In this document: in pieces, positions 1-64,000 of the stretch
Layout of the letters: the number at the start of each line of letters is the position of its first letter
How positions within the stretch are numbered: position 1 is the first letter of the stretch
Assembly (NCBI RefSeq): GCF_022179545.1
Contig: NZ_AP025518.1
Location: forward strand, 5,890,001-5,954,000
Source of the DNA: Mycolicibacterium fortuitum subsp. fortuitum
GTDB taxonomy: Bacteria > Actinomycetota > Actinomycetes > Mycobacteriales > Mycobacteriaceae
DNA: 64,000 bases
Direction: 5' to 3'
Program-made: the position numbers and the translations under genes
Notes under the pieces: generated by a model
Databases searched by the model: none
What the model was told of the DNA's origin: nothing
What the model saw: the letters and a program-made list of their open reading frames with translations, nothing else

Positions 1-23
1 AGCATCGCGACAGCGGCGAAGCT

Positions 24-42
24 GCGGGTTGGGTTCACCCGC
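24..42 (-). terminator. Hairpin just downstream of asd
   Basis: A 6-bp inverted repeat (GCGGGT at 24-29, ACCCGC at 37-42) with a 7-base loop lies three bases past the asd stop codon. It could end the lysC-asd transcript. It has no T-tract, so it is not a classical intrinsic terminator; the call rests only on the hairpin and its position. Confidence 0.35.
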
Positions 43-45
43 GGA

Positions 46-2360
<2,315 letters not shown>

Positions 2361-2434
2361 TGTCTAACCCTTCGAGCTTCGGGAATGAGTCCCAGACAGG
2401 ATAAGGGAGACGCTCGCGCGATTTTCCCCGCCGG

Positions 2435-2440
2435 TAGCTT
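2435..2440 (+). promoter_or_regulatory. Candidate -10 box for a leaderless transcript
   Basis: TAGCTT lies 7 bases before the GTG at 2448 that starts the nitroreductase-like gene. This spacing places the transcription start on the start codon, the arrangement common for leaderless mycobacterial mRNAs, and no Shine-Dalgarno sequence is visible. Confidence 0.45.
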
Positions 2441-2447
2441 GGCTGGC

Positions 2448-3062
2448 GTGCCTGACACGCCGAACGGCCGGCTGGCCAGCACCAGCGTGCCGATCCATCC
2501 CGATCTCGCGGCCCGCTGGAGCCCCCGGGCCTTCGACCCCGATGCCACCATCACCGCTGACCAGCTCACTGCACTGCTGGAGGCTGCCCGATGGGCCGCC
2601 AGTTGGGGACACCGCCAGCCGGTGCGGTTCGTGGTGGGGACTCGGGGGAACGAGACATTCACCACACTCGCCGGCCTGCTCAAACGAGGCAACAGCTATG
2701 CCCGTTCGGCGTCTGCGCTGATCCTGGTGTGCGCCGACGAAGGAGAGGACGAGAGAACCGCTTTGTACGCGGCTGTCGACGCGGGGGCGGCGATTGCACA
2801 GCTGACGGTCGAAGCGGTCTCACGCGGCCTGATCGTCCACCCGATGGCCGGCTTCGACATCGACGGAGCGCGGTCCGCGTTCGGCATCCCGGAGGGGGTG
2901 CGGCCACTGGCAGTAGTCGCGGTGGGCACGCTCGGGGACTACTCGGCCGCTGATCCCGCGATCGCCGAACGTGACGGCCGGCCCCGCGAACGGCTGCCCC
3001 TGGAGCAAATTGCTTTCAGCGGCAGCTGGGGAAATGCGATTACCTCACCCAATTCGGATTAG
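2448..3062 (+). CDS. Nitroreductase-family protein
   Basis: 204 aa from the GTG at 2448. The pattern fits the FMN-dependent nitroreductase fold: an early R-W-SPRAFDPDATIT segment (usual S-x-R-xFd), then LLEAARWAASWGHRQPVRF (FMN-contact region), a middle segment with AAVDAGAAIAQLTVEAVSRGL, and a C-terminal valine/glycine-rich strand. Such enzymes reduce quinones, nitro compounds or flavins with NAD(P)H; the substrate cannot be read here. The open frame upstream of 2448 is antisense to lysC and is not coding. The gene is divergent from lysC and separate from galU (100 bases). The family is fairly sure, the role unknown. Confidence 0.75.
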   Translation: MPDTPNGRLASTSVPIHPDLAARWSPRAFDPDATITADQLTALLEAARWAASWGHRQPVRFVVGTRGNETFTTLAGLLKRGNSYARSASALILVCADEGEDERTALYAAVDAGAAIAQLTVEAVSRGLIVHPMAGFDIDGARSAFGIPEGVRPLAVVAVGTLGDYSAADPAIAERDGRPRERLPLEQIAFSGSWGNAITSPNSD

Positions 3063-3117
3063 TCACAAGTCTGCAATTACCGCTATTGCAATTCAGATGC
3101 TTTCCGTCAAACCGGCT

Positions 3118-3133
3118 CAGTGGTAGACCACTG
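3118..3133. promoter_or_regulatory. Perfect inverted repeat upstream of galU
   Basis: CAGTGGT-AG-ACCACTG is a perfect 7-bp inverted repeat with a 2-base spacer, 29 bases before the galU ATG. The short spacer fits a dimeric repressor operator better than an RNA hairpin. Two direct copies of TGCAATT lie just upstream (3072-3078 and 3087-3093). Confidence 0.4.
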
Positions 3134-3162
3134 GGAAGCCTTCAGATCCGGGAGAGGAACAC

Positions 3163-4128
3163 ATGGCTCGACAGACCATCCGCAAAGCCGTTATCCCCGC
3201 TGCCGGTATCGGTTCGCGCTTGTTACCTCTCACCAAGGCCATTCCCAAGGAGATGCTGCCGGTCGGCGACAAGCCGGTGGTCGAACACACGGTGCGCGAG
3301 CTGGTCAACTCCGGCATCACCGATATCACGATCGTGGTCTCAGGTGGAAAAACCTTGATCGAGGAGCATTTTCGCCCGAATACGACACTGGTCGATCAGC
3401 TCCGCGCCGACGGCAAGGACGCATACGCGGACGCGGTCGAGGAGGTCGGCGAGTTGTCCGCCCGCGGCCACATCACCTACCTGCACCAGCATGGTCCGTA
3501 CGGCAACGGCACCCCTGTCCTGAACGCATCCCGCTCATTCGGCGACGAGCCCGTCCTGGTGCTCTGGCCTGACGACGTCTTTGTCGCCGAGGCGCCCCGG
3601 GCCCAGCAGCTGATCCGGGCATACGAGCAGACGTCCTCACCGGTGCTGGCGCTGATGCCAATGGCTCCCGAGGATTCACGGCGATACGGAGTGCCGATCA
3701 TCAAAGAAGACCTTGACGGCGGCCTGCTCCGAATCACCGGAATCATCGAGAAGCCTCAGCCCAACGAGGCTCCCTCCAACTACGCGGCGATCGGCGGCTA
3801 CGTCATCACCCCTGGCGTCATCGATGAGCTGGCTGAACTGACGAAGCGTTGGTACGAAGGCTCCCTAACCGGCGAGATCTACCTGACCGACGCCATCAAC
3901 GCATACGCCAAGAGCCATGCCGTCTACGGTCAAGTGATCCAGGGACACTGGTGCGACACCGGCAATCCGTCGGACTACCTGGTCGCGCAGTTCGCTTTTG
4001 CGCTGGCACATCCCGAATACGGCCCGGTGCTAAGGGATCTGGCGTCCCAGCTCGACGGCCCGCTGTTGCACACGATTGCGCAGGAGATCGACAGCCCGAA
4101 CTCAGGTGGCGCGACGCCTTCTCCATAG
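3163..4128 (+). CDS. galU: UTP-glucose-1-phosphate uridylyltransferase
   Basis: 321 aa. It makes UDP-glucose from UTP and glucose-1-phosphate, supplying the sugar donor for the adjoining polysaccharide locus. The start AVIPAAGIGSRLLPLTKAIPKE is the nucleotidyltransferase signature with the conserved lysine, followed by EHTVRELVNSGITDI; GAFGDE is replaced by SFGDEPVLVLWPDDV; IEKP and TGEIYLTDAI are also typical. GGGAGAGGAAC upstream is the ribosome site. The 3' end overlaps the convergent BcsB-like gene by 27 bases, leaving no room for a terminator. Because most mycobacteria carry galU elsewhere (near Rv0993), this may be a second, locus-specific copy. Confidence 0.93.
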   Translation: MARQTIRKAVIPAAGIGSRLLPLTKAIPKEMLPVGDKPVVEHTVRELVNSGITDITIVVSGGKTLIEEHFRPNTTLVDQLRADGKDAYADAVEEVGELSARGHITYLHQHGPYGNGTPVLNASRSFGDEPVLVLWPDDVFVAEAPRAQQLIRAYEQTSSPVLALMPMAPEDSRRYGVPIIKEDLDGGLLRITGIIEKPQPNEAPSNYAAIGGYVITPGVIDELAELTKRWYEGSLTGEIYLTDAINAYAKSHAVYGQVIQGHWCDTGNPSDYLVAQFAFALAHPEYGPVLRDLASQLDGPLLHTIAQEIDSPNSGGATPSP

Positions 4129-6129
4129 AAGCGCCCCGGCCACCCCGATGAGCGCGGCGACGGCTACGACGGCGCCGATGAGAAGGTTCCGCGAGCCGGG
4201 CTGAGCCGACGATTCGGCTGTGTCAGCGGCGTTTTCGGTGGCTCGGATTGCGACATTCACCGGCTCGCCGCCCACCCCTGCGGCGAGCACGTCTCCGGTG
4301 AGCTTGGAGAAGTCGCCACCGACCCCTTCGAGGTAGCTGAACACGGGGTCGAGCAACGTCCAAGGGCCAGTGGTCGTCACGAGCAGGACCGAACGGTCGT
4401 GGGGCCGATCAGCGAAAGCCTGGATCGATCCGAGTCCGCCTTTGATGCTTGCGCGAAGCACGGTCGGCAGCTCGAAGTCGATCGCCGTGCCGTCACCACC
4501 GATGGGTGGTCTGAGCGAAGTCTCTTTGAGGCTTGCGGAGTTGGCCAGGATAACTGCTCCTGTGTTCGCACCCACAGCGGTGTTGAGGTCCACCACCTCT
4601 GGTGTCACCGCCGTGCCGGCGAAGCGCGCGATGGACGCGACCAACCGAGCGGCGGTAGCGAGTTGATTGGGGGCGCTCCCGTCCATCGCCACCATGAATT
4701 TGGGGCTGAACTCTGACGGTATGGCGCCGAAGCCGTCGAGTGGGGCGCCCCCACGGTGCACGCTCAACGTCGATTGCGGATTCACTTCGAAGGTAAGCGG
4801 AATGAGCAGCCCGCAGGCCTCGTGCGGTGTGTAGGTGAGGGCCATGTCAAGCGTGATGTATTGGCCGATCTTCAAGCTGTCCAGTTCGAAGGTCGCGTCA
4901 AGCCGGCCGGTGTTATCGAGCGCCGCCCGGTAGACCACCTCGCCGCCGGACCGGATCATCACTGCCGCCGCGTCATCTCTGGCTACCGGTGCGTAGTCAG
5001 CGAGCAGATGCACCGTTACGCCGTCGAGGCGGTCGGACCCGAGCGATGTACGACCGACGCCAACCGACATGCTGGCACTCCGGATGACATCGGTGCTGCC
5101 GGTCATGCCCAACTCGCCGAACGTCAACGTGTCACCGTGCGGGCCGGTGTCTGACGAGCCTGGCTGGTCGACGCGGACCGTGTCTACCTGCGCCAGTGAC
5201 TGAAGCTTGTTCACGAGTAGCGACAGTTGCGCCGAGAGCTCACCGCCTTGACCAGAGACCCGAAGGAACGCATCGGGAGCACCAGGGTTTTCGACATGCA
5301 GTCCGGGTTTTTCACCGCTCTCGACGACAACTGCCCGCGTCAGTTCGCCTGCAGACGGCGGTACGGCTCCTCGGGGTTGAGTGACGACCGTGATGATTGT
5401 CGGCTGGTTGCTGTACAGCCGCGCCAGCGTGGATACCAGCGTCAACACCGCTTGCTGCTCATCGGTATTGGCGTCGACCGGAGTGTAGATCGTGGCGCGC
5501 TGAAGCACCGGCGGGAAAAAGTCCGCGACCGTCGCCGCCGGTGCTTCTGAGCCGGTGAACACCATCGAGAGATCGCTGAGGACCAGCTGCTGGCGGGGCC
5601 AGCAATACGAATTGGTGTACATCTGCGGGTCGAACCGTGGCCGCAATTCGAACGTCAGACCCATCGGCGACCCTCGGCGTGCTGCCGAAATGTCAACGTC
5701 GAGCGGCGTTGTAGGCCTGCTGGATGCCCCGGGCGGCAGGTCGATTGCCGCGAGCAACTTGCCACTGTCGTCGCTGATGTCGAGGGTGCCTGCATCGAAA
5801 TTCAAGGGCGCCTTGATGATGCCGCGCAGCCGTACCGCAGTCAGGCCGGCCGGGACTGGCACTGACAGCTTCTCCGGGTTCTCGGGGGCGACGTATATCT
5901 CGGATTTCATCCCGAGTCCGGGCCCGGGGAGAGTAAGGCTCGGCTGTTCCGGTGGTGGCGGAGCGTCGACAGGTTCGGCATACGCTGGGGCGGCGGCTGG
6001 CCCTGCGGACAACGCCGGCATGATCCCCAACATCGCCGATACCAGCGCACGTGCCAGGAACCGTTGTGGATTCGCCGACGAAACGGACCTGTGCGGGTGC
6101 ACGCTGTTCGACCTGCTTTCGGACTCCAT
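4102..6129 (-). CDS. Exported, C-terminally anchored BcsB-like protein
   Basis: 675 aa. A long N-region with a hydrophobic stretch (about 25-50, ending PAYA-EP) looks like a signal peptide; a single transmembrane helix near 645-667 is followed by RRRRAT, so the body faces outward. The middle contains two beta-rich segments separated by alternating helical regions; LTFGELGMTG and the following beta-sandwich resemble cellulose synthase regulatory subunit BcsB. BcsB binds the glucan emerging from the synthase BcsA, but no BcsA-type synthase is in this window. The role here is probably handling of the exported polymer. The family call is by eye and moderate. Confidence 0.5.
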   Translation of the reverse strand: MESESRSNSVHPHRSVSSANPQRFLARALVSAMLGIMPALSAGPAAAPAYAEPVDAPPPPEQPSLTLPGPGLGMKSEIYVAPENPEKLSVPVPAGLTAVRLRGIIKAPLNFDAGTLDISDDSGKLLAAIDLPPGASSRPTTPLDVDISAARRGSPMGLTFELRPRFDPQMYTNSYCWPRQQLVLSDLSMVFTGSEAPAATVADFFPPVLQRATIYTPVDANTDEQQAVLTLVSTLARLYSNQPTIITVVTQPRGAVPPSAGELTRAVVVESGEKPGLHVENPGAPDAFLRVSGQGGELSAQLSLLVNKLQSLAQVDTVRVDQPGSSDTGPHGDTLTFGELGMTGSTDVIRSASMSVGVGRTSLGSDRLDGVTVHLLADYAPVARDDAAAVMIRSGGEVVYRAALDNTGRLDATFELDSLKIGQYITLDMALTYTPHEACGLLIPLTFEVNPQSTLSVHRGGAPLDGFGAIPSEFSPKFMVAMDGSAPNQLATAARLVASIARFAGTAVTPEVVDLNTAVGANTGAVILANSASLKETSLRPPIGGDGTAIDFELPTVLRASIKGGLGSIQAFADRPHDRSVLLVTTTGPWTLLDPVFSYLEGVGGDFSKLTGDVLAAGVGGEPVNVAIRATENAADTAESSAQPGSRNLLIGAVVAVAALIGVAGALLWRRRRAT

Positions 6130-6194
6130 GCCTGTAAACCCAACCGAAATCGGACTATACCGGCGGAAATAGCAGGCCGTGGGAGCTTCGAATG

Positions 6195-6203
6195 TTGCAA
6201 TTC
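6195..6203 (+). promoter_or_regulatory. TTGCAATTC motif, shared with other intergenic regions of the locus
   Basis: TTGCAATTC in the divergent gap between the BcsB-like gene and the EfeO-like gene. The core TGCAATT also occurs twice before galU (3072, 3087) and twice between the glycosyltransferase and flippase genes (8735-8754, read on the minus strand). A common regulator is possible; this is inference from repetition only. Confidence 0.3.
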
Positions 6204-6250
6204 TGCTGTTGCCTTGGCTAATCCGTGATCGTGCTGGAAAAGTCGATCAC

Positions 6251-7417
6251 ATGGGAAACCGCGCCCACCATGTCAAGGCCGCGCCGGCAGCGGCCCTGCT
6301 GGCGGCCGTCCTCACCGGAATGTCGATATCCGGGTGTGCGCCCAAACAGACCTTCGACGAAGGCGGGCCCGCAAGCGACGAGATCACGGTGGCCGCATCC
6401 GATGATTTCTGCCAGCTGTCAAAGAGAACCACCAGCACCGGATCGACCATCTTCGTCGTCACCAACAACGGCACCCTGGTCACCGAGTTCTATGTCTACG
6501 CCGCCGGCGACCGGGTCATCGGCGCTGTGGAGAACATCTCGCCCGGCCTGCAGCGCAAGCTGACCGTGCAACTGCCCGAGCCGGGCAAGTACTACACCGC
6601 ATGCAGGCCCGCCATGGTCGGGGACGGGATCCGTGCCGACTTCACCGTCACCGGCGACGCTGCCCGACCGACCGTGGGCAAGCTCGAAGCAGCCGCTGAC
6701 AGCTACAAGGACTACGTCGCCAACCAATCTCACGAACTGGTCACTGCCACGGCAGCATTCGTCGGCACGATCAAGAAAGGTGACGTCGAAGGCGCTCAGC
6801 CGCTGTACGCAAAGGCCCGCGCGTACTACAAGCGGATGGAGCCGGCCGCAGGGTCATTCCCGAACGATCTCGACTCCCGCATCGACGTGCGAGAAGCAGA
6901 CGTACATCCAGGTGAGAGATGGACCGGCTTCCACCGCTTGGAGAAGAACCTCTGGATGAGCAAGCCGCCGCCGGATACCAACGCAGTGGCAGATCAATTG
7001 ATGGCCGACGTGAGAGAACTCGACGCCGCTGTCGGTAATCCGAAGTGGACGATCGGTCCAGCCGAGTTCGTCGGCGGCGCACAACGCGTCCTCGAAGAGA
7101 TGGCCCGCAGTGCGCTGACCGGCCAAGAGGACGTCTTCAGCCACACCGACCTGTGGGATTTCCAAGCCAACCTCGACGGATCCCGCATCGCTGTCGGGGC
7201 AGTCCGACCGATCGTCGATGAACGCCGTCCGGGATTCGGCCTAGAGATAGACCAGGCATTCGCCAGGGTCGAGGGCGTGCTGGACAGACACCATTGGAAC
7301 GACGGATTCGTCTACTACGACTCGGTAACCGAACCCGAGCGTCGGGAGCTCTCCCAAGCCATCGAGGCGTTGAGCACCGTCGTGAGGCAAGTACAGGATG
7401 TGGTGGCACAGCGATGA
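6251..7417 (+). CDS. EfeO-type lipoprotein (cupredoxin plus M75/imelysin domain)
   Basis: 388 aa. A signal peptide ends in a lipobox with Cys29 (SISGC), so it is an anchored lipoprotein. Residues about 40-135 form a cupredoxin-like domain and about 145-385 an imelysin/M75 domain with the H-x-x-E motif (His228, Glu231 in HRLEKNLW). EfeO is the periplasmic part of the EfeUOB ferrous iron importer. Neither the permease EfeU nor the peroxidase EfeB is present here, so the gene is an orphan inside a polysaccharide locus. An earlier GTG at 6179 would add 24 residues before the signal peptide and is less likely. Confidence 0.85.
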   Translation: MGNRAHHVKAAPAAALLAAVLTGMSISGCAPKQTFDEGGPASDEITVAASDDFCQLSKRTTSTGSTIFVVTNNGTLVTEFYVYAAGDRVIGAVENISPGLQRKLTVQLPEPGKYYTACRPAMVGDGIRADFTVTGDAARPTVGKLEAAADSYKDYVANQSHELVTATAAFVGTIKKGDVEGAQPLYAKARAYYKRMEPAAGSFPNDLDSRIDVREADVHPGERWTGFHRLEKNLWMSKPPPDTNAVADQLMADVRELDAAVGNPKWTIGPAEFVGGAQRVLEEMARSALTGQEDVFSHTDLWDFQANLDGSRIAVGAVRPIVDERRPGFGLEIDQAFARVEGVLDRHHWNDGFVYYDSVTEPERRELSQAIEALSTVVRQVQDVVAQR

Positions 7418-7426
7418 GCAGCGTGA

Positions 7427-8686
7427 TCAACGCAGCGTGAAAGCCTTGTCGTAACAATTGAACACGGCATCTTTCGCGAATGTCGCATCGAATTGCCCAC
7501 GAGCACCTTCGGATATCTCATGGTTACGCCGAGGGTCGGCCAACTCAGCCATCGCCTCGACGAATTGTGCTGCCCGGTCGGCGATCAACAGCCCGTGCTC
7601 GCCACCTACGGCGAATCCATCCGCTCCCACGCTCGTCGAGACCACAGGTAGTCCCCGCCCCAGTGCCTCGATCACTTTCAACTTGATCCCGGAACCGAAT
7701 CGCAGGTGGTTGATCAAACCTGCTGCCGAACTCAACACGGCGGTGAGATCGTCGACGTAACCCTCCAGGCTCACCGAACTCCCGAACCGGCCTACCACCT
7801 CAGCCAGTTCTGGGCCGCAGTCCCGCCCGATGATGCGTAACCGGGCGTTCGGCATCCGGGTCAGCACCGCCGGCCACACGTCCGTCAGGAACGACCGCAC
7901 CCCATCCTCGTTGTGCGGCAACGACAGCAGTCCGACGAAAACGAAATCCGGTGCTCCACTGAACTGACGCGTGCGGAACGGCGGCGGCTTGACCAACGGA
8001 GGAACTGCCATCACATCGGCAGATCCTCGGCCGGCAACCCGGGCCGTCAACCTGGCGGCCTCCCCTGCGTTGACCAACAGGTTTCGGCGGAACCGCAATG
8101 CCGCCCGGTCTTCACTACGCCGGACCAGGGCCGCCTCCAGTCGGAGGAGCGCCCGTTGTGGCAGCTTGGCGTCGGCCAACGGCCGCAGCAAGCTGGGCAC
8201 ATGCTCGGCGAAATTGCCCAGCGGCCGCATCGCCACATCCGGATACCGGTCCGCTGCATCCAGCATGGCCGCGTAACGCTCAGAGAACAGGTCATCGAGA
8301 TAGCAGAGCTGCCGATCTGCATCTGCCTGCTCCGCATACTGCGCCATCCGAATGGTGTCGTAGATCTCCAGATCAGGCTCGATGCGCTCCAGCACCGCAT
8401 GCACCGCGCGGCCGACCTGCGCCGAGTACAGCAGAGATTCCTGCAGGGAGGCCCGCCCGGCCGGAATGCGGCTCGCCGCCGCAGCCATCGTGGCTTTCCG
8501 GTCCGGCCTGGGTAACGGGTGCAACGTAACGGGAAACTCGGGCTGAGGCCGGCCTCCGACGAGCAGGTAGTGCACACGTTCCGGGCCAAATCGATCGCGG
8601 AAATACTCAAGGAACCCGGCCAGCACCACCTTTTTGCCGGCATCGGTCGGATAAGGATCAACAGCACTCACGAGCGTCACGGACAC
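7427..8686 (-). CDS. GT4-type glycosyltransferase, PEP-CTERM-locus-like
   Basis: About 419 aa from the GTG at 8686, which has GAGGCAGG a suitable distance upstream; the frame is open to 8758 but the extra residues look non-coding. The chain starts VTLVSAVDPYPTDAGKKV, a GT-B N-terminal pattern also seen in sugar transferases of exosortase/PEP-CTERM loci, and has a C-terminal half with GLLSLPHNEDGVRSF, RIIGRD and GSGIKLKVIEALGRG (the E-containing donor-binding loop). It probably adds a sugar to the undecaprenyl-linked repeat unit in the cytoplasm. It converges on the EfeO-like gene (9-base gap) and is divergent from the flippase. Confidence 0.82.
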   Translation of the reverse strand: MSVTLVSAVDPYPTDAGKKVVLAGFLEYFRDRFGPERVHYLLVGGRPQPEFPVTLHPLPRPDRKATMAAAASRIPAGRASLQESLLYSAQVGRAVHAVLERIEPDLEIYDTIRMAQYAEQADADRQLCYLDDLFSERYAAMLDAADRYPDVAMRPLGNFAEHVPSLLRPLADAKLPQRALLRLEAALVRRSEDRAALRFRRNLLVNAGEAARLTARVAGRGSADVMAVPPLVKPPPFRTRQFSGAPDFVFVGLLSLPHNEDGVRSFLTDVWPAVLTRMPNARLRIIGRDCGPELAEVVGRFGSSVSLEGYVDDLTAVLSSAAGLINHLRFGSGIKLKVIEALGRGLPVVSTSVGADGFAVGGEHGLLIADRAAQFVEAMAELADPRRNHEISEGARGQFDATFAKDAVFNCYDKAFTLR

Positions 8687-8734
8687 CGCACACCTGCCTC
8701 GATTTCTTGAGTCGTCCGTCCAATCTCCGGGCCG

Positions 8735-8754
8735 CAATTGCATCACAATTGCAC
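8735..8754. promoter_or_regulatory. Paired TGCAATT motifs between glycosyltransferase and flippase operons
   Basis: The plus strand reads GCAATTGCATCACAATTGCA: on the minus strand this is two TGCAATT copies 11 bases apart. The same 7-mer occurs in the galU and efeO-like upstream regions. It sits about 50-70 bases upstream of the glycosyltransferase start at 8686. Confidence 0.35.
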
Positions 8755-8884
8755 CCACGATCGCGTGCTGACGCCGCTATTCGCCGCTGCGCGCGGTCAC
8801 CGCTGACATACACTGACCCCGCACGCCGGCATTAACCGAACTGGCGCTTGAACACCGTTTCAGCAAAGTCGACAGGAGAATTCG

Positions 8885-8944
8885 GTGGCGAGACTACGGT
8901 TCTTCACCGAACCGCATCTCGATGGCAGACAGCTGCGCACATGA
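8885..8944 (+). CDS. Possible 19-residue leader ORF coupled to the flippase gene
   Basis: GTG at 8885 is preceded by AGGAG (8874-8878) at ideal spacing, the best ribosome site in this gap. The ORF encodes VARLRFFTEPHLDGRQLRT and its TGA (8942-8944) overlaps the flippase ATG (8941) as ATGA. The flippase start itself has no visible ribosome site, so the small ORF may serve to deliver ribosomes to it. A function of the peptide itself is not implied. The alternative is that the GTG is a chance codon. Confidence 0.45.
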   Translation: MARLRFFTEPHLDGRQLRT

Positions 8945-10449
8945 CTCCGATCGATCCCGCCGACCCACCGATCGAAGACCCAGGCCGAGCTATTCAAGAT
9001 TCGCCGACAGCCAAGTCGGCCAACCTCGGCAAGCAGACGCTCTGGAACTACACCGTATTTGCCATAAGCAAAAGCTCCACACTGTTGATGACCGTGGTGG
9101 TCGCGCGTCTGCTGACCCCAGCCGAATTCGGCATCTTCGCCCTGGCGTTGTTGCTGGTGAACTTGTTCGATTACGTAAAAGACCTCGGTGTCGCCGAGTC
9201 GCTGATCCAAAGTCACCGACCCTGGAATCGAATCGCCCCAACCGGATTGACCCTGTCCATCGGATTCGGGGTTATCGCCGGAGCAGTGCTGGCCGCAACT
9301 GCAGGCATCGCAGCCAACCTGTTGCATCACCCCGACCTCGCTCCGTTGATCCGGGTTCTGGCAATCGCGTTGATGATCTCGGCCCTCAGCGTCGTGCCGT
9401 TGTCCTGGTTGCGCCGTGACCTGAACTTCCAGCGACGCTTGTTGCCGGAGTTCGTCGGCGCGGTGGTCAAGACGGGGCTCACCATCTGGCTCGCAGCCAC
9501 CGGCCATGGGGTGTGGAGCCTGGTCTACGGCCAACTCGCCGGCGTTCTGATAACCGCGATCATGTACTGGTGGGTCGCACCGACATTCATGTGGCCACGG
9601 TTTCAGCTGGACGAAGCCAAGGCGCTGCTGCAGTTCGGAATTCCCGTCACCGGCGTGACTCTGCTCGCCTACGCCATCTACAACGTCGACTATCTGGCCG
9701 TCGGAACCCGGCTCGGCACGACCGAACTCGGCCTGTATACCCTGGCTTACCGGGTGCCCGAGCTCGTCGTGCTCAACTTGTGCAGTGTCATCAGTGACGT
9801 GCTGTTCAGCTCGATGTCGAGGCTGCAGCACGAACGCGAGGCCATGTCATCGCAGTACCAGAAGGCATTGAGCATCGTCCTTGCGCTGACCGTGCCGGCC
9901 GGTGTCGGCCTGGCAGTGGTCGCGGGGCCACTCCTGCACGTTCTGTACGGGACACAGTACGACGGCGCCAAGAACATCTTGATCGTGCTGGCCCTGTACA
10001 CAGCCGTCTATTCAGCCTCCTTTCACGCCGGTGACGTGTTCAAGGCGGCGGGCCGCCCCGGCCTGCTCACCGCGATCAACGCGGCCAAACTCGTGCTGCT
10101 GCTCGGCCCCATCTGGTGGGCCGCCGGCCATAGCGCGACACTGGTTGCCGTAGCCCTTCTCAGTGTGGAGCTGGTTCATTTCGTCATCCGAATGACGGTG
10201 GTACGTCGAGTTATTCCACTACGGTGGACGCAGATTCTCTGCGTGGTCGGCCGACCGGTGGCAGCGGCAATCCCCATGGCCGCCATCCTGGTTGGCATCG
10301 GGCTCTTGGTTTCCCACTGGTCTGCACCGGTGCAGCTAGCCCTCCTGATTCCATTGGGAATGGTGATCTATGCAGCAGCACTGTGCGTCACTGCGCCGCA
10401 GTTGGCGCGTCCGCTCGCCGGTCGTTTGGCAGGAAGATTGCGAACATGA
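8941..10449 (+). CDS. Wzx-like polysaccharide flippase
   Basis: 502 aa, multi-spanning (about 12-14 hydrophobic helices). The start NLGKQTLWNYTVFAISKSST and VVVARLLTPAEFGIFALALL are typical of the MOP-superfamily oligosaccharide flippase family, which moves undecaprenyl-pyrophosphate-linked repeat units across the membrane. The downstream Wzz- and Wzy-like genes support a Wzx/Wzy-dependent export system. The stop overlaps the next start (ATGA at 10446). The ATG at 8941 was chosen because the family-typical sequence begins about 25 residues later and no good upstream alternative exists in this frame. Confidence 0.88.
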   Translation: MTPIDPADPPIEDPGRAIQDSPTAKSANLGKQTLWNYTVFAISKSSTLLMTVVVARLLTPAEFGIFALALLLVNLFDYVKDLGVAESLIQSHRPWNRIAPTGLTLSIGFGVIAGAVLAATAGIAANLLHHPDLAPLIRVLAIALMISALSVVPLSWLRRDLNFQRRLLPEFVGAVVKTGLTIWLAATGHGVWSLVYGQLAGVLITAIMYWWVAPTFMWPRFQLDEAKALLQFGIPVTGVTLLAYAIYNVDYLAVGTRLGTTELGLYTLAYRVPELVVLNLCSVISDVLFSSMSRLQHEREAMSSQYQKALSIVLALTVPAGVGLAVVAGPLLHVLYGTQYDGAKNILIVLALYTAVYSASFHAGDVFKAAGRPGLLTAINAAKLVLLLGPIWWAAGHSATLVAVALLSVELVHFVIRMTVVRRVIPLRWTQILCVVGRPVAAAIPMAAILVGIGLLVSHWSAPVQLALLIPLGMVIYAAALCVTAPQLARPLAGRLAGRLRT

Positions 10450-11045
10450 GTAGCCCAAAGCGCCTATGGCTGAACCCAATCGTGGTGACGTGCGCGGTCC
10501 TCGGCCTCGTTCTCGGCGCTATCGCCGGATTCCTTTTCCCGGTGTCGACGACCTATCGCGCAACCGCACAAGTGGCCCTGGTTCCTGGGCCGAACTTGAC
10601 CACCGCGGACGCGTCGGCCTACTGGGAGGTACTCACCCAAGGGCAGGTATCACGTACCGCGGCGGCCGTCTTCGCTGATCCGCGGTGGACATCCAGCGCC
10701 GCATCGGCGGCCGAAGTCGACGAATCGAGTCTCATCCTGACGGCCGGTGCAGTGCCCGACACCACCATGGTGTCGATCACGGCCGACGCGCCCTCCGAGC
10801 ACGCCGCGCGGGCCGCGGTGGCCGATCTTCTCGCAAAGGCCACACCTGAAGTCGCGGCCGTCTCGGCTCCGTTCCAGGTCCGCGTGGTGTCACCGCCGAG
10901 CGGCGCGTACGCGATGGTGACGCCACGCAGCCAGCTGATCCTGGCCGGTGCGCTCGCCGGACTGATGTTCGGTGCCGCAGTCGGAATCGGCGTCACCTGG
11001 TGGCGCTCACGCGAAAGCAACGCCTCCCACCGAAGCAACAAATAG
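10446..11045 (+). CDS. Wzz-like chain-length determinant protein
   Basis: 199 aa with one transmembrane helix near each end (about 12-32 and 164-187) and a periplasm-side middle. After the first helix comes TTYRATAQVALVPG and further on TTMVSITADAPSEHAARAA, the Wzz pattern of a beta strand followed by a helix with conserved small residues. Such proteins set the length of polymers made by Wzy. There is no cytoplasmic tyrosine-kinase domain. It overlaps the flippase stop by ATGA and ends 2 bases before the next start, so it lies in the same operon. Confidence 0.75.
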   Translation: MSSPKRLWLNPIVVTCAVLGLVLGAIAGFLFPVSTTYRATAQVALVPGPNLTTADASAYWEVLTQGQVSRTAAAVFADPRWTSSAASAAEVDESSLILTAGAVPDTTMVSITADAPSEHAARAAVADLLAKATPEVAAVSAPFQVRVVSPPSGAYAMVTPRSQLILAGALAGLMFGAAVGIGVTWWRSRESNASHRSNK

Positions 11046-11047
11046 CC

Positions 11048-12913
11048 GTGCCCGAGGTGACCCGCTCCAGCAGATGGATCGTCGGCGTCCTCGTTGTCAT
11101 GGTGATCGTCGAAATTGCCAACTTGTCCGAGGTAGCCAGCGCGTACACCTCGGCACCGCTGTTGAAAGCAGGTGTGGCCCTTGCCACCATCGCCTTGTGT
11201 CTGACACTGCGCGACCCCGCGGCGCGTGCCCGGCTCAATCGCTGGACGGTGGCCGGCGCCGCTTTGATCGGCATCTACGTGGCCGGGCAGGCGATCGCCA
11301 TGGTCGGCTCTGTCGACCTCACTGCCTCGTCGAGCGTCATGTATCGCTCTTCGGTGGACCTGGTGTACCTGTTCATCATTCTGATGTTCACCCAGATCAC
11401 CGGACGGCCGTGGGCAGTCGCCGCGGCTGTGGCCGCCACTTTGGCCGTGCTCTCGCTGTTGACCTTGGTCAGCTACCTGACGGGCGGAGTTCAGACGTTC
11501 GGAGGGCTGGCACAGATTTCCGCCGCACAGGGCGAATTGATCACGACACAGCGGTACAGCGGGCCCTATAACGACTCCAATTTCTGGGGCCGAGTACTGG
11601 TGATGGGCCTGCCCATGTCCTGGGCGCTGGCCTATCGCGCCCGCGGTGCCGCGCAGAAGCGACAGGCGCTGCTCTGGTTGTTGGCCGGTGCAGCCATATT
11701 GGTCGGGGTCTATCTGACCCAGTCCCGCGGAACGCAATTGTCAGCCGGACTCGCGGCGGTGGTGTGGTTCATCGCGTCGGGACAGCCGAAAAAGCTGGCG
11801 CTCGTCCCGCCCGCCGTGTTGGTGGCATTCGCGATCCCCGGTATCGGTGACCGGATGATTGCGCTGGTAAAGGACGTGCTCGGCGGGTCCGGTGGTCAGA
11901 GGAGCTACGACATCGACCCATCGGTCCTCGGCCGCGAGGCGTCCCAGGAGATGGCATGGCAGATGTTCCGGCACCGGCCCGCCTTCGGCTTCGGACCAGG
12001 GGCCTTCGGTGCGGAGGTGCCGTTTTACACCGACCGGGTGAAGACGGCCGTCAACGAAGGCCTCGTCGCCCCGCACAATCTCTACGCCCAACTCCTTGCC
12101 GAGACCGGGATGACCGGGCTGCTGACCTGGGGGCTCATGGTCGGCGGAGTCCTGACGATCGTGGCGCTGCGAATAGCCGCCGATCCCAGGTCGGTTGACC
12201 GCGCTCTGGCTGCCGCAACGCTCACCGGCATCATCACCTGGTCTGCAGCAAGTGTGTTTCTTCACCTGGCTTATTTCCGATCGTTCGCGATCGTGCTCGC
12301 CCTGGCCTGCGCACTGGGGCCGCCCGAACCCGTACGACCCGCGGTGATCCGCGGCATGGTGCGGACAACTGCGCTGTGGGCGGTGACTGTCATCGCCGGT
12401 GTCGCAGTTGCTGCGGGAAGTATGTTGACGGCGAGCACGCCCGCTGTGCGCGCCAGCCAGAAGGTCATCATGATGCCCGTCGGCCCGCTCGACGGCTGGG
12501 CTTCCTACGCGATGAATGTCCGTGCCCGAGAAGCGTTTCTGCCGACCATGGTCGAAGTCATGTACAACACCGAAGCACCTGCCGAAATAGACTCCGACTC
12601 GATTCGCGGTATCGCGACGTTCTCGGTCACCGCGTCCGATGCCGAGAGCGCCAAACGGCGGCTGGCCAATGCATTAGCGGTGTCCCGCACTCGAATCAAT
12701 GACAACATTGGCCCGATGCAGTACACCGTCGAGACCATCACCGGTGTGGAGTTGGAACGCACGTCCGTGCGTTCCAAGTCCGCTCTGCTCTACGCGGCAG
12801 CTTGGGGTTTGGTCGCGATGGTGATGACCCGCCTGCTGGCAGGCCGACTCGCGACCCGATTCTGGCCTCCCATACGCACGAGCTCGACTGAGCCGGCGGG
12901 GGCCGCGGTATGA
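11048..12913 (+). CDS. Wzy-like O-antigen polymerase/ligase with C-terminal Wzz-like module
   Basis: 621 aa from the GTG at 11048; a GTG at 11000 would add 16 residues overlapping the previous gene. About ten hydrophobic helices and a large loop with RQRYSGPYNDSNFWGRVL and HNLYAQLLAETGMTGLLTW match the O-antigen ligase/polymerase family, which joins repeat units outside the membrane. After helix ~450 there is an extracytoplasmic stretch (VRASQKVIMMPVG; ATFSVTASDAESAKRRLAN) and a last helix near 600: a layout and motif like a Wzz domain. The fusion suggests polymerase and length control in one chain, next to a free-standing Wzz-like protein. It overlaps the next start by ATGA. Confidence 0.78.
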   Translation: MPEVTRSSRWIVGVLVVMVIVEIANLSEVASAYTSAPLLKAGVALATIALCLTLRDPAARARLNRWTVAGAALIGIYVAGQAIAMVGSVDLTASSSVMYRSSVDLVYLFIILMFTQITGRPWAVAAAVAATLAVLSLLTLVSYLTGGVQTFGGLAQISAAQGELITTQRYSGPYNDSNFWGRVLVMGLPMSWALAYRARGAAQKRQALLWLLAGAAILVGVYLTQSRGTQLSAGLAAVVWFIASGQPKKLALVPPAVLVAFAIPGIGDRMIALVKDVLGGSGGQRSYDIDPSVLGREASQEMAWQMFRHRPAFGFGPGAFGAEVPFYTDRVKTAVNEGLVAPHNLYAQLLAETGMTGLLTWGLMVGGVLTIVALRIAADPRSVDRALAAATLTGIITWSAASVFLHLAYFRSFAIVLALACALGPPEPVRPAVIRGMVRTTALWAVTVIAGVAVAAGSMLTASTPAVRASQKVIMMPVGPLDGWASYAMNVRAREAFLPTMVEVMYNTEAPAEIDSDSIRGIATFSVTASDAESAKRRLANALAVSRTRINDNIGPMQYTVETITGVELERTSVRSKSALLYAAAWGLVAMVMTRLLAGRLATRFWPPIRTSSTEPAGAAV

Positions 12914-14103
12914 CGGACAATCGCACAGTCCTGGTTGAATTTTCACCGTCGGGTGGCCTTTTCCAGTTCGCCGCTCAACTCGGCAGCGCCCTGGCAGAGC
13001 ACGGGGACGAGGTCGAACTGTGGACCGGCCCAGACCCCGAAATCACCTCGGCAGAAGCCGGATACCCCATTCGCCCGGTGCTGCCCACCTGGCACCCCAA
13101 CGACAACCCGGACAGCGGTTACCTGGGATATCTGCTGCGCCGCGGGCGGCGGGCCGGCCAGTTGGTGCTGGCCTGGCTGGTGCTGGCGTACCAACTCCGC
13201 CGCCGGCCTCCGCGGGCGGTCCTGTTCTCACAATGGCGATTCACCTTCGAGCCGTGGTTCGTCGTAGCCATCTGCAAGGTCATGCCACGGACGGTCTTCG
13301 GCATCATCGCCCACGAGCCACTGCCTCGCTCCGATGCCAAGGACACCAGCAAGCCCAAGGAAGGCCGCCTGCTACAGGCGTCGTTCGCGGCCGCCTGGCG
13401 ACAGATGGACGTCGTGTTCGTGTTGGGACCCCAAACCCGGCAGATCGTCATCGACCACTGGCGGCCCAGTTGCGACGTCGTGGTGATTCCACATGGTGAC
13501 TCCGGTGCGTTGCATCGTGATCGCCCACCGGTACCGGTCGCCCAGACCGAACCAGTCGCTCTGTTTTTCGGCACGTGGACCACCTACAAGGGCATTGATG
13601 TCTTGATCGATGCCTTCGCACTGGTCAAAGCCGAGATGCCGGCCGCGCGCCTGATCATCGCAGGCGCTCTCAGCGCCGATGTGGATGCCGCAGATCTGCT
13701 CGCCCGGGCCGCCGCGATTGGAGTCGACGCCAGACCGGGCTATTGCGCGATGGACGAAGTCCCCGGGCTCGTTGAATCTGCCAGGGTCATGGTCACGCCC
13801 TATATCCGCGCCAGCGCCAGCGGCGTGGCCCACCTCGCCTACACATTCGGTCGTCCGGTCATCGGAACCACGGTCGGCGACCTACCCGCCGCCATCGAAG
13901 ACGGCATCACCGGGCTTCTGGTTCCGCCGAATGACGTCCTGAAGCTGGCTGACGCGATGCTGATGCTGCTGCGGGATCCGGAACTGGCCGCACGACTCGG
14001 AGCGGCAGGTCAGGCCGCGGTCCAGCGATCGTGGAGCGTTGCGGCAACCGCGGTCAGCGACACGGTGACCGCCGCTACCAAACGGGTCAGCCCGGAGTCG
14101 TGA
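12910..14103 (+). CDS. GT4 family glycosyltransferase
   Basis: 397 aa, GT-B fold. The N-terminus has EFSPSGGLFQFAAQLGSAL; the C-terminal Rossmann half has ALFFGTWTTYKGIDVLIDAF, LIIAGAL and PYIRASASGVAHLAYTFGRPVI. The usual acidic E-x7-E of GT4 is replaced by a serine/alanine-rich loop, so the donor may be unusual or binding altered. It presumably acts in cytoplasmic assembly of the repeat unit. The start overlaps the polymerase stop (ATGA at 12910); the next gene follows after 3 bases. Confidence 0.8.
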   Translation: MTDNRTVLVEFSPSGGLFQFAAQLGSALAEHGDEVELWTGPDPEITSAEAGYPIRPVLPTWHPNDNPDSGYLGYLLRRGRRAGQLVLAWLVLAYQLRRRPPRAVLFSQWRFTFEPWFVVAICKVMPRTVFGIIAHEPLPRSDAKDTSKPKEGRLLQASFAAAWRQMDVVFVLGPQTRQIVIDHWRPSCDVVVIPHGDSGALHRDRPPVPVAQTEPVALFFGTWTTYKGIDVLIDAFALVKAEMPAARLIIAGALSADVDAADLLARAAAIGVDARPGYCAMDEVPGLVESARVMVTPYIRASASGVAHLAYTFGRPVIGTTVGDLPAAIEDGITGLLVPPNDVLKLADAMLMLLRDPELAARLGAAGQAAVQRSWSVAATAVSDTVTAATKRVSPES

Positions 14104-14106
14104 GCC

Positions 14107-15114
14107 ATGGCGACCCATCGAGTCCGCTGGAAGATCGCCCTCATCACGCTCGCGGTGTTGGCCGCCATCATCATCGTCACGAGGAGCGCCGACGACGACC
14201 GCTCCCGGCACGGATTCGTGCAACCACCGACATCCGCTCTACCCCCATTGACCACGACGCCGCGATTACCTGCGATGCCGCAACCGTTCGCCGAGAACAG
14301 TCCTTTTCGGACACCGATTCCGGCGGACGCCGAAGCCGACCCCAACAGTGCGGCAATGATCAGCTCCGTCGGCTGGGATGACAGCGCCTACGTGTCGACC
14401 ATCGAATACGGGATCCCGATCTACACCGCGAACGCAGGCACCCCACGCTATTCCGTACCGTGCCTCATCACCACGTGGGGCCACTGTCCGTTCAATGGGC
14501 ACCGGGTGCCGATACCCGACGACGCACTACCACAGTACGGCTCAGACGGCTCAATGGTGGTGGTTGACCCGCAGAACCGAAAGATATACGAATTCTGGCG
14601 CGCCATGCGTGAAAAACACCGCTGGACAACCCAATTCGCTGCCGTGAATGACCTCGACGGCTCCGGCTGGGGCGGCGCCAGCACAGGTTCGGGCGCATCC
14701 CGGCTGGCTGGTGTCGTCCGAGTGGCGGAGATCGCGCAGGGCTCAATTCCGCATGCGCTGGCGATGGAGAGCAACAATGTGTGCGCCAAGATCTTTCGGC
14801 CGCCGGCTCTCAAGACCGACGGCCGGTCGACAAGATCCGACTGCATCCCCGAAGGTGCCCGCTTACAGCTGGACCCGAGCGTGGACATCGATTCCTTGGG
14901 GCTCGCACCGGCCGAGCGTTTCATGGCCGAAGCGCTCCAGCGCTACGGCGCATACATCACCGATGTCAGCGCATCCCCTCTGAGCATCAGCTTCGAGCGG
15001 GACAACACAGCACCCTCCGGAACCGTCGGGAAAACCTACAGCGACGCCGGAGTCCGATGGGACTATGACGGGATGACGGACATCCCTTGGAAGAAATTGA
15101 GGGTTCTCAAATGA
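14107..15114 (+). CDS. Exported protein of unknown family in the polysaccharide operon
   Basis: 335 aa. One hydrophobic helix (about 10-24, IALITLAVLAAIIIV) after a basic start is a signal anchor; a proline/threonine-rich linker follows, then a globular domain (about 75-335). Recognisable features are YGIPIY, CLITTWGHCPFNGH with two cysteines, GSDGSMVVVDPQNRKIYEFW and GGASTGSGASRLAG. I do not recognise the family with confidence; the histidine/aspartate-rich beta segments could suit a polysaccharide lyase or binding protein. Its place between glycosyltransferase genes, with ATGA overlap to the next, implies a job on the polymer outside the cell. Confidence 0.7.
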   Translation: MATHRVRWKIALITLAVLAAIIIVTRSADDDRSRHGFVQPPTSALPPLTTTPRLPAMPQPFAENSPFRTPIPADAEADPNSAAMISSVGWDDSAYVSTIEYGIPIYTANAGTPRYSVPCLITTWGHCPFNGHRVPIPDDALPQYGSDGSMVVVDPQNRKIYEFWRAMREKHRWTTQFAAVNDLDGSGWGGASTGSGASRLAGVVRVAEIAQGSIPHALAMESNNVCAKIFRPPALKTDGRSTRSDCIPEGARLQLDPSVDIDSLGLAPAERFMAEALQRYGAYITDVSASPLSISFERDNTAPSGTVGKTYSDAGVRWDYDGMTDIPWKKLRVLK

Positions 15115-16253
15115 AGCCGATTCGGGTGCTCACCTTGATCGACGGGTTCCGGATGGGCGGCGCTGAAACACTTTTGGCGCCACTGGCCGTCGCAATGCGT
15201 GAGACCGACGTCGACATGGAATTCGTCGGCCTGGACAGTGCCGCAGTCAACTCCGAGAAGACCTTGGCCATCCTCGCCGAAGCGGGCGTACACCCGCGCT
15301 CGCTCGGAATCACCCGCCTGCTGGACCCCACCGGTATTCCCCGTCTGGCCGGCGAGATCAGACGCGGAGGCTACGACCTGGTGCACACACATCTGGAAAT
15401 GTCAGCCAGCTTCGCGGTACCGGCAGCAAAACTCACCGGCCGTCCCGTTGTATGTACGTTCCACCACGTGACCGAACGGTGGCCCGGCCTCGAATACTGG
15501 CGCGAACACGTTGCCACCAAAGCCGCCACGCTGGGCGACCGCGTGTTGTTCGTCTCCGAGGCCAGCCGGGTGTCGTGGGCGAAGGTGCATCGTCGAGGCA
15601 GGGCTGCCGCCAACTGGGACGTGCTGCACAACGGGATCGACGTCAGCAACTTCCGCCCTGGCGAAGCCGACCCGGCCGTGCGTCACGAACTCGGCGGTGG
15701 GCCTGGACCTTTGGTTGTACTACCAGCCGCCTTCCGCGACTTCAAGGGGATACCGGTGGCGATCAAGGCCTGGCCGCTGGTCTTGCACAAACACCCAAAT
15801 GCCATCTTGTCGCTGGTGGGGGGCGGTGAGGAAGAGAACCAATACCGCAGGCTCGTCAGCGACCTACGTTTGACCGACTCGGTGATATTCGCCGGCGTTC
15901 GCTCCGACATGCCACAGGTGTACCGGGCTGCGGACGTCATTCTGCTGCCGTCGGTCTACGGTGAGAACCTGCCGACCGTGTTGATCGAGGCGTCGGCGTC
16001 GGGCAAGGCCATCGCCGCGTCCAGGATCGGCGGCATCCCAGACATCATTGTCGACGGCTCCACTGGTCTCTTGTTCGAGCCCAACAATCCCACTGCGCTG
16101 GCCGACACCGTCACACGGTTGCTGAGCGATCCTCAACTTCGGGCGTCGCTGGGTCCGCCGGCAATCAAGCGCGCCCACACCGAGTTCTCAGCGACAACGT
16201 GGGCGCACCGACTGCAAGAGCTCTACACCGAACTGATCGAGCGCAAGCGTTGA
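15111..16253 (+). CDS. GT4 family glycosyltransferase
   Basis: 380 aa. Typical GT-B: N-terminal LIDGFRMGGAETLLAPL (glycine-rich acceptor loop), VHTHLE, CTFHHVTERW, HNGIDVSNF, then GENLPTVLIEASASGKAI with the E-x7-E donor motif and SRIGGIPDIIVDG. It probably transfers a hexose in repeat-unit assembly. The ATG at 15111 overlaps the previous stop (ATGA); the last bases overlap the TTG start of the next glycosyltransferase (TTGA). Confidence 0.9.
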   Translation: MKPIRVLTLIDGFRMGGAETLLAPLAVAMRETDVDMEFVGLDSAAVNSEKTLAILAEAGVHPRSLGITRLLDPTGIPRLAGEIRRGGYDLVHTHLEMSASFAVPAAKLTGRPVVCTFHHVTERWPGLEYWREHVATKAATLGDRVLFVSEASRVSWAKVHRRGRAAANWDVLHNGIDVSNFRPGEADPAVRHELGGGPGPLVVLPAAFRDFKGIPVAIKAWPLVLHKHPNAILSLVGGGEEENQYRRLVSDLRLTDSVIFAGVRSDMPQVYRAADVILLPSVYGENLPTVLIEASASGKAIAASRIGGIPDIIVDGSTGLLFEPNNPTALADTVTRLLSDPQLRASLGPPAIKRAHTEFSATTWAHRLQELYTELIERKR

Positions 16254-17455
16254 GCGGCAAGCAGATCGACTACCTGGTTTCCCGGTTCCCGGTCACCTCC
16301 GAAACGTTCATCGTCAGGGAACTCGATGCCTTGTCTGCTGACGGCCGCCAGCTGGGGCTGCGATCCCTGTTCCCGTCACCGGATCCGCAAGTCCACGACA
16401 TTGCCCGGCCGTGGGTCGACAAGTTGGTGCGCCCCGGTGTCGGAGCGAGTATCGCCGGGCTGCTGTGGGCCCTGATCCGGCACCCCGTCATCACATCGTC
16501 GATCTTCTTCGATGTGACGCGGGGTTACGCCACCCGGCCCAACCTGCTGATCCGCGCCCTCGCCACCATCCCGATCGCCACCGCGCACGCCCGCGATCTC
16601 CACTCAGCGGGCATCTCACGCCATGTCCACGCCCACTACGCCACGTATCCGGCGCTGGCCGCATGGATCTGTTCGCGACTGGTGGGTGTCAGCTACAGCA
16701 TCACGATTCACGCGCACGACCTGTACGTGGACCAGTCGATGCTGGGCCGCAAACTCGACGGCGCGGAGTTCATCGTCACCGTGTCGGATTACAACCGGCG
16801 ACTTCTGGAGCGATACACCGAGACCCCCGTCCACGTCATCCATGCCGGAATCAATACCTCTGCATACCCATTCAACCCGAGGAGAATCCCCGACCACGGC
16901 CCGATCAACGCCCTGTGCGTCGCCTCGCTGCAGGAGTACAAGGGCCACGAAGTGCTATTGCGTGCGTTAGCTCTCGGCGGCTCCGTCGTCGAGCGGATCG
17001 AGCTGGACTTGATCGGCGACGGACCGCTCCGCAACGAATTGCAGGATCTGGCAACCGAGCTCGGGCTGAGCTCGCGGGTACGGTTCCACGGTGGCCAGTC
17101 TGAGACGGTTGTCAGGCAGGCACTGGCCGAGGCTGACCTCTTCGTGTTGCCGAGCGTTGTCGCCGCCGACGGTCAGATGGAGGGACTGCCCGTCGCTCTC
17201 ATGGAGGCGCTCGCCAGCGGAATACCTACCGTGTCGACGCGCTTGTCCGGTATCCCGGAGTTGTTGATACCCGAGCAGACTGGATTTCTCGCAGTCCCCG
17301 GTGACGCGCAGAGCCTGCATGACACATTGGAACAGCTGCTCGCGTCGGGCCCGGCACTCGACGAGTACGAGCGCGCAGGACGCCATCTGGTCGAGCGGGA
17401 ATTCGACATCAACGCAACGACAGCCGCGCTGCGCGCCCTGTTGGCGACGATCTGA
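16250..17455 (+). CDS. GT4 family glycosyltransferase (TTG start)
   Basis: 401 aa. The start YLVSRFPVTSETFIVREL, HAHYATYPALAAW, ITIHAHDLYVD, GPLRNELQDLATELGL and EGLPVALMEALASGIPTV are classic for GT4 colanic-acid/capsule type transferases. No ATG or GTG fits; the TTG at 16250 overlaps the previous stop as TTGA and places the conserved YLVSRFP motif about 8 residues in, so I chose it. It is the last gene of the plus-strand assembly operon and converges on the tandem hydrolase gene with a 13-base gap. Confidence 0.88.
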   Translation: MSGKQIDYLVSRFPVTSETFIVRELDALSADGRQLGLRSLFPSPDPQVHDIARPWVDKLVRPGVGASIAGLLWALIRHPVITSSIFFDVTRGYATRPNLLIRALATIPIATAHARDLHSAGISRHVHAHYATYPALAAWICSRLVGVSYSITIHAHDLYVDQSMLGRKLDGAEFIVTVSDYNRRLLERYTETPVHVIHAGINTSAYPFNPRRIPDHGPINALCVASLQEYKGHEVLLRALALGGSVVERIELDLIGDGPLRNELQDLATELGLSSRVRFHGGQSETVVRQALAEADLFVLPSVVAADGQMEGLPVALMEALASGIPTVSTRLSGIPELLIPEQTGFLAVPGDAQSLHDTLEQLLASGPALDEYERAGRHLVEREFDINATTAALRALLATI

Positions 17456-17468
17456 GGAGACGGCGTAC

Positions 17469-19181
17469 TCAGAGCTGGTCGGCAAACTCACGACGCGTGG
17501 CAGCCAGCAAATACTGTCGGATGAAGTTCTGCAAGCCGCGATGTAGCACGGCATGGTCACCGGCGGGTGCCTGCGTCAACTTCGGCGCCCAACCGCGGCG
17601 CGCCAGCCGCTTGGCTCCGATCGGGCCGCGATGCCCCACGTACCAATCGAAATCCATCGGTGACAGTACGAGTTCAGTGGGCACTCCGCTCTCTCCGAGC
17701 GCTGCGAGGAGCACCTCTGGCGCTTGCGTATAACCGAGCCGACCGAGTAGCAACCAACCCTGATAGGGCAGCCAATTCCGCAGGCCTTGCTTCACCAGGC
17801 CCCACAGCCGTCGCTGCCCAGTGTTCTCATCGCCGGCCGCATCGTCTGAAACGTCATCGGTGACCTGCGCGATCCGTTCCGACCCGCCCTCGGAACGCCG
17901 CAACGAATACAGCAGGATGTTGACCAGGACCACCAGTCGCGCTCCGCGCTCCAAACCCCCATAGGCGGAATTCCAAGCACCCGAGCAGATTCCGGTCATG
18001 ATCAACCGCTCGGGCGGCACCCCCAGCGCGTCGACCGCATCGGTGACATCAGCTTTGGCGACCGGCGAGTGCATCCACGGGAAGTCTTCGGTGGCGATGC
18101 CGGTGTCACCGACCCCACGACGGTCGTAGCGGACCACACTCACGCCGAGAGCGGCGAGTTGGCGAGCCGTATCCGGCCAGATTCGCCCGGAACCCACCCG
18201 GTGCTCGCATGCGGTGTTGTGGAACAACACTGTGGGGCCGCCTGCGGGTGTACCGGCGAGCTCGGTACGGATGGCAAACAGCCGGTTGGCACCGAGTTCG
18301 ATGATCGATTCGGTTACCGTCCGACCGTCGGGCAACCTGTCGACCACTGCCCGGTCGGCAAACACCGGCTGGAACGAACCGGCCTCCGATGGCAGATTGT
18401 CGTCCAGCCATTTCTCGATCGTCGCCAAGGTGTCCATCGGAATCTTCACCACGATGCTGGGTGGTTCGACGAATTCGGGCTGCCCGGCAATTTCCTGGAC
18501 CGCGCAATTTCGTGCTGCGCGCAGGTCTGCGAGCCTCCGATCCTCGGCGTGTTCCGGACGGATCAGCACCAGTGCCGGCGTCGATCCTGCAGCTGCCGGC
18601 ATCTTCAGCGCGCGCAGGCCGGCGGCGGCAGTCGTAGAGAGAGTTATGCCCAGGAGCGGCACCGTGCCCGGTTCTGGCGGCAATTCGTCTGCGTCTTGCC
18701 CACCGACCGTCATCTGGTAAAGCGCCTGTTGTTCGCGCAGGTAGCGGCGACCATCGGTGGCCGGATCCCACAAGATCAGCCCGTCAAGGCCCTCGATCGA
18801 GGCGGCTGCTGTCGCTGCCAGCAAGGCACCGACCCTCAGACCGATCAGTGCCACGCTCTGCGCTCCGGACGCACGCAGATAGTCCACCGCAGTCTGGATG
18901 CTCTCCAGGTAGCCCTCCACGGCGCTGTCCCGGCATTGATCAGCCGTCGAATCCCCGGTGCCTCGATAATCGAAGCGCAACACGGCAAATCCCCTGCTGC
19001 ACAGGTGCTGTGCCAGCAGCTTCAAACCGCGATAGGTGTCCAGGTGCTGCCGGCCGAGCGGTGGACAGATGACCACACCCGCTCGGGCCACCCCGTCGCC
19101 AGGCACATGCAAAACACCGAAAAGCCGCGCTTCTTCGGGGCCGAACCAAGTCGGCACCCCTTGCCTGCTGCTATCAGCCAT
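17469..19181 (-). CDS. Tandem alpha/beta-hydrolase fusion, exosortase-A-locus type
   Basis: 570 aa made of two alpha/beta-hydrolase domains (about 1-265 and 270-570). Domain 1 has VLRFDYRGTGDS and, at the nucleophile elbow, GLRVGALLA (114-122), with Arg116 instead of serine. Domain 2 has VVRYDRRGVGDTG and GICSGAW (397-403), with Cys399 at the nucleophile position. These two elbow types recall the hydrolase 2 and hydrolase 1 families that sit in exosortase-A exopolysaccharide loci of Proteobacteria; that match is from memory. It follows the phosphopantetheinyl transferase gene by 69 bases. The function may be in acyl or aminoacyl transfer rather than hydrolysis. Confidence 0.72.
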   Translation of the reverse strand: MADSSRQGVPTWFGPEEARLFGVLHVPGDGVARAGVVICPPLGRQHLDTYRGLKLLAQHLCSRGFAVLRFDYRGTGDSTADQCRDSAVEGYLESIQTAVDYLRASGAQSVALIGLRVGALLAATAAASIEGLDGLILWDPATDGRRYLREQQALYQMTVGGQDADELPPEPGTVPLLGITLSTTAAAGLRALKMPAAAGSTPALVLIRPEHAEDRRLADLRAARNCAVQEIAGQPEFVEPPSIVVKIPMDTLATIEKWLDDNLPSEAGSFQPVFADRAVVDRLPDGRTVTESIIELGANRLFAIRTELAGTPAGGPTVLFHNTACEHRVGSGRIWPDTARQLAALGVSVVRYDRRGVGDTGIATEDFPWMHSPVAKADVTDAVDALGVPPERLIMTGICSGAWNSAYGGLERGARLVVLVNILLYSLRRSEGGSERIAQVTDDVSDDAAGDENTGQRRLWGLVKQGLRNWLPYQGWLLLGRLGYTQAPEVLLAALGESGVPTELVLSPMDFDWYVGHRGPIGAKRLARRGWAPKLTQAPAGDHAVLHRGLQNFIRQYLLAATRREFADQL

Positions 19182-19250
19182 GAATCACCGGAATTTTCAG
19201 GTCACTCAGCCGCACCTCGCGATTTTAGCCAAGTCGTTTCGATGTCATTA

Positions 19251-19655
19251 CTACTCAGCGCAAACTGCGACCACGACAGCCGCTGCGTGACAGTCGGTGT
19301 GGGTTATCGATACCGAGACCTCTTGCCACTGCTGTTCTGCAGCCAATTGCGCTGCCGAACCGGTCAGCCGCAACGTCGGCAGCCGATCTGAGATGACAAG
19401 TTCGATTTCGAGCGGGACGAACGCGGCGTCCGGCCGTCCGAATGCCTTGATGGCCGCCTCTTTGGCGGCGAACCGGGCAGCCAGCCGCGCCACCCGATCA
19501 GGACCGGTACAGGTGGCGACCTCGCCGGGGGTGTAGATCCTGGTCAGGAAGCGGTCATCGAACGAGGTCAACGAATTTTCGATTTCCCCGACCGCCACCA
19601 CATCGCACCCGACACGAATGCGGTGCCCAGGCAAATCGAAGTCCGGCGGCTCCAC
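19251..19655 (-). CDS. AcpS-type phosphopantetheinyl transferase
   Basis: 134 aa. It attaches the 4'-phosphopantetheine arm of CoA to a carrier-protein serine. The AcpS signatures are present: GCDVV with Asp18, and RFAAKEAAIKAFG with Lys65-Glu66 as metal and CoA ligands. The C-terminal SITHTDCHAAA matches the usual S-[IL]-[ST]-H strand. It lies 5 bases after the carrier-protein stop, so the natural substrate is probably that carrier. A housekeeping AcpS is expected elsewhere in a mycobacterial genome, making this a dedicated copy. Confidence 0.88.
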   Translation of the reverse strand: MEPPDFDLPGHRIRVGCDVVAVGEIENSLTSFDDRFLTRIYTPGEVATCTGPDRVARLAARFAAKEAAIKAFGRPDAAFVPLEIELVISDRLPTLRLTGSAAQLAAEQQWQEVSVSITHTDCHAAAVVVAVCAE

Positions 19656-19660
19656 CTGGT

Positions 19661-19897
19661 CTACTTCATGAGGTCGTTGATGGCCGCTTCGATGTTGTTG
19701 ATCGACGCGAAAGTGGACTTCTTCAGCGCCTCGTCGGGGAACTCGATATCGAACTCGTCCTCCAGGGCCAGCATGACATTGACCGATGCGTGAGACGTGA
19801 GCCCGAGTTCATACAGGTCAGCATCGGCATCCACAGCCGTCGGATCGACCGACATTCTCCCGTGATCAGCCAACGCCTTCTGAATTACTTCCCGCAT
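19661..19897 (-). CDS. Small carrier protein (aminoacyl/acyl carrier type)
   Basis: 78 aa, starting at the ATG at 19895-19897 (the open frame reaches 19966 but the extension is unlike a carrier protein). It is a four-helix carrier fold: DADLYELGLTSHASVNVML carries Ser35, the expected phosphopantetheine site, in LTS rather than the usual DSL, followed by LEDEFDIEFPDEAL. This LTS-x-ASV pattern resembles the carriers served by amino acid:[carrier protein] ligases such as Bradyrhizobium Bll0956. It is the first gene of a carrier-PPTase-hydrolase operon and diverges, over 119 bases, from the lipase-like and ligase genes. Confidence 0.87.
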   Translation of the reverse strand: MREVIQKALADHGRMSVDPTAVDADADLYELGLTSHASVNVMLALEDEFDIEFPDEALKKSTFASINNIEAAINDLMK

Positions 19898-20016
19898 GAA
19901 GAGCAAGCATAAGGCGCGGCCAAACACAATGCGCCGGTGTTTCCCATGACGAATTCCGGGAAGCACACCCTCCGGCCTGGCTAGGCTCAGTTCGCATACG
20001 ACCCGAGGGGAGCTCG

Positions 20017-21192
20017 ATGATGCGTCGCGGTCTGGTACTGATCACCGCAGCGATGATGGCGCTCATCGGTTGTGGATCCCACTCCGAGACCGAGAAGACC
20101 GCTACCGAGGAAGCCGGCGACCCTCACCACCTCAGCGCCGTTCCGCTGACGAACGTTGTCGACTCTGTCCGTGATGCCGCCGGGTCCATGAACGTCGTCA
20201 CCCACATTTCTCGATCCGGTATCTACGACGGTGAAACACATTTCAATACCACGGTTTTCACGCCAAAGGGCGAAGCTCCTGACCGCGGGTTCCCCATCGT
20301 CGTGGTGGGGCATCGGATCACTGGGACGACCTCGGACTGCGCACCGTCTCTCTCCCCCACCCTGCTCGACCTGGCACCGACTATCACAGCACTTCTGAAT
20401 GCCGGGTACATCGTGGCGGTTCCGGATTTCCAAGGCCTCGGCAAGCCGACGGTCGACACCAACTACGACGACACCTATCACCCGTATTTGGACTCCACGA
20501 CCGGCGGGTACAACCTGATCGACGCGGCGCACGCGGCCCATGCCGGCGAGCCGCAAGCATCGACGTCATGGCTGGCAATGGGGATAGGCGAGGGTGGTCA
20601 GGCCGCGTGGGCGGCCAACGAACTCGCCGTCGACTACAACAACTTCGGCGGCGATTTCGTGGGTTCGGTGAGCATTTCCCCGCTGTCCGACCTCAACGGA
20701 CTCGCCGATGCCGCACAGAACGGGACGCTGAACGACGATCAGAAGGTGGCGTTTGCCCGTTTCACAGCCGCGCTTCACGCCGAGTACCCCGAGGTCGTCA
20801 ACCTCGATGACTACCGTCGGGGCGCAGCGACCCAACATTGGAATGCCCTGCTCGGCTGCCAACTCACTCCGAGCGCCCTGCAGGTGGCAGCGCAGATCCC
20901 AGCGACGGATCTGCAGCCGGCCAACGCCGAAGCGGTGAACACACTGCGGGGGTTTCTCCAGAAGACCAACCTGCCGCAGGGACCGGCACAGGCCCCGATG
21001 CTGGTCAGTTACAGCGGCGACGAACCACTCAGCCCGGCCTCGTGGACCGACCGCGCGCTCGCTGCGGCGTGCAAGATGGGTGACACCATCACCATCCAGC
21101 GTCAACCGCAACCCGTGCCGGATTCCGCAACGACGCTGTCGTGGATAAGCGACCGATTCAAATCAACACAGGCCCAGAACGACTGTCGATAG
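20017..21192 (+). CDS. Lipase-fold lipoprotein lacking the catalytic serine
   Basis: 391 aa. A signal peptide with lipobox LIGC (Cys19) indicates an anchored lipoprotein. The body resembles the secretory lipase (LIP) family: FPIVVVGHRITG, GYIVAVPDFQGLG and an elbow that reads G189-I-G-E-G-G194, where family members have G-x-S-x-G-G. Position 191 is glycine, so the nucleophile is missing; the acidic SGDEPLSP segment remains, and no obvious catalytic histidine lies in the C-terminal PQPVPDSATTLSW stretch. It may bind a lipid or acyl group instead of cleaving it. It is 9 bases upstream of the carrier-protein ligase gene, probably co-transcribed. Confidence 0.78.
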   Translation: MMRRGLVLITAAMMALIGCGSHSETEKTATEEAGDPHHLSAVPLTNVVDSVRDAAGSMNVVTHISRSGIYDGETHFNTTVFTPKGEAPDRGFPIVVVGHRITGTTSDCAPSLSPTLLDLAPTITALLNAGYIVAVPDFQGLGKPTVDTNYDDTYHPYLDSTTGGYNLIDAAHAAHAGEPQASTSWLAMGIGEGGQAAWAANELAVDYNNFGGDFVGSVSISPLSDLNGLADAAQNGTLNDDQKVAFARFTAALHAEYPEVVNLDDYRRGAATQHWNALLGCQLTPSALQVAAQIPATDLQPANAEAVNTLRGFLQKTNLPQGPAQAPMLVSYSGDEPLSPASWTDRALAAACKMGDTITIQRQPQPVPDSATTLSWISDRFKSTQAQNDCR

Positions 21193-21201
21193 GGTTGGCA
21201 G

Positions 21202-22149
21202 ATGACCGAGGCTCAGGACATCGACGTGAAACTCGAATCGGCCCGCCGCGAGTTCCGTGACGAACTGATCGAAGCGGGATTGCTGATCCCGATGGGAATC
21301 GACGGACTGTACGGCCGCGGAGCGGTTTTCGAGGGCATCATCGATGGCATCGATTACGCGGTCCGGGCCAAGGGCGCCGAAGTCTACGGCGACCGCGCGA
21401 AGGTCCTTCGGTTCCCGCCCGTCTTCCCGCGTGAACAATTCGAAAAGACCGACTACATCGCGTCTTTCCCGGATCTGACCGGGGCCATCTCGACGTTCAC
21501 CGGCGGGAACGCCGAGCACCGCGCCCTGTTGGCGGACCGTGATGCCGGCCTGCCATGGGATGGGCATCTGAATCCTGCTGGCACCATGCTGGTTTCGGCT
21601 GCCTGCCATCCGAGCTACGCGACGCTGCCGTCCGACCTGCCCGACGGTGGTGTACTGATGGATATCTACGGATACTGCTTCCGGCACGAGCCGGCCATAG
21701 ATCCAGCTCGGATGCAGGCCTTCCGGATGCACGAGTACGTCCTGGTCGGAACTCCCGAGCAAGCGCAGGCCCACCGTGACAACTGGGTGGATCACGGCAT
21801 GGCGGTGCTCACCGGGTTGGGTCTGGACGCCCGCCCGGCCGCCGCCAACGACCCCTTCTTCGGCAGGGTGGGCAAGATGCTGGCCGCCAACCAGCGCGAA
21901 GAGGAACTCAAGACCGAACTTCTGGTGCGGCTGTACGGCGACCTGCACGAGGGCACCGCAGTGGTGTCGGCAAACTGCCACCGTGACCACTTCGGTCAGA
22001 CATTCTCCCTGCACACCGCCGACGGCGGCGTCGCGCACAGTGCGTGTGTGGGCTTCGGCATGGAGCGAATCGCCTTGGCGCTGGTACGAACTCACGGCCT
22101 TGATCCCGCCGCGTGGCCGATGCCGGTGCAGACCGCCATGGGCCGGTAG
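21202..22149 (+). CDS. Amino acid:[carrier protein] ligase (seryl-tRNA-synthetase-like)
   Basis: 315 aa. A class-II synthetase catalytic core without a tRNA-binding arm. Motif 2 is FRHEP (Arg161-Glu163) and motif 3 is GFGMERIALAL (Arg289). Cys135 (AACHP), Glu178 (HEYVLVG) and Cys282 (SACVGFG) correspond to the zinc ligands of Bradyrhizobium Bll0957, an enzyme shown to activate glycine or alanine and load it on a carrier protein's phosphopantetheine arm. Here the cognate carrier and PPTase genes are divergent neighbours within 1.3 kb. The amino acid and the final acceptor are unknown. It converges on the glycosylphosphotransferase gene (11 bases). Confidence 0.88.
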   Translation: MTEAQDIDVKLESARREFRDELIEAGLLIPMGIDGLYGRGAVFEGIIDGIDYAVRAKGAEVYGDRAKVLRFPPVFPREQFEKTDYIASFPDLTGAISTFTGGNAEHRALLADRDAGLPWDGHLNPAGTMLVSAACHPSYATLPSDLPDGGVLMDIYGYCFRHEPAIDPARMQAFRMHEYVLVGTPEQAQAHRDNWVDHGMAVLTGLGLDARPAAANDPFFGRVGKMLAANQREEELKTELLVRLYGDLHEGTAVVSANCHRDHFGQTFSLHTADGGVAHSACVGFGMERIALALVRTHGLDPAAWPMPVQTAMGR

Positions 22150-22160
22150 CCGGCTGCGCG

Positions 22161-23624
22161 TCAGTACGCGCCCTTGCGCATGAGTACCGCACCGATCGTG
22201 CGCCAGATGATCACCAGATCTCCCACCACAGACCAGTTTCCTGCGTAGGACACGTCGAGACGGACACGGTCCTTGTCGGCCAGATCCGACCGCCCAGACA
22301 CCTGCCACAAGCCCGTCATTCCGGGTTTGACGTGCTCGCGGTGCTCCAGGAATGCGGCATCGGATCCGGCTTCCCCCGGAACCAACGGGCGCGGCCCCAC
22401 CATGCTCATCGAGCCGCCCAGTACGTTGAACAACTGCGGGAGCTCGTCGATGCTGCTGGCGCGTAGGAACTTTCCGACCTTGGTGACGCTGGAAGGCGAC
22501 GAGCGTTTGTTGAACATGCTCTCCGCGTGCTGCTCATTGGTCTGCGGCAACTTGTCCGTGCCGACATGCATCGTCCTCAACTTGAAGATCCGGAACGTCT
22601 TCTGGTCCATGCCGACCCGTTCCTGCCGATAGAAGACCGGACCACGATCGTCGAGTTTGATCGCCAGCCCGGCCAATGCGATCACGGGAAGGGCGATGAT
22701 GGTGCCGATCGTGCCGAGGACCAGATCAAGGATGCGTTTTGTGATCATCGAAACTCGGTCATGGGTCGGCGCTTCGATGACGAACAGCGGCAAATTCTCC
22801 AGCGGCCGCAGCTGCAGCCGGTGCGTCGCGACCTCCGTCAGTCCCGGGACGACGATGAGCCCGGTGTTGATCGCCTGCATCCGCCATGCGAGAAATTTGA
22901 CCTTCTCAGGCCCGAAGTCTCCGGCGTAGACCGCCGCCAGCGAGTCCGCGCCGGCCGTCTGCACTGCAGCCTCGAGCTCGCTGTCATCGTTGAATCCCAG
23001 AACTGGTACGGGGCCGGTTGGCAGCTCGACAGTCTGCCCGACCATGTCGCCCGCATCCGGAATACAGACCCCGACCACCTCGTATCCCGCGCTGGGCGAG
23101 CGCTGAAAATACTCGGACAGTGTGCGCGCGGCATTGACGTCGCCCAACGCTACGACGCGGTAGACGTACGTTCCCCGCTTTCGCCGCCGACGCACGTCTG
23201 CGCGCAACAGATGCCGGGCAACGAACAGACCGATCAGCCCGAGGCCGAAGGTCACCCCGAATTGAATACGCGAGATCGGCATATCGAGGAACACTTCGGC
23301 AGCAGCGGCAAGCGCGAATGTCCAGCCGGTGGCGGCCGCGACAAGACGGTATTCCTCCGCTTGCTGCCCGACCAGCGTCAGATCACGCGAATGCACATAT
23401 CCGAGGGCGATCAACCAGCCGAAATATATGCCGATCGAAAACGCGGTTGCTGTCGTGAAGCTGGCGAAATGGCGGTGCGCCATCGACGTCCCGATCCATT
23501 CGGCGAAGACGACAGCAGCCGCGAGAACCACGGCATCGGCAACCAGGACACGCCGACGGTACGCCGATTTCCATCGGTGGGCTTGTGCTTTGGCTTGCTC
23601 GCCGTTCGCTGTCACCGGTTCCAC
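22161..23624 (-). CDS. Initiating undecaprenyl-phosphate glycosyl-1-phosphate transferase (WbaP-like)
   Basis: 487 aa. About five N-terminal membrane helices (30-125), a nucleotide-binding-like middle (VVALGDVNAARTL, 155-290), a further helix, and the bacterial sugar transferase domain (about 290-487). That domain shows KRILDLVLG, FRIFKLRTMHVGTD, SIDELPQLFNVLGGSMSMVGPRP and KPGMTGLWQVSGRSDL. It starts repeat-unit synthesis by moving a hexose-1-phosphate from UDP-sugar to undecaprenyl phosphate. With GalU, Wzx, Wzy and Wzz homologues it completes a Wzy-dependent pathway. It is divergent from the esterase gene. Confidence 0.93.
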   Translation of the reverse strand: MEPVTANGEQAKAQAHRWKSAYRRRVLVADAVVLAAAVVFAEWIGTSMAHRHFASFTTATAFSIGIYFGWLIALGYVHSRDLTLVGQQAEEYRLVAAATGWTFALAAAAEVFLDMPISRIQFGVTFGLGLIGLFVARHLLRADVRRRRKRGTYVYRVVALGDVNAARTLSEYFQRSPSAGYEVVGVCIPDAGDMVGQTVELPTGPVPVLGFNDDSELEAAVQTAGADSLAAVYAGDFGPEKVKFLAWRMQAINTGLIVVPGLTEVATHRLQLRPLENLPLFVIEAPTHDRVSMITKRILDLVLGTIGTIIALPVIALAGLAIKLDDRGPVFYRQERVGMDQKTFRIFKLRTMHVGTDKLPQTNEQHAESMFNKRSSPSSVTKVGKFLRASSIDELPQLFNVLGGSMSMVGPRPLVPGEAGSDAAFLEHREHVKPGMTGLWQVSGRSDLADKDRVRLDVSYAGNWSVVGDLVIIWRTIGAVLMRKGAY

Positions 23625-23727
23625 GGGGCCTTCCCATCTTTACGTGTCCCGTGATTATTGCGCCAAGGCGGTGGCCGAACAACGACTTTGACACACCGAG
23701 CTGACTTCGAAACAGTGCATTCGCCGG

Positions 23728-23733
23728 TATAGT
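23728..23733 (+). promoter_or_regulatory. Candidate -10 box upstream of the esterase gene
   Basis: TATAGT in the divergent gap between the glycosylphosphotransferase and the membrane esterase, the best sigma-A-like -10 hexamer in this gap. No clear -35 box was found. It lies about 80 bases before the esterase ATG. Confidence 0.35.
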
Positions 23734-23811
23734 CCGACGCCAGTGTGAGTTATCCGCCGGCAGCGGCTCTCACCCATTTCGGATTACCCGCCAATGTGAG
23801 GGCCGAACCAA

Positions 23812-25182
23812 ATGAACCTTTCACTGACCAACGGCCTGATTCCGATAACGCTGCAATTGCTCGCGTTCATCGCGATCGTGATCGCGATCAGGCGTGGTCG
23901 GTCCCTTCAGTGGATGCGCCGGTGGTTGCTCGGCGCAGTGCTCGTGGGGGTGGGCCTCGCCGCGGCCGCACGACTGTTCGTGAGGGATCAGGGCTGGTCC
24001 GCCGAGGCGATCTCGTTCGGGACCGTGTTCTGGACGGCGATGCTCGGATTCGCCGCGACGGTGTTGATCGGCGGCTGGCGCGGCAGCCCATGGTGGCGCC
24101 GGTTGGTGTCTGTGCTCGCGGTGGTGATGGCGGTCGTGTGCGGGCTCACCGCCCTCAACACCGCGACTGGGTACTTCCCGACCGTCCGTGCGGCATGGCT
24201 CCGGTTGACCCATACCGAGCCCGAACAGTGGATCGACGAAGCGCAGCTTGCCGCGCTCAAGCAGGAAGGCCAGGTGCCGACCCGCGGCACCGTGGTGCGG
24301 GTGAACATCCCCGGTGACGCATCGGGTTTTCCGCACCGGACCGAGACCGTCTATCTGCCGCCCGCCTGGTTCGCCGGCGACCCTCCGCCACAGCTGCCAG
24401 CGGTGATCATGATGGGTGGCGAGTTCAACCATCCCAATGACTGGCTGCAGTCGACCAACGCGCTTGAGACGCTGGATGACTTCGCGGCCCTTCATCACGG
24501 CAATACGCCGATCATCGTATTTCCGGACACGTCAGGGAAATTCAACAACGACACCGAATGCGTCGACGGCGTACGCGGTAACGCCGCGGCCCACCTGACC
24601 AAGGATGTGGTGCCGTACATGATCTCGCGCTTCGGGGTCAGCCCGAAGGCCGAGAACTGGGGGCTGGCCGGCTGGTCCTCTGGCGCCACCTGTTCCCTGA
24701 CCACCGCGGTTCGCAACCCTGAGATGTTCAGCGCGATCGTCTGGCTCGACGGCACCCTCGGCCCCAATGCGGGCACCAAAGATCAGACCGTCGCGAGGCT
24801 GTTCGGCGGCGATCAGGCAGCTTGGGAGGCATTCGACCCGAAGACGATCATCACCCGGCACGGCCCGTACGGCGACATGGCGGCGTGGCTCGGCGTGGCC
24901 GAGAACACCCCGACCGTCCATCGCGACGCCGGCACCACTCCACCACCCGAGGAGGTGATCGCCGACTGGGACACCTTCTCCGAAGAGCACGCCGCCAACG
25001 CCAACAAACTATGCGCCCTGCTCAGCGGTTACAACGTCGAATGCTCAGTGGTCGGTTACAAGGGCGTGCACAGCTTCGAGTCCGCCGGGGCGGCGTTTGC
25101 CGCCGCGCTGCCCTGGCTCGCCAGCACATTGGGCACCCCCGGTGTGCGGCCGCGCCCCCTGCCGGGCGCAGGCCAGAAGTAG
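23812..25182 (+). CDS. Membrane-anchored esterase, antigen-85-like fold
   Basis: 456 aa. Three or four N-terminal transmembrane helices (about 5-115) are followed by an alpha/beta-hydrolase domain of the esterase/Ag85 family: LPAVIMMGGEFNHPNDW, IIVFPDTSGKFNNDTECV, the nucleophile elbow GWSSGATCS, and a C-terminal GVHSFESAG with the candidate histidine. All triad elements appear intact, unlike the two lipase-like proteins of this window. Related mycobacterial proteins act on acyl esters at the cell envelope; a substrate cannot be named. It may belong to the polysaccharide locus (deacylation or acylation) or simply border it. It converges on the GntR gene with a 7-base gap. Confidence 0.82.
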   Translation: MNLSLTNGLIPITLQLLAFIAIVIAIRRGRSLQWMRRWLLGAVLVGVGLAAAARLFVRDQGWSAEAISFGTVFWTAMLGFAATVLIGGWRGSPWWRRLVSVLAVVMAVVCGLTALNTATGYFPTVRAAWLRLTHTEPEQWIDEAQLAALKQEGQVPTRGTVVRVNIPGDASGFPHRTETVYLPPAWFAGDPPPQLPAVIMMGGEFNHPNDWLQSTNALETLDDFAALHHGNTPIIVFPDTSGKFNNDTECVDGVRGNAAAHLTKDVVPYMISRFGVSPKAENWGLAGWSSGATCSLTTAVRNPEMFSAIVWLDGTLGPNAGTKDQTVARLFGGDQAAWEAFDPKTIITRHGPYGDMAAWLGVAENTPTVHRDAGTTPPPEEVIADWDTFSEEHAANANKLCALLSGYNVECSVVGYKGVHSFESAGAAFAAALPWLASTLGTPGVRPRPLPGAGQK

Positions 25183-25189
25183 CCGGCTG

Positions 25190-25912
25190 TTACTTCCACA
25201 GTGCCTCTATTGAGGTGACGGACTGCCCCAGCGCACGCGCACTCAGCGCACGCAAAGCACGCCGCTCTACGACCTCGAAACTCGCCCCGACGTGTTCGTG
25301 CAGGGCGGTGCGTCCGGCGTCGAGCTGTCCGTCGAGCAGCAGGTCCACGATCTGGAGATGTTCGTCGATGGTGGCGATCACCCGCTCCTCGGTGACGAAG
25401 TCATACATGCGGATGAGCCGGATCCGCCGGTTGACGTTGTCGAGCGCGGCCACCATCGCCTTGTTCCCGGATGCCGCACACAGCTCGACGTGAAACGCCT
25501 CATCACGCAGCACCATGTCGCCGTCCGGGGCCGGCGGACTGGCTTTCAGTTCCGACCACTCGGCGCGCAGAGCGGCGAGCCGCTGGTTGTCATAGCGCAG
25601 CTCGTCGGTTTCCAGGATCCGCGTGATGCCGCGCAGTTCGATGGTGATCCGAAGCTCATAGAGATCACGAACCCCCGGGATGTCCAGGGCGACAGGGTAA
25701 TACCCGTCGGCCCTGCGCTCGAGCATGCCGTCGGCGTGCAGCCGGACCAGAGCCTCCCGCAGTGGGGTCCGGCTGACATTGAGTGTTTCGCACAACTGGG
25801 ACTCCACCAGCCTCGTGCGATCGTCGATCTCCCCGGCCATGAGCAACTTGCCGAGTTCGAGGTAGACCCGGTCGCGCAGGGAGACCGGTTCCTCCACCCG
25901 CACCGTGGTCAC
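25190..25912 (-). CDS. GntR-family regulator, FCD subgroup
   Basis: 240 aa from the GTG at 25912, which overlaps the stop of the amidase gene as GTGA. The N-terminal winged helix (about 10-75: [22 protein letters not shown]) and the C-terminal all-helical FCD ligand domain (about 90-225: [43 protein letters not shown]) are clear. FCD domains bind small carboxylates through metal-coordinating His/Asp residues. As third gene of the permease-amidase operon it probably controls that operon through the GTATACCG palindrome near 27.9 kb. Confidence 0.92.
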
Positions 25913-26595
25913 TGCAGTTCCTTGAGCGCTGTCACCACATCGGCACTGGCCGCATGTGCTCCGAACACGCCGCCCTGCATGGTGATCATGTTCAGCGCCG
26001 CAATGTGATTGGCGTAGTCGGTGGCTCCGGTCGCATCGGAGACGACGAGGCATTCGTATCCACGGTCGTTGGCGTCACGCATGGTGGTGTGTACGCACAC
26101 GTCCGTGGTGATGCCGGTGAAGATGATGTGTGTGATCCCCCGGTTGCGCAGGACCAGATCGAGGTCGGTCGCATAGAAGCTGCCCTTACCTGGTTTGTCG
26201 ATGACGGGCTCCCCGGGCAGAGCGGCCATCTCGGGTACCAACTCCCAGCCCGGCTCACCGCGGGTGAGAATCCGTCCACATGGGCCGGCCGAACCGATCT
26301 CGGCGCCGATCTGAGCTGAGCGCCAGCGCTTGTTGGCGGGCAGGTCGGACAGGTCGGGGCGGTGACCTTCCCGGGTATGGATGATGAGCAGTCCAGCGGC
26401 CCGGGCGGCGGCCAGCACCTCCTGGGCGGGGCCCAGCGGCGTGCGGACCAGCGACAGGTCATAGCCCATGGTGTCGACGTATCCGCCGGCACCGCAGAAG
26501 TCGACCTGCCAGTCGACGTTAATCAATGCGGTGCGCCCGGTCGGGATATCGCCGTCGTAGGGCCACAGGTAGGGCTGGGCCGCAATCGTCGTCAT
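25909..26595 (-). CDS. Isochorismatase-like cysteine amidohydrolase, biuret-hydrolase type
   Basis: 228 aa. The isochorismatase-like fold has a D-K-C triad: Asp28 (NVDWQVDF), Lys134 (IDKPGKGSF) and Cys167 (TTDVCVHT). Spacing and neighbouring sequence ([36 protein letters not shown]) closely follow rhizobial biuret hydrolase BiuH as I remember it, whose triad is Asp36-Lys142-Cys175. BiuH splits biuret to allophanate and ammonia. Triuret hydrolase or RutB-like activity are alternatives. No allophanate hydrolase gene is in the window. The start overlaps the permease stop as ATGA. Confidence 0.87.
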
Positions 26596-27902
26596 GCCGT
26601 CTCCCCCGCCAGTACCGGTTGTGCGGCACGTACGGGCAGATAGGTCAGGGCGACGAAGGCGAGTCCGCCGATCACCATCGCCACCACCGCATCGGACAGT
26701 TGTGGCGCGTAGTAATGCGTCAGCAACGCACCCCCGGCGCCGATCCCCCACGCCGCGAACGGTTTCCAGGCCAGCGCGGCGGTCGACCGACGGTGCGCGA
26801 ACACCAACTGGTCGAGGATCAGCACGACGCCGATCGGAGGCACCAGCACGCCGAGGATGTTGAGCCACGTCGCGAAGTACGACCAGATGCCGGCCACGGC
26901 GGCGACGGTTCCGACAACACCCAGCACGATCGTCAACTGGCGCATGGTTTTTCCGGTGATGTTGCCGAATCCGACGGCACCGTTGTACAGACAGTGTGCA
27001 CAGACACTGCCGAGGTTGACGAAGACGAAGACGATCGCCAGCGGCACCAAGATGCCGCCACCGCCGACCAGGACGTGCAGGAAATCTCCTCCGGCGACCT
27101 CGGGAGCGGCGGCGGCACCGAGGGCGACCACGAGCGCACCCACCAGTTGGGCGATCAGGTAGGCGACCGGGAACGCGGAGAACGCGGCCAGCGCCCCCTC
27201 CCTACCGTTGCGGGCCCACCGGGTGAAGTCGGCGGTCATGGTGCCCGAATCGGCGAAGCAGGCGAACACCATGGTGACCGCGACACCGAAACTGAACGCA
27301 CTCGCGCCTGCACCACCGGGGTAGTCCAGTGCCGCGCCGAGCCCACCGGCGTTACCCGCGGCCAGGATCACCGCCACCACACCGAGCGGGATGAACAGGG
27401 CCGAGGCCACCACGCCGATCCAGGAGATCGCCCGGATTCCGACAAACGTGAGCGCGACGAACAGCACTCCGGCCAGCAGGGTGATCCACGGCGCGCTCCA
27501 TCCCATCGAGAGGTTGAGTGTGGATCCGACCATGCCGGTCTGAAAGGCGAACCAACCGATGACCAGCACCGAAAGGAATGCCGAGACGACGCGGAAACCC
27601 TTGGTACCAAAGGTATCCGCCGCAGTCAGGGCGAAGTTCTTGCCCGATCGTCCGGCCTGGTAGCTCAGCGCCCCGACATAGCCCATCAGGATGAGGTCGC
27701 CTGCGAGAATCGCGACCAAGCCCATGACGAAGCCGAGGTTGTAGACCACGATCCCCGCGAAGACCGCCGAGGTCATGATCATCGGGAAGCCGACCCATAC
27801 CGCCGACACGGAGAACAGCGATCTGCGTGCGGACAGCGGGACGGGCTGGTTCTCGTACTCCTCACCGAGCGCCGAATGTTGTTCGGCGGGCACTGTATCC
27901 AT
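26592..27902 (-). CDS. NCS1-family nucleobase/ureide permease
   Basis: 436 aa with about twelve hydrophobic helices. The pattern fits the cytosine/purine/allantoin NCS1 transporters: an early [21 protein letters not shown], then [26 protein letters not shown] and [21 protein letters not shown], the usual D-x-x-R-y signature region. It presumably imports the substrate of the amidase encoded by the next gene, with which it overlaps (ATGA). The ATG at 27900-27902 was chosen because upstream codons run through a palindromic operator candidate. Confidence 0.88.
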
Positions 27903-27906
27903 GGCT

Positions 27907-27924
27907 GTATACCGTGCGGTATAC
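27907..27924. promoter_or_regulatory. Palindromic operator candidate for the GntR regulator
   Basis: GTATACCG-TG-CGGTATAC is a perfect 8-bp inverted repeat with a 2-base centre, ending 4 bases before the permease start codon. FCD-type GntR regulators commonly bind such G-T-A-x-A-C palindromes. A bound dimer here would block the transcription start. No ribosome site fits between it and the ATG, so the mRNA may be leaderless. Confidence 0.6.
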
Positions 27925-27970
27925 GGATTACCCAGGCATTTCTGCCGATGAACGTTCCGTAACGGGGTCC

Positions 27971-27990
27971 TCACCGCCGCGCGGCGGTGA
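27971..27990. repeat. Perfect 20-bp palindrome in the permease-amt intergenic region
   Basis: TCACCGCCGCGCGGCGGTGA is fully self-complementary with no spacer. It sits between the GntR operator candidate and the amt upstream region. It may be an operator for another dimeric regulator or form a cruciform; no T-tract follows. Confidence 0.55.
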
Positions 27991-27997
27991 GCTTTAC

Positions 27998-28036
27998 GTC
28001 ACCGCAATACAACAAGTGGGTCCACGTAACAGAAAC
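27998..28036 (+). promoter_or_regulatory. Possible GlnR-binding half-sites upstream of amt
   Basis: GTCAC (27998-28002), GTAAC (28026-28030) and GAAAC (28032-28036) resemble the GTnAC and GAAAC half-sites of GlnR, the mycobacterial nitrogen regulator that controls amt genes. The spacing does not match the usual 6-base gaps exactly, so the assignment is tentative. Confidence 0.35.
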
Positions 28037-28090
28037 GTCGTCAACTCCCAGTGATCGGCCCGTCCGGGCCGCCACCCCCAGGAGATGTTG

Positions 28091-29350
28091 ATGGATACAG
28101 GAACCACGGCGTTCATGCTGTGTTGCATCATCGGCCTCACGCTGATGATTCCGGGCCTTGCCCTGTTCTACGGCGGCATGGTCTCGGTCAAGAGCTCGAC
28201 CAACATGATGATGATGACGTTCGGCGCGGTCGCACTGGTGGGCGTGCTGTGGGTGCTGTTCGGATTCTCGATGGCGTTCGGGACGTCCTACGGTGACCTC
28301 GGGTTGCTCGGCAGTATCACCGAGTTCGCCGGCATGAAAGATCTGGTCGAGCCGATGACCTCGGTCAACGGCCTGCCCGTCAGTTTGTTCTCCCTTTTCC
28401 AGGCATTGTTCGCGGCCATCACCGTGGCCCTGATCTCGGGCGCGGTCGCCGACCGGATGAAGTTCGGGGCCTGGATGATCTTCGCCGGCATCTGGGCGGT
28501 GCTCGTGTACTTCCCTGTCGCCCACTGGGTTTTCGCTTTTGACAAGACATTCTCGGATGACTCCGTGGGCGGCTGGATCGCCAACAAGCTGCATGCGGTC
28601 GACTTCGCCGGCGGCACCGCCGTGCACATCAACGCCGGTGCCGCGGCCCTGGCGGTCGCCATCGTGCTCGGCAAGTCGGCCATGTTCGGCCAGCTGCGCA
28701 AGCCGCACAATGTGCCGCTCACCCTGCTGGGGGCGGGCATGCTCTGGGCCGGTTGGTATGCCTTCAACGGCGGATCCGCGCTGGCCGCGGGCAATTCCGC
28801 AGCCATCGTCATGGTCACCACCTTCGTCGCCACCTGCGCGGCCACCCTGGCCTGGATCGCTGTCGAGAAACTCAAGACCGGCCACGTCACCGGGGTGGGT
28901 GCCGCCTCTGGCGCCATCGCGGGCCTGGTCGCCATCACCCCGGCCTGCGGCGCAGTCACTCCTGTGGGCGCCATCGTCCTGGGTGCCATCGCCGGGGCCC
29001 TGTGCATCCTGGCCGTCGGCCTGAAGGAGAAGCTCGGTTACGACGACTCGCTGGACGTGGTGGGGGTCCACCTCGTGGGCGGCGTGATCGGCACGTTGCT
29101 GATCGGTTTCCTGGCCAGCGAGGCCATGCCGAGCAAGGTCAGCGGCTTGCTCTACGGCGGCGGCCTCGATCAGCTGTGGAAGCAGGCAATCGCTGCGGGT
29201 GCGGTGGCCGCTTACTCGTTCGCGGTCGCGTTCGCCATCGCGTACGTGCTCAAGAAGACCATCGGCATCCGGATCTCCGCAGAGGAGGAGGAGAAAGGCA
29301 TCGACTCCACGTTCCACCGGGATTCGGCTTACGAGCTCGAATTCGCCTGA
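28091..29350 (+). CDS. amt: Ammonium transporter
   Basis: 419 aa, eleven predicted membrane helices. Family marks: LALFYGGMVSVKSSTNMMMM, PVAHWVF and the twin region with VDFAGGTAVHINAGAAALA (conserved histidine), WAGWYAFNGGSAL and GVHLVGGVIGTLLIG (second histidine). The start at 28091 has AGGAG at the right distance; an ATG at 28085 is too close to it. The short tail ends in a charged segment. It takes up ammonium under nitrogen limitation and is usually GlnR-dependent. A strong terminator follows, separating it from glnT. Confidence 0.96.
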   Translation: MDTGTTAFMLCCIIGLTLMIPGLALFYGGMVSVKSSTNMMMMTFGAVALVGVLWVLFGFSMAFGTSYGDLGLLGSITEFAGMKDLVEPMTSVNGLPVSLFSLFQALFAAITVALISGAVADRMKFGAWMIFAGIWAVLVYFPVAHWVFAFDKTFSDDSVGGWIANKLHAVDFAGGTAVHINAGAAALAVAIVLGKSAMFGQLRKPHNVPLTLLGAGMLWAGWYAFNGGSALAAGNSAAIVMVTTFVATCAATLAWIAVEKLKTGHVTGVGAASGAIAGLVAITPACGAVTPVGAIVLGAIAGALCILAVGLKEKLGYDDSLDVVGVHLVGGVIGTLLIGFLASEAMPSKVSGLLYGGGLDQLWKQAIAAGAVAAYSFAVAFAIAYVLKKTIGIRISAEEEEKGIDSTFHRDSAYELEFA

Positions 29351-29364
29351 CCTGAACCATGATT

Positions 29365-29417
29365 CCCCGGCCCGGCTGCCGTGGACCGCTCCCACGGCAG
29401 CCGGTCACCGGGGTTTT
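29365..29417 (+). terminator. Rho-independent terminator after amt
   Basis: An inner perfect 11-bp stem (29374-29384 with 29392-29402, 7-base loop) is enclosed by CCCCGG (29365-29370) pairing with CCGGGG (29408-29413), directly followed by TTTT. This is the best intrinsic terminator in the window and means that glnT needs its own promoter. Confidence 0.85.
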
Positions 29418-29483
29418 CTCGACTTGCCGAAGTTTCCTACAGTGATACCGTGATTCCCAACAAGAGACGAAAGTGCTGGTGCT

Positions 29484-30788
29484 ATGCCCTCCGATCTCGC
29501 CACCCTCGCCGAACAATCCGGCACCAAGTTCCTCCTCGCGCTGTTCGTGGACCTACGCGGAAAGCCCTGCGCCAAGCTGGTTCCCGTCGAGTCCGTCGAA
29601 CTGCTGGCCACCGAGGGCGTCGGCTTCGCCGGCTACGCCGTCGGTGCCATGGGCCAGGAGCCCAAGGACCCCGACCTGATCGCGATCCCCGATCCGGCCT
29701 CGTTCACCCCGATCCCGTTCATCAAAGAGGGCCTGGCCCTGGTGCACTGCGACCCCCATGTCAGCGGCGCACCGTGGCCGTATGCACCTCGGGTGATCCT
29801 GAAGGGCCTGATCCAGCGCGCCGCCGACGCCGGATTCGAACCCTGGGTGGGCGCCGAGGTCGAGTACTTCCTGTTGCGGCGCAACGCCGATGGTGTTCTG
29901 GCCACTGCCGACGCGGCCGACACCGCCGCCCAGCCCTGTTACGACGCGCGCGGCGTCACCCGGATGTACGAGCACCTGACGGCGATCTCGACGGCGATGA
30001 ACACCCTCGGCTGGTCCAACTACGCCAACGATCACGAGGACGGCAACGGCCAGTTCGAGCAGAACTTCGAGTTCTCCGACGCCCTGACCACCGCTGACCG
30101 GGTGATCACGCTGCGCTACCTGCTGTCCATGATCGCTGCCGAGCGCGACATGGTGGCCACCTTCATGCCCAAACCGTTCAGCGACCGCACCGGCAGCGGC
30201 CTGCATCTGCACCTGTCGCTCACCAGCGGCGGCGCTGCGGTCTTCCCGGCCGATTCAGACGAGCGGGGCCTCGGCCTGTCGGAGACCGCCTACGCGTTCA
30301 TCGGCGGCATCCTCGACCACGCCTGTGCGCTGCAGTCCGTCGTCGCCCCAACCGTCAACTCCTACAAGCGGACCGGAGCCACCTCAACCGCGTCGGGCGC
30401 ATCGTGGGCTCCACGCAAGCCCAGCTACGGCGGCAACGACCGCACCCACTACATCCGGGTGCCCGACAGTCAACGCATCGAGTTGCGCGGCGGTGACGGC
30501 TCGGCGAATCCGTACCTGGCGATCGCAGCGGCCCTGGGTGCCGGGCTCGACGGCGTCAAGCGCAGCCTCGACCCCGGCTCCGTGGGTGCCCAGGGCCCGG
30601 CGGCGCTGCCGCCCACCCTGCTGCACGCCATCGAATCACTGGAGACCGATCCGGTCGTCGCCGGCGTGCTCGACGTCGCCGGCGACGGCGTCGCCTCCTA
30701 CTTCGCCGACGTCAAACGTGAGGAGTTCTTCGCCTATCACGGCACCGTCACGCCGTGGGAAATCGACCAATACCTGACGGCTTTCTAG
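29484..30788 (+). CDS. glnT: Type III glutamine synthetase-like / gamma-glutamylmethylamide synthetase-like enzyme
   Basis: 434 aa. A glutamine-synthetase-type ligase of the GlnT/type III group: N-terminal beta-grasp (FLLALFVDLRGKPCAKLVPV), then catalytic WVGAEVEYFLL (metal-binding Glu), NGQFEQNFEFSDALTTADR, GSGLHLHLSL and a C-terminal RIELRGGDGSANPYLA. The group includes gamma-glutamylmethylamide synthetase GmaS, which joins methylamine to glutamate. The next three genes are homologues of N-methylglutamate synthase subunits, which favours the GmaS reading; ammonia as substrate is the alternative. It starts 67 bases after the amt terminator. Confidence 0.88.
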   Translation: MPSDLATLAEQSGTKFLLALFVDLRGKPCAKLVPVESVELLATEGVGFAGYAVGAMGQEPKDPDLIAIPDPASFTPIPFIKEGLALVHCDPHVSGAPWPYAPRVILKGLIQRAADAGFEPWVGAEVEYFLLRRNADGVLATADAADTAAQPCYDARGVTRMYEHLTAISTAMNTLGWSNYANDHEDGNGQFEQNFEFSDALTTADRVITLRYLLSMIAAERDMVATFMPKPFSDRTGSGLHLHLSLTSGGAAVFPADSDERGLGLSETAYAFIGGILDHACALQSVVAPTVNSYKRTGATSTASGASWAPRKPSYGGNDRTHYIRVPDSQRIELRGGDGSANPYLAIAAALGAGLDGVKRSLDPGSVGAQGPAALPPTLLHAIESLETDPVVAGVLDVAGDGVASYFADVKREEFFAYHGTVTPWEIDQYLTAF

Positions 30789-30802
30789 GAGGGAGACAAC
30801 AT

Positions 30803-31672
30803 ATGTGCGGGATCGTGGGACTACACCTGCGCACACCAGAGCTGTATCCGCGCCTCGGTGAACTGCTCGCCGCGATGCTGGGCGAGATGTCCGATCGCGG
30901 CGCCGACTCGGCAGGCATCGCGGTCTACGGGGATCCCGAATGGTCTCCGTACGGACAGGGCTGCGTCTCGGTCACCGATGTCGCCGACATGCCGGATCTG
31001 GGCCCGGATGTGGATGTGGTGCAGGTCGATTCGACCTACCTGCTGTCGGCAGACATGGAATCCGAGGAGCTGCTGGGCTTGGTGCGGGTCGCCTACCCGA
31101 CCGCGTTGATCTCCGGATTCGGTCCCGATCTGGCGGTGCTCAAGGGGGTCGGCCATCCCCGCGCCCTCACCGAGGCCTGGGGCCTTTCCAAGGCACAGGG
31201 CTGGCAGGGCGTCGGGCATACCCGGATGGCCACCGAGTCGGCGGTGACGCCGTCGGGCTGCCACCCCTACACCGTCGGCCCCGGACAATGCCTGGTCCAC
31301 AACGGATCCTTCGCCAACCACGCCACCATCCGCCGTGAGTTGCGCCGGTCCGGGGTGGTGTTCGACAGCGAGAACGACACCGAGGTAGGCGCCCGGTTCG
31401 TCGCCGAACAACTGGCCGCCGGCCGTGACGTGGCCACCGCACTCAAGGAACTGTGCGCCACCTTTGACGGCTTCTACACGCTGCTGGTCTCCGATCACGA
31501 CTCGTTCGCGGTGGTGCGCGACGCGATCGCCTGCAAGCCCGCGGTGATCGCCGAAACCGCCGACTGGGTGGCGATGGCCAGCGAGTACCGAGCCCTGGCC
31601 GGGCTGCCCGGGGTCGAGCAGGCACGAATTTGGGAACCGGAACCGGAGGTGGTCTACGCATGGACCAGATAG
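30803..31672 (+). CDS. glxB: Class II glutamine amidotransferase-like subunit (GlxB/MgsA type)
   Basis: 289 aa. The N-terminus MCGIVGLHLRTPE carries the catalytic Cys2 of Ntn-type glutamine amidotransferases; GHTRMATESAVTPSGCHPY and VHNGSFANHATIRREL are family motifs. It corresponds to the first subunit of the split glutamate-synthase-like complex (GlxBCD), known in methylotrophs as N-methylglutamate synthase. It binds the gamma-glutamyl substrate. GGAGGG is an excellent ribosome site; the stop lies 13 bases inside the next gene. Confidence 0.88.
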   Translation: MCGIVGLHLRTPELYPRLGELLAAMLGEMSDRGADSAGIAVYGDPEWSPYGQGCVSVTDVADMPDLGPDVDVVQVDSTYLLSADMESEELLGLVRVAYPTALISGFGPDLAVLKGVGHPRALTEAWGLSKAQGWQGVGHTRMATESAVTPSGCHPYTVGPGQCLVHNGSFANHATIRRELRRSGVVFDSENDTEVGARFVAEQLAAGRDVATALKELCATFDGFYTLLVSDHDSFAVVRDAIACKPAVIAETADWVAMASEYRALAGLPGVEQARIWEPEPEVVYAWTR

Positions 31673-32355
31673 CAGCCACGCTAGTCGGATATGACCTGCG
31701 CACAACGCCTTTGCGCGATGTCAACGCCGCACTGCATCAGCCGGGCGTCGAGGGCGAGTACGTCATCGCCCACCCCGACGGCGCCCACAATGTGGCCGTC
31801 GGCCTCAACGCCCCCATACGCGTGACGGTCGAAGGCCACGTCGGCTACTACGCCGCCGGGATGAACCAGCTCGCCGAGGTCACCGTCAACGGCAACGCCG
31901 GGACCGGGGTGGCCGAGAACATGATGAGCGGCACGGTGCGCGTCACCGGCAATGCCTCACAGTCGGCGGGGGCCACCGCGCACGGCGGGCTACTGATCAT
32001 CGAGGGCGACGCCGCTGCGCGCTGCGGTATTTCGATGAAGGGCGTGGACATCGTGGTGGGCGGCAACATCGGCCACATGAGCGCCTTCATGGCCCAGGCC
32101 GGCCGGCTGGTGGTGCGCGGCGACGCCGGGGAAGCGCTCGGCGACTCGATCTATGAAGCCCGCATCTACGTGCGCGGCGAGGTGGCCTCGCTGGGAGCCG
32201 ACTGCGTCGCCAAACCGATGCGGCCCGAGCACCACGCCGAGCTCGCGAAGTTGTTGTCGTCCGCGGGCTTCGACGATGACACCGCGGGTTACACCCGCTA
32301 CGGCTCGGCCCGAAACCTCTACCACTTCCACGTCGACAATGCGAGCGAGTACTGA
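31660..32355 (+). CDS. glxC: Glutamate-synthase-like GXGXG subunit (GlxC/MgsB type)
   Basis: 231 aa from the ATG at 31660, overlapping glxB by 13 bases. It is a right-handed beta helix with repeated glycines (VNGNAGTGVAENMMSGTVRVTGNAS, read in two halves) like the C-terminal GXGXG domain of GltB. It has no catalytic residues and provides structural coupling between the amidotransferase and FMN subunits. Its stop TGA shares bases with the ATG of glxD (TGATG). Confidence 0.86.
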   Translation: MDQIAATLVGYDLRTTPLRDVNAALHQPGVEGEYVIAHPDGAHNVAVGLNAPIRVTVEGHVGYYAAGMNQLAEVTVNGNAGTGVAENMMSGTVRVTGNASQSAGATAHGGLLIIEGDAAARCGISMKGVDIVVGGNIGHMSAFMAQAGRLVVRGDAGEALGDSIYEARIYVRGEVASLGADCVAKPMRPEHHAELAKLLSSAGFDDDTAGYTRYGSARNLYHFHVDNASEY

Positions 32356-33647
32356 TGCGCGAATCCGCCACCTTCGATCGATCCACCATCGCCGACATCC
32401 AGCGGGCCGCCGAGACCGGCATCTACGACATCCGCGGCTGGGGCGCCAAACGCCGCCTGCCGCACTTCGACGACCTGCTGTTCCTCGGTGCGTCGATGTC
32501 GCGCTACCCCTTGGAGGGTTATCGAGAGCGCTGTGGCACCGACGTCGTCCTGGGCGACCGCCACGCCAAACACCCACTGCACCTCGATATCCCGGTCACC
32601 ATCGCGGGCATGAGCTTCGGTGCACTGTCCGGGCCGGCCAAGGAGGCCCTGGGTCGCGGGGCCAGCGAGGCGGGCACGTCGACCACCACCGGCGACGGCG
32701 GCATGACCCCCGAGGAACGCGGGCAGAGCAAGCACCTGGTGTACCAGTACCTGCCCTCGCGCTACGGGATGAACCCCGACGACCTGCGCAAGGCCGACGC
32801 CATCGAGGTGGTACTCGGCCAGGGCGCCAAGCCCGGCGGCGGTGGAATGTTGTTGGGTCAGAAGATCTCTCCGCGGGTGGCCCAGATGCGCACGCTGCCA
32901 GAGGGCATAGATCAGCGCAGTGCGTGCCGGCATCCCGACTGGACCGGCCCCGACGACCTGACCATCAAAATCAACGAGCTGCGGGAGATCACCGACTGGG
33001 AAAAGCCCATCTACGTCAAGGTCGGGGCCACCCGCACCTACTACGACGTGAAGCTGGCAGTACATGCCGGTGCCGACGTGGTGGTGGTCGACGGGATGCA
33101 GGGCGGCACCGCGGCCACCCAAGAGGTGTTCATCGAACACGTGGGGATCCCGACCCTGGCGGCAGTGCCACAGGCCGTGCAGGCGCTACAGGAACTCGGG
33201 GTGCACAGGAAGGTGCAGTTGATCGTCAGCGGTGGCATCCGCACCGGGGCCGACGTGGCCAAGGCACTCGCACTCGGTGCCGATGCCGTCGCGATCGGCA
33301 CCGCCGCCCTGATCGCGCTGGGCGACAACCATCCCCGCTATGCCGCCGAGTACGAGAAGCTCGGCAGCGCAGCCGGTTTCTACGACGACTTCCAGGACGG
33401 CCGCGATCCGGCCGGCATCACCACCCAGGATCCGGAGCTGGCGGCCCGGTTCGACCCGGTTGAGGGCGGCCGCCGGCTGGCCAACTATCTGCGGGTGCTG
33501 ACCATGGAGGCCCAGACCATCGCCCGGGCCTGCGGCAAGGCCCACGTATGTCACCTGGAGCCCGAGGATCTCGTCGCCGTCACCATCGAGGCAGCCGCGA
33601 TGGCCAGGGTGCCGCTGGCAGGCACGAACTGGATTCCGGGCCAGTGA
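32355..33647 (+). CDS. glxD: FMN-binding glutamate-synthase-like subunit (GlxD/MgsC type)
   Basis: 430 aa. TIM-barrel synthase domain: ISFGAL is present as GMSFGALSGPAKEAL, then TTTGDGGMTPEERGQSK, GQGAKPGGGGMLLGQK, VVVDGMQGGTAATQEVF and IVSGGIRTGADVAKALALGADAV (FMN phosphate site). In the methylotroph complex this subunit converts gamma-glutamyl substrate and methylamine or ammonia. A cysteine-rich 3Fe-4S segment like that of GltB is suggested by ARACGKAHVCHL near the C-terminus. The stop overlaps the next start as GTGA. Confidence 0.9.
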   Translation: MRESATFDRSTIADIQRAAETGIYDIRGWGAKRRLPHFDDLLFLGASMSRYPLEGYRERCGTDVVLGDRHAKHPLHLDIPVTIAGMSFGALSGPAKEALGRGASEAGTSTTTGDGGMTPEERGQSKHLVYQYLPSRYGMNPDDLRKADAIEVVLGQGAKPGGGGMLLGQKISPRVAQMRTLPEGIDQRSACRHPDWTGPDDLTIKINELREITDWEKPIYVKVGATRTYYDVKLAVHAGADVVVVDGMQGGTAATQEVFIEHVGIPTLAAVPQAVQALQELGVHRKVQLIVSGGIRTGADVAKALALGADAVAIGTAALIALGDNHPRYAAEYEKLGSAAGFYDDFQDGRDPAGITTQDPELAARFDPVEGGRRLANYLRVLTMEAQTIARACGKAHVCHLEPEDLVAVTIEAAAMARVPLAGTNWIPGQ

Positions 33648-34831
33648 GCGCCACCGCAGACGTCGTGATCGTCGGCGGTGGGCTGGAGGGAGCCGCGGCC
33701 GCCTGGGCGTTGAGTCAGCGCGGCGTCACCGATGTGACTGTGCTGGAGCGCAATACCGTCGGCTCCGGGATGACCGGGAAATCCAGCGGGATCGTGCGCT
33801 GCCACTACGGCGTCAGTTCACTGGCCGCCATGGCGACGGTCGGCCTCGAGGTGTTCGAGAAGGCCGAGCAGTACTTCGGTACCGACATCGGGTTCCGCCA
33901 GACCGGCTACGTCGTCGGTGTCGGGGAACCCAATGTCGACAATCTACGCAAGAGCCTGGCCGCCCAGCGGGAAGTCGGGGTGCAGACCGAGGAGATCGAC
34001 GCTTCCGAGGTCGCCAAGCTGTGGCCGTGGGCTGACCTGGAACCTTTCGCGGCGTTCGGCTGGGAAGCCCGCGGCGGCTACGGCGACGCCTACCAGACGG
34101 CGCAGGCCTTCGCAGTGACGGCCAGGGCCGCCGGAGTGCGAATCCGGCAGGGAGCCAACGTGTCCGCGCTGATGCTCGACGGGGACCGGGTCACCGGCGT
34201 CGAACTGGCCGACGGTACAAGGATTTCGGCCGGCACCGTCGTCGTGGCCACCGGCGCCTGGACCCGGCCGTTGCTGGCCTCCTACGGCGTCGACGTGCCG
34301 ATCCGGGTGGTTCGAGAGCAGATCGTCACCATCTCCCCCGGGGTGCCGATCGGAGCGGTACCCGTGTTTTCCGACCTGGTGTCCCTGCAATATGTGCGGC
34401 CCGAGTTGGGTGGCGAAATCCTGTTCGGCAACAGCGATCTGGCGCAGTGCGAGCTCGCCGACCCTGACGATTACCTGAATCGGGCCACCGACGACTTCGT
34501 CGACCTCACCGTCGACAAGGTCGGCACCCGGTTCCCCGGTTTCGGTGATGCGGCGATCACCGGTAGCTACGCGGGTTGCTACGACGTCACCCCGGACTGG
34601 AACCCGGTCATCTCCACGACCGGAATCGAGAACCTGATCGTGGCGGCCGGATTCAGCGGACACGGCTTCAAGATCGCCCCGGCGGTCGGCAAGCTCGTGG
34701 CCGACCTGGTGACCGACGGGCGCAGCTCCGACGCGCGGATACCCGAAGCAGATTTCCGGCTGTCACGGTTTGCAGAGGACAATCTGCTCAAGAGCCGGTA
34801 CCCGTACGTCGGTGCCGGAGAGATGCGATAG
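33644..34831 (+). CDS. FAD-dependent oxidoreductase, sarcosine oxidase beta-like
   Basis: 395 aa. The start VVIVGGGLEGAAAAWALSQRG is the FAD-binding GxGxxG fold; GSGMTGKSSGIVRCHYG recalls the covalent-flavin region of sarcosine oxidases, and the end has FSGHGFKIAPAVGKLVADLV, the conserved C-terminal flavin contact. Family members oxidise N-methyl or N-alkyl amino acids to amine and aldehyde. After GlnT and GlxBCD homologues, N-methylglutamate is a reasonable substrate; glycine-type amines are an alternative. GTG start overlapping the glxD stop (GTGA). Confidence 0.87.
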   Translation: MSATADVVIVGGGLEGAAAAWALSQRGVTDVTVLERNTVGSGMTGKSSGIVRCHYGVSSLAAMATVGLEVFEKAEQYFGTDIGFRQTGYVVGVGEPNVDNLRKSLAAQREVGVQTEEIDASEVAKLWPWADLEPFAAFGWEARGGYGDAYQTAQAFAVTARAAGVRIRQGANVSALMLDGDRVTGVELADGTRISAGTVVVATGAWTRPLLASYGVDVPIRVVREQIVTISPGVPIGAVPVFSDLVSLQYVRPELGGEILFGNSDLAQCELADPDDYLNRATDDFVDLTVDKVGTRFPGFGDAAITGSYAGCYDVTPDWNPVISTTGIENLIVAAGFSGHGFKIAPAVGKLVADLVTDGRSSDARIPEADFRLSRFAEDNLLKSRYPYVGAGEMR

Positions 34832-34842
34832 ACGGGAGCGCA

Positions 34843-35481
34843 GTGAGCGACTTGCTCCGCAATGCCGGCACAAACCGCGAGCGCGATCCGCACGAGCCCG
34901 TCGACGAGCTTGAGTTCGAGGCGGCGATCGGGCGCAACGTTCGGCAACTCCGTCAGCAGCACGGGCTCACCGTCGCCGACATGGCCGCCCGGGTCGGGAT
35001 CTCCAAGGCGATGCTTTCGAAGATCGAGAACGCCCAGACCTCGTGCAGCCTGTCCACCCTGGCGTTGTTGGCCAAAGGGCTCGACGTCCCGGTGACGAGC
35101 CTGTTCCGCGGGGCCGACGTCGAGCGCCCCGCGGCCTTCGTGAAAGCCGGCACCGGTCCGGAGATCGTGCGCAACGGCACCAAACAGGGTCACGAGTACC
35201 AGCTGCTGAGTTCGCTGCGCGGGGAGCACAAGCGGCTGGAATGTCTGCACGTCACGCTGACCGAGAAGAGTCAGACGTACCCGCTGTTCCAGCATCCCGG
35301 CACCGAGTTCCTCTACATGCTCGAAGGGGTCATGGACTACAGCCACAGCCGCTCGGTGTACCGGCTGCAGCCGGGTGACTCGCTGCAGATCGACGGGGAA
35401 GGCGCGCACGGACCGGTTGACCTGATCGAACTGCCGATCCGGTTCCTGTCGGTCATCGCCTTCCCCGACTCGCAGGTGTAG
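34843..35481 (+). CDS. XRE-family regulator with cupin domain
   Basis: 212 aa from the GTG at 34843. The N-terminal helix-turn-helix (about 28-85: NVRQLRQQHGLTVADMAARVGISKAMLSKIEN, read in two pieces) is followed by a cupin domain (about 125-210: HPGTEFLYMLEGVMDY, LQPGDSLQIDGEGAHGP). Such regulators sense small metabolites, often amines or their products. It is the last gene of the glnT-glxBCD-oxidoreductase operon, 11 bases after it, and probably controls it. Confidence 0.88.
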   Translation: MSDLLRNAGTNRERDPHEPVDELEFEAAIGRNVRQLRQQHGLTVADMAARVGISKAMLSKIENAQTSCSLSTLALLAKGLDVPVTSLFRGADVERPAAFVKAGTGPEIVRNGTKQGHEYQLLSSLRGEHKRLECLHVTLTEKSQTYPLFQHPGTEFLYMLEGVMDYSHSRSVYRLQPGDSLQIDGEGAHGPVDLIELPIRFLSVIAFPDSQV

Positions 35482-35564
35482 CGCCTTTCCGGACACCTTC
35501 CGCTCATACTGCGTAAACCTCGGGTCGTTACTTCTGAACGCCGAGGGGCGGCAAAGGGAGGCAC

Positions 35565-36941
35565 ATGAGCAACACCAGGTCCGGTACGGCCACCATCAAC
35601 CTGCGCGAGGCAGTCGCGATGGATACGGCCAAGGCGATCGAACTGTGGCTGGAGATGGAGTCCGAACCGACCGAGCGTGAGCGTCAGATCGCTGCCTTGG
35701 CCGCCGGCGACAGAGGCCGGCTCGGCGAGCTGCTCGACACCAAGACCGGTCCGGAGCTGATGACGACCATCGACGCTCACCTGGCCGCCAAGGTGCTGAA
35801 GGCGACACCGGCCGCGGCCGCGGCCGGTGTCCTCAGTGCGCTCGACGCCCCTCACGCGGCCGAGATCCTGCGGCGGTTCGACGACCCCAGACGCGACGCG
35901 CTGTTGGACGCCATGGTGATCGACCGGGCCCGGATGCTGCGCACAGTGTTGTCCTGGCCGGAGGACTCGGTGGCGGCCCACATGCAGCCCGATGCGCTGA
36001 CGGTGGCACCGGCGGCAACCGTGGCGCAGGCAGTGGATCAGATCAGGGAGCACGCCGCCCACAGGCCACACGGTTCGGCCGGGGCCTATGTGTACGTCGT
36101 CGATCCACAGGGCGTTCTCCTCGGTGCGGTACGGCTGCGCGCACTCGTGCTGACTCCCGCCGATCGCCCGGTGGAGGAGTTGATGGAGGAGGCGGTGACC
36201 GCGGCGCCGTTGACGGACGTCGAGGAAGCCGCCATGACGCTCATCGATCACCAGCTCGACGAGTTGCCCGTCGTCGACGCCGAGAACCGGCTGCTGGGCG
36301 TCCTCACCGAGGACGACGCCGTACAGGTCGCCGAGCAGGAAGCCACCGAGGATGCCGAGCGCCAGGGTGGGTCCGCGCCGCTCGAGGTGCCTTACCTTCA
36401 GGCCTCGCCTTGGCTGTTGTGGCGTAAACGCATCGTGTGGCTGCTGGTGCTGTTCGCCGCCGAGGCCTACACCGGAACGGTGCTGCGCGCGTTCGAGGAA
36501 GAGATGGAAGCCGTCGTGGCCCTCGCCTTTTTCATTCCGCTGCTGATCGGAACCGGCGGGAACACCGGCACGCAGATCACCACCACCCTGGTCCGGGCGA
36601 TGGGCACCGGTCAGATCCGGTTCCGCGACGTGCCCGCGATCGTCACCAAGGAGATGTCCACCGGCGCCCTGATAGCCGTAGCCATGGCGGCCGCCGCGTT
36701 GGTGCGGTCCTGGACGCTGGGAGTCGGGCCACAGGTCACCCTCACCGTCTGTCTGACCGTCGCCGCGATCGTGATGTGGGCCTCACTGGTGTCGTCGGTG
36801 CTGCCTCTGCTCCTGAAGAAGGTGAAGGTGGACCCGGCAGTGGTGTCGGCCCCGATGATCGCGACCATCGTGGACGGCACCGGTCTGATGATCTATTTCT
36901 GGATCGCCCACCTCACGTTGCCGCAGTTGGCGGGCTTGTAG
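35565..36941 (+). CDS. mgtE: Magnesium transporter MgtE family
   Basis: 458 aa. MgtE N-domain (about 15-145, helical repeats such as MTTIDAHLAAKVLKAT and AAEILRRFDDPRRDALLDAM), two CBS domains (about 145-265, ending LLGVLTEDDAVQVAEQE), a plug helix and five membrane helices (about 290-458: AFFIPLLIGTGGNTGTQITT, the conserved pore segment). It is a Mg2+-gated channel in the inner membrane. AAAGGGAGG is the ribosome site. A 6-bp hairpin (35518-35546) lies upstream but no known magnesium riboswitch was recognised. It converges with the next gene. Confidence 0.94.
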   Translation: MSNTRSGTATINLREAVAMDTAKAIELWLEMESEPTERERQIAALAAGDRGRLGELLDTKTGPELMTTIDAHLAAKVLKATPAAAAAGVLSALDAPHAAEILRRFDDPRRDALLDAMVIDRARMLRTVLSWPEDSVAAHMQPDALTVAPAATVAQAVDQIREHAAHRPHGSAGAYVYVVDPQGVLLGAVRLRALVLTPADRPVEELMEEAVTAAPLTDVEEAAMTLIDHQLDELPVVDAENRLLGVLTEDDAVQVAEQEATEDAERQGGSAPLEVPYLQASPWLLWRKRIVWLLVLFAAEAYTGTVLRAFEEEMEAVVALAFFIPLLIGTGGNTGTQITTTLVRAMGTGQIRFRDVPAIVTKEMSTGALIAVAMAAAALVRSWTLGVGPQVTLTVCLTVAAIVMWASLVSSVLPLLLKKVKVDPAVVSAPMIATIVDGTGLMIYFWIAHLTLPQLAGL

Positions 36942-36952
36942 GCCGCGGCCCA

Positions 36953-37168
36953 CTACTCGTAGATGCTGGTGATCCGCTGCGGGCCGTGGTGGTTGTGCCA
37001 GCCGGGCTTCATGCCGGGGGCCGGGGTGGCGTAGGTGTCCGGGCTGTACAGGTTGCCTGAGCCCTGCGGTCCCTGCGCCGCGGCGGTGCCGGCCAGGCCG
37101 AGGGCGACGGCGCCGAAGACGCCTGCGGACAGGATGGGCAGTGCCAGAGCCTTGGTGAACTTCGTCAT
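36953..37168 (-). CDS. Small secreted protein, unknown family
   Basis: 71 aa from the ATG at 37166-37168, which has AAGGA upstream; the frame is open to 37300 but the extra residues do not fit a signal peptide. A typical signal peptide (about 1-32) ends TAAA-QGPQG, leaving a mature peptide of about 40 residues rich in Gly, Pro, Tyr and His (GNLYSPDTYATPAPGMK). No cysteines. I do not recognise the family. It is convergent with mgtE (11 bases) and lies upstream of the leuA leader on the other strand. Confidence 0.72.
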   Translation of the reverse strand: MTKFTKALALPILSAGVFGAVALGLAGTAAAQGPQGSGNLYSPDTYATPAPGMKPGWHNHHGPQRITSIYE

Positions 37169-37359
37169 GATCGTGAATCCTTCTGTCTCCGTTGGCTTTT
37201 GGATTTGCTTGGCGGCTTGTTCGGCCACTGAGACAAGAATGCGATCTCCGACGGCGGAAGTCTGTCGGGCAATCGGGCGATGCGACGGGTGAAGATGCAT
37301 TCCCCCGATCAGGGGAAGCCCACGTCAGCCGCGGGTTTTGGCGTGGGTTTGACGCGGAG

Positions 37360-37365
37360 TACAGT
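37360..37365 (+). promoter_or_regulatory. Candidate -10 box for the leuA leader transcript
   Basis: TACAGT lies 7 bases before the GTG of the leader peptide (37373), so transcription would begin at or next to the GTG. This would make a leaderless leader-peptide mRNA. Confidence 0.5.
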
Positions 37366-37368
37366 TGA

Positions 37369-39297
<1,929 letters not shown>

Positions 39298-39348
39298 CTG
39301 ACGTCGGCGTAGATCACTGCGCCAGACGTCAAAGGCAAGGAGCGCTCC

Positions 39349-39735
39349 ATGGACTGGGGCTCAACGTGGGATTTCCTGTGGCATTTCCTGATCATCTTCG
39401 CCTGGATCGCGTACCTACTGGTCCTCTTCCAGATCCTCACGGACCTGTTCTGGCGTGATCACAAGACCTCCGGCTGGGTCAAAGCCGTCTGGGTGGTCTT
39501 CCTGATCGTGTTCCCATGGCTGACCGCGCTGGTGTACCTCATCGCGCGCGGCAAGGGCATGTCGGAGCGCGCGCAGGCAGCCGCAGTCGCGGCCAAGCAG
39601 GAGACCGACGACTACATCCGCCAGGCGGCAGGTCGGTCCCCGGCTCAGGAGATCGCCGACGCCAAGGCACTGTTGGACGCCGGCACGATCACCCAGGCCG
39701 AGTTCGACGGGCTGAAGGCCAAGGCGCTGAGCTGA
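39349..39735 (+). CDS. SHOCT-domain membrane protein
   Basis: 128 aa. Two transmembrane helices (about 10-30 and 43-66) with a TSGWVKAVWVVFLIVFPWLTAL segment of the phospholipase-D-nuclease N-terminal type, a helical linker, and a C-terminal SHOCT motif (about 95-125: EIADAKALLDAGTITQAEFD). SHOCT domains are short helical multimerisation modules. The function is unknown. AAGGAG precedes the ATG. It stands alone between leuA and the convergent exonuclease gene. Confidence 0.82.
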   Translation: MDWGSTWDFLWHFLIIFAWIAYLLVLFQILTDLFWRDHKTSGWVKAVWVVFLIVFPWLTALVYLIARGKGMSERAQAAAVAAKQETDDYIRQAAGRSPAQEIADAKALLDAGTITQAEFDGLKAKALS

Positions 39736-39747
39736 GTAAGGGCTGAA

Positions 39748-40737
39748 TCAGAAGAGCGTGTACTGATCGCTCTCCGCGGGGGTGTCGCAGAACTCCTCGA
39801 TGTTCGCGCCACCGACGACATGGGTCAGCAGACCCAGGAACGTCTCGTCGTCGAGCAGCGGCACCCCCAGCTCCGCGGCCTGGTAGCCCTTGCCCTGATC
39901 GGGGGCGGGCTCGTTGCAGATCACCACTGATGTCTGCTGGTCCACCAGGTCGGTGTAGGACAGCCCGGCGTGCAGGATGCGCTCGACGAGCTCCTCGTGA
40001 GTGCGTGCGACCTCCGCCGACAGCGCCACCCGCATGCCCTGGACGAGCGGTCGCCCCGGCACGAAGACACCGGGGTTGACGTACTCACACGGCAGCCGCG
40101 ATGCCAGCACCTTCAACGGCCGCAGCTCCTCGTGGGTGATGTGGCCGTTGGGCCAGCGGCGCCGGCTCACCTCTCGCAGCGGCAGCCAGACCTTGCGGTC
40201 ACGCGCGCGCGCCAGCGTCGGTTTGAGGATCTGCGCCAGCACCAGCGCGTCGTCGAGTGCGTCGTGGGGCCGCATCTGGCTCACGCCCCAATGCGCGGCC
40301 AGTGTCTCCAACCGCAGATTCTCGGTGCCCAGGGCCAGCCGCCGAGCCAGTTCGACCGTGCACATGACGCTGTCTATCGGCAGCTCCGCCCCGACCAGCT
40401 CGGCCTCGGCGGCCAGGAAGCTGTAGTCGAAACCCACGTTGTGGGCCACCAGCGTGCGTCCGCGCAGGATCTCGCTCAACTCACCGACGACGTCGCCGAA
40501 GGTCGGCTGACCCTCCAGCATGTCGGCGGTCAGCCCGTGGACATGGGTGGGGCCCGGATCGACACCCGGGTTCAAAAGGGAGGCGACGCTGCGCTCGACG
40601 TTGCCGTCGTCCCCGAGTGCCAGTGCGGCGACGCTGACGACGCGAGCCTGCCCGGGCCGGAATCCCGTGGTCTCCACGTCGACGACCGCCCAGCCCGCTC
40701 CCGGCTCTTCGGCCGGCCTGCCCCACGCGCTGCTCAT
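39748..40737 (-). CDS. DnaQ-like DEDDh 3'-5' exonuclease with BRCT domain
   Basis: 329 aa, matching Rv3711c in position. Exonuclease core (about 14-180): WAVVDVETTGF (Exo I, D and E), HNVGFDYSFLAAEAEL (Exo II, D) and HDALDDALVLAQIL (Exo III, H and D). The C-terminal BRCT-like domain (about 230-320: LVQGMRVALSAEVARTHEELV) often directs proteins to repair complexes. It may proofread or degrade DNA ends during repair. Divergent from murT by 74 bases. Confidence 0.9.
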   Translation of the reverse strand: MSSAWGRPAEEPGAGWAVVDVETTGFRPGQARVVSVAALALGDDGNVERSVASLLNPGVDPGPTHVHGLTADMLEGQPTFGDVVGELSEILRGRTLVAHNVGFDYSFLAAEAELVGAELPIDSVMCTVELARRLALGTENLRLETLAAHWGVSQMRPHDALDDALVLAQILKPTLARARDRKVWLPLREVSRRRWPNGHITHEELRPLKVLASRLPCEYVNPGVFVPGRPLVQGMRVALSAEVARTHEELVERILHAGLSYTDLVDQQTSVVICNEPAPDQGKGYQAAELGVPLLDDETFLGLLTHVVGGANIEEFCDTPAESDQYTLF

Positions 40738-40798
40738 ATTCGCCAGGATGGCACGCAGGCCCGACAGAGTCGCCCGGCGCGGCTGCGTGTCGTGCCCT

Positions 40799-40804
40799 TA
40801 AAAT
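40799..40804 (+). promoter_or_regulatory. Candidate -10 box for leaderless murT mRNA
   Basis: TAAAAT is followed 7 bases later by the murT ATG (40812), predicting transcription start on or next to the start codon. No ribosome site is visible. Confidence 0.5.
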
Positions 40805-40811
40805 CGCCGGA

Positions 40812-42032
40812 ATGCTGACCATCCGTGGGCGCGCTGCGCTGGCCGCCGGAGCAACCGCACGCTGGGCGTCGCGGGTCACCGGCCGCGGCGCGGGCGCGAT
40901 GATCGGTGGTCTGGTCGCCATGACCCTGGACCGTTCGATCCTGAGCCAACTCGGCCAGGGCCGTCGTAGCGTCGTCGTGACCGGCACGAACGGTAAATCG
41001 ACCACCACCCGGATGACCGCGGCCGCCCTGGCCACTCTCGGCCCGGTGGCCAGTAACTCCGAGGGCGCCAACATGGATGCCGGGCTGGTGGCAGCGCTGG
41101 CCTCCGCGCGCGACGCCGAGCTGGCCGCCCTGGAAGTCGACGAGATGCACGTCCCGCACGTGTCGGACGCGGTGTCTCCTTCGGTGATCGTTCTGCTGAA
41201 TCTGTCGCGCGATCAGCTCGACCGGGTCGGTGAGATCAACCACATCGAACGCACCCTGCGCAGCGGGCTGGCCCGGCACCCAGAGGCGGTGATCGTGGCC
41301 AACTGCGACGACGTGCTGATGACATCGGCCGCCTACGACAGCCCCAACGTCGTGTGGGTGGCCGCCGGCGGCAGTTGGTCAGGTGATTCGGTCAGCTGCC
41401 CGCGCTCCGGCGAGATCATCGTGCGCGACGGACGCGACTGGCGTTCCACCGGCACCGACTTCAAGCGTCCGAGCCCGCAGTGGTGGTTCGACGACACCCA
41501 CATCTACGGGCCCGACGGCCTCGTGCTGCCCATGACGCTGGCCCTCCCCGGGGCCGTCAACCGCGGTAACGCCACGCAGGCCGTGGCGGCCGCGGTGGCC
41601 CTCGGCGCGGACCCGACTGCCGCGGTGGCCGCGGTCTCCGGCGTCGACGAGGTCGCCGGGCGGTACCGCACCGTGCAGATCGGCTCGCACACCGCCCGGA
41701 TCCTGCTGGCCAAGAATCCGGCCGGCTGGCAGGAGGCCCTGTCCATGGTGGACAAGCACGCAGCCGGAGTGGTCATCTCGGTCAACGGGCAGGTGCCCGA
41801 CGGCGAGGATCTCTCGTGGTTGTGGGATGTGCGCTTCGAGCATTTCGAGGACACCCAGGTGGTCGCCGCCGGGGAGCGCGGAACTGATCTGGCCGTGCGG
41901 CTCGGCTACGCCGGCGTCGAGCACTCACTGGTGCACGACACCGTCGCGGCGATCGACTCCTGCCCGCCGGGGCACGTCGAGGTGATCGCCAACTACACCG
42001 CGTTCCTGCAACTGAATCGGCGGATCTCATGA
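40812..42032 (+). CDS. murT: Lipid II isoglutaminyl synthase, MurT subunit
   Basis: 406 aa. Mur ligase middle domain with P-loop GTNGKST (58-64) and a C-terminal MurT domain (about 300-406). With GatD it amidates the D-glutamate of lipid II stem peptide. In structures of Gram-positive MurT a four-cysteine zinc ribbon is inserted in the middle domain; here the corresponding stretch (about 196-220, SCPRSG then DFKRP) keeps only one cysteine, Cys196, suggesting the metal site is lost, as appears general in mycobacteria. It overlaps gatD by ATGA. Essential for peptidoglycan amidation in related species. Confidence 0.93.
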   Translation: MLTIRGRAALAAGATARWASRVTGRGAGAMIGGLVAMTLDRSILSQLGQGRRSVVVTGTNGKSTTTRMTAAALATLGPVASNSEGANMDAGLVAALASARDAELAALEVDEMHVPHVSDAVSPSVIVLLNLSRDQLDRVGEINHIERTLRSGLARHPEAVIVANCDDVLMTSAAYDSPNVVWVAAGGSWSGDSVSCPRSGEIIVRDGRDWRSTGTDFKRPSPQWWFDDTHIYGPDGLVLPMTLALPGAVNRGNATQAVAAAVALGADPTAAVAAVSGVDEVAGRYRTVQIGSHTARILLAKNPAGWQEALSMVDKHAAGVVISVNGQVPDGEDLSWLWDVRFEHFEDTQVVAAGERGTDLAVRLGYAGVEHSLVHDTVAAIDSCPPGHVEVIANYTAFLQLNRRIS

Positions 42033-42736
42033 CCGTGCGGATCGGGCTCGTGCTGCCCGACGTGATGGGCACCTACGGCGACAGCGGCAATGCCGTGGTG
42101 CTGCGGCAACGGTTGCGGCTGCGGGGCATCGACGCCGAGATCGTGGAGATCACGCTGGACGATCCCGTGCCCGACTCCCTGGATCTGTACACCCTCGGCG
42201 GGGCCGAGGATTACGCGCAGCGACTGGCCACCAAGCACCTGATCCGGTATCCCGGTCTGCAGCAGGCAGTTTCGCGCGGGGCGCCGGTGCTGGCGATCTG
42301 TGCGGCGATCCAGGTGTTGGGTCATTGGTATGAGACCTCGGCAGGTGAGCGGGTGGAGGGTGTCGGCCTGCTCGACGTCACCACGTCACCGCAGGAAGCC
42401 CGCACCATCGGCGAGGTGGCCTCCACTCCGCTGATAAACGGTCTCACCCAACCGTTGACAGGTTTCGAAAACCACCGTGGTGGAACAGTTTTGGGTCCTG
42501 ACGCCAAACCGCTGGCCAAGGTGGCCAAGGGTGCCGGCAACCGGCTGGGTGACGGCTACGACGGGGCCGTACAGGGCAGCGTGGTGGCCACCTATCTGCA
42601 CGGGCCGTGCCTGGCGCGCAATCCGGAGCTGGCCGACCATCTGCTCTCGCAGGTGGTCGGTGAACTGCCGCCGCTGGAACTGCCGGAGGTCGACCTGTTG
42701 CGCCGCGAACGGCTGGCTTCGCCTCGGCGGGTGTGA
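42029..42736 (+). CDS. gatD: Lipid II isoglutaminyl synthase, GatD glutaminase subunit
   Basis: 235 aa. CobB/CobQ-like class I glutamine amidotransferase. The catalytic Cys91 lies in VLAICAAIQVLG and His191 in ATYLHGPCLARNP, close to the Cys94/His189 pair of S. aureus GatD. It hydrolyses glutamine and passes ammonia to MurT. The start overlaps murT (ATGA), so the two are translated together. It converges on the ECF sigma gene (53 bases, GC-rich, no clear terminator). Confidence 0.94.
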   Translation: MTVRIGLVLPDVMGTYGDSGNAVVLRQRLRLRGIDAEIVEITLDDPVPDSLDLYTLGGAEDYAQRLATKHLIRYPGLQQAVSRGAPVLAICAAIQVLGHWYETSAGERVEGVGLLDVTTSPQEARTIGEVASTPLINGLTQPLTGFENHRGGTVLGPDAKPLAKVAKGAGNRLGDGYDGAVQGSVVATYLHGPCLARNPELADHLLSQVVGELPPLELPEVDLLRRERLASPRRV

Positions 42737-42789
42737 TCAGCCGGCCGGCCGGTCCGGGACAGCGCAGCCCGTAAGTGGTCCCTCTGTTG

Positions 42790-43353
42790 TCAAACCCGCT
42801 GAGCATCATGAGTTTTCATCAACTCACGCAGCCTCTGTCGGCCCCGCGCAGCCCTGGACATCACTGTGCCATGAGGGATCTTCATGATCGCAGCCGTCTC
42901 GGCGTAGGTATACCCGTACACGTTCGCGTAGTAGAGAACTTCCTGCACTCCTGGCGGCAGTGAACCGAATGCTTCCTTCAACACACTATCGGTCAACCTG
43001 CTCAGCGCTTCGGACTCGGCGGAGGCGACTGCCGCTGAGCGGTCGCCACCCCATCCGGCCATGAACTCATCCGTCAACTCCGTCGGCCGACTCAGGCTTC
43101 TCCGATAGGCGCTAGCCCACCGGTTGTGAAGAATGCGAAACAACCAGGCACTGAGGTTCGTACCTTCGGTGAACGTATGAAAGCCCTTGTAAGCATGCAA
43201 CAGAGCATCTTGAAACAGATCCTCGGCATCGGCGTGACTCTTGGTCAATCGCCGAGATTGTCGCATCAGGGGCGGCAACAACGGCCGTACCTGAAAGGCG
43301 AAGCGCGCCGCCAGGTCTCCATCACCTGCAGGAGGCCCGAGGGATTCACTCAT
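42790..43353 (-). CDS. ECF-type RNA polymerase sigma factor
   Basis: 187 aa. Region 2 (about 25-95: SHADAEDLFQDALLHAYKGF, LSAWLFRILHNRWASAYRR) and region 4 (about 125-182: LPPGVQEVLYYANVYGYTYAETA and a HTH ending RGRQRLREL) are clear. There is no anti-sigma gene adjacent, so control is likely through its promoter. The start lies 4 bases after the fgd stop, placing it last in an operon with the oxidoreductase and fgd. I cannot assign it to a named mycobacterial sigma factor. Confidence 0.9.
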   Translation of the reverse strand: MSESLGPPAGDGDLAARFAFQVRPLLPPLMRQSRRLTKSHADAEDLFQDALLHAYKGFHTFTEGTNLSAWLFRILHNRWASAYRRSLSRPTELTDEFMAGWGGDRSAAVASAESEALSRLTDSVLKEAFGSLPPGVQEVLYYANVYGYTYAETAAIMKIPHGTVMSRAARGRQRLRELMKTHDAQRV

Positions 43354-43357
43354 CGTC

Positions 43358-44374
43358 TCAGCCGAGCTTGCGCAGGCGCGGTTCCAGGTCCTTCTTGAAC
43401 AGGTCGAGGAAGCGGCGCTGATCGTGACCGGGAGCGTGGAACACCAGGTGGTTCAGCCCCCACGTCACGTACTGGCCCACCTTCTCGACCGCCTCATCAG
43501 GATCGGAGGCCACGATCCAGCGCTTGGCCACCTGCTCGATCGGCAGGGCATCGGCAGCCTTCTCCATCTCGATCGGGTCATCGATCGAATGCTTCTGCTC
43601 GGGAGTCAGCGACAACGGCGCCCAAAACCGGGTGTTCTCCAAGGCCAGCTCGGGGTCGGGATCGTAGGAGATCTTGATCTCGATCATCCGGTCGATGTCC
43701 TCGGCGTTGCGACCGGCCGCCTCGGCACCTTCCCTCACGGCCGGGATGAGCTTGTCCTTGTACAGCTCCTCCCCCTTGCCCGAGGTGCAGATGAACCCAT
43801 CACCGGCGCGGCCGGCGTATTTGGCCACCACCGGCCCACCAGCAGCGATGTAGACCGGGATGCCACCTTCAGGCACGTCATAGATCGAGGCGCCCCTGAG
43901 CTTGTAATACTCGCCGTCGAAGTCGACCCGGTCACCCAGCCACAACTCCCGCATCAGCTTGACCGACTCACGCAGCCGGGCGAAGCGCTCCTTGAACTCC
44001 GGCCACTGCCCGATGTATCCGGTGGCGATCTCGTTGAGCGCCTCACCAGTACCCACACCCAGAAAGACCCGGCCCGGATACAGACACCCCATCGTCGCGA
44101 ACGCCTGCGCGATCACCGCCGGGTTGTACCGAAACGTCGGCGTCAGCACCGAGGTGCCCAACACCAGCCGCTGCGTGCGCTCACCCACCGCCGTCATCCA
44201 GGCCAGCGAGAACGGCGCATGCCCACCCTCATGCCGCCAGGGCTGGAAATGATCACTGACCGTCGCACTGTCCATCCCCGCCGCCTCGGCCAGCACCGCC
44301 AGCTCGACCAACTCCCGCGGCGCGAACTGCTCCGCCGACGCCTTATAACCCAGTTTCAGTTCAGCCACAGCCAT
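43358..44374 (-). CDS. fgd: F420-dependent glucose-6-phosphate dehydrogenase
   Basis: 338 aa. Near-identical to mycobacterial FGD along the chain as I remember it: [91 protein letters not shown] and [16 protein letters not shown] (catalytic residues His and Glu known in the family). It oxidises glucose-6-phosphate and reduces cofactor F420. In M. tuberculosis fgd1 (Rv0407) lies in a quite different place, so this may be a second copy. It overlaps the preceding oxidoreductase gene by 14 bases. Confidence 0.94.
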
Positions 44375-47300
44375 TTTCCTTTTTGTCGGTCGGGTCCATC
44401 ACTGCCGGCGAATCGACGGACAGTTCCCTGAGTCTCGCTCGGTAGCGCTCGATGTTGCGCAGCTTCACGTCTTCGTACCCACGGACGATGTCGGGCGCCA
44501 ACGCCACCGCCAGTGTCATGTCGTACGAATCGATAGTCAGACGGTCCACCAACTTACGCACCGTGGCTTCATAGTCGGCGACAAGTTGGCGCTCGATCCT
44601 ACGAACACGGGTATATCCAAAGGGGTCAAATCTGGTTCCGCGCAATACTTTCCCCTTGGAAAGAACTCTGAGCGCCAGGTGAGTACGCGGGCCGAACCCA
44701 ATCTTGCCGGTGCGGCCGAGCGCCTTGAGCGTCGGCGGATGCAACTTGTACGTCAGGTCATGACCGCCGGGAACTTCGGCCTGCACCGCTTGCACGAACC
44801 TCGGGTCGGTCAAGAGGCGAGCCACCTCGTACTCGTCCTTATACGCCAGCAGCTTGTGCAGGTTCTGCGCCACGGCCTCGGAGAGTTCTGTGCGGTCTGA
44901 CACGGCCCTTTCACTCGACCACACCCATTGGACGAAGTTGATGTAACGCGAAGCGAGGAAATCGTCCTGGTAACAAACCAACTGGGCAGCGCGGCGTTCC
45001 ACGAGCTCACGGGTACGGCCCGTGATCGATACGTCCGTGAAGAGATGCTGAGGTACGTCAACGTCGCTGCGATGGCCGACTTCGGGAGCCGCCGTGGCGT
45101 TCTGAAAGGCCACGGGGTCAGCTACCGCAACACGCCCCCACCGGAAGGCAGCCTGATTTGCCGTTACCGCAACTCCGTTGACGGCGATTGCTTCTTCGAT
45201 GGCGGCTGCGGGAATCGGAAGTCCGCCGGCTTGGTATGCGGCGCCGACGAGCAAGAAGTTCGCCGCGGTAGAGCTGGCGAGGATCACCTCGGCCGCGGCG
45301 AGAGAATCGAAGGACACCAATAGGCGAGCGCGAGATTCGAGCTCCTGAAGTAGCTGCGACGTGGCCGGATAATCCACTGATCCGTCGTAAACCATTTCCC
45401 CGGTGGGGGTTTGGCTAGTGGACGCGATCGTGAGTGTCCGGGTTGCATCCCCGTAGCCGACGTTCTTCGGGTCGGTCGCGGTGAGCAAGTCGAAAGCCAG
45501 GACGCAGTCGGCGCCGGCAGGACTGACACGGTTCGATCGAATCGCCGAATCGGCGCTGATACGTAGATGAGAAGTGACTGGTCCGGCCTTCTGACTGAGT
45601 CCGGTTTGGTCAAGCCCTTTGACGTGCAGACCGGCCCGAAGCGCAGCAACGCCGAGAACTTGATTGACGGTGACAATTCCGGTTCCACCGATGCCGGCGA
45701 GGAAGATATTGTGCGGCTCCGAGAGCGGGCTGAGCGGCGGTTCAGCCACCTCGGGCGGCGTGGGTATGGCCTTGCGAAGGGACGGAGTTTCCTCGGGCAG
45801 TTCGACTGTCACAAACGACGGGCATTCGCCGTCGAGGCATGAATAATCGGTGTTGCATGTGTTCTGGTCGATGCGCGTCTTGCGACCGAACTCAGTGTCG
45901 ATTGGCTGGACCGAGAGACAGTTGGATTTGACACCACAATCTCCGCACCCTTCGCAGACGGCTTCGTTGATCACCACTCGGGTGCGGCGTGCAGGCAGAC
46001 TGCCACGCTTACGCTTACGTCGCGCCTCCGCAGCGCACTGCTGATCGTAGATCAGGACGGTGACACCAGGTGTTTCTCGGAGCAACCGCTGCGCCTCATC
46101 CAGGCGGTCACGATCCCAGAGCAATACGCCGTCGGCGAACGAAGATTTCTTGTGCCGCTTCGGCTCTTCTGCACACACAACAATTTTTGCGACGCCCTCG
46201 GCGGCCAGTTTGTGGGTCAGTTCCGGTACCGTCAGGGCCGCTTCGGCGTCTTGCGCGCCTGTCATCGCCACGGCGGAGTTGTAGAGGATCTTGTACGTGA
46301 TGTTCACGCCCGCGGCGATGCAGGCCTGGACCGCCAGTTGACCAGAGTGGAAATATGTACCGTCGCCGACATTCTGGAAGATGTGGTTGACGTCGGTGTA
46401 GGGCGCTTGACCGATCCACTGTGCGCCCTCTCCCCCCATCTGAGTGAGTCCGGTGACCTGGGAGTCCGTCCGTGGTGACATCGTGACCAACGTGTGGCAG
46501 CCGATTCCGCCGCCGGCCAAGGACCCATCAGGCACCGCGGTGGAACGATTATGAGGACATCCCGAGCAGAAGTACGGCGTGCGCGGGGTTGGCAGCACCG
46601 TGAGTTCAAGGCTCGGTGGCTGCGGCGCCACTAGTGTGACGCGGCCGTTAAGCAGCTTCCGTAGCGGCGTGAGAATCCGGGCAGCGGTAAGTTCCCCGCC
46701 GGCAGGGATCAGCAATTCTCCCTTCTCGCCACGCTTGCCCAGTACGTCGGGGGCATCGGTCTGCCTGTACAGGATCTCTTTGACCTGTGTCTCGACGAAG
46801 GAGGTCTTTTCTTCGACCACGAGTATTTTTTCGACACCGGCTGCCAGCTGCCGGACCTTCTCTGCCCCAAGCGGATACGGCATTCCTACCCGCATTATGC
46901 GAATTCCGCCTTCGCTCAACGCGGCTTCGGATAGTCCGAGTTCCTCCAACGCTTGGCGAACGGAGTCGTAGGCAGTGCCCACAGCGATGATCCCGAGCCA
47001 CGGATAGGGGCAGTCCACCTCGATGGCATCGATCTCGTTTGCGGCATTGAACGCCTCGACCATCGACCACCGGGGCCCGTAAAGGTCGGCTTCGGCGAGG
47101 ATGCTGTCCGGAGGGGCGGCAAGGACGCGCTGCCGATAAGTCCAACGCTGCCCCTGCCATTCGAGCTCGGGCACAACGATATCGAATTCTGCGAAGTCAC
47201 GGTCCAACGTCCACAGGCCGTCGGCGACATCGGCGACGAGCTTCATCGCCGGCCAGCACCCAGAAGCGCGCGACAGTGCCACCGCGTACAGCCCGAAAGC

Positions 47301-47861
47301 CACTATCTCCTCGGCATTTCGCGGGAAGAAGACGGGCATCGACAACGCAGCCAGGGAACGCTCGCTGGCCGCCGGCACAGACGATGACTTCGCGGCGGGG
47401 TCGTCTCCCACCAGCGCCAGGGCACCGCCAGCAGGGTGCGCACCGTACATTGCGGCGTGGCGAAAGGGGTCGCTGGCACGATCCAATCCGGGGCCCTTGC
47501 CGTACCAAACTCCGACGATTCCGTCGTGGCTACGCCGCCCGGCCGGCATCTCGAGTTGGCTTCCCCAAACCGACGTCGCAGCGAGTTCTTCGTTCATGCC
47601 TGGTACCAGGCGCACGTCGTGCTTCGCCGACAGTTCTGGGATGCCGGCCAAAAGCTTGTCCAGACCCGCCAGCGGGCTGCCTTGATAGCCGGAGACGAAC
47701 GTCGCCACCTTGTTGCCTGCGCGACGGTCACGCTCGTGCTGTTCGACGAGAAGTCGTGCGATTGCCTGAACGCCGGTCATCAAGACGGGACCTGAGGCAA
47801 CGCGATACCGGGCAGCGAGGTCGAATTCGGCTGCGGCCGGAGAGTCTGTCAACGAAGTCAT
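44361..47861 (-). CDS. Indolepyruvate ferredoxin oxidoreductase (fused subunits)
   Basis: 1166 aa from the ATG at 47861 (AGG upstream); a longer frame reaches 47897. All domains are fused: a pyrimidine/TPP part (about 1-430), the TPP-binding domain with [13 protein letters not shown], a ferredoxin-like cluster segment ([13 protein letters not shown] and [15 protein letters not shown], about 640-690), and the gamma domain (about 715-930: [15 protein letters not shown]), then a C-terminal tail. It oxidatively decarboxylates aryl or branched 2-oxo acids to acyl-CoA with ferredoxin as acceptor. It heads the operon with fgd and the sigma factor. Divergent from the Lrp-type gene, which probably regulates it. 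Confidence 0.92.
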
Positions 47862-47940
47862 TGGATACCTGCACAAGTGAGAACCCTGCGTTGCCAACAG
47901 GGTGAAACGATCGAGATGTCTCTAATAGACTGGCAAGCAC

Positions 47941-47964
47941 CAACATTCAGATCAATCAACATTC
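47941..47964. repeat. Direct repeat in the divergent oxidoreductase/Lrp promoter
   Basis: CAACATTC occurs at 47941-47948 and 47957-47964, 16 bases apart, each followed by a GATC-containing sequence. The repeat lies between the two divergent genes in an AT-richer stretch and may be a site for the Lrp-type regulator. It is short, so chance cannot be excluded. Confidence 0.35.
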
Positions 47965-48021
47965 GATCAGCTGAGCGGATCGGTCAGCTCGGCACATGGT
48001 CATAGCGGTGAGGTGTGAGGA

Positions 48022-48531
48022 ATGCGCAGTTTGGACAAGCTTGACAGCCAACTCCTTCGGATGCTGATGCATGACGCTCGCACCGGAGTAGTGGAGTTGT
48101 CGTCGAAACTCGGGGTGTCACGCAACACGATTCAGTCGAGGTTGAAACGCCTGGAGGAAATGCAACTGGTGGTCGGCTACCAGCCAGTGCTAGACCTCGA
48201 AAAGGCCGGCTTTGCGGTTCAGGCATTCATCTCGATCGAGATTGAGCAGGGCCGATTGTCCACGGTCGTCGATCAACTCACTGCTATCGCGGCCGTCCTC
48301 GAAATTCACGCGACGACCGGGCGGAATGACCTGCTCGTCCGGGTTGCGACGGCAACCCAAGCCGACCTGCAACGTTTGATCGAGCGAGTCGTTGCGGTAC
48401 CCGGCGTTGTCCACGCCAGCACAACGCTGTCGCTGACGAATCCCCTACGTATGCGGGTGGATCCGTTGTTGGACCAGATCACGCGTGACGCGGGATGGGG
48501 TCGTTCGACGCCATCCCCGAAAGGGCGCTAG
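48022..48531 (+). CDS. Lrp/AsnC-family regulator
   Basis: 169 aa. Winged helix (about 1-62: LDSQLLRMLMHDARTGVVEL, LGVSRNTIQSRLKRLEEM) followed by the RAM ligand-binding domain (about 70-150: VQAFISIEIEQG, VLEIHATTGRNDLLVRV). These proteins sense amino acids or 2-oxo acids. Divergence from the indolepyruvate oxidoreductase gene suggests control of aromatic or branched amino acid breakdown. It converges with the first PucR gene. Confidence 0.92.
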   Translation: MRSLDKLDSQLLRMLMHDARTGVVELSSKLGVSRNTIQSRLKRLEEMQLVVGYQPVLDLEKAGFAVQAFISIEIEQGRLSTVVDQLTAIAAVLEIHATTGRNDLLVRVATATQADLQRLIERVVAVPGVVHASTTLSLTNPLRMRVDPLLDQITRDAGWGRSTPSPKGR

Positions 48532-48564
48532 ACGGGCCCGTGGCGGAGTGAAGGTGCCCGATGC

Positions 48565-50175
48565 TCACCAACCACCGTTGAGCGCCAGAATCCGCACCTG
48601 CATCTCGAGGGTGAATCGTTGCACCGGGTCACTGAGTTGGACGGCACAGAGCTTCTCGATGCGGTCGAGTCGATACCGAAAGGTATTGCGGTGCAGTCGC
48701 AATGTCGCAGCGGCGCGGCTGGCATCACATCCGGCATCAAACCAACTCAACAGGGTATCGAGATACTCGGCGCCACGGTTCGATTCGTCGCGGCGCAGGA
48801 GGTCGAGCGATCCGCTCAGCAGTGCGGGATGTGCTGCGGCGATGCTTGCCAACTGCGCTATCAGCACGTGCGGCCGAAGCTCCGACAAATCCTCCGTAGT
48901 CGCATTCGCCCGGGTGGCAAGCAAATTCACGGCCTGCCGGAGCGATTGGTATTCATTGCGGATCTCGTCGGCGGTCGAAAGAGGTGGCGCCAGGCAGGCG
49001 ACCAGCGTTGCACCCAGGGTAGCGGCGGCCCGCTGACGGAATACCTCGGCAAACTTCCGCGAGCCGGAGCCCGGGGTGTGCGGTATCAGAGCACAGGCCA
49101 CGTCACCGATCATCGTGGTGGCCGAGTGCGGATTGAGCATCCGCATCGAACGGGCCAGCACCCGTTCCACCGCGGCCGGGCCCATCGTCGGGTGTAAGCC
49201 GCCGCCAGCCGATTCTCGGTGGGCCGCCAAGCACAGCAGACGCCACTGACCGGTTGGGGGTCGACCGAGGCGATCTGTGATCACCTCCAGCGCAGACGAT
49301 TCGGTCAGCAAGCCCCGTAACAGCTCGGTCCTGAGTGCGTCTTCGTCGTCGGCGGGTATCCGCTCGTCGATGAACCAGGCGGCGGCAACGGCAGCCACAT
49401 CGTCGAGCATTCTCGGCGCGAAATCTGGCGTTTCCACGCCGGGAGTCAGTATCACATGCCCGGCAAGCCTGTCCCCGACGATGATCGGTGCGATAAGACG
49501 GCGTTGCTCGGTCCCCGGCGCGTCGACCCACGTGGCGCCCCGGCGCCGCCATGCGGGGACACGTCGGCTCTGTACGGCCGGCAGCGCGTTGCGCGTGAGG
49601 ATTGTGTGGGCAGTCTCCGAATCGACAGTCGGAGTGCAGGCGTAGGCGAGCACCCGCGACTCGGAGTCGACGACGACCACCGTGCCGTCGAGGGCCAGCG
49701 CCGCGCTGTCCGCAAGATCGAACAAGCCGCCTGCGGTGGTGGTCACCCCGGCCGCACCGAGACGTAACGCACCGGTCAGTGCTCCCATCAGACCCATCAG
49801 ATCGTCCCAGCTCACATGGTGAGCCAGTGCGAGGATCGGTACACCTGCGGTTGTCTCGACATCCGGTGGCAGACACCCGGTCCGCACGACCACTGCGCTG
49901 ACTTCCGCCTGCCGGCCGCGCGCGAGAGCGTCGGCGATATCGTCGGCGCTCGGCCCGTGCGCAGTGACGAGTAACAGGTGCTCCCGAATCGGTGGCCTGG
50001 CCGATTCCCAGCGTGTCGCTCCGCTCAGCGGCCGGTCCATACTCGCGGCCGGAGTGACCACGGTGAGCCACCCCGGCCGTGCCACAAGGAGATCGCGCAG
50101 GCGCAACCGCCGGGCTGTCGTTGTTATCGCTTCGAGCGCGAACGTGTCATCCAGGTGTGTATCGGCGATCGTCAT
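48565..50175 (-). CDS. PucR-family transcriptional regulator (first copy)
   Basis: 536 aa from the ATG at 50175. The N-terminal sensory region begins ITTTARRLRLRDLLVARPG and includes SWDDLMGLMGALTGAL; a GAF-like middle and a diguanylate-cyclase-like (GGDEF relative) segment follow; the C-terminal HTH (about 465-530: FDAGCDASRAAATLRLHRNTFRYRLDRIEKL, read as one helix pair) is the PucR/CdaR signature. PucR proteins control purine and other nitrogen-compound breakdown. A 141-base gap separates it from the second PucR gene, so it may have its own promoter. Confidence 0.87.
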   Translation of the reverse strand: MTIADTHLDDTFALEAITTTARRLRLRDLLVARPGWLTVVTPAASMDRPLSGATRWESARPPIREHLLLVTAHGPSADDIADALARGRQAEVSAVVVRTGCLPPDVETTAGVPILALAHHVSWDDLMGLMGALTGALRLGAAGVTTTAGGLFDLADSAALALDGTVVVVDSESRVLAYACTPTVDSETAHTILTRNALPAVQSRRVPAWRRRGATWVDAPGTEQRRLIAPIIVGDRLAGHVILTPGVETPDFAPRMLDDVAAVAAAWFIDERIPADDEDALRTELLRGLLTESSALEVITDRLGRPPTGQWRLLCLAAHRESAGGGLHPTMGPAAVERVLARSMRMLNPHSATTMIGDVACALIPHTPGSGSRKFAEVFRQRAAATLGATLVACLAPPLSTADEIRNEYQSLRQAVNLLATRANATTEDLSELRPHVLIAQLASIAAAHPALLSGSLDLLRRDESNRGAEYLDTLLSWFDAGCDASRAAATLRLHRNTFRYRLDRIEKLCAVQLSDPVQRFTLEMQVRILALNGGW

Positions 50176-50316
50176 CCAGCACGCACCTAGTAGTGCACCG
50201 CAGGCTGTTTCTCGTACATCTGCGTAGCGTAAAAACGATGCCTGCTGCCGTCTGTGGGCGCGGAGCACACTGACGGTGCCGGAACGTGCTGCGAGCACAG
50301 CTCCTGAGCCGTGTTC

Positions 50317-51906
50317 TCAGTCCGGAGCGTCCCAGGCGATGTCGACTGCACGGGCGGCCAGGTGTACGGCCAGCCGGTCGTCGGGATCTTCGAGATCAAC
50401 TGTGAGCAACTGCCCGATCCGATCCATACGTTGCATCACGGTGTTGCGATGGACCCCGAGACGTGCCCCGGTGGCCTTGGCTGACTGCTGGCTGTCGAGG
50501 TAGGTGCGTAGCGTGCGGATCAGATCGCCCGACGGATCCGCTTCGGTGAGAGGTGCGAGCAGCTCAGCTGCGGCCTCGCGCATCGGCACCGATCCGTACC
50601 AGTTCGCGAGGACCCGGCGCGTGCCGGTGACGTCGACATGCTCGACGGCAGCGGAGCGGTGCGTGGTCTGAGCCAACAGGGCGGCTCTCCGGGCCTCTTC
50701 CGAAGATCGGCGAAGTCCCGTCGCGCCAGTGTGCGCGTCGCCGACGCCTGCGCACAGCCGCAGCCCGGGATGCGCCATCTCGACTGCGCTCAAGGCATCG
50801 CGCACGCAGTTGGCTAGCGCCCGGGAATCTGAGGTGTCGGTGGTCCAGAACAGCCACCCTTCGCCGCGTTCGATCAGAGTCGCCGCCACGCCGCGCGCAG
50901 CCAGTTGCTCTTCGAGTTCTGCGGCGAGCGCTGCCGGCCGGAACGCGCCCGAGGAGGACGACACCAACGTCAGGACCGCGGTGTGCCGACCCGCGAGCCG
51001 CCACCCGAGTGCTGCCGCCCGCTCCAGAGTCCGGCGCCCCGGATCATCTGGCTGCTCGAGGATTTCGTTGAGCAGCAGGGACCGGCGTTGGGTCTCGCGT
51101 TCGGCTCGGACCGCGTCGCTTGCCACCCTGACGGCGAACGAAAGCGCTGCGATCCCGACGGCGTGGCGGACAGGATCCAGTAACGCTCCGGACAGCACGT
51201 CGGGCAGACGTATCGCGATCCAGTAAACGGCGGGCCCTACCGGATCAACCACCACAGGTTGTAGCAGCAGATCGTGATCGCCTGCCCTGATCGTCAGTGG
51301 GACCGGGCGTGGGCCGACGAGAAGCTCGGGCGAAATCGCGCTGCCGAGCAGCTCATGAAGGCCGGGATCTCCTGCAACCAAACGATTCTCCGCATCGACA
51401 AGGCAGACAGGTTCCCCAATTGTCGCCCCAAGAGTGGTGGTGAGTGCGTTCGCCGATCCGGGTGGGTGCTGAAAACGCCGAGCAGCTTCGGCCAGGACCC
51501 GCAGGCCGGCGATCTCGGGGGCGCGGACGTAGGGATCCAGCGCGGTGACCACTGCAGCGGGGGGAGTGTCGTCGATACCGATGAGCGGCAGGGCGAGCCG
51601 GTCGGCGAGGCGGCGTGTGACCAACGGAACCTGCCGAGAGCTACGTGCGACGACGATGCCCGAAAGACCCGCACCACCTGCCAAACGGATAGCAAGGTCA
51701 AGAGCAAGACTGTCCACGGCAAGGGCTTCGCGGCTGAACACCACAACACTGCCTGCCATGAGTTCGGAGATCTCATGAACAGCGGATCCGACCACCACTG
51801 CTCGCACCGGGCGGTGGAGACCGTCCTGACCTGCGAGGACTTCGTACTCGTCGATCAGATCCAGGGCCAACAACTGCTTCAGCGTGACCGGTGCTGCCGT
51901 CAGCAT
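50317..51906 (-). CDS. PucR-family transcriptional regulator (second copy)
   Basis: 529 aa from the ATG at 51904-51906. PucR N-domain (about 1-130: LTAAPVTLKQLLALDLIDEYEVLAG, VVVGSAVHEISELMAGSVVVF) and C-terminal HTH (about 465-525: LDSQQSAKATGARLGVHRNTVMQRMDR). Overall similar in architecture to the other PucR but clearly divergent in sequence. It overlaps the hydantoinase-like gene by 7 bases, so it is part of the catabolic operon and probably its regulator. Confidence 0.87.
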   Translation of the reverse strand: MLTAAPVTLKQLLALDLIDEYEVLAGQDGLHRPVRAVVVGSAVHEISELMAGSVVVFSREALAVDSLALDLAIRLAGGAGLSGIVVARSSRQVPLVTRRLADRLALPLIGIDDTPPAAVVTALDPYVRAPEIAGLRVLAEAARRFQHPPGSANALTTTLGATIGEPVCLVDAENRLVAGDPGLHELLGSAISPELLVGPRPVPLTIRAGDHDLLLQPVVVDPVGPAVYWIAIRLPDVLSGALLDPVRHAVGIAALSFAVRVASDAVRAERETQRRSLLLNEILEQPDDPGRRTLERAAALGWRLAGRHTAVLTLVSSSSGAFRPAALAAELEEQLAARGVAATLIERGEGWLFWTTDTSDSRALANCVRDALSAVEMAHPGLRLCAGVGDAHTGATGLRRSSEEARRAALLAQTTHRSAAVEHVDVTGTRRVLANWYGSVPMREAAAELLAPLTEADPSGDLIRTLRTYLDSQQSAKATGARLGVHRNTVMQRMDRIGQLLTVDLEDPDDRLAVHLAARAVDIAWDAPD

Positions 51907-53264
51907 GCCCGCACCGCTGGCGTCGGCGCGGATTCCATCACCGGCCCGATCACCGTCACCTGGAGACGGGCCGCGGGCACGGGAACGTAGGTCATCAGAG
52001 CCTCCCGCACCGGTGTCTCTCGCACCGTCCGAGGGTCGGCTCCGGCGCGAAGGGCGGCGTCGGTTGCGAGACGTCGGGCGCGGGCCACCGAGACCTGCCG
52101 CCCACCCGCACCCTGCCAGAAGATCCGGTCGACGGATCCTGCCGCTTCCGCCACGGCGGCGCCGACAGCAGCGGCGAACTCGGATCTGGCCGGCCTGATC
52201 GCGGTGACCGAGGCGGTGTCCGGAACGTCGGCGGCGCGCTCGCCGACGATCACGACCGGCACCGAGTCGTGCCCCCATCTCGCACGCGCAATCGCTGCGT
52301 GCACACGCTCGGCGAAACTCCCATCGCTCCTGGCGATCGCAGCGATTCGTGGCGCACGAATACCGGTGCGGATGCCGTCGATCTCCCACAAGCGGCCCGA
52401 ATCCGGTATCAGTCCGGCAATGGTCGGCGCGACGGTGGCTGCCGCAGCAGTCACGTGCACCACCACCGCAGAGGAAACCTCCGCCAGATGAGCGGAGCCG
52501 TTGATCAGACCAGCCCTTTCAGAGCTCACCGAAGCGGTGGCGTGGTTGCCGGCGTAGGTTGCGGGCATCACGGTGCCGTCGCCCCGCAGAACATAGACCG
52601 CGGCATTGCGGGCGTGGGCCTCTACCACTGCCGTGAGCTGGTTCAGGCGGCGGCGAGCAGCGCCGGCCAGGGCGGCGTCGAGTACCGCGGTATTCTCCCG
52701 CTCCAACAATCCGACCACCTCGGTGTCGGAACCGCGTATCACGGCGATGTCCGGCCCGAGCTCGTCAGAGACGATATTTGCGGCAAGTTCCTCGTGCTCA
52801 GGGTTTTCCAACGCGTTTACACCCGCCAGTGCAATGGCGTCCACCTGCCCGATGCAGCCCCGGGCGAACTGCGCCACCGCCGCCGTATCCAGTGGCGCCG
52901 AGACGTCTCCGTTGTACTCGTGACCGCCTCGGACCACACACACGGCTCCGGCGGCAACCGCACGGTCGACCGGCCAAGCGGCCAGGGGCGGCACTGCTGT
53001 CGTCGGTGAGCCGATGCGCAAGACCCCCACTCGCCCCGGCTGAGAAGCTCGCTGGATCTCGAGGTCAGGCAGGATCAGGACCACACGGTCTATTTCGGCG
53101 GTCCCGCTCACAGTCCGGAGTACCTCATCCAGCAATTCGACGGGTGAGTCGCTGATCTGCCGGCGCCGATGTACCGCGACGATGCGGTTGCGACTGTCGA
53201 GTGCCACCGCGGTGGAACCAACGCCGTCCACCCCGATTCGCAGCTTGCCCGGTTGCGGCGTCAT
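51900..53264 (-). CDS. Hydantoinase-A-like protein with degenerate ATP-binding motifs
   Basis: 454 aa from the ATG at 53264. The N-domain starts RIGVDGVGSTAVALDS, where active hydantoinase/oxoprolinase A proteins have the pattern D-V-G-G-T-x-T-D; the second motif, usually also D-V-G-G-T-T-T-D, reads HVTAAAAT, and the C-terminal S-I-G-x-G-G-G-S is replaced by AIARSDGSF. Length matches short HyuA relatives that pair with DUF917 proteins. The fold is probably kept but nucleotide hydrolysis unlikely. It lies 7 bases after the DUF917 gene; the two are a usual gene pair. Confidence 0.77.
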   Translation of the reverse strand: MTPQPGKLRIGVDGVGSTAVALDSRNRIVAVHRRRQISDSPVELLDEVLRTVSGTAEIDRVVLILPDLEIQRASQPGRVGVLRIGSPTTAVPPLAAWPVDRAVAAGAVCVVRGGHEYNGDVSAPLDTAAVAQFARGCIGQVDAIALAGVNALENPEHEELAANIVSDELGPDIAVIRGSDTEVVGLLERENTAVLDAALAGAARRRLNQLTAVVEAHARNAAVYVLRGDGTVMPATYAGNHATASVSSERAGLINGSAHLAEVSSAVVVHVTAAAATVAPTIAGLIPDSGRLWEIDGIRTGIRAPRIAAIARSDGSFAERVHAAIARARWGHDSVPVVIVGERAADVPDTASVTAIRPARSEFAAAVGAAVAEAAGSVDRIFWQGAGGRQVSVARARRLATDAALRAGADPRTVRETPVREALMTYVPVPAARLQVTVIGPVMESAPTPAVRAC

Positions 53265-53271
53265 CGTCGCA

Positions 53272-54351
53272 TCACCGGGTCGGGTGCGACGGGCCGCCGC
53301 ACAATACGGGTTCGACTGGGTAACCGAAGGCACTCGGGCCGACTATCGCCAGCCCTGCCGGTGTTCGCCAACGGTGATCCACCGGGCTCACGATCACATG
53401 CACCTCCTGCCCCACGACAAGATCGACGGTCTGCACCAGCTCGCTGGTGTCTACATCGGCCAGGCTGATGACATCGGGCACAGTGGCCAGGACTTCACCC
53501 TCACGGCTGACAACGAGATTCTCGTTCTGGAAATCGACGCGAACGAAATCCTGCCGGGTTTGAAGGGACAGCACGCCGCGTGGAAAGGCATCGGTGGAGT
53601 CCTGCATGACCTCGACCACGGTCCCCGTACACAGCACCCGACCGCCACAGATCGCGAACAACTTCGCGTAGTCATCCGCGGCACTCCCTGGTGCCACCCG
53701 ACCCAACGCCTCACCGATGTGCCAGCACTCGCTGATAGAGCCGTCGATGCCCAGGCGCGCACAATCACCCACGGTCACCGCGAACGCGCTGATGAGCGCG
53801 ACAAGACCGAGGGCCGGCATGATCGCCCGCAACAGCTCGCCCAGCACAGTGTCGGCGCCGCTCGGGAATTCCGTCACCACTCCGGCGCTGCCGACCGCCG
53901 TCATCGGCCGCACGGGGCGGCCTGCCAGCTGCAGCAGCGTCATGTCGATAGAGGGAAAACACCTGCGCATCAGATCTGCGTCCAGACACGGCAGGCCCAG
54001 CTGAGCGGCCACTGTCAGCGCTACCGCCACGTTGAAGCCGGCACGCTGCACTGGCAGGACGGCGACACACTCGCGACCGGCTCGTGCCTCGACGGCGGCG
54101 CGTAGCGTCTTGGCCTGGTCGGTGTCGTGCGCTTTCTCCAGCAACGCATATGGCGCGCCCGCGTGAACGATGGGCAGGACCAGACCGTCGGCATCGAGTT
54201 CACCCGGCTTCACCAAAGGTATCGAACCGTATTCTCGAATGGCCGCGATCAACATCTGGCGCCCGAGATGCGGACCTCCGCCACCGCCACTGCCGAAGTG
54301 AACAGCGCCGCGCATCAGATCATCGACCCTGCTCTCCGACACCTGCTCCAT
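53272..54351 (-). CDS. DUF917-family protein (S-methyl thiohydantoin desulfurase type)
   Basis: 359 aa. The N-terminal FGSGGGGGPHLGRQML, VLPIVHAGAP, PCLDADLMRRCFPSIDMTLLQL and VDHRWRTPAGLAIVGPSAFGYP are conserved in DUF917/SMTH desulfurase proteins, which pair with hydantoinase A. The one characterised activity is removal of the methylthio group from S-methyl thiohydantoin. The substrate here is unknown. It is separated by 39 bases from the M20 gene. Confidence 0.83.
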   Translation of the reverse strand: MEQVSESRVDDLMRGAVHFGSGGGGGPHLGRQMLIAAIREYGSIPLVKPGELDADGLVLPIVHAGAPYALLEKAHDTDQAKTLRAAVEARAGRECVAVLPVQRAGFNVAVALTVAAQLGLPCLDADLMRRCFPSIDMTLLQLAGRPVRPMTAVGSAGVVTEFPSGADTVLGELLRAIMPALGLVALISAFAVTVGDCARLGIDGSISECWHIGEALGRVAPGSAADDYAKLFAICGGRVLCTGTVVEVMQDSTDAFPRGVLSLQTRQDFVRVDFQNENLVVSREGEVLATVPDVISLADVDTSELVQTVDLVVGQEVHVIVSPVDHRWRTPAGLAIVGPSAFGYPVEPVLCGGPSHPTR

Positions 54352-54390
54352 CTGAGAACTCTATCCATGCGCCGCGTCGTGCGCGCCGAA

Positions 54391-55542
54391 TTACTGCCGG
54401 CAACCGGTGAACGACGCATACAACGCGGCGAAAGCCTTTGCCGCACTGACCAAATCGTCAACCTCCACGTATTCGTCAGCGGCGTGCGCGACGGACATCG
54501 AGCCGGGGCCGTAGACCACGGTCGGGATGTGAAGCTGATTTCGCAGAAAACGCGCGTCGGTACCGAGGGAGAGGCCCCGGACCGGTGCTCCACCTGCGGC
54601 GCGCTGCACCTGTGCCACGAACGGGTGGCCTGCGTCCAGTTCCGACCCCTCGACGAAGGCGAGAACCTCGACGCTGTAATCGAATTCGCCGGCTCCGTCG
54701 ATCAAATCGCGCAGAGATGACAAGGCCTCGGTCTGTGTCTGCCCCGGCAAGAGACGTCGGTCCACGCGCAGCCGGCACTCCGAGGCGACGATGTTGGCTG
54801 AGGTACCACCGTGAATGGTCCCGACGTTACATGTGGGCGAGCCCAGGAGCGGATGGGCCGCCACGCCGAAGTCCGCGAGGTGCAGCGCGGAGGTGATCCT
54901 CGCGGCGTCAGCCACCGCGGACCGGCCGACCGCAGGCTCGCTGCCGTGGGCTGCGCGGCCGCGGACAACCACCTCGACCAACAGGGCACCCCGTTCGGCG
55001 ACGCATACCTGCAGTTCACTGGGTTCTGGCACCACTGCCGCGTCGGCCCGGATCAGCCCAGCGTTCAGGAGCGCTTCAGTGCCGAACCGACCTCCCGTCT
55101 CTTCGTCGGCCACCAGATGGAAGACGAGAGTGGCCGGGATGTCCACGCCTGCGTCCCTGCACGCCCACACCCCTTCCAACGCGGCCGCGATACCGCCCTT
55201 CATATCGCAGGCGCCGCGCCCGTACAGCCGACCGTTGCGGACCTCCGGCCGAAACGGCGGGCTTGACCACTCGGACTCGACGGCGGGCACGACATCGATG
55301 TGACCGTTGATCATCAGTGTGGGCACCTTGCCGGCCCCGATGGTGGCAAGCACCGACGGCCGGCCGGCCTCCGGTTCCACGATCTCGACTTCGGCTCCGA
55401 GGGCACCCAACATCTCCTGTAACGGCCCGACCACAGGTCGTTCGCCACCTGGTGGGTTTCGGGTGTCACAGCCGATCATCTCGGAAGCCAACCTGACCAC
55501 TCGGTCGGCGTTCACCCGGGCCATGGCGGCAGCTCCGGTCAT
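54391..55542 (-). CDS. M20-family metallo-amidohydrolase (ArgE/DapE-like)
   Basis: 383 aa. Two-zinc M20 signatures: INGHIDVVPA (His), GRGACDMKGGIAAAL (bridging Asp), ADEETGGRFGTEALL (Glu pair) and a dimerisation lid domain between about 180 and 290. Near the end GLSLGTDARFLR and a conserved His/Asp region follow. It cuts N-acyl or N-carbamoyl amino acids; with hydantoinase- and DUF917-type neighbours an N-carbamoyl product is a fair guess. The start overlaps the DUF1028 stop as ATGA. Confidence 0.9.
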   Translation of the reverse strand: MTGAAAMARVNADRVVRLASEMIGCDTRNPPGGERPVVGPLQEMLGALGAEVEIVEPEAGRPSVLATIGAGKVPTLMINGHIDVVPAVESEWSSPPFRPEVRNGRLYGRGACDMKGGIAAALEGVWACRDAGVDIPATLVFHLVADEETGGRFGTEALLNAGLIRADAAVVPEPSELQVCVAERGALLVEVVVRGRAAHGSEPAVGRSAVADAARITSALHLADFGVAAHPLLGSPTCNVGTIHGGTSANIVASECRLRVDRRLLPGQTQTEALSSLRDLIDGAGEFDYSVEVLAFVEGSELDAGHPFVAQVQRAAGGAPVRGLSLGTDARFLRNQLHIPTVVYGPGSMSVAHAADEYVEVDDLVSAAKAFAALYASFTGCRQ

Positions 55543-56477
55543 GACGATGTACCGATCCGCGACGTGATGGCACTGAGCGCCTCACCGTCCAGGAAGCCAA
55601 GAGGGGCAAGCCCTTCGAGAAGGCTCAGTAAACCCGGCCGGAACGCGACAACGTCAGCAAAAACCTCGCCCGCCTCATCGTGGCGGCCGCAACGCGCAAG
55701 CAGGATCGCCCGCCAGAAGTCCGCCTCCCGGTTGTCCGGGCCGATGGTGGCGGCGGCAGACACCAAGGCATCGAGGCGTGCGGTCAATTCATCCGGATCT
55801 ACCCCGGTGAAAGGGCCCAACGTCAACCCGCGCTGGAACATGACGGCACCAACCGCCCTGAAGGCGCGCGACCGAGGCAACAGACGTGACAGCTCCGTGA
55901 GTGGCTGCGGATGGTCGTCGACACGCAGATCCACCACCACCTCGTTCCATGGAGTGGCGCTACGACGACCCGACACAACGCGAAGCACGGCCGATTGCGC
56001 TCCGCGCACGTCACCACCGGCAGCGTCTGCGGCCATCAGTCCGGCCAGGATCCGTTCGGCGAGGTCACCTTTGGCCGCTTCATAGGCGGCCAGGGCAGCT
56101 TCAGCCACCTGGGTTCCGGCAAGCATGTTTCCCTGAACCGTCACCTGGTGACCGGATGCGCTCGCCACGGCCGGGGCGCAGTGTGTGCCCGTGTAAGTAC
56201 CCAATCCGCCTGCGGCGTCGACGACGCCGAGCTGGCGGTACTCCGAGTCGGGGTCATCGGCAACCAGCGCCGCCACTGCCGTGGCCGCCGACATTCCCGC
56301 GCGCAGGAGGTCCAACCCGTGCGGTCCGTGATCGACGTTGACGAATGCCTGGGTGGCGACGACTCCGACCCCGGCTTCCGCCCAGGGCAGCAGTGTGGCG
56401 ACGCCGAATAAGTGAGTTTGTGCGCCGACCCCGAGATGACCGGTGGCAGCGTCCCGCGCCACTATCGAGTACGTCAC
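55539..56477 (-). CDS. DUF1028-family protein (Ntn-hydrolase-like)
   Basis: 312 aa. The start MTYSIVARDAATGHLGVGAQTH and the middle VATQAFVNVDHGPHGLDLL, LGTYTGTHCAPAV, VQGNMLAGTQV fit DUF1028, which has an Ntn-hydrolase-like fold. The C-terminal part (about 230-312) adds a tetratricopeptide-like helical segment often seen in this family. Members commonly sit next to M20 peptidases and hydantoinase-type enzymes, as here. The reaction is not established. Overlaps on both sides (ATGA) show tight co-translation. Confidence 0.82.
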   Translation of the reverse strand: MTYSIVARDAATGHLGVGAQTHLFGVATLLPWAEAGVGVVATQAFVNVDHGPHGLDLLRAGMSAATAVAALVADDPDSEYRQLGVVDAAGGLGTYTGTHCAPAVASASGHQVTVQGNMLAGTQVAEAALAAYEAAKGDLAERILAGLMAADAAGGDVRGAQSAVLRVVSGRRSATPWNEVVVDLRVDDHPQPLTELSRLLPRSRAFRAVGAVMFQRGLTLGPFTGVDPDELTARLDALVSAAATIGPDNREADFWRAILLARCGRHDEAGEVFADVVAFRPGLLSLLEGLAPLGFLDGEALSAITSRIGTSS

Positions 56478-57280
56478 GACGACGCCCCTGGAACGGTGTT
56501 CAGTATCTCGGCCACACGAGTGGGCACCTCGAGCATCGGGAGGTGCCCCACTCCGTCCAGAATCGTCAGGCTGCCGTCCGTGATCGCCGCAATCTCCTGT
56601 GACATCGATGGAGGACAGGTCGGATCGTCGGCGCCGACGACCGCGTGCACCGGGATCCCAGATCCGGCGAGATTGCCGGCAAGATCCCGAATGTCCGCTC
56701 CGAATGCCCCGCGCATGATCTGGGCAACCACCGCCTCCTTGCGCTCGCCCGCGGCGACGGCCATCAGTTTCTGGAGTCGTGCTGACCGCCGATGTGCGGC
56801 TCCTACGATCTGCGGCACCAGATCGGCGAAGTAGCGAACGGTGCCTTTTTCCAACAGTTCTTGCACCATGGCGTCAATGGCCTCGGACGTCAAGCCAGTA
56901 CCGAGAGTCGAACCGAACGTCGTCACGCTGAGTACCCGCTTCGGACACAGCGCCGCCAGCGCCACCGAGATCGTGCCGCCCAGCGAGCCTCCGCACAGAT
57001 GAACGCGATCGTGGCCAAGGGAGTCGAGCACGGTGAGGACATCCCGGACGTAACCTTGCTCGACAGTGAAAGGCCCGTTTGCCGTTGAATCACCGTGTCC
57101 CCGTAGGTCGATAGCTACCACCGACCGATCCAGGCGCCGGACGACATCTGACCACACGACTGCCGCGGCGTTGATCGGATGGAGGAGCACGAGAGGCTCG
57201 CGCGCCGATTCACCGGTGCAAAGCACTCCCAGCCGGCCGACAGGCCCTTCGATGAACTGGCGCTCCATCAGAACCCTCAT
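56474..57280 (-). CDS. Alpha/beta hydrolase
   Basis: 268 aa from the ATG at 57280, overlapping the SnoaL-like stop. Complete alpha/beta-hydrolase marks: VVAIDLRGHGDST, the elbow CGGSLGGT with Ser99, VVGADDPTCPP (Asp) and DGVGHLPMLE (His). It resembles 3-oxoadipate enol-lactonase and related C-C or ester hydrolases. In this operon it could open a ring or lactone intermediate. Triad intact. Confidence 0.88.
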   Translation of the reverse strand: MRVLMERQFIEGPVGRLGVLCTGESAREPLVLLHPINAAAVVWSDVVRRLDRSVVAIDLRGHGDSTANGPFTVEQGYVRDVLTVLDSLGHDRVHLCGGSLGGTISVALAALCPKRVLSVTTFGSTLGTGLTSEAIDAMVQELLEKGTVRYFADLVPQIVGAAHRRSARLQKLMAVAAGERKEAVVAQIMRGAFGADIRDLAGNLAGSGIPVHAVVGADDPTCPPSMSQEIAAITDGSLTILDGVGHLPMLEVPTRVAEILNTVPGASS

Positions 57281-57726
57281 CGGGTTCCGTGCTTCGGCAT
57301 GCTCTTCTCCGCGCCACTGACGTGCATGTGCCAGATGGTCCACACGGGATTGCCCAATCCGTCATCCCGGCGCAGGAACTCGGTTATCCGGAACGGTGCG
57401 GTGGTCGGAGGTGCCTGTGTGCCGCCGTCGGCGGGAAGAACGAGCTCGACCACCCCTTCGGCGGTCACCAACGCCACGTCTCCGAAGATCTGGACGTCGG
57501 GTCCGACCACATCGCGCTGCATGGTGATGTCGAAGCCGGATTTGTTGAGGTTTATCCACAACTCGTGCTTGTCCAACACGCCGGAGTACGTCCAGCCGTT
57601 GAGATTGAACTGGTGGTAGCTGTCACCACACGGGAAGAACTGCAGCATCTTCTCGGCGTCGAGACCGACGTTCGATTCGTACCATCCGCGGTGAACCGCG
57701 AGAATCTGCTCGTAGTCGCTGGTCAT
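57277..57726 (-). CDS. SnoaL-like (NTF2-fold) protein
   Basis: 149 aa, ATG at 57724-57726 with an excellent GAGGAGG upstream. The NTF2-like cone fold pattern is present: HRGWYESNVGLDAEKML, YSGVLDKHELWINL, GDVALVTAEGVVEL and a C-terminal VWTIWHMHVSG strand. Such proteins act as small-molecule isomerases, hydrolases or binding proteins. It starts 11 bases after the flavin-dependent oxidoreductase. Confidence 0.82.
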   Translation of the reverse strand: MTSDYEQILAVHRGWYESNVGLDAEKMLQFFPCGDSYHQFNLNGWTYSGVLDKHELWINLNKSGFDITMQRDVVGPDVQIFGDVALVTAEGVVELVLPADGGTQAPPTTAPFRITEFLRRDDGLGNPVWTIWHMHVSGAEKSMPKHGTR

Positions 57727-57737
57727 TTTGTCCTCCT

Positions 57738-58781
57738 CTAGATCAGATGCTCTGCGTACAAGTGCTGTTCGTGGGTGAATTCGCCGGTGAGCTCGCCGAC
57801 GGCGGCCAGAGTCTCGTCCATACCGTCCGGGACGAGGGTGGCGACGACGACGTTGTCCGCGCCGGCGTCGAGGTATTCGGTTATGCGGTCGCGTGCGGTG
57901 TCTTGATCGCCGGCCACCGCCAGTACGTCGACCCATTCGTCGGGCATCTCAGCGGCAATAGTCTCGGCTCCACCGCGCGAAAGCATGTCGGCGAGTTGCT
58001 CGTTGGCGCCGATGGCACCGAAGAGCGGAGTCGGTCCGGTGGCGGCCAGATAGAAGGCCAACATGGTCTTGAGTCCGTCGCGGGTCGCCGCGACGCTGTG
58101 CGGGTTCCGCGTGATGTTGGCGGCGATCAACACGCTGATCGTGAGGTGATCGTTGCGGCCTGCCGCTGCCGCTGCCGAATCGAGCTTCTGACGCGCGGCG
58201 CGGACGTACTCCACCGGTGCCAGGGCGCTGATCAACAGACCGTCGGCAAGCTGGCCGGTCATCTCGATTCCCTTGTCCCCCAGCACCCCGGTAAACAGCG
58301 GCACCGGTTCAGGAACAGGGTGGGTGAGTGCGACCTCACGGAATGTGGCGAACTTGCCGGTCTCATCGACGGTCTGACCGCTGAGTAGAGCCTTGACTCC
58401 TCCCAGAGTTTCGCGCAGTGCGCTCATCGGCGATCGCTGGGTCAGGCCCATCTGGGTAGTCCACGCGGGCACACCATGACCGATGCCGGGAACCAACCGG
58501 CCAGGGTGGGCACGAGCCAGGGTGGCGATCTCCATCGCGAGCATCGCCGGATGCCGGACGACGGAGGACACCACCCCGATCCCCACGGAGATCCGGTTCG
58601 TCGCCGCAAGCGCCACCGCCGCCCCCGCGATTCCGCCCAGGAAGAAGTAATCCTCCGGTATCCACAGTTCTCCGTACCCAGCAGCTTCAGTTGTCGCAGC
58701 GAACTTGGCGATCTGCTCAGGCGGCGTGGTACTGCCGAGCATCGCTCCGAGTCGACTGCGACATTCGGAGGCAGGGTCCAC
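57738..58781 (-). CDS. LLM-class flavin-dependent oxidoreductase
   Basis: 347 aa from the GTG at 58781, which has AGAGGA 7 bases upstream; the frame also opens at 58829 but without a ribosome site. Luciferase-like TIM barrel: AKFAATTEAAGYGELWIPEDYFFLGG, VGIGVVSSVVRHPAMLAMEIATLARAHPG (read in parts), GIGHGVPAWTTQMG and LADGLLISA. The group uses FMN or F420; which one is not clear here. As first gene of the operon it probably oxidises the substrate ring, like the role of RutA in pyrimidine breakdown. Confidence 0.87.
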   Translation of the reverse strand: MDPASECRSRLGAMLGSTTPPEQIAKFAATTEAAGYGELWIPEDYFFLGGIAGAAVALAATNRISVGIGVVSSVVRHPAMLAMEIATLARAHPGRLVPGIGHGVPAWTTQMGLTQRSPMSALRETLGGVKALLSGQTVDETGKFATFREVALTHPVPEPVPLFTGVLGDKGIEMTGQLADGLLISALAPVEYVRAARQKLDSAAAAAGRNDHLTISVLIAANITRNPHSVAATRDGLKTMLAFYLAATGPTPLFGAIGANEQLADMLSRGGAETIAAEMPDEWVDVLAVAGDQDTARDRITEYLDAGADNVVVATLVPDGMDETLAAVGELTGEFTHEQHLYAEHLI

Positions 58782-59344
58782 GTGTAATCCTCTCGCTGAA
58801 GGTGAATATTGGCTGTCGACGATGGTCACTACGTCGATACCGCGTCGCCGGCGAGGTACTCCGCGACCGATCCGATCGCGGCTGTGGCGGTGAATCGCTG
58901 CTCAAACCTGTTGGCATCGGCGGTATCTCCCGACATGACTCCTCGATGTCAGGAAACCTATCCACTAAGGCCACGACTTCACTTCGGCCATGGCGCACAG
59001 GCCATGGACCTAGAAATTGGGCACTGTACCGAAGACACCGAGCCCTGCCGCAGCCATCTTTGATGGGACTTCCCGGGGCTCTCCCGGCGGGGAAGCCGAA
59101 TAGGCGCTGGTCTTACGCCTTCCCACGTCTCCCCATGAGAGGAGGACAACTTCTCGCCAGGCATTCCACGCTCGCTTCCTGAGCGCCGGGCAAGCCGATG
59201 GCATCCATGACCGCGCAGCCAACGCACATATGCAGCCAGCCGGTCCGCGGCGGCGGATCACTGGCACGCGAAGCAGGCTCAAGCCACCTGCCGCTCACAT
59301 TCGCACAGAAACGCGCTGATCGACCTACCGAAAGGGAACACCCT
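58782..59344. other. Intergenic region with no supported gene
   Basis: 563 bases between the divergent LLM oxidoreductase and secreted lipase-like genes. Short open frames exist on both strands, but none has a convincing ribosome site, family motif or consistent codon use. It must contain both promoters. GC-rich near-inverted segments around 59070-59095 could form a hairpin. I see no RNA gene in it. Confidence 0.5.
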
Positions 59345-60784
59345 ATGCCGCAATTACTTAGACGAGCGTACCAGAAAATGACCCGCCTATCGAAGAGCGC
59401 CGACGGTAGGCCATGCCGGCTGCGCCACCGGAGCGCCACCATCTCCGGAAAGCGCACTCCCCCAAGGGCTGCCACTATCTTCTCCGTACTCGCCATCGGT
59501 GCAGCGTTTCCCATGGGGCTCGTTCCTACGTCTTCGACGATCTCGGTGGCTTACGCCGACGACAGCCAGTATTGGGAGTTCTACACGCCCCCAGATCCGT
59601 TGCCCGACGGACTTCCCGGCGATCTCGTCCGTACCGAGCCGTCGCGCCTGGTCCTCGAGCCATCCGGTCAGCTGGGTTCATTTGTGGGAACCGGTACACG
59701 AATCATGTACCGCAGCACCGATGCAAACGGAATCCCGGTTGCGGTAACCGGAACCTACATCGAGCCTGACGTCCCTTGGCCCGGCAAAGGGCCACGCCCG
59801 CTGCTCGCGTACGCCGCATCCGCCTACGGTATGGGTGAGCAGTGTGCGCCCTCGAAACTCTTCAACCAGGGCATCCACGCCTCACTCGACACCGGGTTCG
59901 ACCTGATGTTCAACCTCGAGGAGGGCTTCGTCGCAACCCTGTTGGCCCGAGGATTCGCCATCGTCCTCACGGATGGCGTCGGGATGGGTGTGCACGGCTT
60001 GATGGCCCCGCAATTCATGAATCGTGTCGCGGCGGGAACCGCGTTGATAGACGCAGCCCGCGCGGCAATGAAACTCCCTGACACTTCCCTTGATCCGGAC
60101 GGACCGGTCGCGTTCTGGGGCTGGCTGTCAGGAGGGCACGCTGCGTTGTCCGCCGCTGAGCTCGCTGGGACATACGCACCCGAACTGCACGTCGTCGGCA
60201 CCTACGCCAACGCCACGCCGACCGATCTGGCTGCGACCCTGCCCAGTATCGACGGCAACTACCTGGCGGGGGCAATCGGGTGGATGCTCAGGGGCATCCA
60301 GGAGGCATATCCGAATACGCGCGAGGCTATTTGGGATGCGATGACCCCCCGGGGCCAGGAGATGCTGGCCAACACGAGCCGCCAGTGCATGCTGCAAACC
60401 GGGATAAACTACATGTTCCGTCATCTGCAGCCGTGGTTCAAAGACGACCTGCAGACGATGTCACAGAACGAGCCGTTCAAGAGCATCCTCGCGTCCCAGC
60501 GCATCGGTAACGTCAGACCGACTGGACCGGTTTACCTTTCGCACAATCGCTGGGACTCCTTCGGGCCCTACGCGGCCGTAGTAGCCACCGCAAAAGACTG
60601 GTGCTCGATGGGGGCTGACGTAACGTTATGGACCAACGAGCAGCCGCCGCTGTTCAACAAGCTCAATACGAATGCGCTTCTCACGCCATTCGTTGACGGC
60701 GAACGAACCATGGCGTGGGTGGCAGATCGGTTCAACGGTGTGCCGACGGCGCCCAATTGCAGCGAAATCGACAGTTCATCCTAG
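59345..60784 (+). CDS. Secreted lipase-fold protein with a shifted nucleophile motif
   Basis: 479 aa from the ATG at 59345 with AAAGGG upstream. A long positively charged N-region and a hydrophobic stretch (about 43-62) end with AYA-DDS, a signal peptidase site. The body matches the secretory lipase family: PLLAYAASAYGMGEQCAPS, GFAIVLTDGVGMGVHG and an elbow reading G259-W-L-S-G-G264, one residue out of register with the usual G-x-S-x-G-G. Position 261 is leucine. SHNRWDSFGPYA keeps the Asp segment, but the usual C-terminal histidine region reads NKLNTNALLTPF. Activity is doubtful. Confidence 0.82.
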   Translation: MPQLLRRAYQKMTRLSKSADGRPCRLRHRSATISGKRTPPRAATIFSVLAIGAAFPMGLVPTSSTISVAYADDSQYWEFYTPPDPLPDGLPGDLVRTEPSRLVLEPSGQLGSFVGTGTRIMYRSTDANGIPVAVTGTYIEPDVPWPGKGPRPLLAYAASAYGMGEQCAPSKLFNQGIHASLDTGFDLMFNLEEGFVATLLARGFAIVLTDGVGMGVHGLMAPQFMNRVAAGTALIDAARAAMKLPDTSLDPDGPVAFWGWLSGGHAALSAAELAGTYAPELHVVGTYANATPTDLAATLPSIDGNYLAGAIGWMLRGIQEAYPNTREAIWDAMTPRGQEMLANTSRQCMLQTGINYMFRHLQPWFKDDLQTMSQNEPFKSILASQRIGNVRPTGPVYLSHNRWDSFGPYAAVVATAKDWCSMGADVTLWTNEQPPLFNKLNTNALLTPFVDGERTMAWVADRFNGVPTAPNCSEIDSSS

Positions 60785-60804
60785 GGAGAGCACCCAGGCG
60801 CCCC

Positions 60805-60841
60805 GGACCTGAGAGCCACTACCAAATCGGTTCTCAGGTCC
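60805..60841. terminator. Bidirectional terminator-like hairpin
   Basis: GGACCTGAGAGCC (60805-60817) pairs with GGTTCTCAGGTCC (60829-60841), 12 of 13 positions matching, with an 11-base loop. It sits between the convergent lipase-like and MBL-fold genes. There is no T-tract, so it may act as a mycobacterial-type hairpin terminator for both. Confidence 0.6.
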
Positions 60842-60888
60842 GAGGGGGATGGCTACTGCGCCAAGGCGCTTCGGCCACATCGAACGCC

Positions 60889-61623
60889 TCACGCGCGGCC
60901 GTGCAACCGGTCGTCGGAGAACGGGTCGCCCGCCGCCGCGATGCGGGCGGCCGCATCGGTGAGAATCGCCTCACCATGGCCGAATCCGGCACGCTGCGCC
61001 CCCGTGGCGGCGATTCGGGCAACAGAATCGGTCACGGCGGCCCGGTCGGTGTTGAACACCCCGAGGATCACCTGGCCGTTGAACTCTGCGACCGTGTCCC
61101 CCGTCAGCACGGTGTCGGCGTCGGGCAGGTAGAGGGCGATGCTGCCGGGAGTGTGGCCCGGAACGGCGATCACCCGGGCGCCGCCGGCGAAGTCGAGAAC
61201 GTCGCCGTCACCGACCACCCGGTCCACCCGGCATGCCGGGCCGTGCGGTGCCTCGTCGAAGTCTCCCCGCAGCGTCCGCTCTGAATCCGTCAGTACGGGC
61301 AGCGGTCCGGGTTCGTCGCCGCGGACGAAATCGGCGTCACCTTTACCCGCGATCACCTCGACGTCAGACCAGTCCGCGATTTCGGCGGCCGCACCGCAAT
61401 GGTCCTCATGGAAGTGGGTGAGCACAATCCGCTTCACGTGAATTCGCCTCAGCCCCAGCGCGCTCAGCGCGTCGTCGATCAACCCGGCGCTGTCCGGCCA
61501 GCCGGTGTCGATCAACGTCACCCCGTCGGGTTCGATCCACAGGTAGCTGTTGAGCAGGTGCGCCTGGCCGCCGGGAATGCGCAGTCGATAGAGCGAGGGC
61601 GCCATCTGGAGTAGGTCGGGCAT
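60889..61623 (-). CDS. Metallo-beta-lactamase-fold hydrolase
   Basis: 244 aa. The motif THFHEDHCG (HxHxDH) gives the metal site, with TGWPDSAG before, PGHTPGSIALYLPD (third His), TGDTVAEFNG (bridging Asp) and a C-terminal GFGHGEAIL His. All metal ligands are present. The substrate is unknown; glyoxalase-II-like or lactonase-like enzymes are the nearest kinds. It stands alone, 75 bases downstream of recR on the same strand. Confidence 0.87.
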   Translation of the reverse strand: MPDLLQMAPSLYRLRIPGGQAHLLNSYLWIEPDGVTLIDTGWPDSAGLIDDALSALGLRRIHVKRIVLTHFHEDHCGAAAEIADWSDVEVIAGKGDADFVRGDEPGPLPVLTDSERTLRGDFDEAPHGPACRVDRVVGDGDVLDFAGGARVIAVPGHTPGSIALYLPDADTVLTGDTVAEFNGQVILGVFNTDRAAVTDSVARIAATGAQRAGFGHGEAILTDAAARIAAAGDPFSDDRLHGRA

Positions 61624-61698
61624 GATGCCGACGCTACCGACGCCCGACCCGATTCAGGTCTTGACTTCGCTCACAGCGCACCGGTCACCGGTCCGTGG

Positions 61699-62310
61699 TC
61701 AAGCCATCGCACGGCGACCGGCCAGCGCCCGGCCGAGAGTGAGCTCGTCTGCGAACTCCAGATCTCCGCCCATCGGCAGACCCGAGGCGATGCGGGTGAC
61801 GGTCAGGCCGGGAATGTCGCGCAACATCCGGACCAGGTAGGTCGCGGTCGCCTCGCCCTCGGTGTTGGGGTCGGTGGCGATGATCACCTCGGCCACGTCG
61901 ACGCCGTCGACACGTTCCCCGATCCGGTTGAGAAGTTCGCGGATGCGCAACTGATCGGGACCGACGCCCGACAGCGGATCGAGTGCACCGCCCAGCACGT
62001 GATAGCGGCCGCGGAACTCACGGGTGCGCTCGACGGCCTGCACGTCCTTGGGCTCCTCGACCACGCACACCAACGAGGCATCGCGGCGCGGGTCCTTACA
62101 GATGCGGCAGCGCTCCTCGTCGGACACATTCCCGCACACCGCGCAGAACGTGACGCCGTCGCGGATGCGGCCCAGTACCGCGGTGAGCCGATCGATGTCC
62201 GGCGGTTCGACGCTCAGTAGGTGAAACGCGATCCGCTGCGCACTCTTGGGCCCGATCCCGGGGAGCTTGCCGAGCTCGTCGATCAGATCCTGTACCGGGC
62301 CTTCGAACAC
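61699..62310 (-). CDS. recR: Recombination protein RecR
   Basis: 203 aa. Helix-hairpin-helix (about 10-35: [24 protein letters not shown]), zinc finger [16 protein letters not shown] (about 57-72), Toprim domain (about 80-175: [20 protein letters not shown]) and a Walker-B-like end. It works with RecF/RecO to load RecA at single-strand gaps. The ATG is adjacent to the ybaB stop with no gap, the usual ybaB-recR pair. Confidence 0.96.
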
Positions 62311-62643
62311 TCAGAGCCCCGGAAGTCCGAACCCGCTCAACCCGCCGGCCAGGGGGCCAAGGCGGCTCTGCGCCAGGGTGGTCACCTGGTTGGAGGCGTC
62401 GGCGAGGGCGCCGACGATGAGGTCCTGCAGGGTCTCGGGGTCGGCCGGATCGATCACCTTGGGATCGATGGCCACCGCGACCACCTCACCGCTGCCCTTC
62501 ACCGTGACCTGCACCAGCCCGCCGCCGGCCTGACCGTGCACCTCGGAGTTGGCCAGGGCCTCCTGCGCCTCCATGAGCTGCTGCTGTACCTGCTGCGCCT
62601 GCGCAAGCAGGGCCGACATGTCGGGTGTGCCTCCGGGTTGCAT
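62311..62643 (-). CDS. ybaB: YbaB/EbfC nucleoid-associated protein
   Basis: 110 aa. The YbaB fold: an N-terminal helix rich in Ala and Gln ([19 protein letters not shown]), then [26 protein letters not shown] and [14 protein letters not shown]. It binds DNA as a dimer and often precedes recR, as here, with direct contact between stop and start. The C-terminal glycine-rich tail [16 protein letters not shown] is typical of actinobacterial members. Confidence 0.94.
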
Positions 62644-62747
62644 GACTGGGTCCCCTTGCCGTGTTGATTGCGTCTTGGTCTCGACTTGGTTGCTCTCGCC
62701 TGTCGGCGGCGATTTGAGCTTTCAGCCTAGTCGGCGCGCGGGCTAGC

Positions 62748-63548
62748 GTGACGCCCGTGCGAGTTCCAGACTGCGTGCGTGTCGGCGCCTCCAAAGCGGG
62801 CAGGGCGATCAGCTGCGTGATCATCGCCGCGACCGCGACCGCCGTCGTCGACGCTCCTCACGCCACCGCCGCCCCCTCGAATATCGCCGGCATGATCGTC
62901 TTCCTCGATCCCGGCCACAACGGCGCCAACGACGCGTCGATCAGCCGTCAGGTGCCCACCGGCCGCGGCGGCACCAAGGACTGCCAGGCCAGCGGCACCT
63001 CTACCGCGGACGGATTCCCCGAACACACCTTCACCTGGGACACCACCCTGCGCGTCCGCGCCATCCTCAACCAGATGGGAGTACGCACCGCGATGTCCCG
63101 CGGCAACGACAACGCGCTGGGCCCGTGCGTCGACGAACGCGCAGCGATGGCCAACGCGCTGCGCCCGAACGCCATCGTGTCCATCCACGCCGACGGCGGC
63201 CCCGCCAACGGCCGCGGCTTCCACGTCCTGTACTCGTCGCCGCCGCTGAATAGCGTGCAGGCCGGACCGTCCGTGCAGTTCGCCAAGACCATGCGCGACC
63301 AACTGTCGGCATCGGGCATCCCGCCCGCCACCTACATCGGTTCGGGCGGCCTGGACGCCCGTTCGGACATCGCCGGGCTGAACCTGGCGCAGTTCCCGTC
63401 GATCCTCGTCGAGTGCGGCAACATGAAGAACCCCGTCGACTCCAGCCTGATGAAGACCCCGGAAGGCCAGCAGAAGTACGCCGAGGCGATCGCTCGGGGC
63501 GTCGTGGCCTACCTGGGCTCGCAGTCCGCCGCCGCGCCTGCGCGCTAG
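62748..63548 (+). CDS. N-acetylmuramoyl-L-alanine amidase (Rv3717/Ami1 type)
   Basis: 266 aa from the GTG at 62748 (a GTG at 62757 is also possible). A signal peptide (about 18-42, ending ATAAP) sends it to the cell wall. Amidase_3 zinc ligands: FLDPGHNG (His), DGFPEHTF (Glu) and SIHADGG (His); catalytic LVECGNMKN (Glu) near the end. It cleaves the bond between MurNAc and the stem peptide, in fragment recycling or daughter-cell separation. Divergent from ybaB; it converges on the last gene with abutting stop codons. Confidence 0.94.
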   Translation: MTPVRVPDCVRVGASKAGRAISCVIIAATATAVVDAPHATAAPSNIAGMIVFLDPGHNGANDASISRQVPTGRGGTKDCQASGTSTADGFPEHTFTWDTTLRVRAILNQMGVRTAMSRGNDNALGPCVDERAAMANALRPNAIVSIHADGGPANGRGFHVLYSSPPLNSVQAGPSVQFAKTMRDQLSASGIPPATYIGSGGLDARSDIAGLNLAQFPSILVECGNMKNPVDSSLMKTPEGQQKYAEAIARGVVAYLGSQSAAAPAR

Positions 63549-63986
63549 CTAGCTCTCGACTTCCTTTTTCAGGTTGGCCAGCACCTCGTCCTGGATCTTG
63601 CGAAGGCCCAGCGGCGCGAACGTCTTCTCGAAGAAGCCCTTGATCCCGCCGGCGCCGGTCCAGCTGGTCTTGAGGTTGACCGACGAACCGGTGCCCGCCG
63701 GGGCGACGGTCCAGTTGGTCACCAGGCTGGAGTTGGCGTCCTTCTCGATCACGGTGTGGCCGGCCACATCCACCGAGGCCTTGATGTCACGCACCCGCGA
63801 CTCGGTGGCCTGCAGCTTCCAGCTGGCCACGGTCCCGGCACCCTGACCGCCCTCGAGCACCTGGTAATCGCGGTAATGCGAAGAGAGGATCTTCGGGCGC
63901 ACGGTCTGGTAGTCCGCGATCGCGGCGAACACAGCGGCCGGCTCGGCGTTGATCAGAACCGTGCTGACCGCACTGACCTGTCCCAT
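63549..63986 (-). CDS. SRPBCC-fold protein (Rv3718c-like)
   Basis: 145 aa. START/polyketide-cyclase type fold: STVLINAEPAAVFAAIADYQTVRPKIL, a middle beta sheet (GAGTVASWKLQATESRVRDI; VTNWTVAP) and the long C-terminal helix KIQDEVLANLKKEVES. Such proteins bind hydrophobic ligands. The neighbouring genes match Rv3717-Rv3718c order. Function unknown. Its start is 14 bases from the right edge. Confidence 0.9.
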   Translation of the reverse strand: MGQVSAVSTVLINAEPAAVFAAIADYQTVRPKILSSHYRDYQVLEGGQGAGTVASWKLQATESRVRDIKASVDVAGHTVIEKDANSSLVTNWTVAPAGTGSSVNLKTSWTGAGGIKGFFEKTFAPLGLRKIQDEVLANLKKEVES

Positions 63987-64000
63987 GACTGAAACTCCTT

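Follow-up and report, generated by a model that had tools for sequence, protein, structure and literature searches.

The exopolysaccharide locus described here contains, beside a ligase, carrier and transferase set for amino acid loading, a gene for a double alpha/beta hydrolase. This neighbour is the novel element of our analysis, a Cys enzyme that may pass the amino acid on. The gene lies in the window, the whole 64,000-nucleotide stretch of Mycolicibacterium fortuitum subsp. fortuitum DNA that was analysed. It falls outside the span covered by the first-pass annotation, which missed it, and adjoins the AcpS-like gene side of that span. We propose, tentatively and with confidence a little short of even, that four genes (ligase, carrier, dedicated phosphopantetheinyl transferase and double hydrolase) form a cassette that activates an amino acid and hands it on. 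That such ligases feed surface sugars is a known proposal and not new here; a 2010 paper (PMC2922099) predicts that they join an amino acid to a sugar of the cell surface, at its amino group.

Gene content of the window locus

Profile scans identified the gene set of a Wzx/Wzy-dependent locus in the window: flippase, polymerase, initiating transferase and three GT4 enzymes. The features are as follows, with gene starts given at the level of open reading frames.

8848..10449, + strand, Wzx-type flippase (PF13440, 244.1 bits)
11000..12913, + strand, Wzy-type protein (PF04932, 68 bits)
12910..14103, + strand, GT4 glycosyltransferase (PF13692, 81.7 bits)
15087..16253, + strand, GT4 glycosyltransferase (PF00534, 122 bits)
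16199..17455, + strand, GT4 glycosyltransferase (PF00534, 113.7 bits)
17469..19181, - strand, double alpha/beta hydrolase, 570 aa, proposed aminoacyl transferase (alignment, AF2 model, co-occurrence)
19251..19655, - strand, AcpS-like 4'-phosphopantetheinyl transferase (TIGR00556, 66.2 bits)
19661..19897, - strand, carrier protein, 78 aa, phosphopantetheine serine S35 at 19793-19795 (NF005480, 95.1 bits)
20017..21192, + strand, secreted-lipase-like protein between carrier and ligase (PF03583, 31.4 bits)
21202..22149, + strand, amino acid:[carrier protein] ligase, 315 aa (NF005479, 432.3 bits; 4h2w, E 2.3e-71)
22161..23624, - strand, polyprenyl glycosylphosphotransferase of WbaP/WcaJ type (TIGR03025, 346.9 bits, cut-off 295.55)

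The Wzx, Wzy, WbaP-type and glycosyltransferase genes named in the first-pass annotation were recovered; Wzz, which it also named, had no match among 28 distinct window proteins, a subset of the window's open reading frames, scanned with Pfam. The three genes at its centre (ligase, carrier and AcpS-like transferase) are present as it described them, in intact reading frames with codon-position GC of coding type, and the profiles agree. The secreted-lipase-like protein was matched in 1 of 20 searched regions of the order.

Ligase, carrier and transferase

The 315-aa protein is an amino acid--[carrier protein] ligase by family, for which loading activity is predicted from membership: it exceeds the cut-off of curated family NF005479 (357 bits), and its closest solved structures are the Bll0957 entries 4h2w and 3mey (E 1e-69 for the latter). 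Bll0957 and its relatives are the amino acid:[carrier protein] ligases reportedly described by Mocibob in 2010. The claim that the motif 2 and 3 arginines and the zinc ligands are kept held in two alignments. C135, R161, C282 and R289 were invariant in 17 aligned sequences, with E178 among the positions conserved at 90% or more, and the zinc-ligand and class-II motif letters were identical in the alignment with Bll0957. The tRNA-binding N-terminal part of SerRS is missing, and only positions 307-505 of the 518-position SerRS profile NF002120 were matched.

The carrier exceeds the cut-off of curated family NF005480 (72 bits). The match begins at residue 24 of the long reading frame, which fits the start at 19897 and the 78-aa protein with an LTS phosphopantetheine site described earlier. 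The AcpS-like protein, one of three ACPS-family matches in the genome, passes the wider domain TIGR00556 (cut-off 45.35 bits) and falls just below the profile for AcpS proper, TIGR00516 (58.7 bits versus a cut-off of 59.8). The set resembles Bll0957-type systems in that ligase and carrier both lie above curated cut-offs and the zinc and class-II motif residues are retained. It differs from them in having an AcpS-like gene and a double hydrolase alongside, within a Wzx/Wzy locus, and no flavoprotein or DUF1839 neighbours.

Active site and fold of the double hydrolase

The second half of the double hydrolase carries a triad of C399 (17985-17987), D510 (17652-17654) and H543 (17553-17555); in the first half, Arg stands where the nucleophile would be. 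In an alignment of 55 rows, drawn from 57 clustered double hydrolases with two omitted for length, C399 was conserved in 55/55, H543 in 54/55 and D510 in 48/55. An AF2 model built on 20 sequences (pLDDT 88.9) placed C399 where strand 393-398 gives way to helix 400-412, a position like a nucleophile elbow. A Cys triad is also compatible with a hydrolase, which counts against the transferase reading.

To our knowledge, no double hydrolase has a known activity. Foldseek and VIA-align matches were single alpha/beta hydrolases (esterases, lipases and thioesterases), aligning mostly with the first half. This result favours an alternative that we regard as rather unlikely, namely that the double hydrolase is a thioesterase, acting to clear misloaded carriers or to liberate a modified amino acid, and that the cassette product is a small molecule rather than a polymer substituent. 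The nucleophile of such alpha/beta hydrolase thioesterases is usually Ser, whereas it was Cys in every aligned double hydrolase.

Co-occurrence of the double hydrolase and the ligase

With strong ligase matches delimited post hoc by the break in E value from 1e-99 to 5e-90, which 16 of 43 matching genomes pass, and at most four hydrolase candidates scored per genome, so that weak or odd ones were possibly overlooked, the double hydrolase was found in 15 of the 16 strong-ligase genomes of the order versus 4 of 282 others. By genus, the corresponding counts were 8/9 and 0/67. Fisher values from this analysis take no account of kinship among the genomes. The flavoprotein and DUF1839 were each present in 8 of the same 16 genomes. 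The double hydrolase was not found in the strong-ligase genome G215, nor in any of the 27 genomes of the order with weaker ligase matches only. When the curated ligase cut-off was used alone, the hydrolase accompanied 12 of 12 ligase genomes, and when all ligase matches were counted, 15 of 43. Two genomes of the same genus that have no ligase still carry the double hydrolase beside carrier and AcpS genes.

Among the best 80 of at least 570 relatives, the double hydrolase accompanied 77 named ligase loci in the same genome or locus, a count that applies to near relatives (46-83% identity to the window ligase) and not to the whole family. This comprised 35 of 38 genomes searched whole and all 42 remaining loci, where it lay in the locus itself; in 3 of the 80 it was not found. 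In the 52 loci with both genes, among the 73 listed loci flanked by 8 kb or more on each side (hereafter full-flank loci), the median gap from ligase to double hydrolase was 9 nt. The flavoprotein was present in 56 of these 73, and within the fetched stretches of the best 80 of at least 570 loci it was found in 71 and the double hydrolase in 57. The flavoprotein is thus commoner inside fetched stretches, indicating that the double hydrolase often sits farther off, and this counts against the transferase reading.

Reduced and fuller cassettes

The window locus is without three genes common in relatives, those for the flavoprotein, DUF1839 and GH2. Their absence would fit a locus in decay, left over from a more complete cassette and making no product, a reading we consider scarcely credible. 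The ligase motifs are retained, and the reduced set recurs in 7 listed loci, including one in a Thiomonas MAG. In comparison with locus L042, dN/dS was 0.12 for the ligase, 0.11 for the carrier, 0.18 for AcpS and 0.13 for the double hydrolase, and decay was rejected on these values; against the more distant L044, where dS is high, it was 0.29 for the ligase and 0.41 for the double hydrolase.

An orthologous flavoprotein elsewhere in the window's genome was also rejected, the best matches reaching 69 bits and none E 1e-50. A published PhaR-dependent proteome includes both Bll0957 and the dehydrogenase Bll0958 (PMC10888616).

DUF1839 (PF08893) was present in 37 of the 73 listed full-flank loci at a median distance of 20 nt from the ligase, and its AF2 model, built on six sequences, best matched AziU3/U2, CtaG and CcbD. 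CcbD uses the Cys of an enzyme triad to couple an amino acid, bound to a carrier, with an amino sugar (PMC12945683). These observations favour the view that the papain-like, CcbD-like DUF1839 forms the amide to a surface sugar, as predicted in 2010, and that the double hydrolase has another role in the pathway. We hold this to be improbable. DUF1839 had no match in the window's genome and was not found in the other four same-genus genomes with a strong ligase, which leaves the window type unexplained, and it accompanies 8 of the 16 strong-ligase genomes, the double hydrolase 15. As the window's own transferase it was rejected, its genome being without a match. Where present, DUF1839 would itself make a good carrier-dependent amide former, so that both enzymes would act in a single cassette, a point against the double hydrolase as transferase.

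Because the window's genome has neither DUF1839 nor the flavoprotein, the other two recurrent candidates, the aminoacyl transferase of the window type is best sought in the double hydrolase.

Glycosyltransferase neighbourhood

A glycosyltransferase or initiating transferase was found in 40 of the 73 listed full-flank loci versus 0 of 20 control regions, with the controls taken from four genomes and the profiles built from these same loci, which biases them toward the loci and misses other families. By these profiles, the other 33 had no glycosyltransferase. There was none among 13 scanned neighbours in Curtobacterium L120, Nocardioides L118 and Azospirillum L100. The outcome that the first-pass annotation named as refuting its reading, a location mostly away from polysaccharide loci, is therefore partly borne out. 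All seven window-type loci, by contrast with those 33, are beside glycosyltransferase genes. The first-pass suggestion that an amino acid is placed on an exported polysaccharide accordingly gains from the window-type loci, loses from the 33, and was already made in 2010 (PMC2922099).

The loci lacking glycosyltransferases favour the thioesterase alternative, as does the frequent flavoprotein, which is acyl-CoA-dehydrogenase-like and would fit oxidation of a carrier-bound amino acid. Against it stand the seven window-type loci. No modifying enzyme is among their recurrent partners, so that loading and release would bring no gain.

The polysaccharide as acceptor is inferred from gene neighbourhood. 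The earlier statement that the physiological acceptor is not known agrees with a 2022 review (PMC9437257), in which carriers loaded by tRNA-synthetase-like ligases have no known destination. A literature search joining amino acid:acyl-carrier-protein ligases with exopolysaccharide found no paper, and one on ester-linked glycine in polysaccharides found nothing useful.

Comparison with exosortase A loci

XrtA (exosortase A) polysaccharide loci contain an AMP-forming ligase (TIGR03098), a carrier and hydrolases 2 and 1 (TIGR03101 and TIGR03100), and so bring together a loader, a carrier and a hydrolase pair, as the window does with its loader, carrier and double hydrolase. Hydrolase 1 had the same Cys-Asp-His triad in 19/19 cases, and hydrolases 2 and 1 were fused in a single reading frame in 2/19. 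By motif scan, a carrier gene was present in 19/19 XrtA regions, within 16 nt in 17; one earlier carrier seed (L216, 10664-10915, + strand) was an antisense reading frame. In contrast to the window, the loader belongs to another superfamily, and TIGR03098 was present in 12 of the 19 fetched regions. The window double hydrolase scored below both XrtA cut-offs (81.8 versus 168.45 bits for TIGR03100 and 91.6 versus 202.75 bits for TIGR03101).

In 26 ligase genomes, nothing exceeded the TIGR03100 cut-off, which is why XrtA members were taken from the order to which G304 belongs. When the C-terminal half of one double hydrolase served as the query of a protein search, five proteins emerged from 7992 scored candidates, none of them a named XrtA member. 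Among the exosortase titles listed in a literature search, we recognised no paper on the XrtA hydrolases.

Discussion

In the mechanism that we favour, the AcpS-like enzyme would attach phosphopantetheine to S35 of the carrier, and the ligase would adenylate the amino acid and form a thioester on the carrier, as expected from tested members of both families. The aminoacyl group would then move from the carrier to Cys399 of the double hydrolase, a step suggested by co-occurrence and active-site conservation. From Cys399 it may pass to a sugar hydroxyl or amino group, as the gene neighbourhood hints. This would most likely happen in the cytoplasm, while the repeat unit is still nucleotide- or lipid-linked and awaits Wzx/Wzy export and polymerisation.

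Known systems offer partial parallels. The aminoacyl shuttles SyrC and CmaE are alpha/beta hydrolases whose nucleophile is Cys, and they take aminoacyl groups from a carrier protein. They differ in delivering the group to another carrier. DltA and DltC load D-alanine on a small carrier for teichoic acids, a surface polymer. The likeness to DltC is weak (23.2 bits for the window carrier versus a cut-off of 68), and unlike the Dlt system, the window had no match to the DltB-like membrane acyltransferase family among the 28 proteins scanned. The lincosamide condensing enzymes CcbD and LmbD share their fold with the DUF1839 of fuller cassettes but are cysteine-protease-like and not alpha/beta hydrolases.

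More speculatively, and with the balance of our judgement against it, the two kinds of loci could represent a general exopolysaccharide-decorating cassette. Its loaders, tRNA-synthetase-like in one lineage and adenylate-forming in XrtA loci, would be interchangeable in charging a small carrier, and transfer to the sugar polymer would fall to a shared double hydrolase whose first half is inactive and whose second half holds the Cys-Asp-His triad.

The conserved Cys enzyme reduces the acceptor question to a two-protein assay with loaded carrier and double hydrolase. Because this enzyme is akin to the XrtA hydrolase pair, it connects two polysaccharide systems, and both would thereby gain a role. 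If true, the general cassette would at once fill in the missing acceptor step of amino acid:carrier ligases and explain what the two XrtA-associated hydrolases do.

Association of the double hydrolase with the ligase

The following genes of the window are considered here:

17469-19181 (-): double alpha/beta hydrolase, 570 aa
19251-19655 (-): AcpS-like phosphopantetheinyl transferase
19661-19897 (-): carrier, 78 aa
21202-22149 (+): amino acid:carrier ligase, 315 aa

To the best 80 of 570 ligase relatives from a species-genome scan, all from named records, we added 20 stretches from the window's taxonomic order and the window itself, giving 101 loci. Clustering of neighbour genes and family scans of representatives identified six recurrent partners: the carrier, an acyl-CoA-dehydrogenase-like flavoprotein, the double hydrolase, DUF1839, a GH2-like glycosidase and AcpS. 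Partners and glycosyltransferase genes were counted by local profiles in the 73 loci whose ligase has 8 kb or more of sequence on either side. Of 20 control regions, drawn from four of these genomes, none contained any of the genes in the table by the same profiles.

Table. Genes near the ligase (loci of 73, local profiles)
Carrier: 71
Flavoprotein: 56
Double hydrolase: 52
AcpS: 43
DUF1839: 37
GH2: 37
Glycosyltransferase or initiating transferase: 40

Inside the locus, the flavoprotein was found in 71 and the double hydrolase in 57 of the 80 named loci, and the double hydrolase was frequently located elsewhere in the genome. It was present in 35 of 38 genomes searched whole, being missing from Gordonia otitidis (L086), Dictyobacter (L124) and a small gammaproteobacterial MAG (L103), and lay inside the fetched stretch in all of the remaining 42 loci. 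Therefore, the double hydrolase accompanies 77 of the best 80 of 570 ligase relatives.

Among 298 genomes of the order, 43 had a ligase match, which was strong (E 1e-99 or better) in 16, and 19 had the double hydrolase. The latter occurred in 15/16 strong-ligase genomes versus 4/282 others (Fisher 9e-21, ignoring kinship), or by genus in 8/9 versus 0/67 (Fisher 5e-10, ignoring kinship), and in none of the 27 genomes of the order with weaker ligase matches only. The flavoprotein (E 1e-50) and DUF1839 were each found in 8 of the 16; the window's genome has neither at these settings. Two of the four genomes with the hydrolase and without the ligase are less complete (88% and 75%), and the other two, of the window's genus, keep the carrier and AcpS adjoining:

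L139, 6360-13641: double hydrolase, carrier, AcpS; no amino acid:carrier ligase match
L140, 9041-12225: double hydrolase, carrier, AcpS; no amino acid:carrier ligase match

The L139 hydrolase ORF starts inside the terminal part of an adenylation-carrier-thioesterase gene, which may be another loader, as in a loader swap.

Active site of the double hydrolase

The protein consists of two alpha/beta hydrolase halves. In an alignment of 55 sequences, the nucleophile position of the first half was occupied by Arg (43), Ala (7), Gly (3) or Ser (2), and the second half had Cys in 55/55, within G-x-C-x-G, together with His543 (54/55) and Asp510 (48/55). In the AF2 model (mean pLDDT 88.9, pTM 0.90), Cys399 is preceded by a strand and followed by a helix, Asp510 comes shortly past the next-to-last strand and His543 past the last strand, so that the modelled residues follow hydrolase-triad order. 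PHA synthases, dienelactone hydrolase and two aminoacyl shuttles, SyrC and CmaE, also have a Cys triad. No signal peptide was evident by eye at the N-terminus.

The same hydrolase pair in XrtA loci

The N-terminal half matched TIGR03101 (hydrolase 2) and the C-terminal half TIGR03100 (hydrolase 1), families from exosortase A (XrtA) polysaccharide loci, both below cut-off. In the order to which G304, the source of Thiomonas locus L106, belongs, TIGR03100 members above cut-off were present in 19 of 120 genomes, and all 19 kept Cys, Asp and His. Hydrolase 1 was adjoined by a hydrolase-2-like gene; in 2/19 both were fused in a single ORF matching the double hydrolase profile at 25-566 and 28-566. 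An ELDS-motif carrier was found in 19/19 regions, at most 16 nt from a hydrolase gene in 17 and at 122 and 1320 nt in the other two. The ligase of one region, L219, scored 752.9 bits against TIGR03098 (cut-off 592.35), and a similar AMP-forming ligase occurred in 12 of the 19 regions, some of which are short. XrtA loci resemble the window in their carrier and hydrolase pair, with Cys/Asp/His in hydrolase 1, but differ in their AMP-forming loader. Thus, two kinds of loader accompany a carrier and the same hydrolase pair.

The window's cassette and its polysaccharide setting

Ligase, carrier and transferase, as proposed in the first-pass annotation, are all present as coding-like ORFs. Ligase and carrier exceeded curated cut-offs (NF005479, 432.3 versus 357 bits; NF005480, 95.1 versus 72 bits), and the suggested likeness to Bll0957 was borne out by its entries being the closest solved structures. 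The motif and zinc residues C135, R161, C282 and R289 were invariant and E178 at least 90% conserved (17 sequences). The transferase exceeded the cut-off of the general domain TIGR00556 and fell slightly under that of AcpS proper; as the genome has two other ACPS-family matches, three in all, its description as dedicated is plausible. With dN/dS values of 0.11-0.18 versus L042, another locus of the set, all four cassette genes evolve under purifying selection, so the reduced cassette is probably in use.

The polysaccharide surroundings are real and comprise a flippase, a Wzy-type protein, an initiating sugar transferase and three GT4 enzymes. A scan of 28 distinct window proteins showed no Wzz. 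A 335-aa protein without a Pfam match (14107-15114) lies among glycosyltransferase genes in seven loci, including the window (neighbour clustering). Further genes follow in this order:

25190-26053: GntR regulator
26592-27974: cytosine/purine-type permease
29484-33647: glutamine-synthetase-like, glutamine amidotransferase and glutamate-synthase-like genes

Seven of the 73 loci are of a reduced type, with ligase, carrier and double hydrolase and without flavoprotein, DUF1839 and GH2: the window, L040, L041, L042, L044, L047 and L102 (Thiomonas MAG). Among the best 80 of 570 relatives, the named loci with ligases most like the window's are from Mycobacterium, which would make a Mycobacterium-like actinobacterium the source of the window. 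The proposal that an amino acid is placed on a polysaccharide was partly supported: glycosyltransferase genes lie near all seven reduced-type loci and in 40 of 73 overall, but local profiles found none in the other 33. For Curtobacterium L120, Nocardioides L118 and Azospirillum L100, a scan of 13 neighbours found none either; these neighbours include pyruvate dehydrogenase E1, ClpX, a Mur ligase, a sulfatase and a mechanosensitive channel. These loci speak against a fixed polysaccharide role. Separately, a ligase copy in genome G238 (L045, 9533-10513) has no carrier or double hydrolase in the fetched stretch and an altered motif (GGSGGAQAAD versus GRVGKMLAAN in the window).

Fuller cassettes

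Judging from its sequence, the flavoprotein may be an oxygenase working on the carrier-bound amino acid. True acyl-CoA dehydrogenases have their catalytic base Glu in the C-terminal part; an alignment of 11 flavoproteins showed no invariant Glu there. Data in PMC10888616 include Bradyrhizobium bll0957 and bll0958 (ligase and flavoprotein neighbour), both changed about 3-fold when phaR is mutated, which hints that they are co-regulated with polymer metabolism.

The DUF1839 AF2 model (pLDDT 88.4) had AziU3/U2, CtaG and CcbD as best PDB matches. As described in PMC12945683, a Cys of CcbD accepts a carrier-bound amino acid and hands it over to a sugar amino group. This chemistry and the modelled fold match agree with the 2010 prediction that DUF1839 is an amide ligase. 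As an explanation for the window, DUF1839 is ruled out by its absence there.

Discussion

The DUF1839 prediction appeared in a note added in proof (PMC2922099), and a passage of PMC10318531 groups DUF1839 with papain-like enzymes and suggests glycan processing. Because of these published statements, a connection between the ligase and polysaccharides is not new in kind. The earlier statement that the physiological acceptor is not known is in line with text in PMC9437257, where the biological role was still unknown in 2022. Among the titles listed in our literature searches, several of which gave the top of longer lists, none was devoted to the double hydrolase. We propose as new its part as partner enzyme and its connection to the XrtA hydrolases.

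Most likely, the cassette works as follows. The carrier would be activated and loaded, as family membership suggests; the double hydrolase, given its co-occurrence and active site, would take over the aminoacyl group; and the acceptor, to which the neighbourhood points, would be a sugar in the cytoplasmic precursor of the exopolysaccharide.
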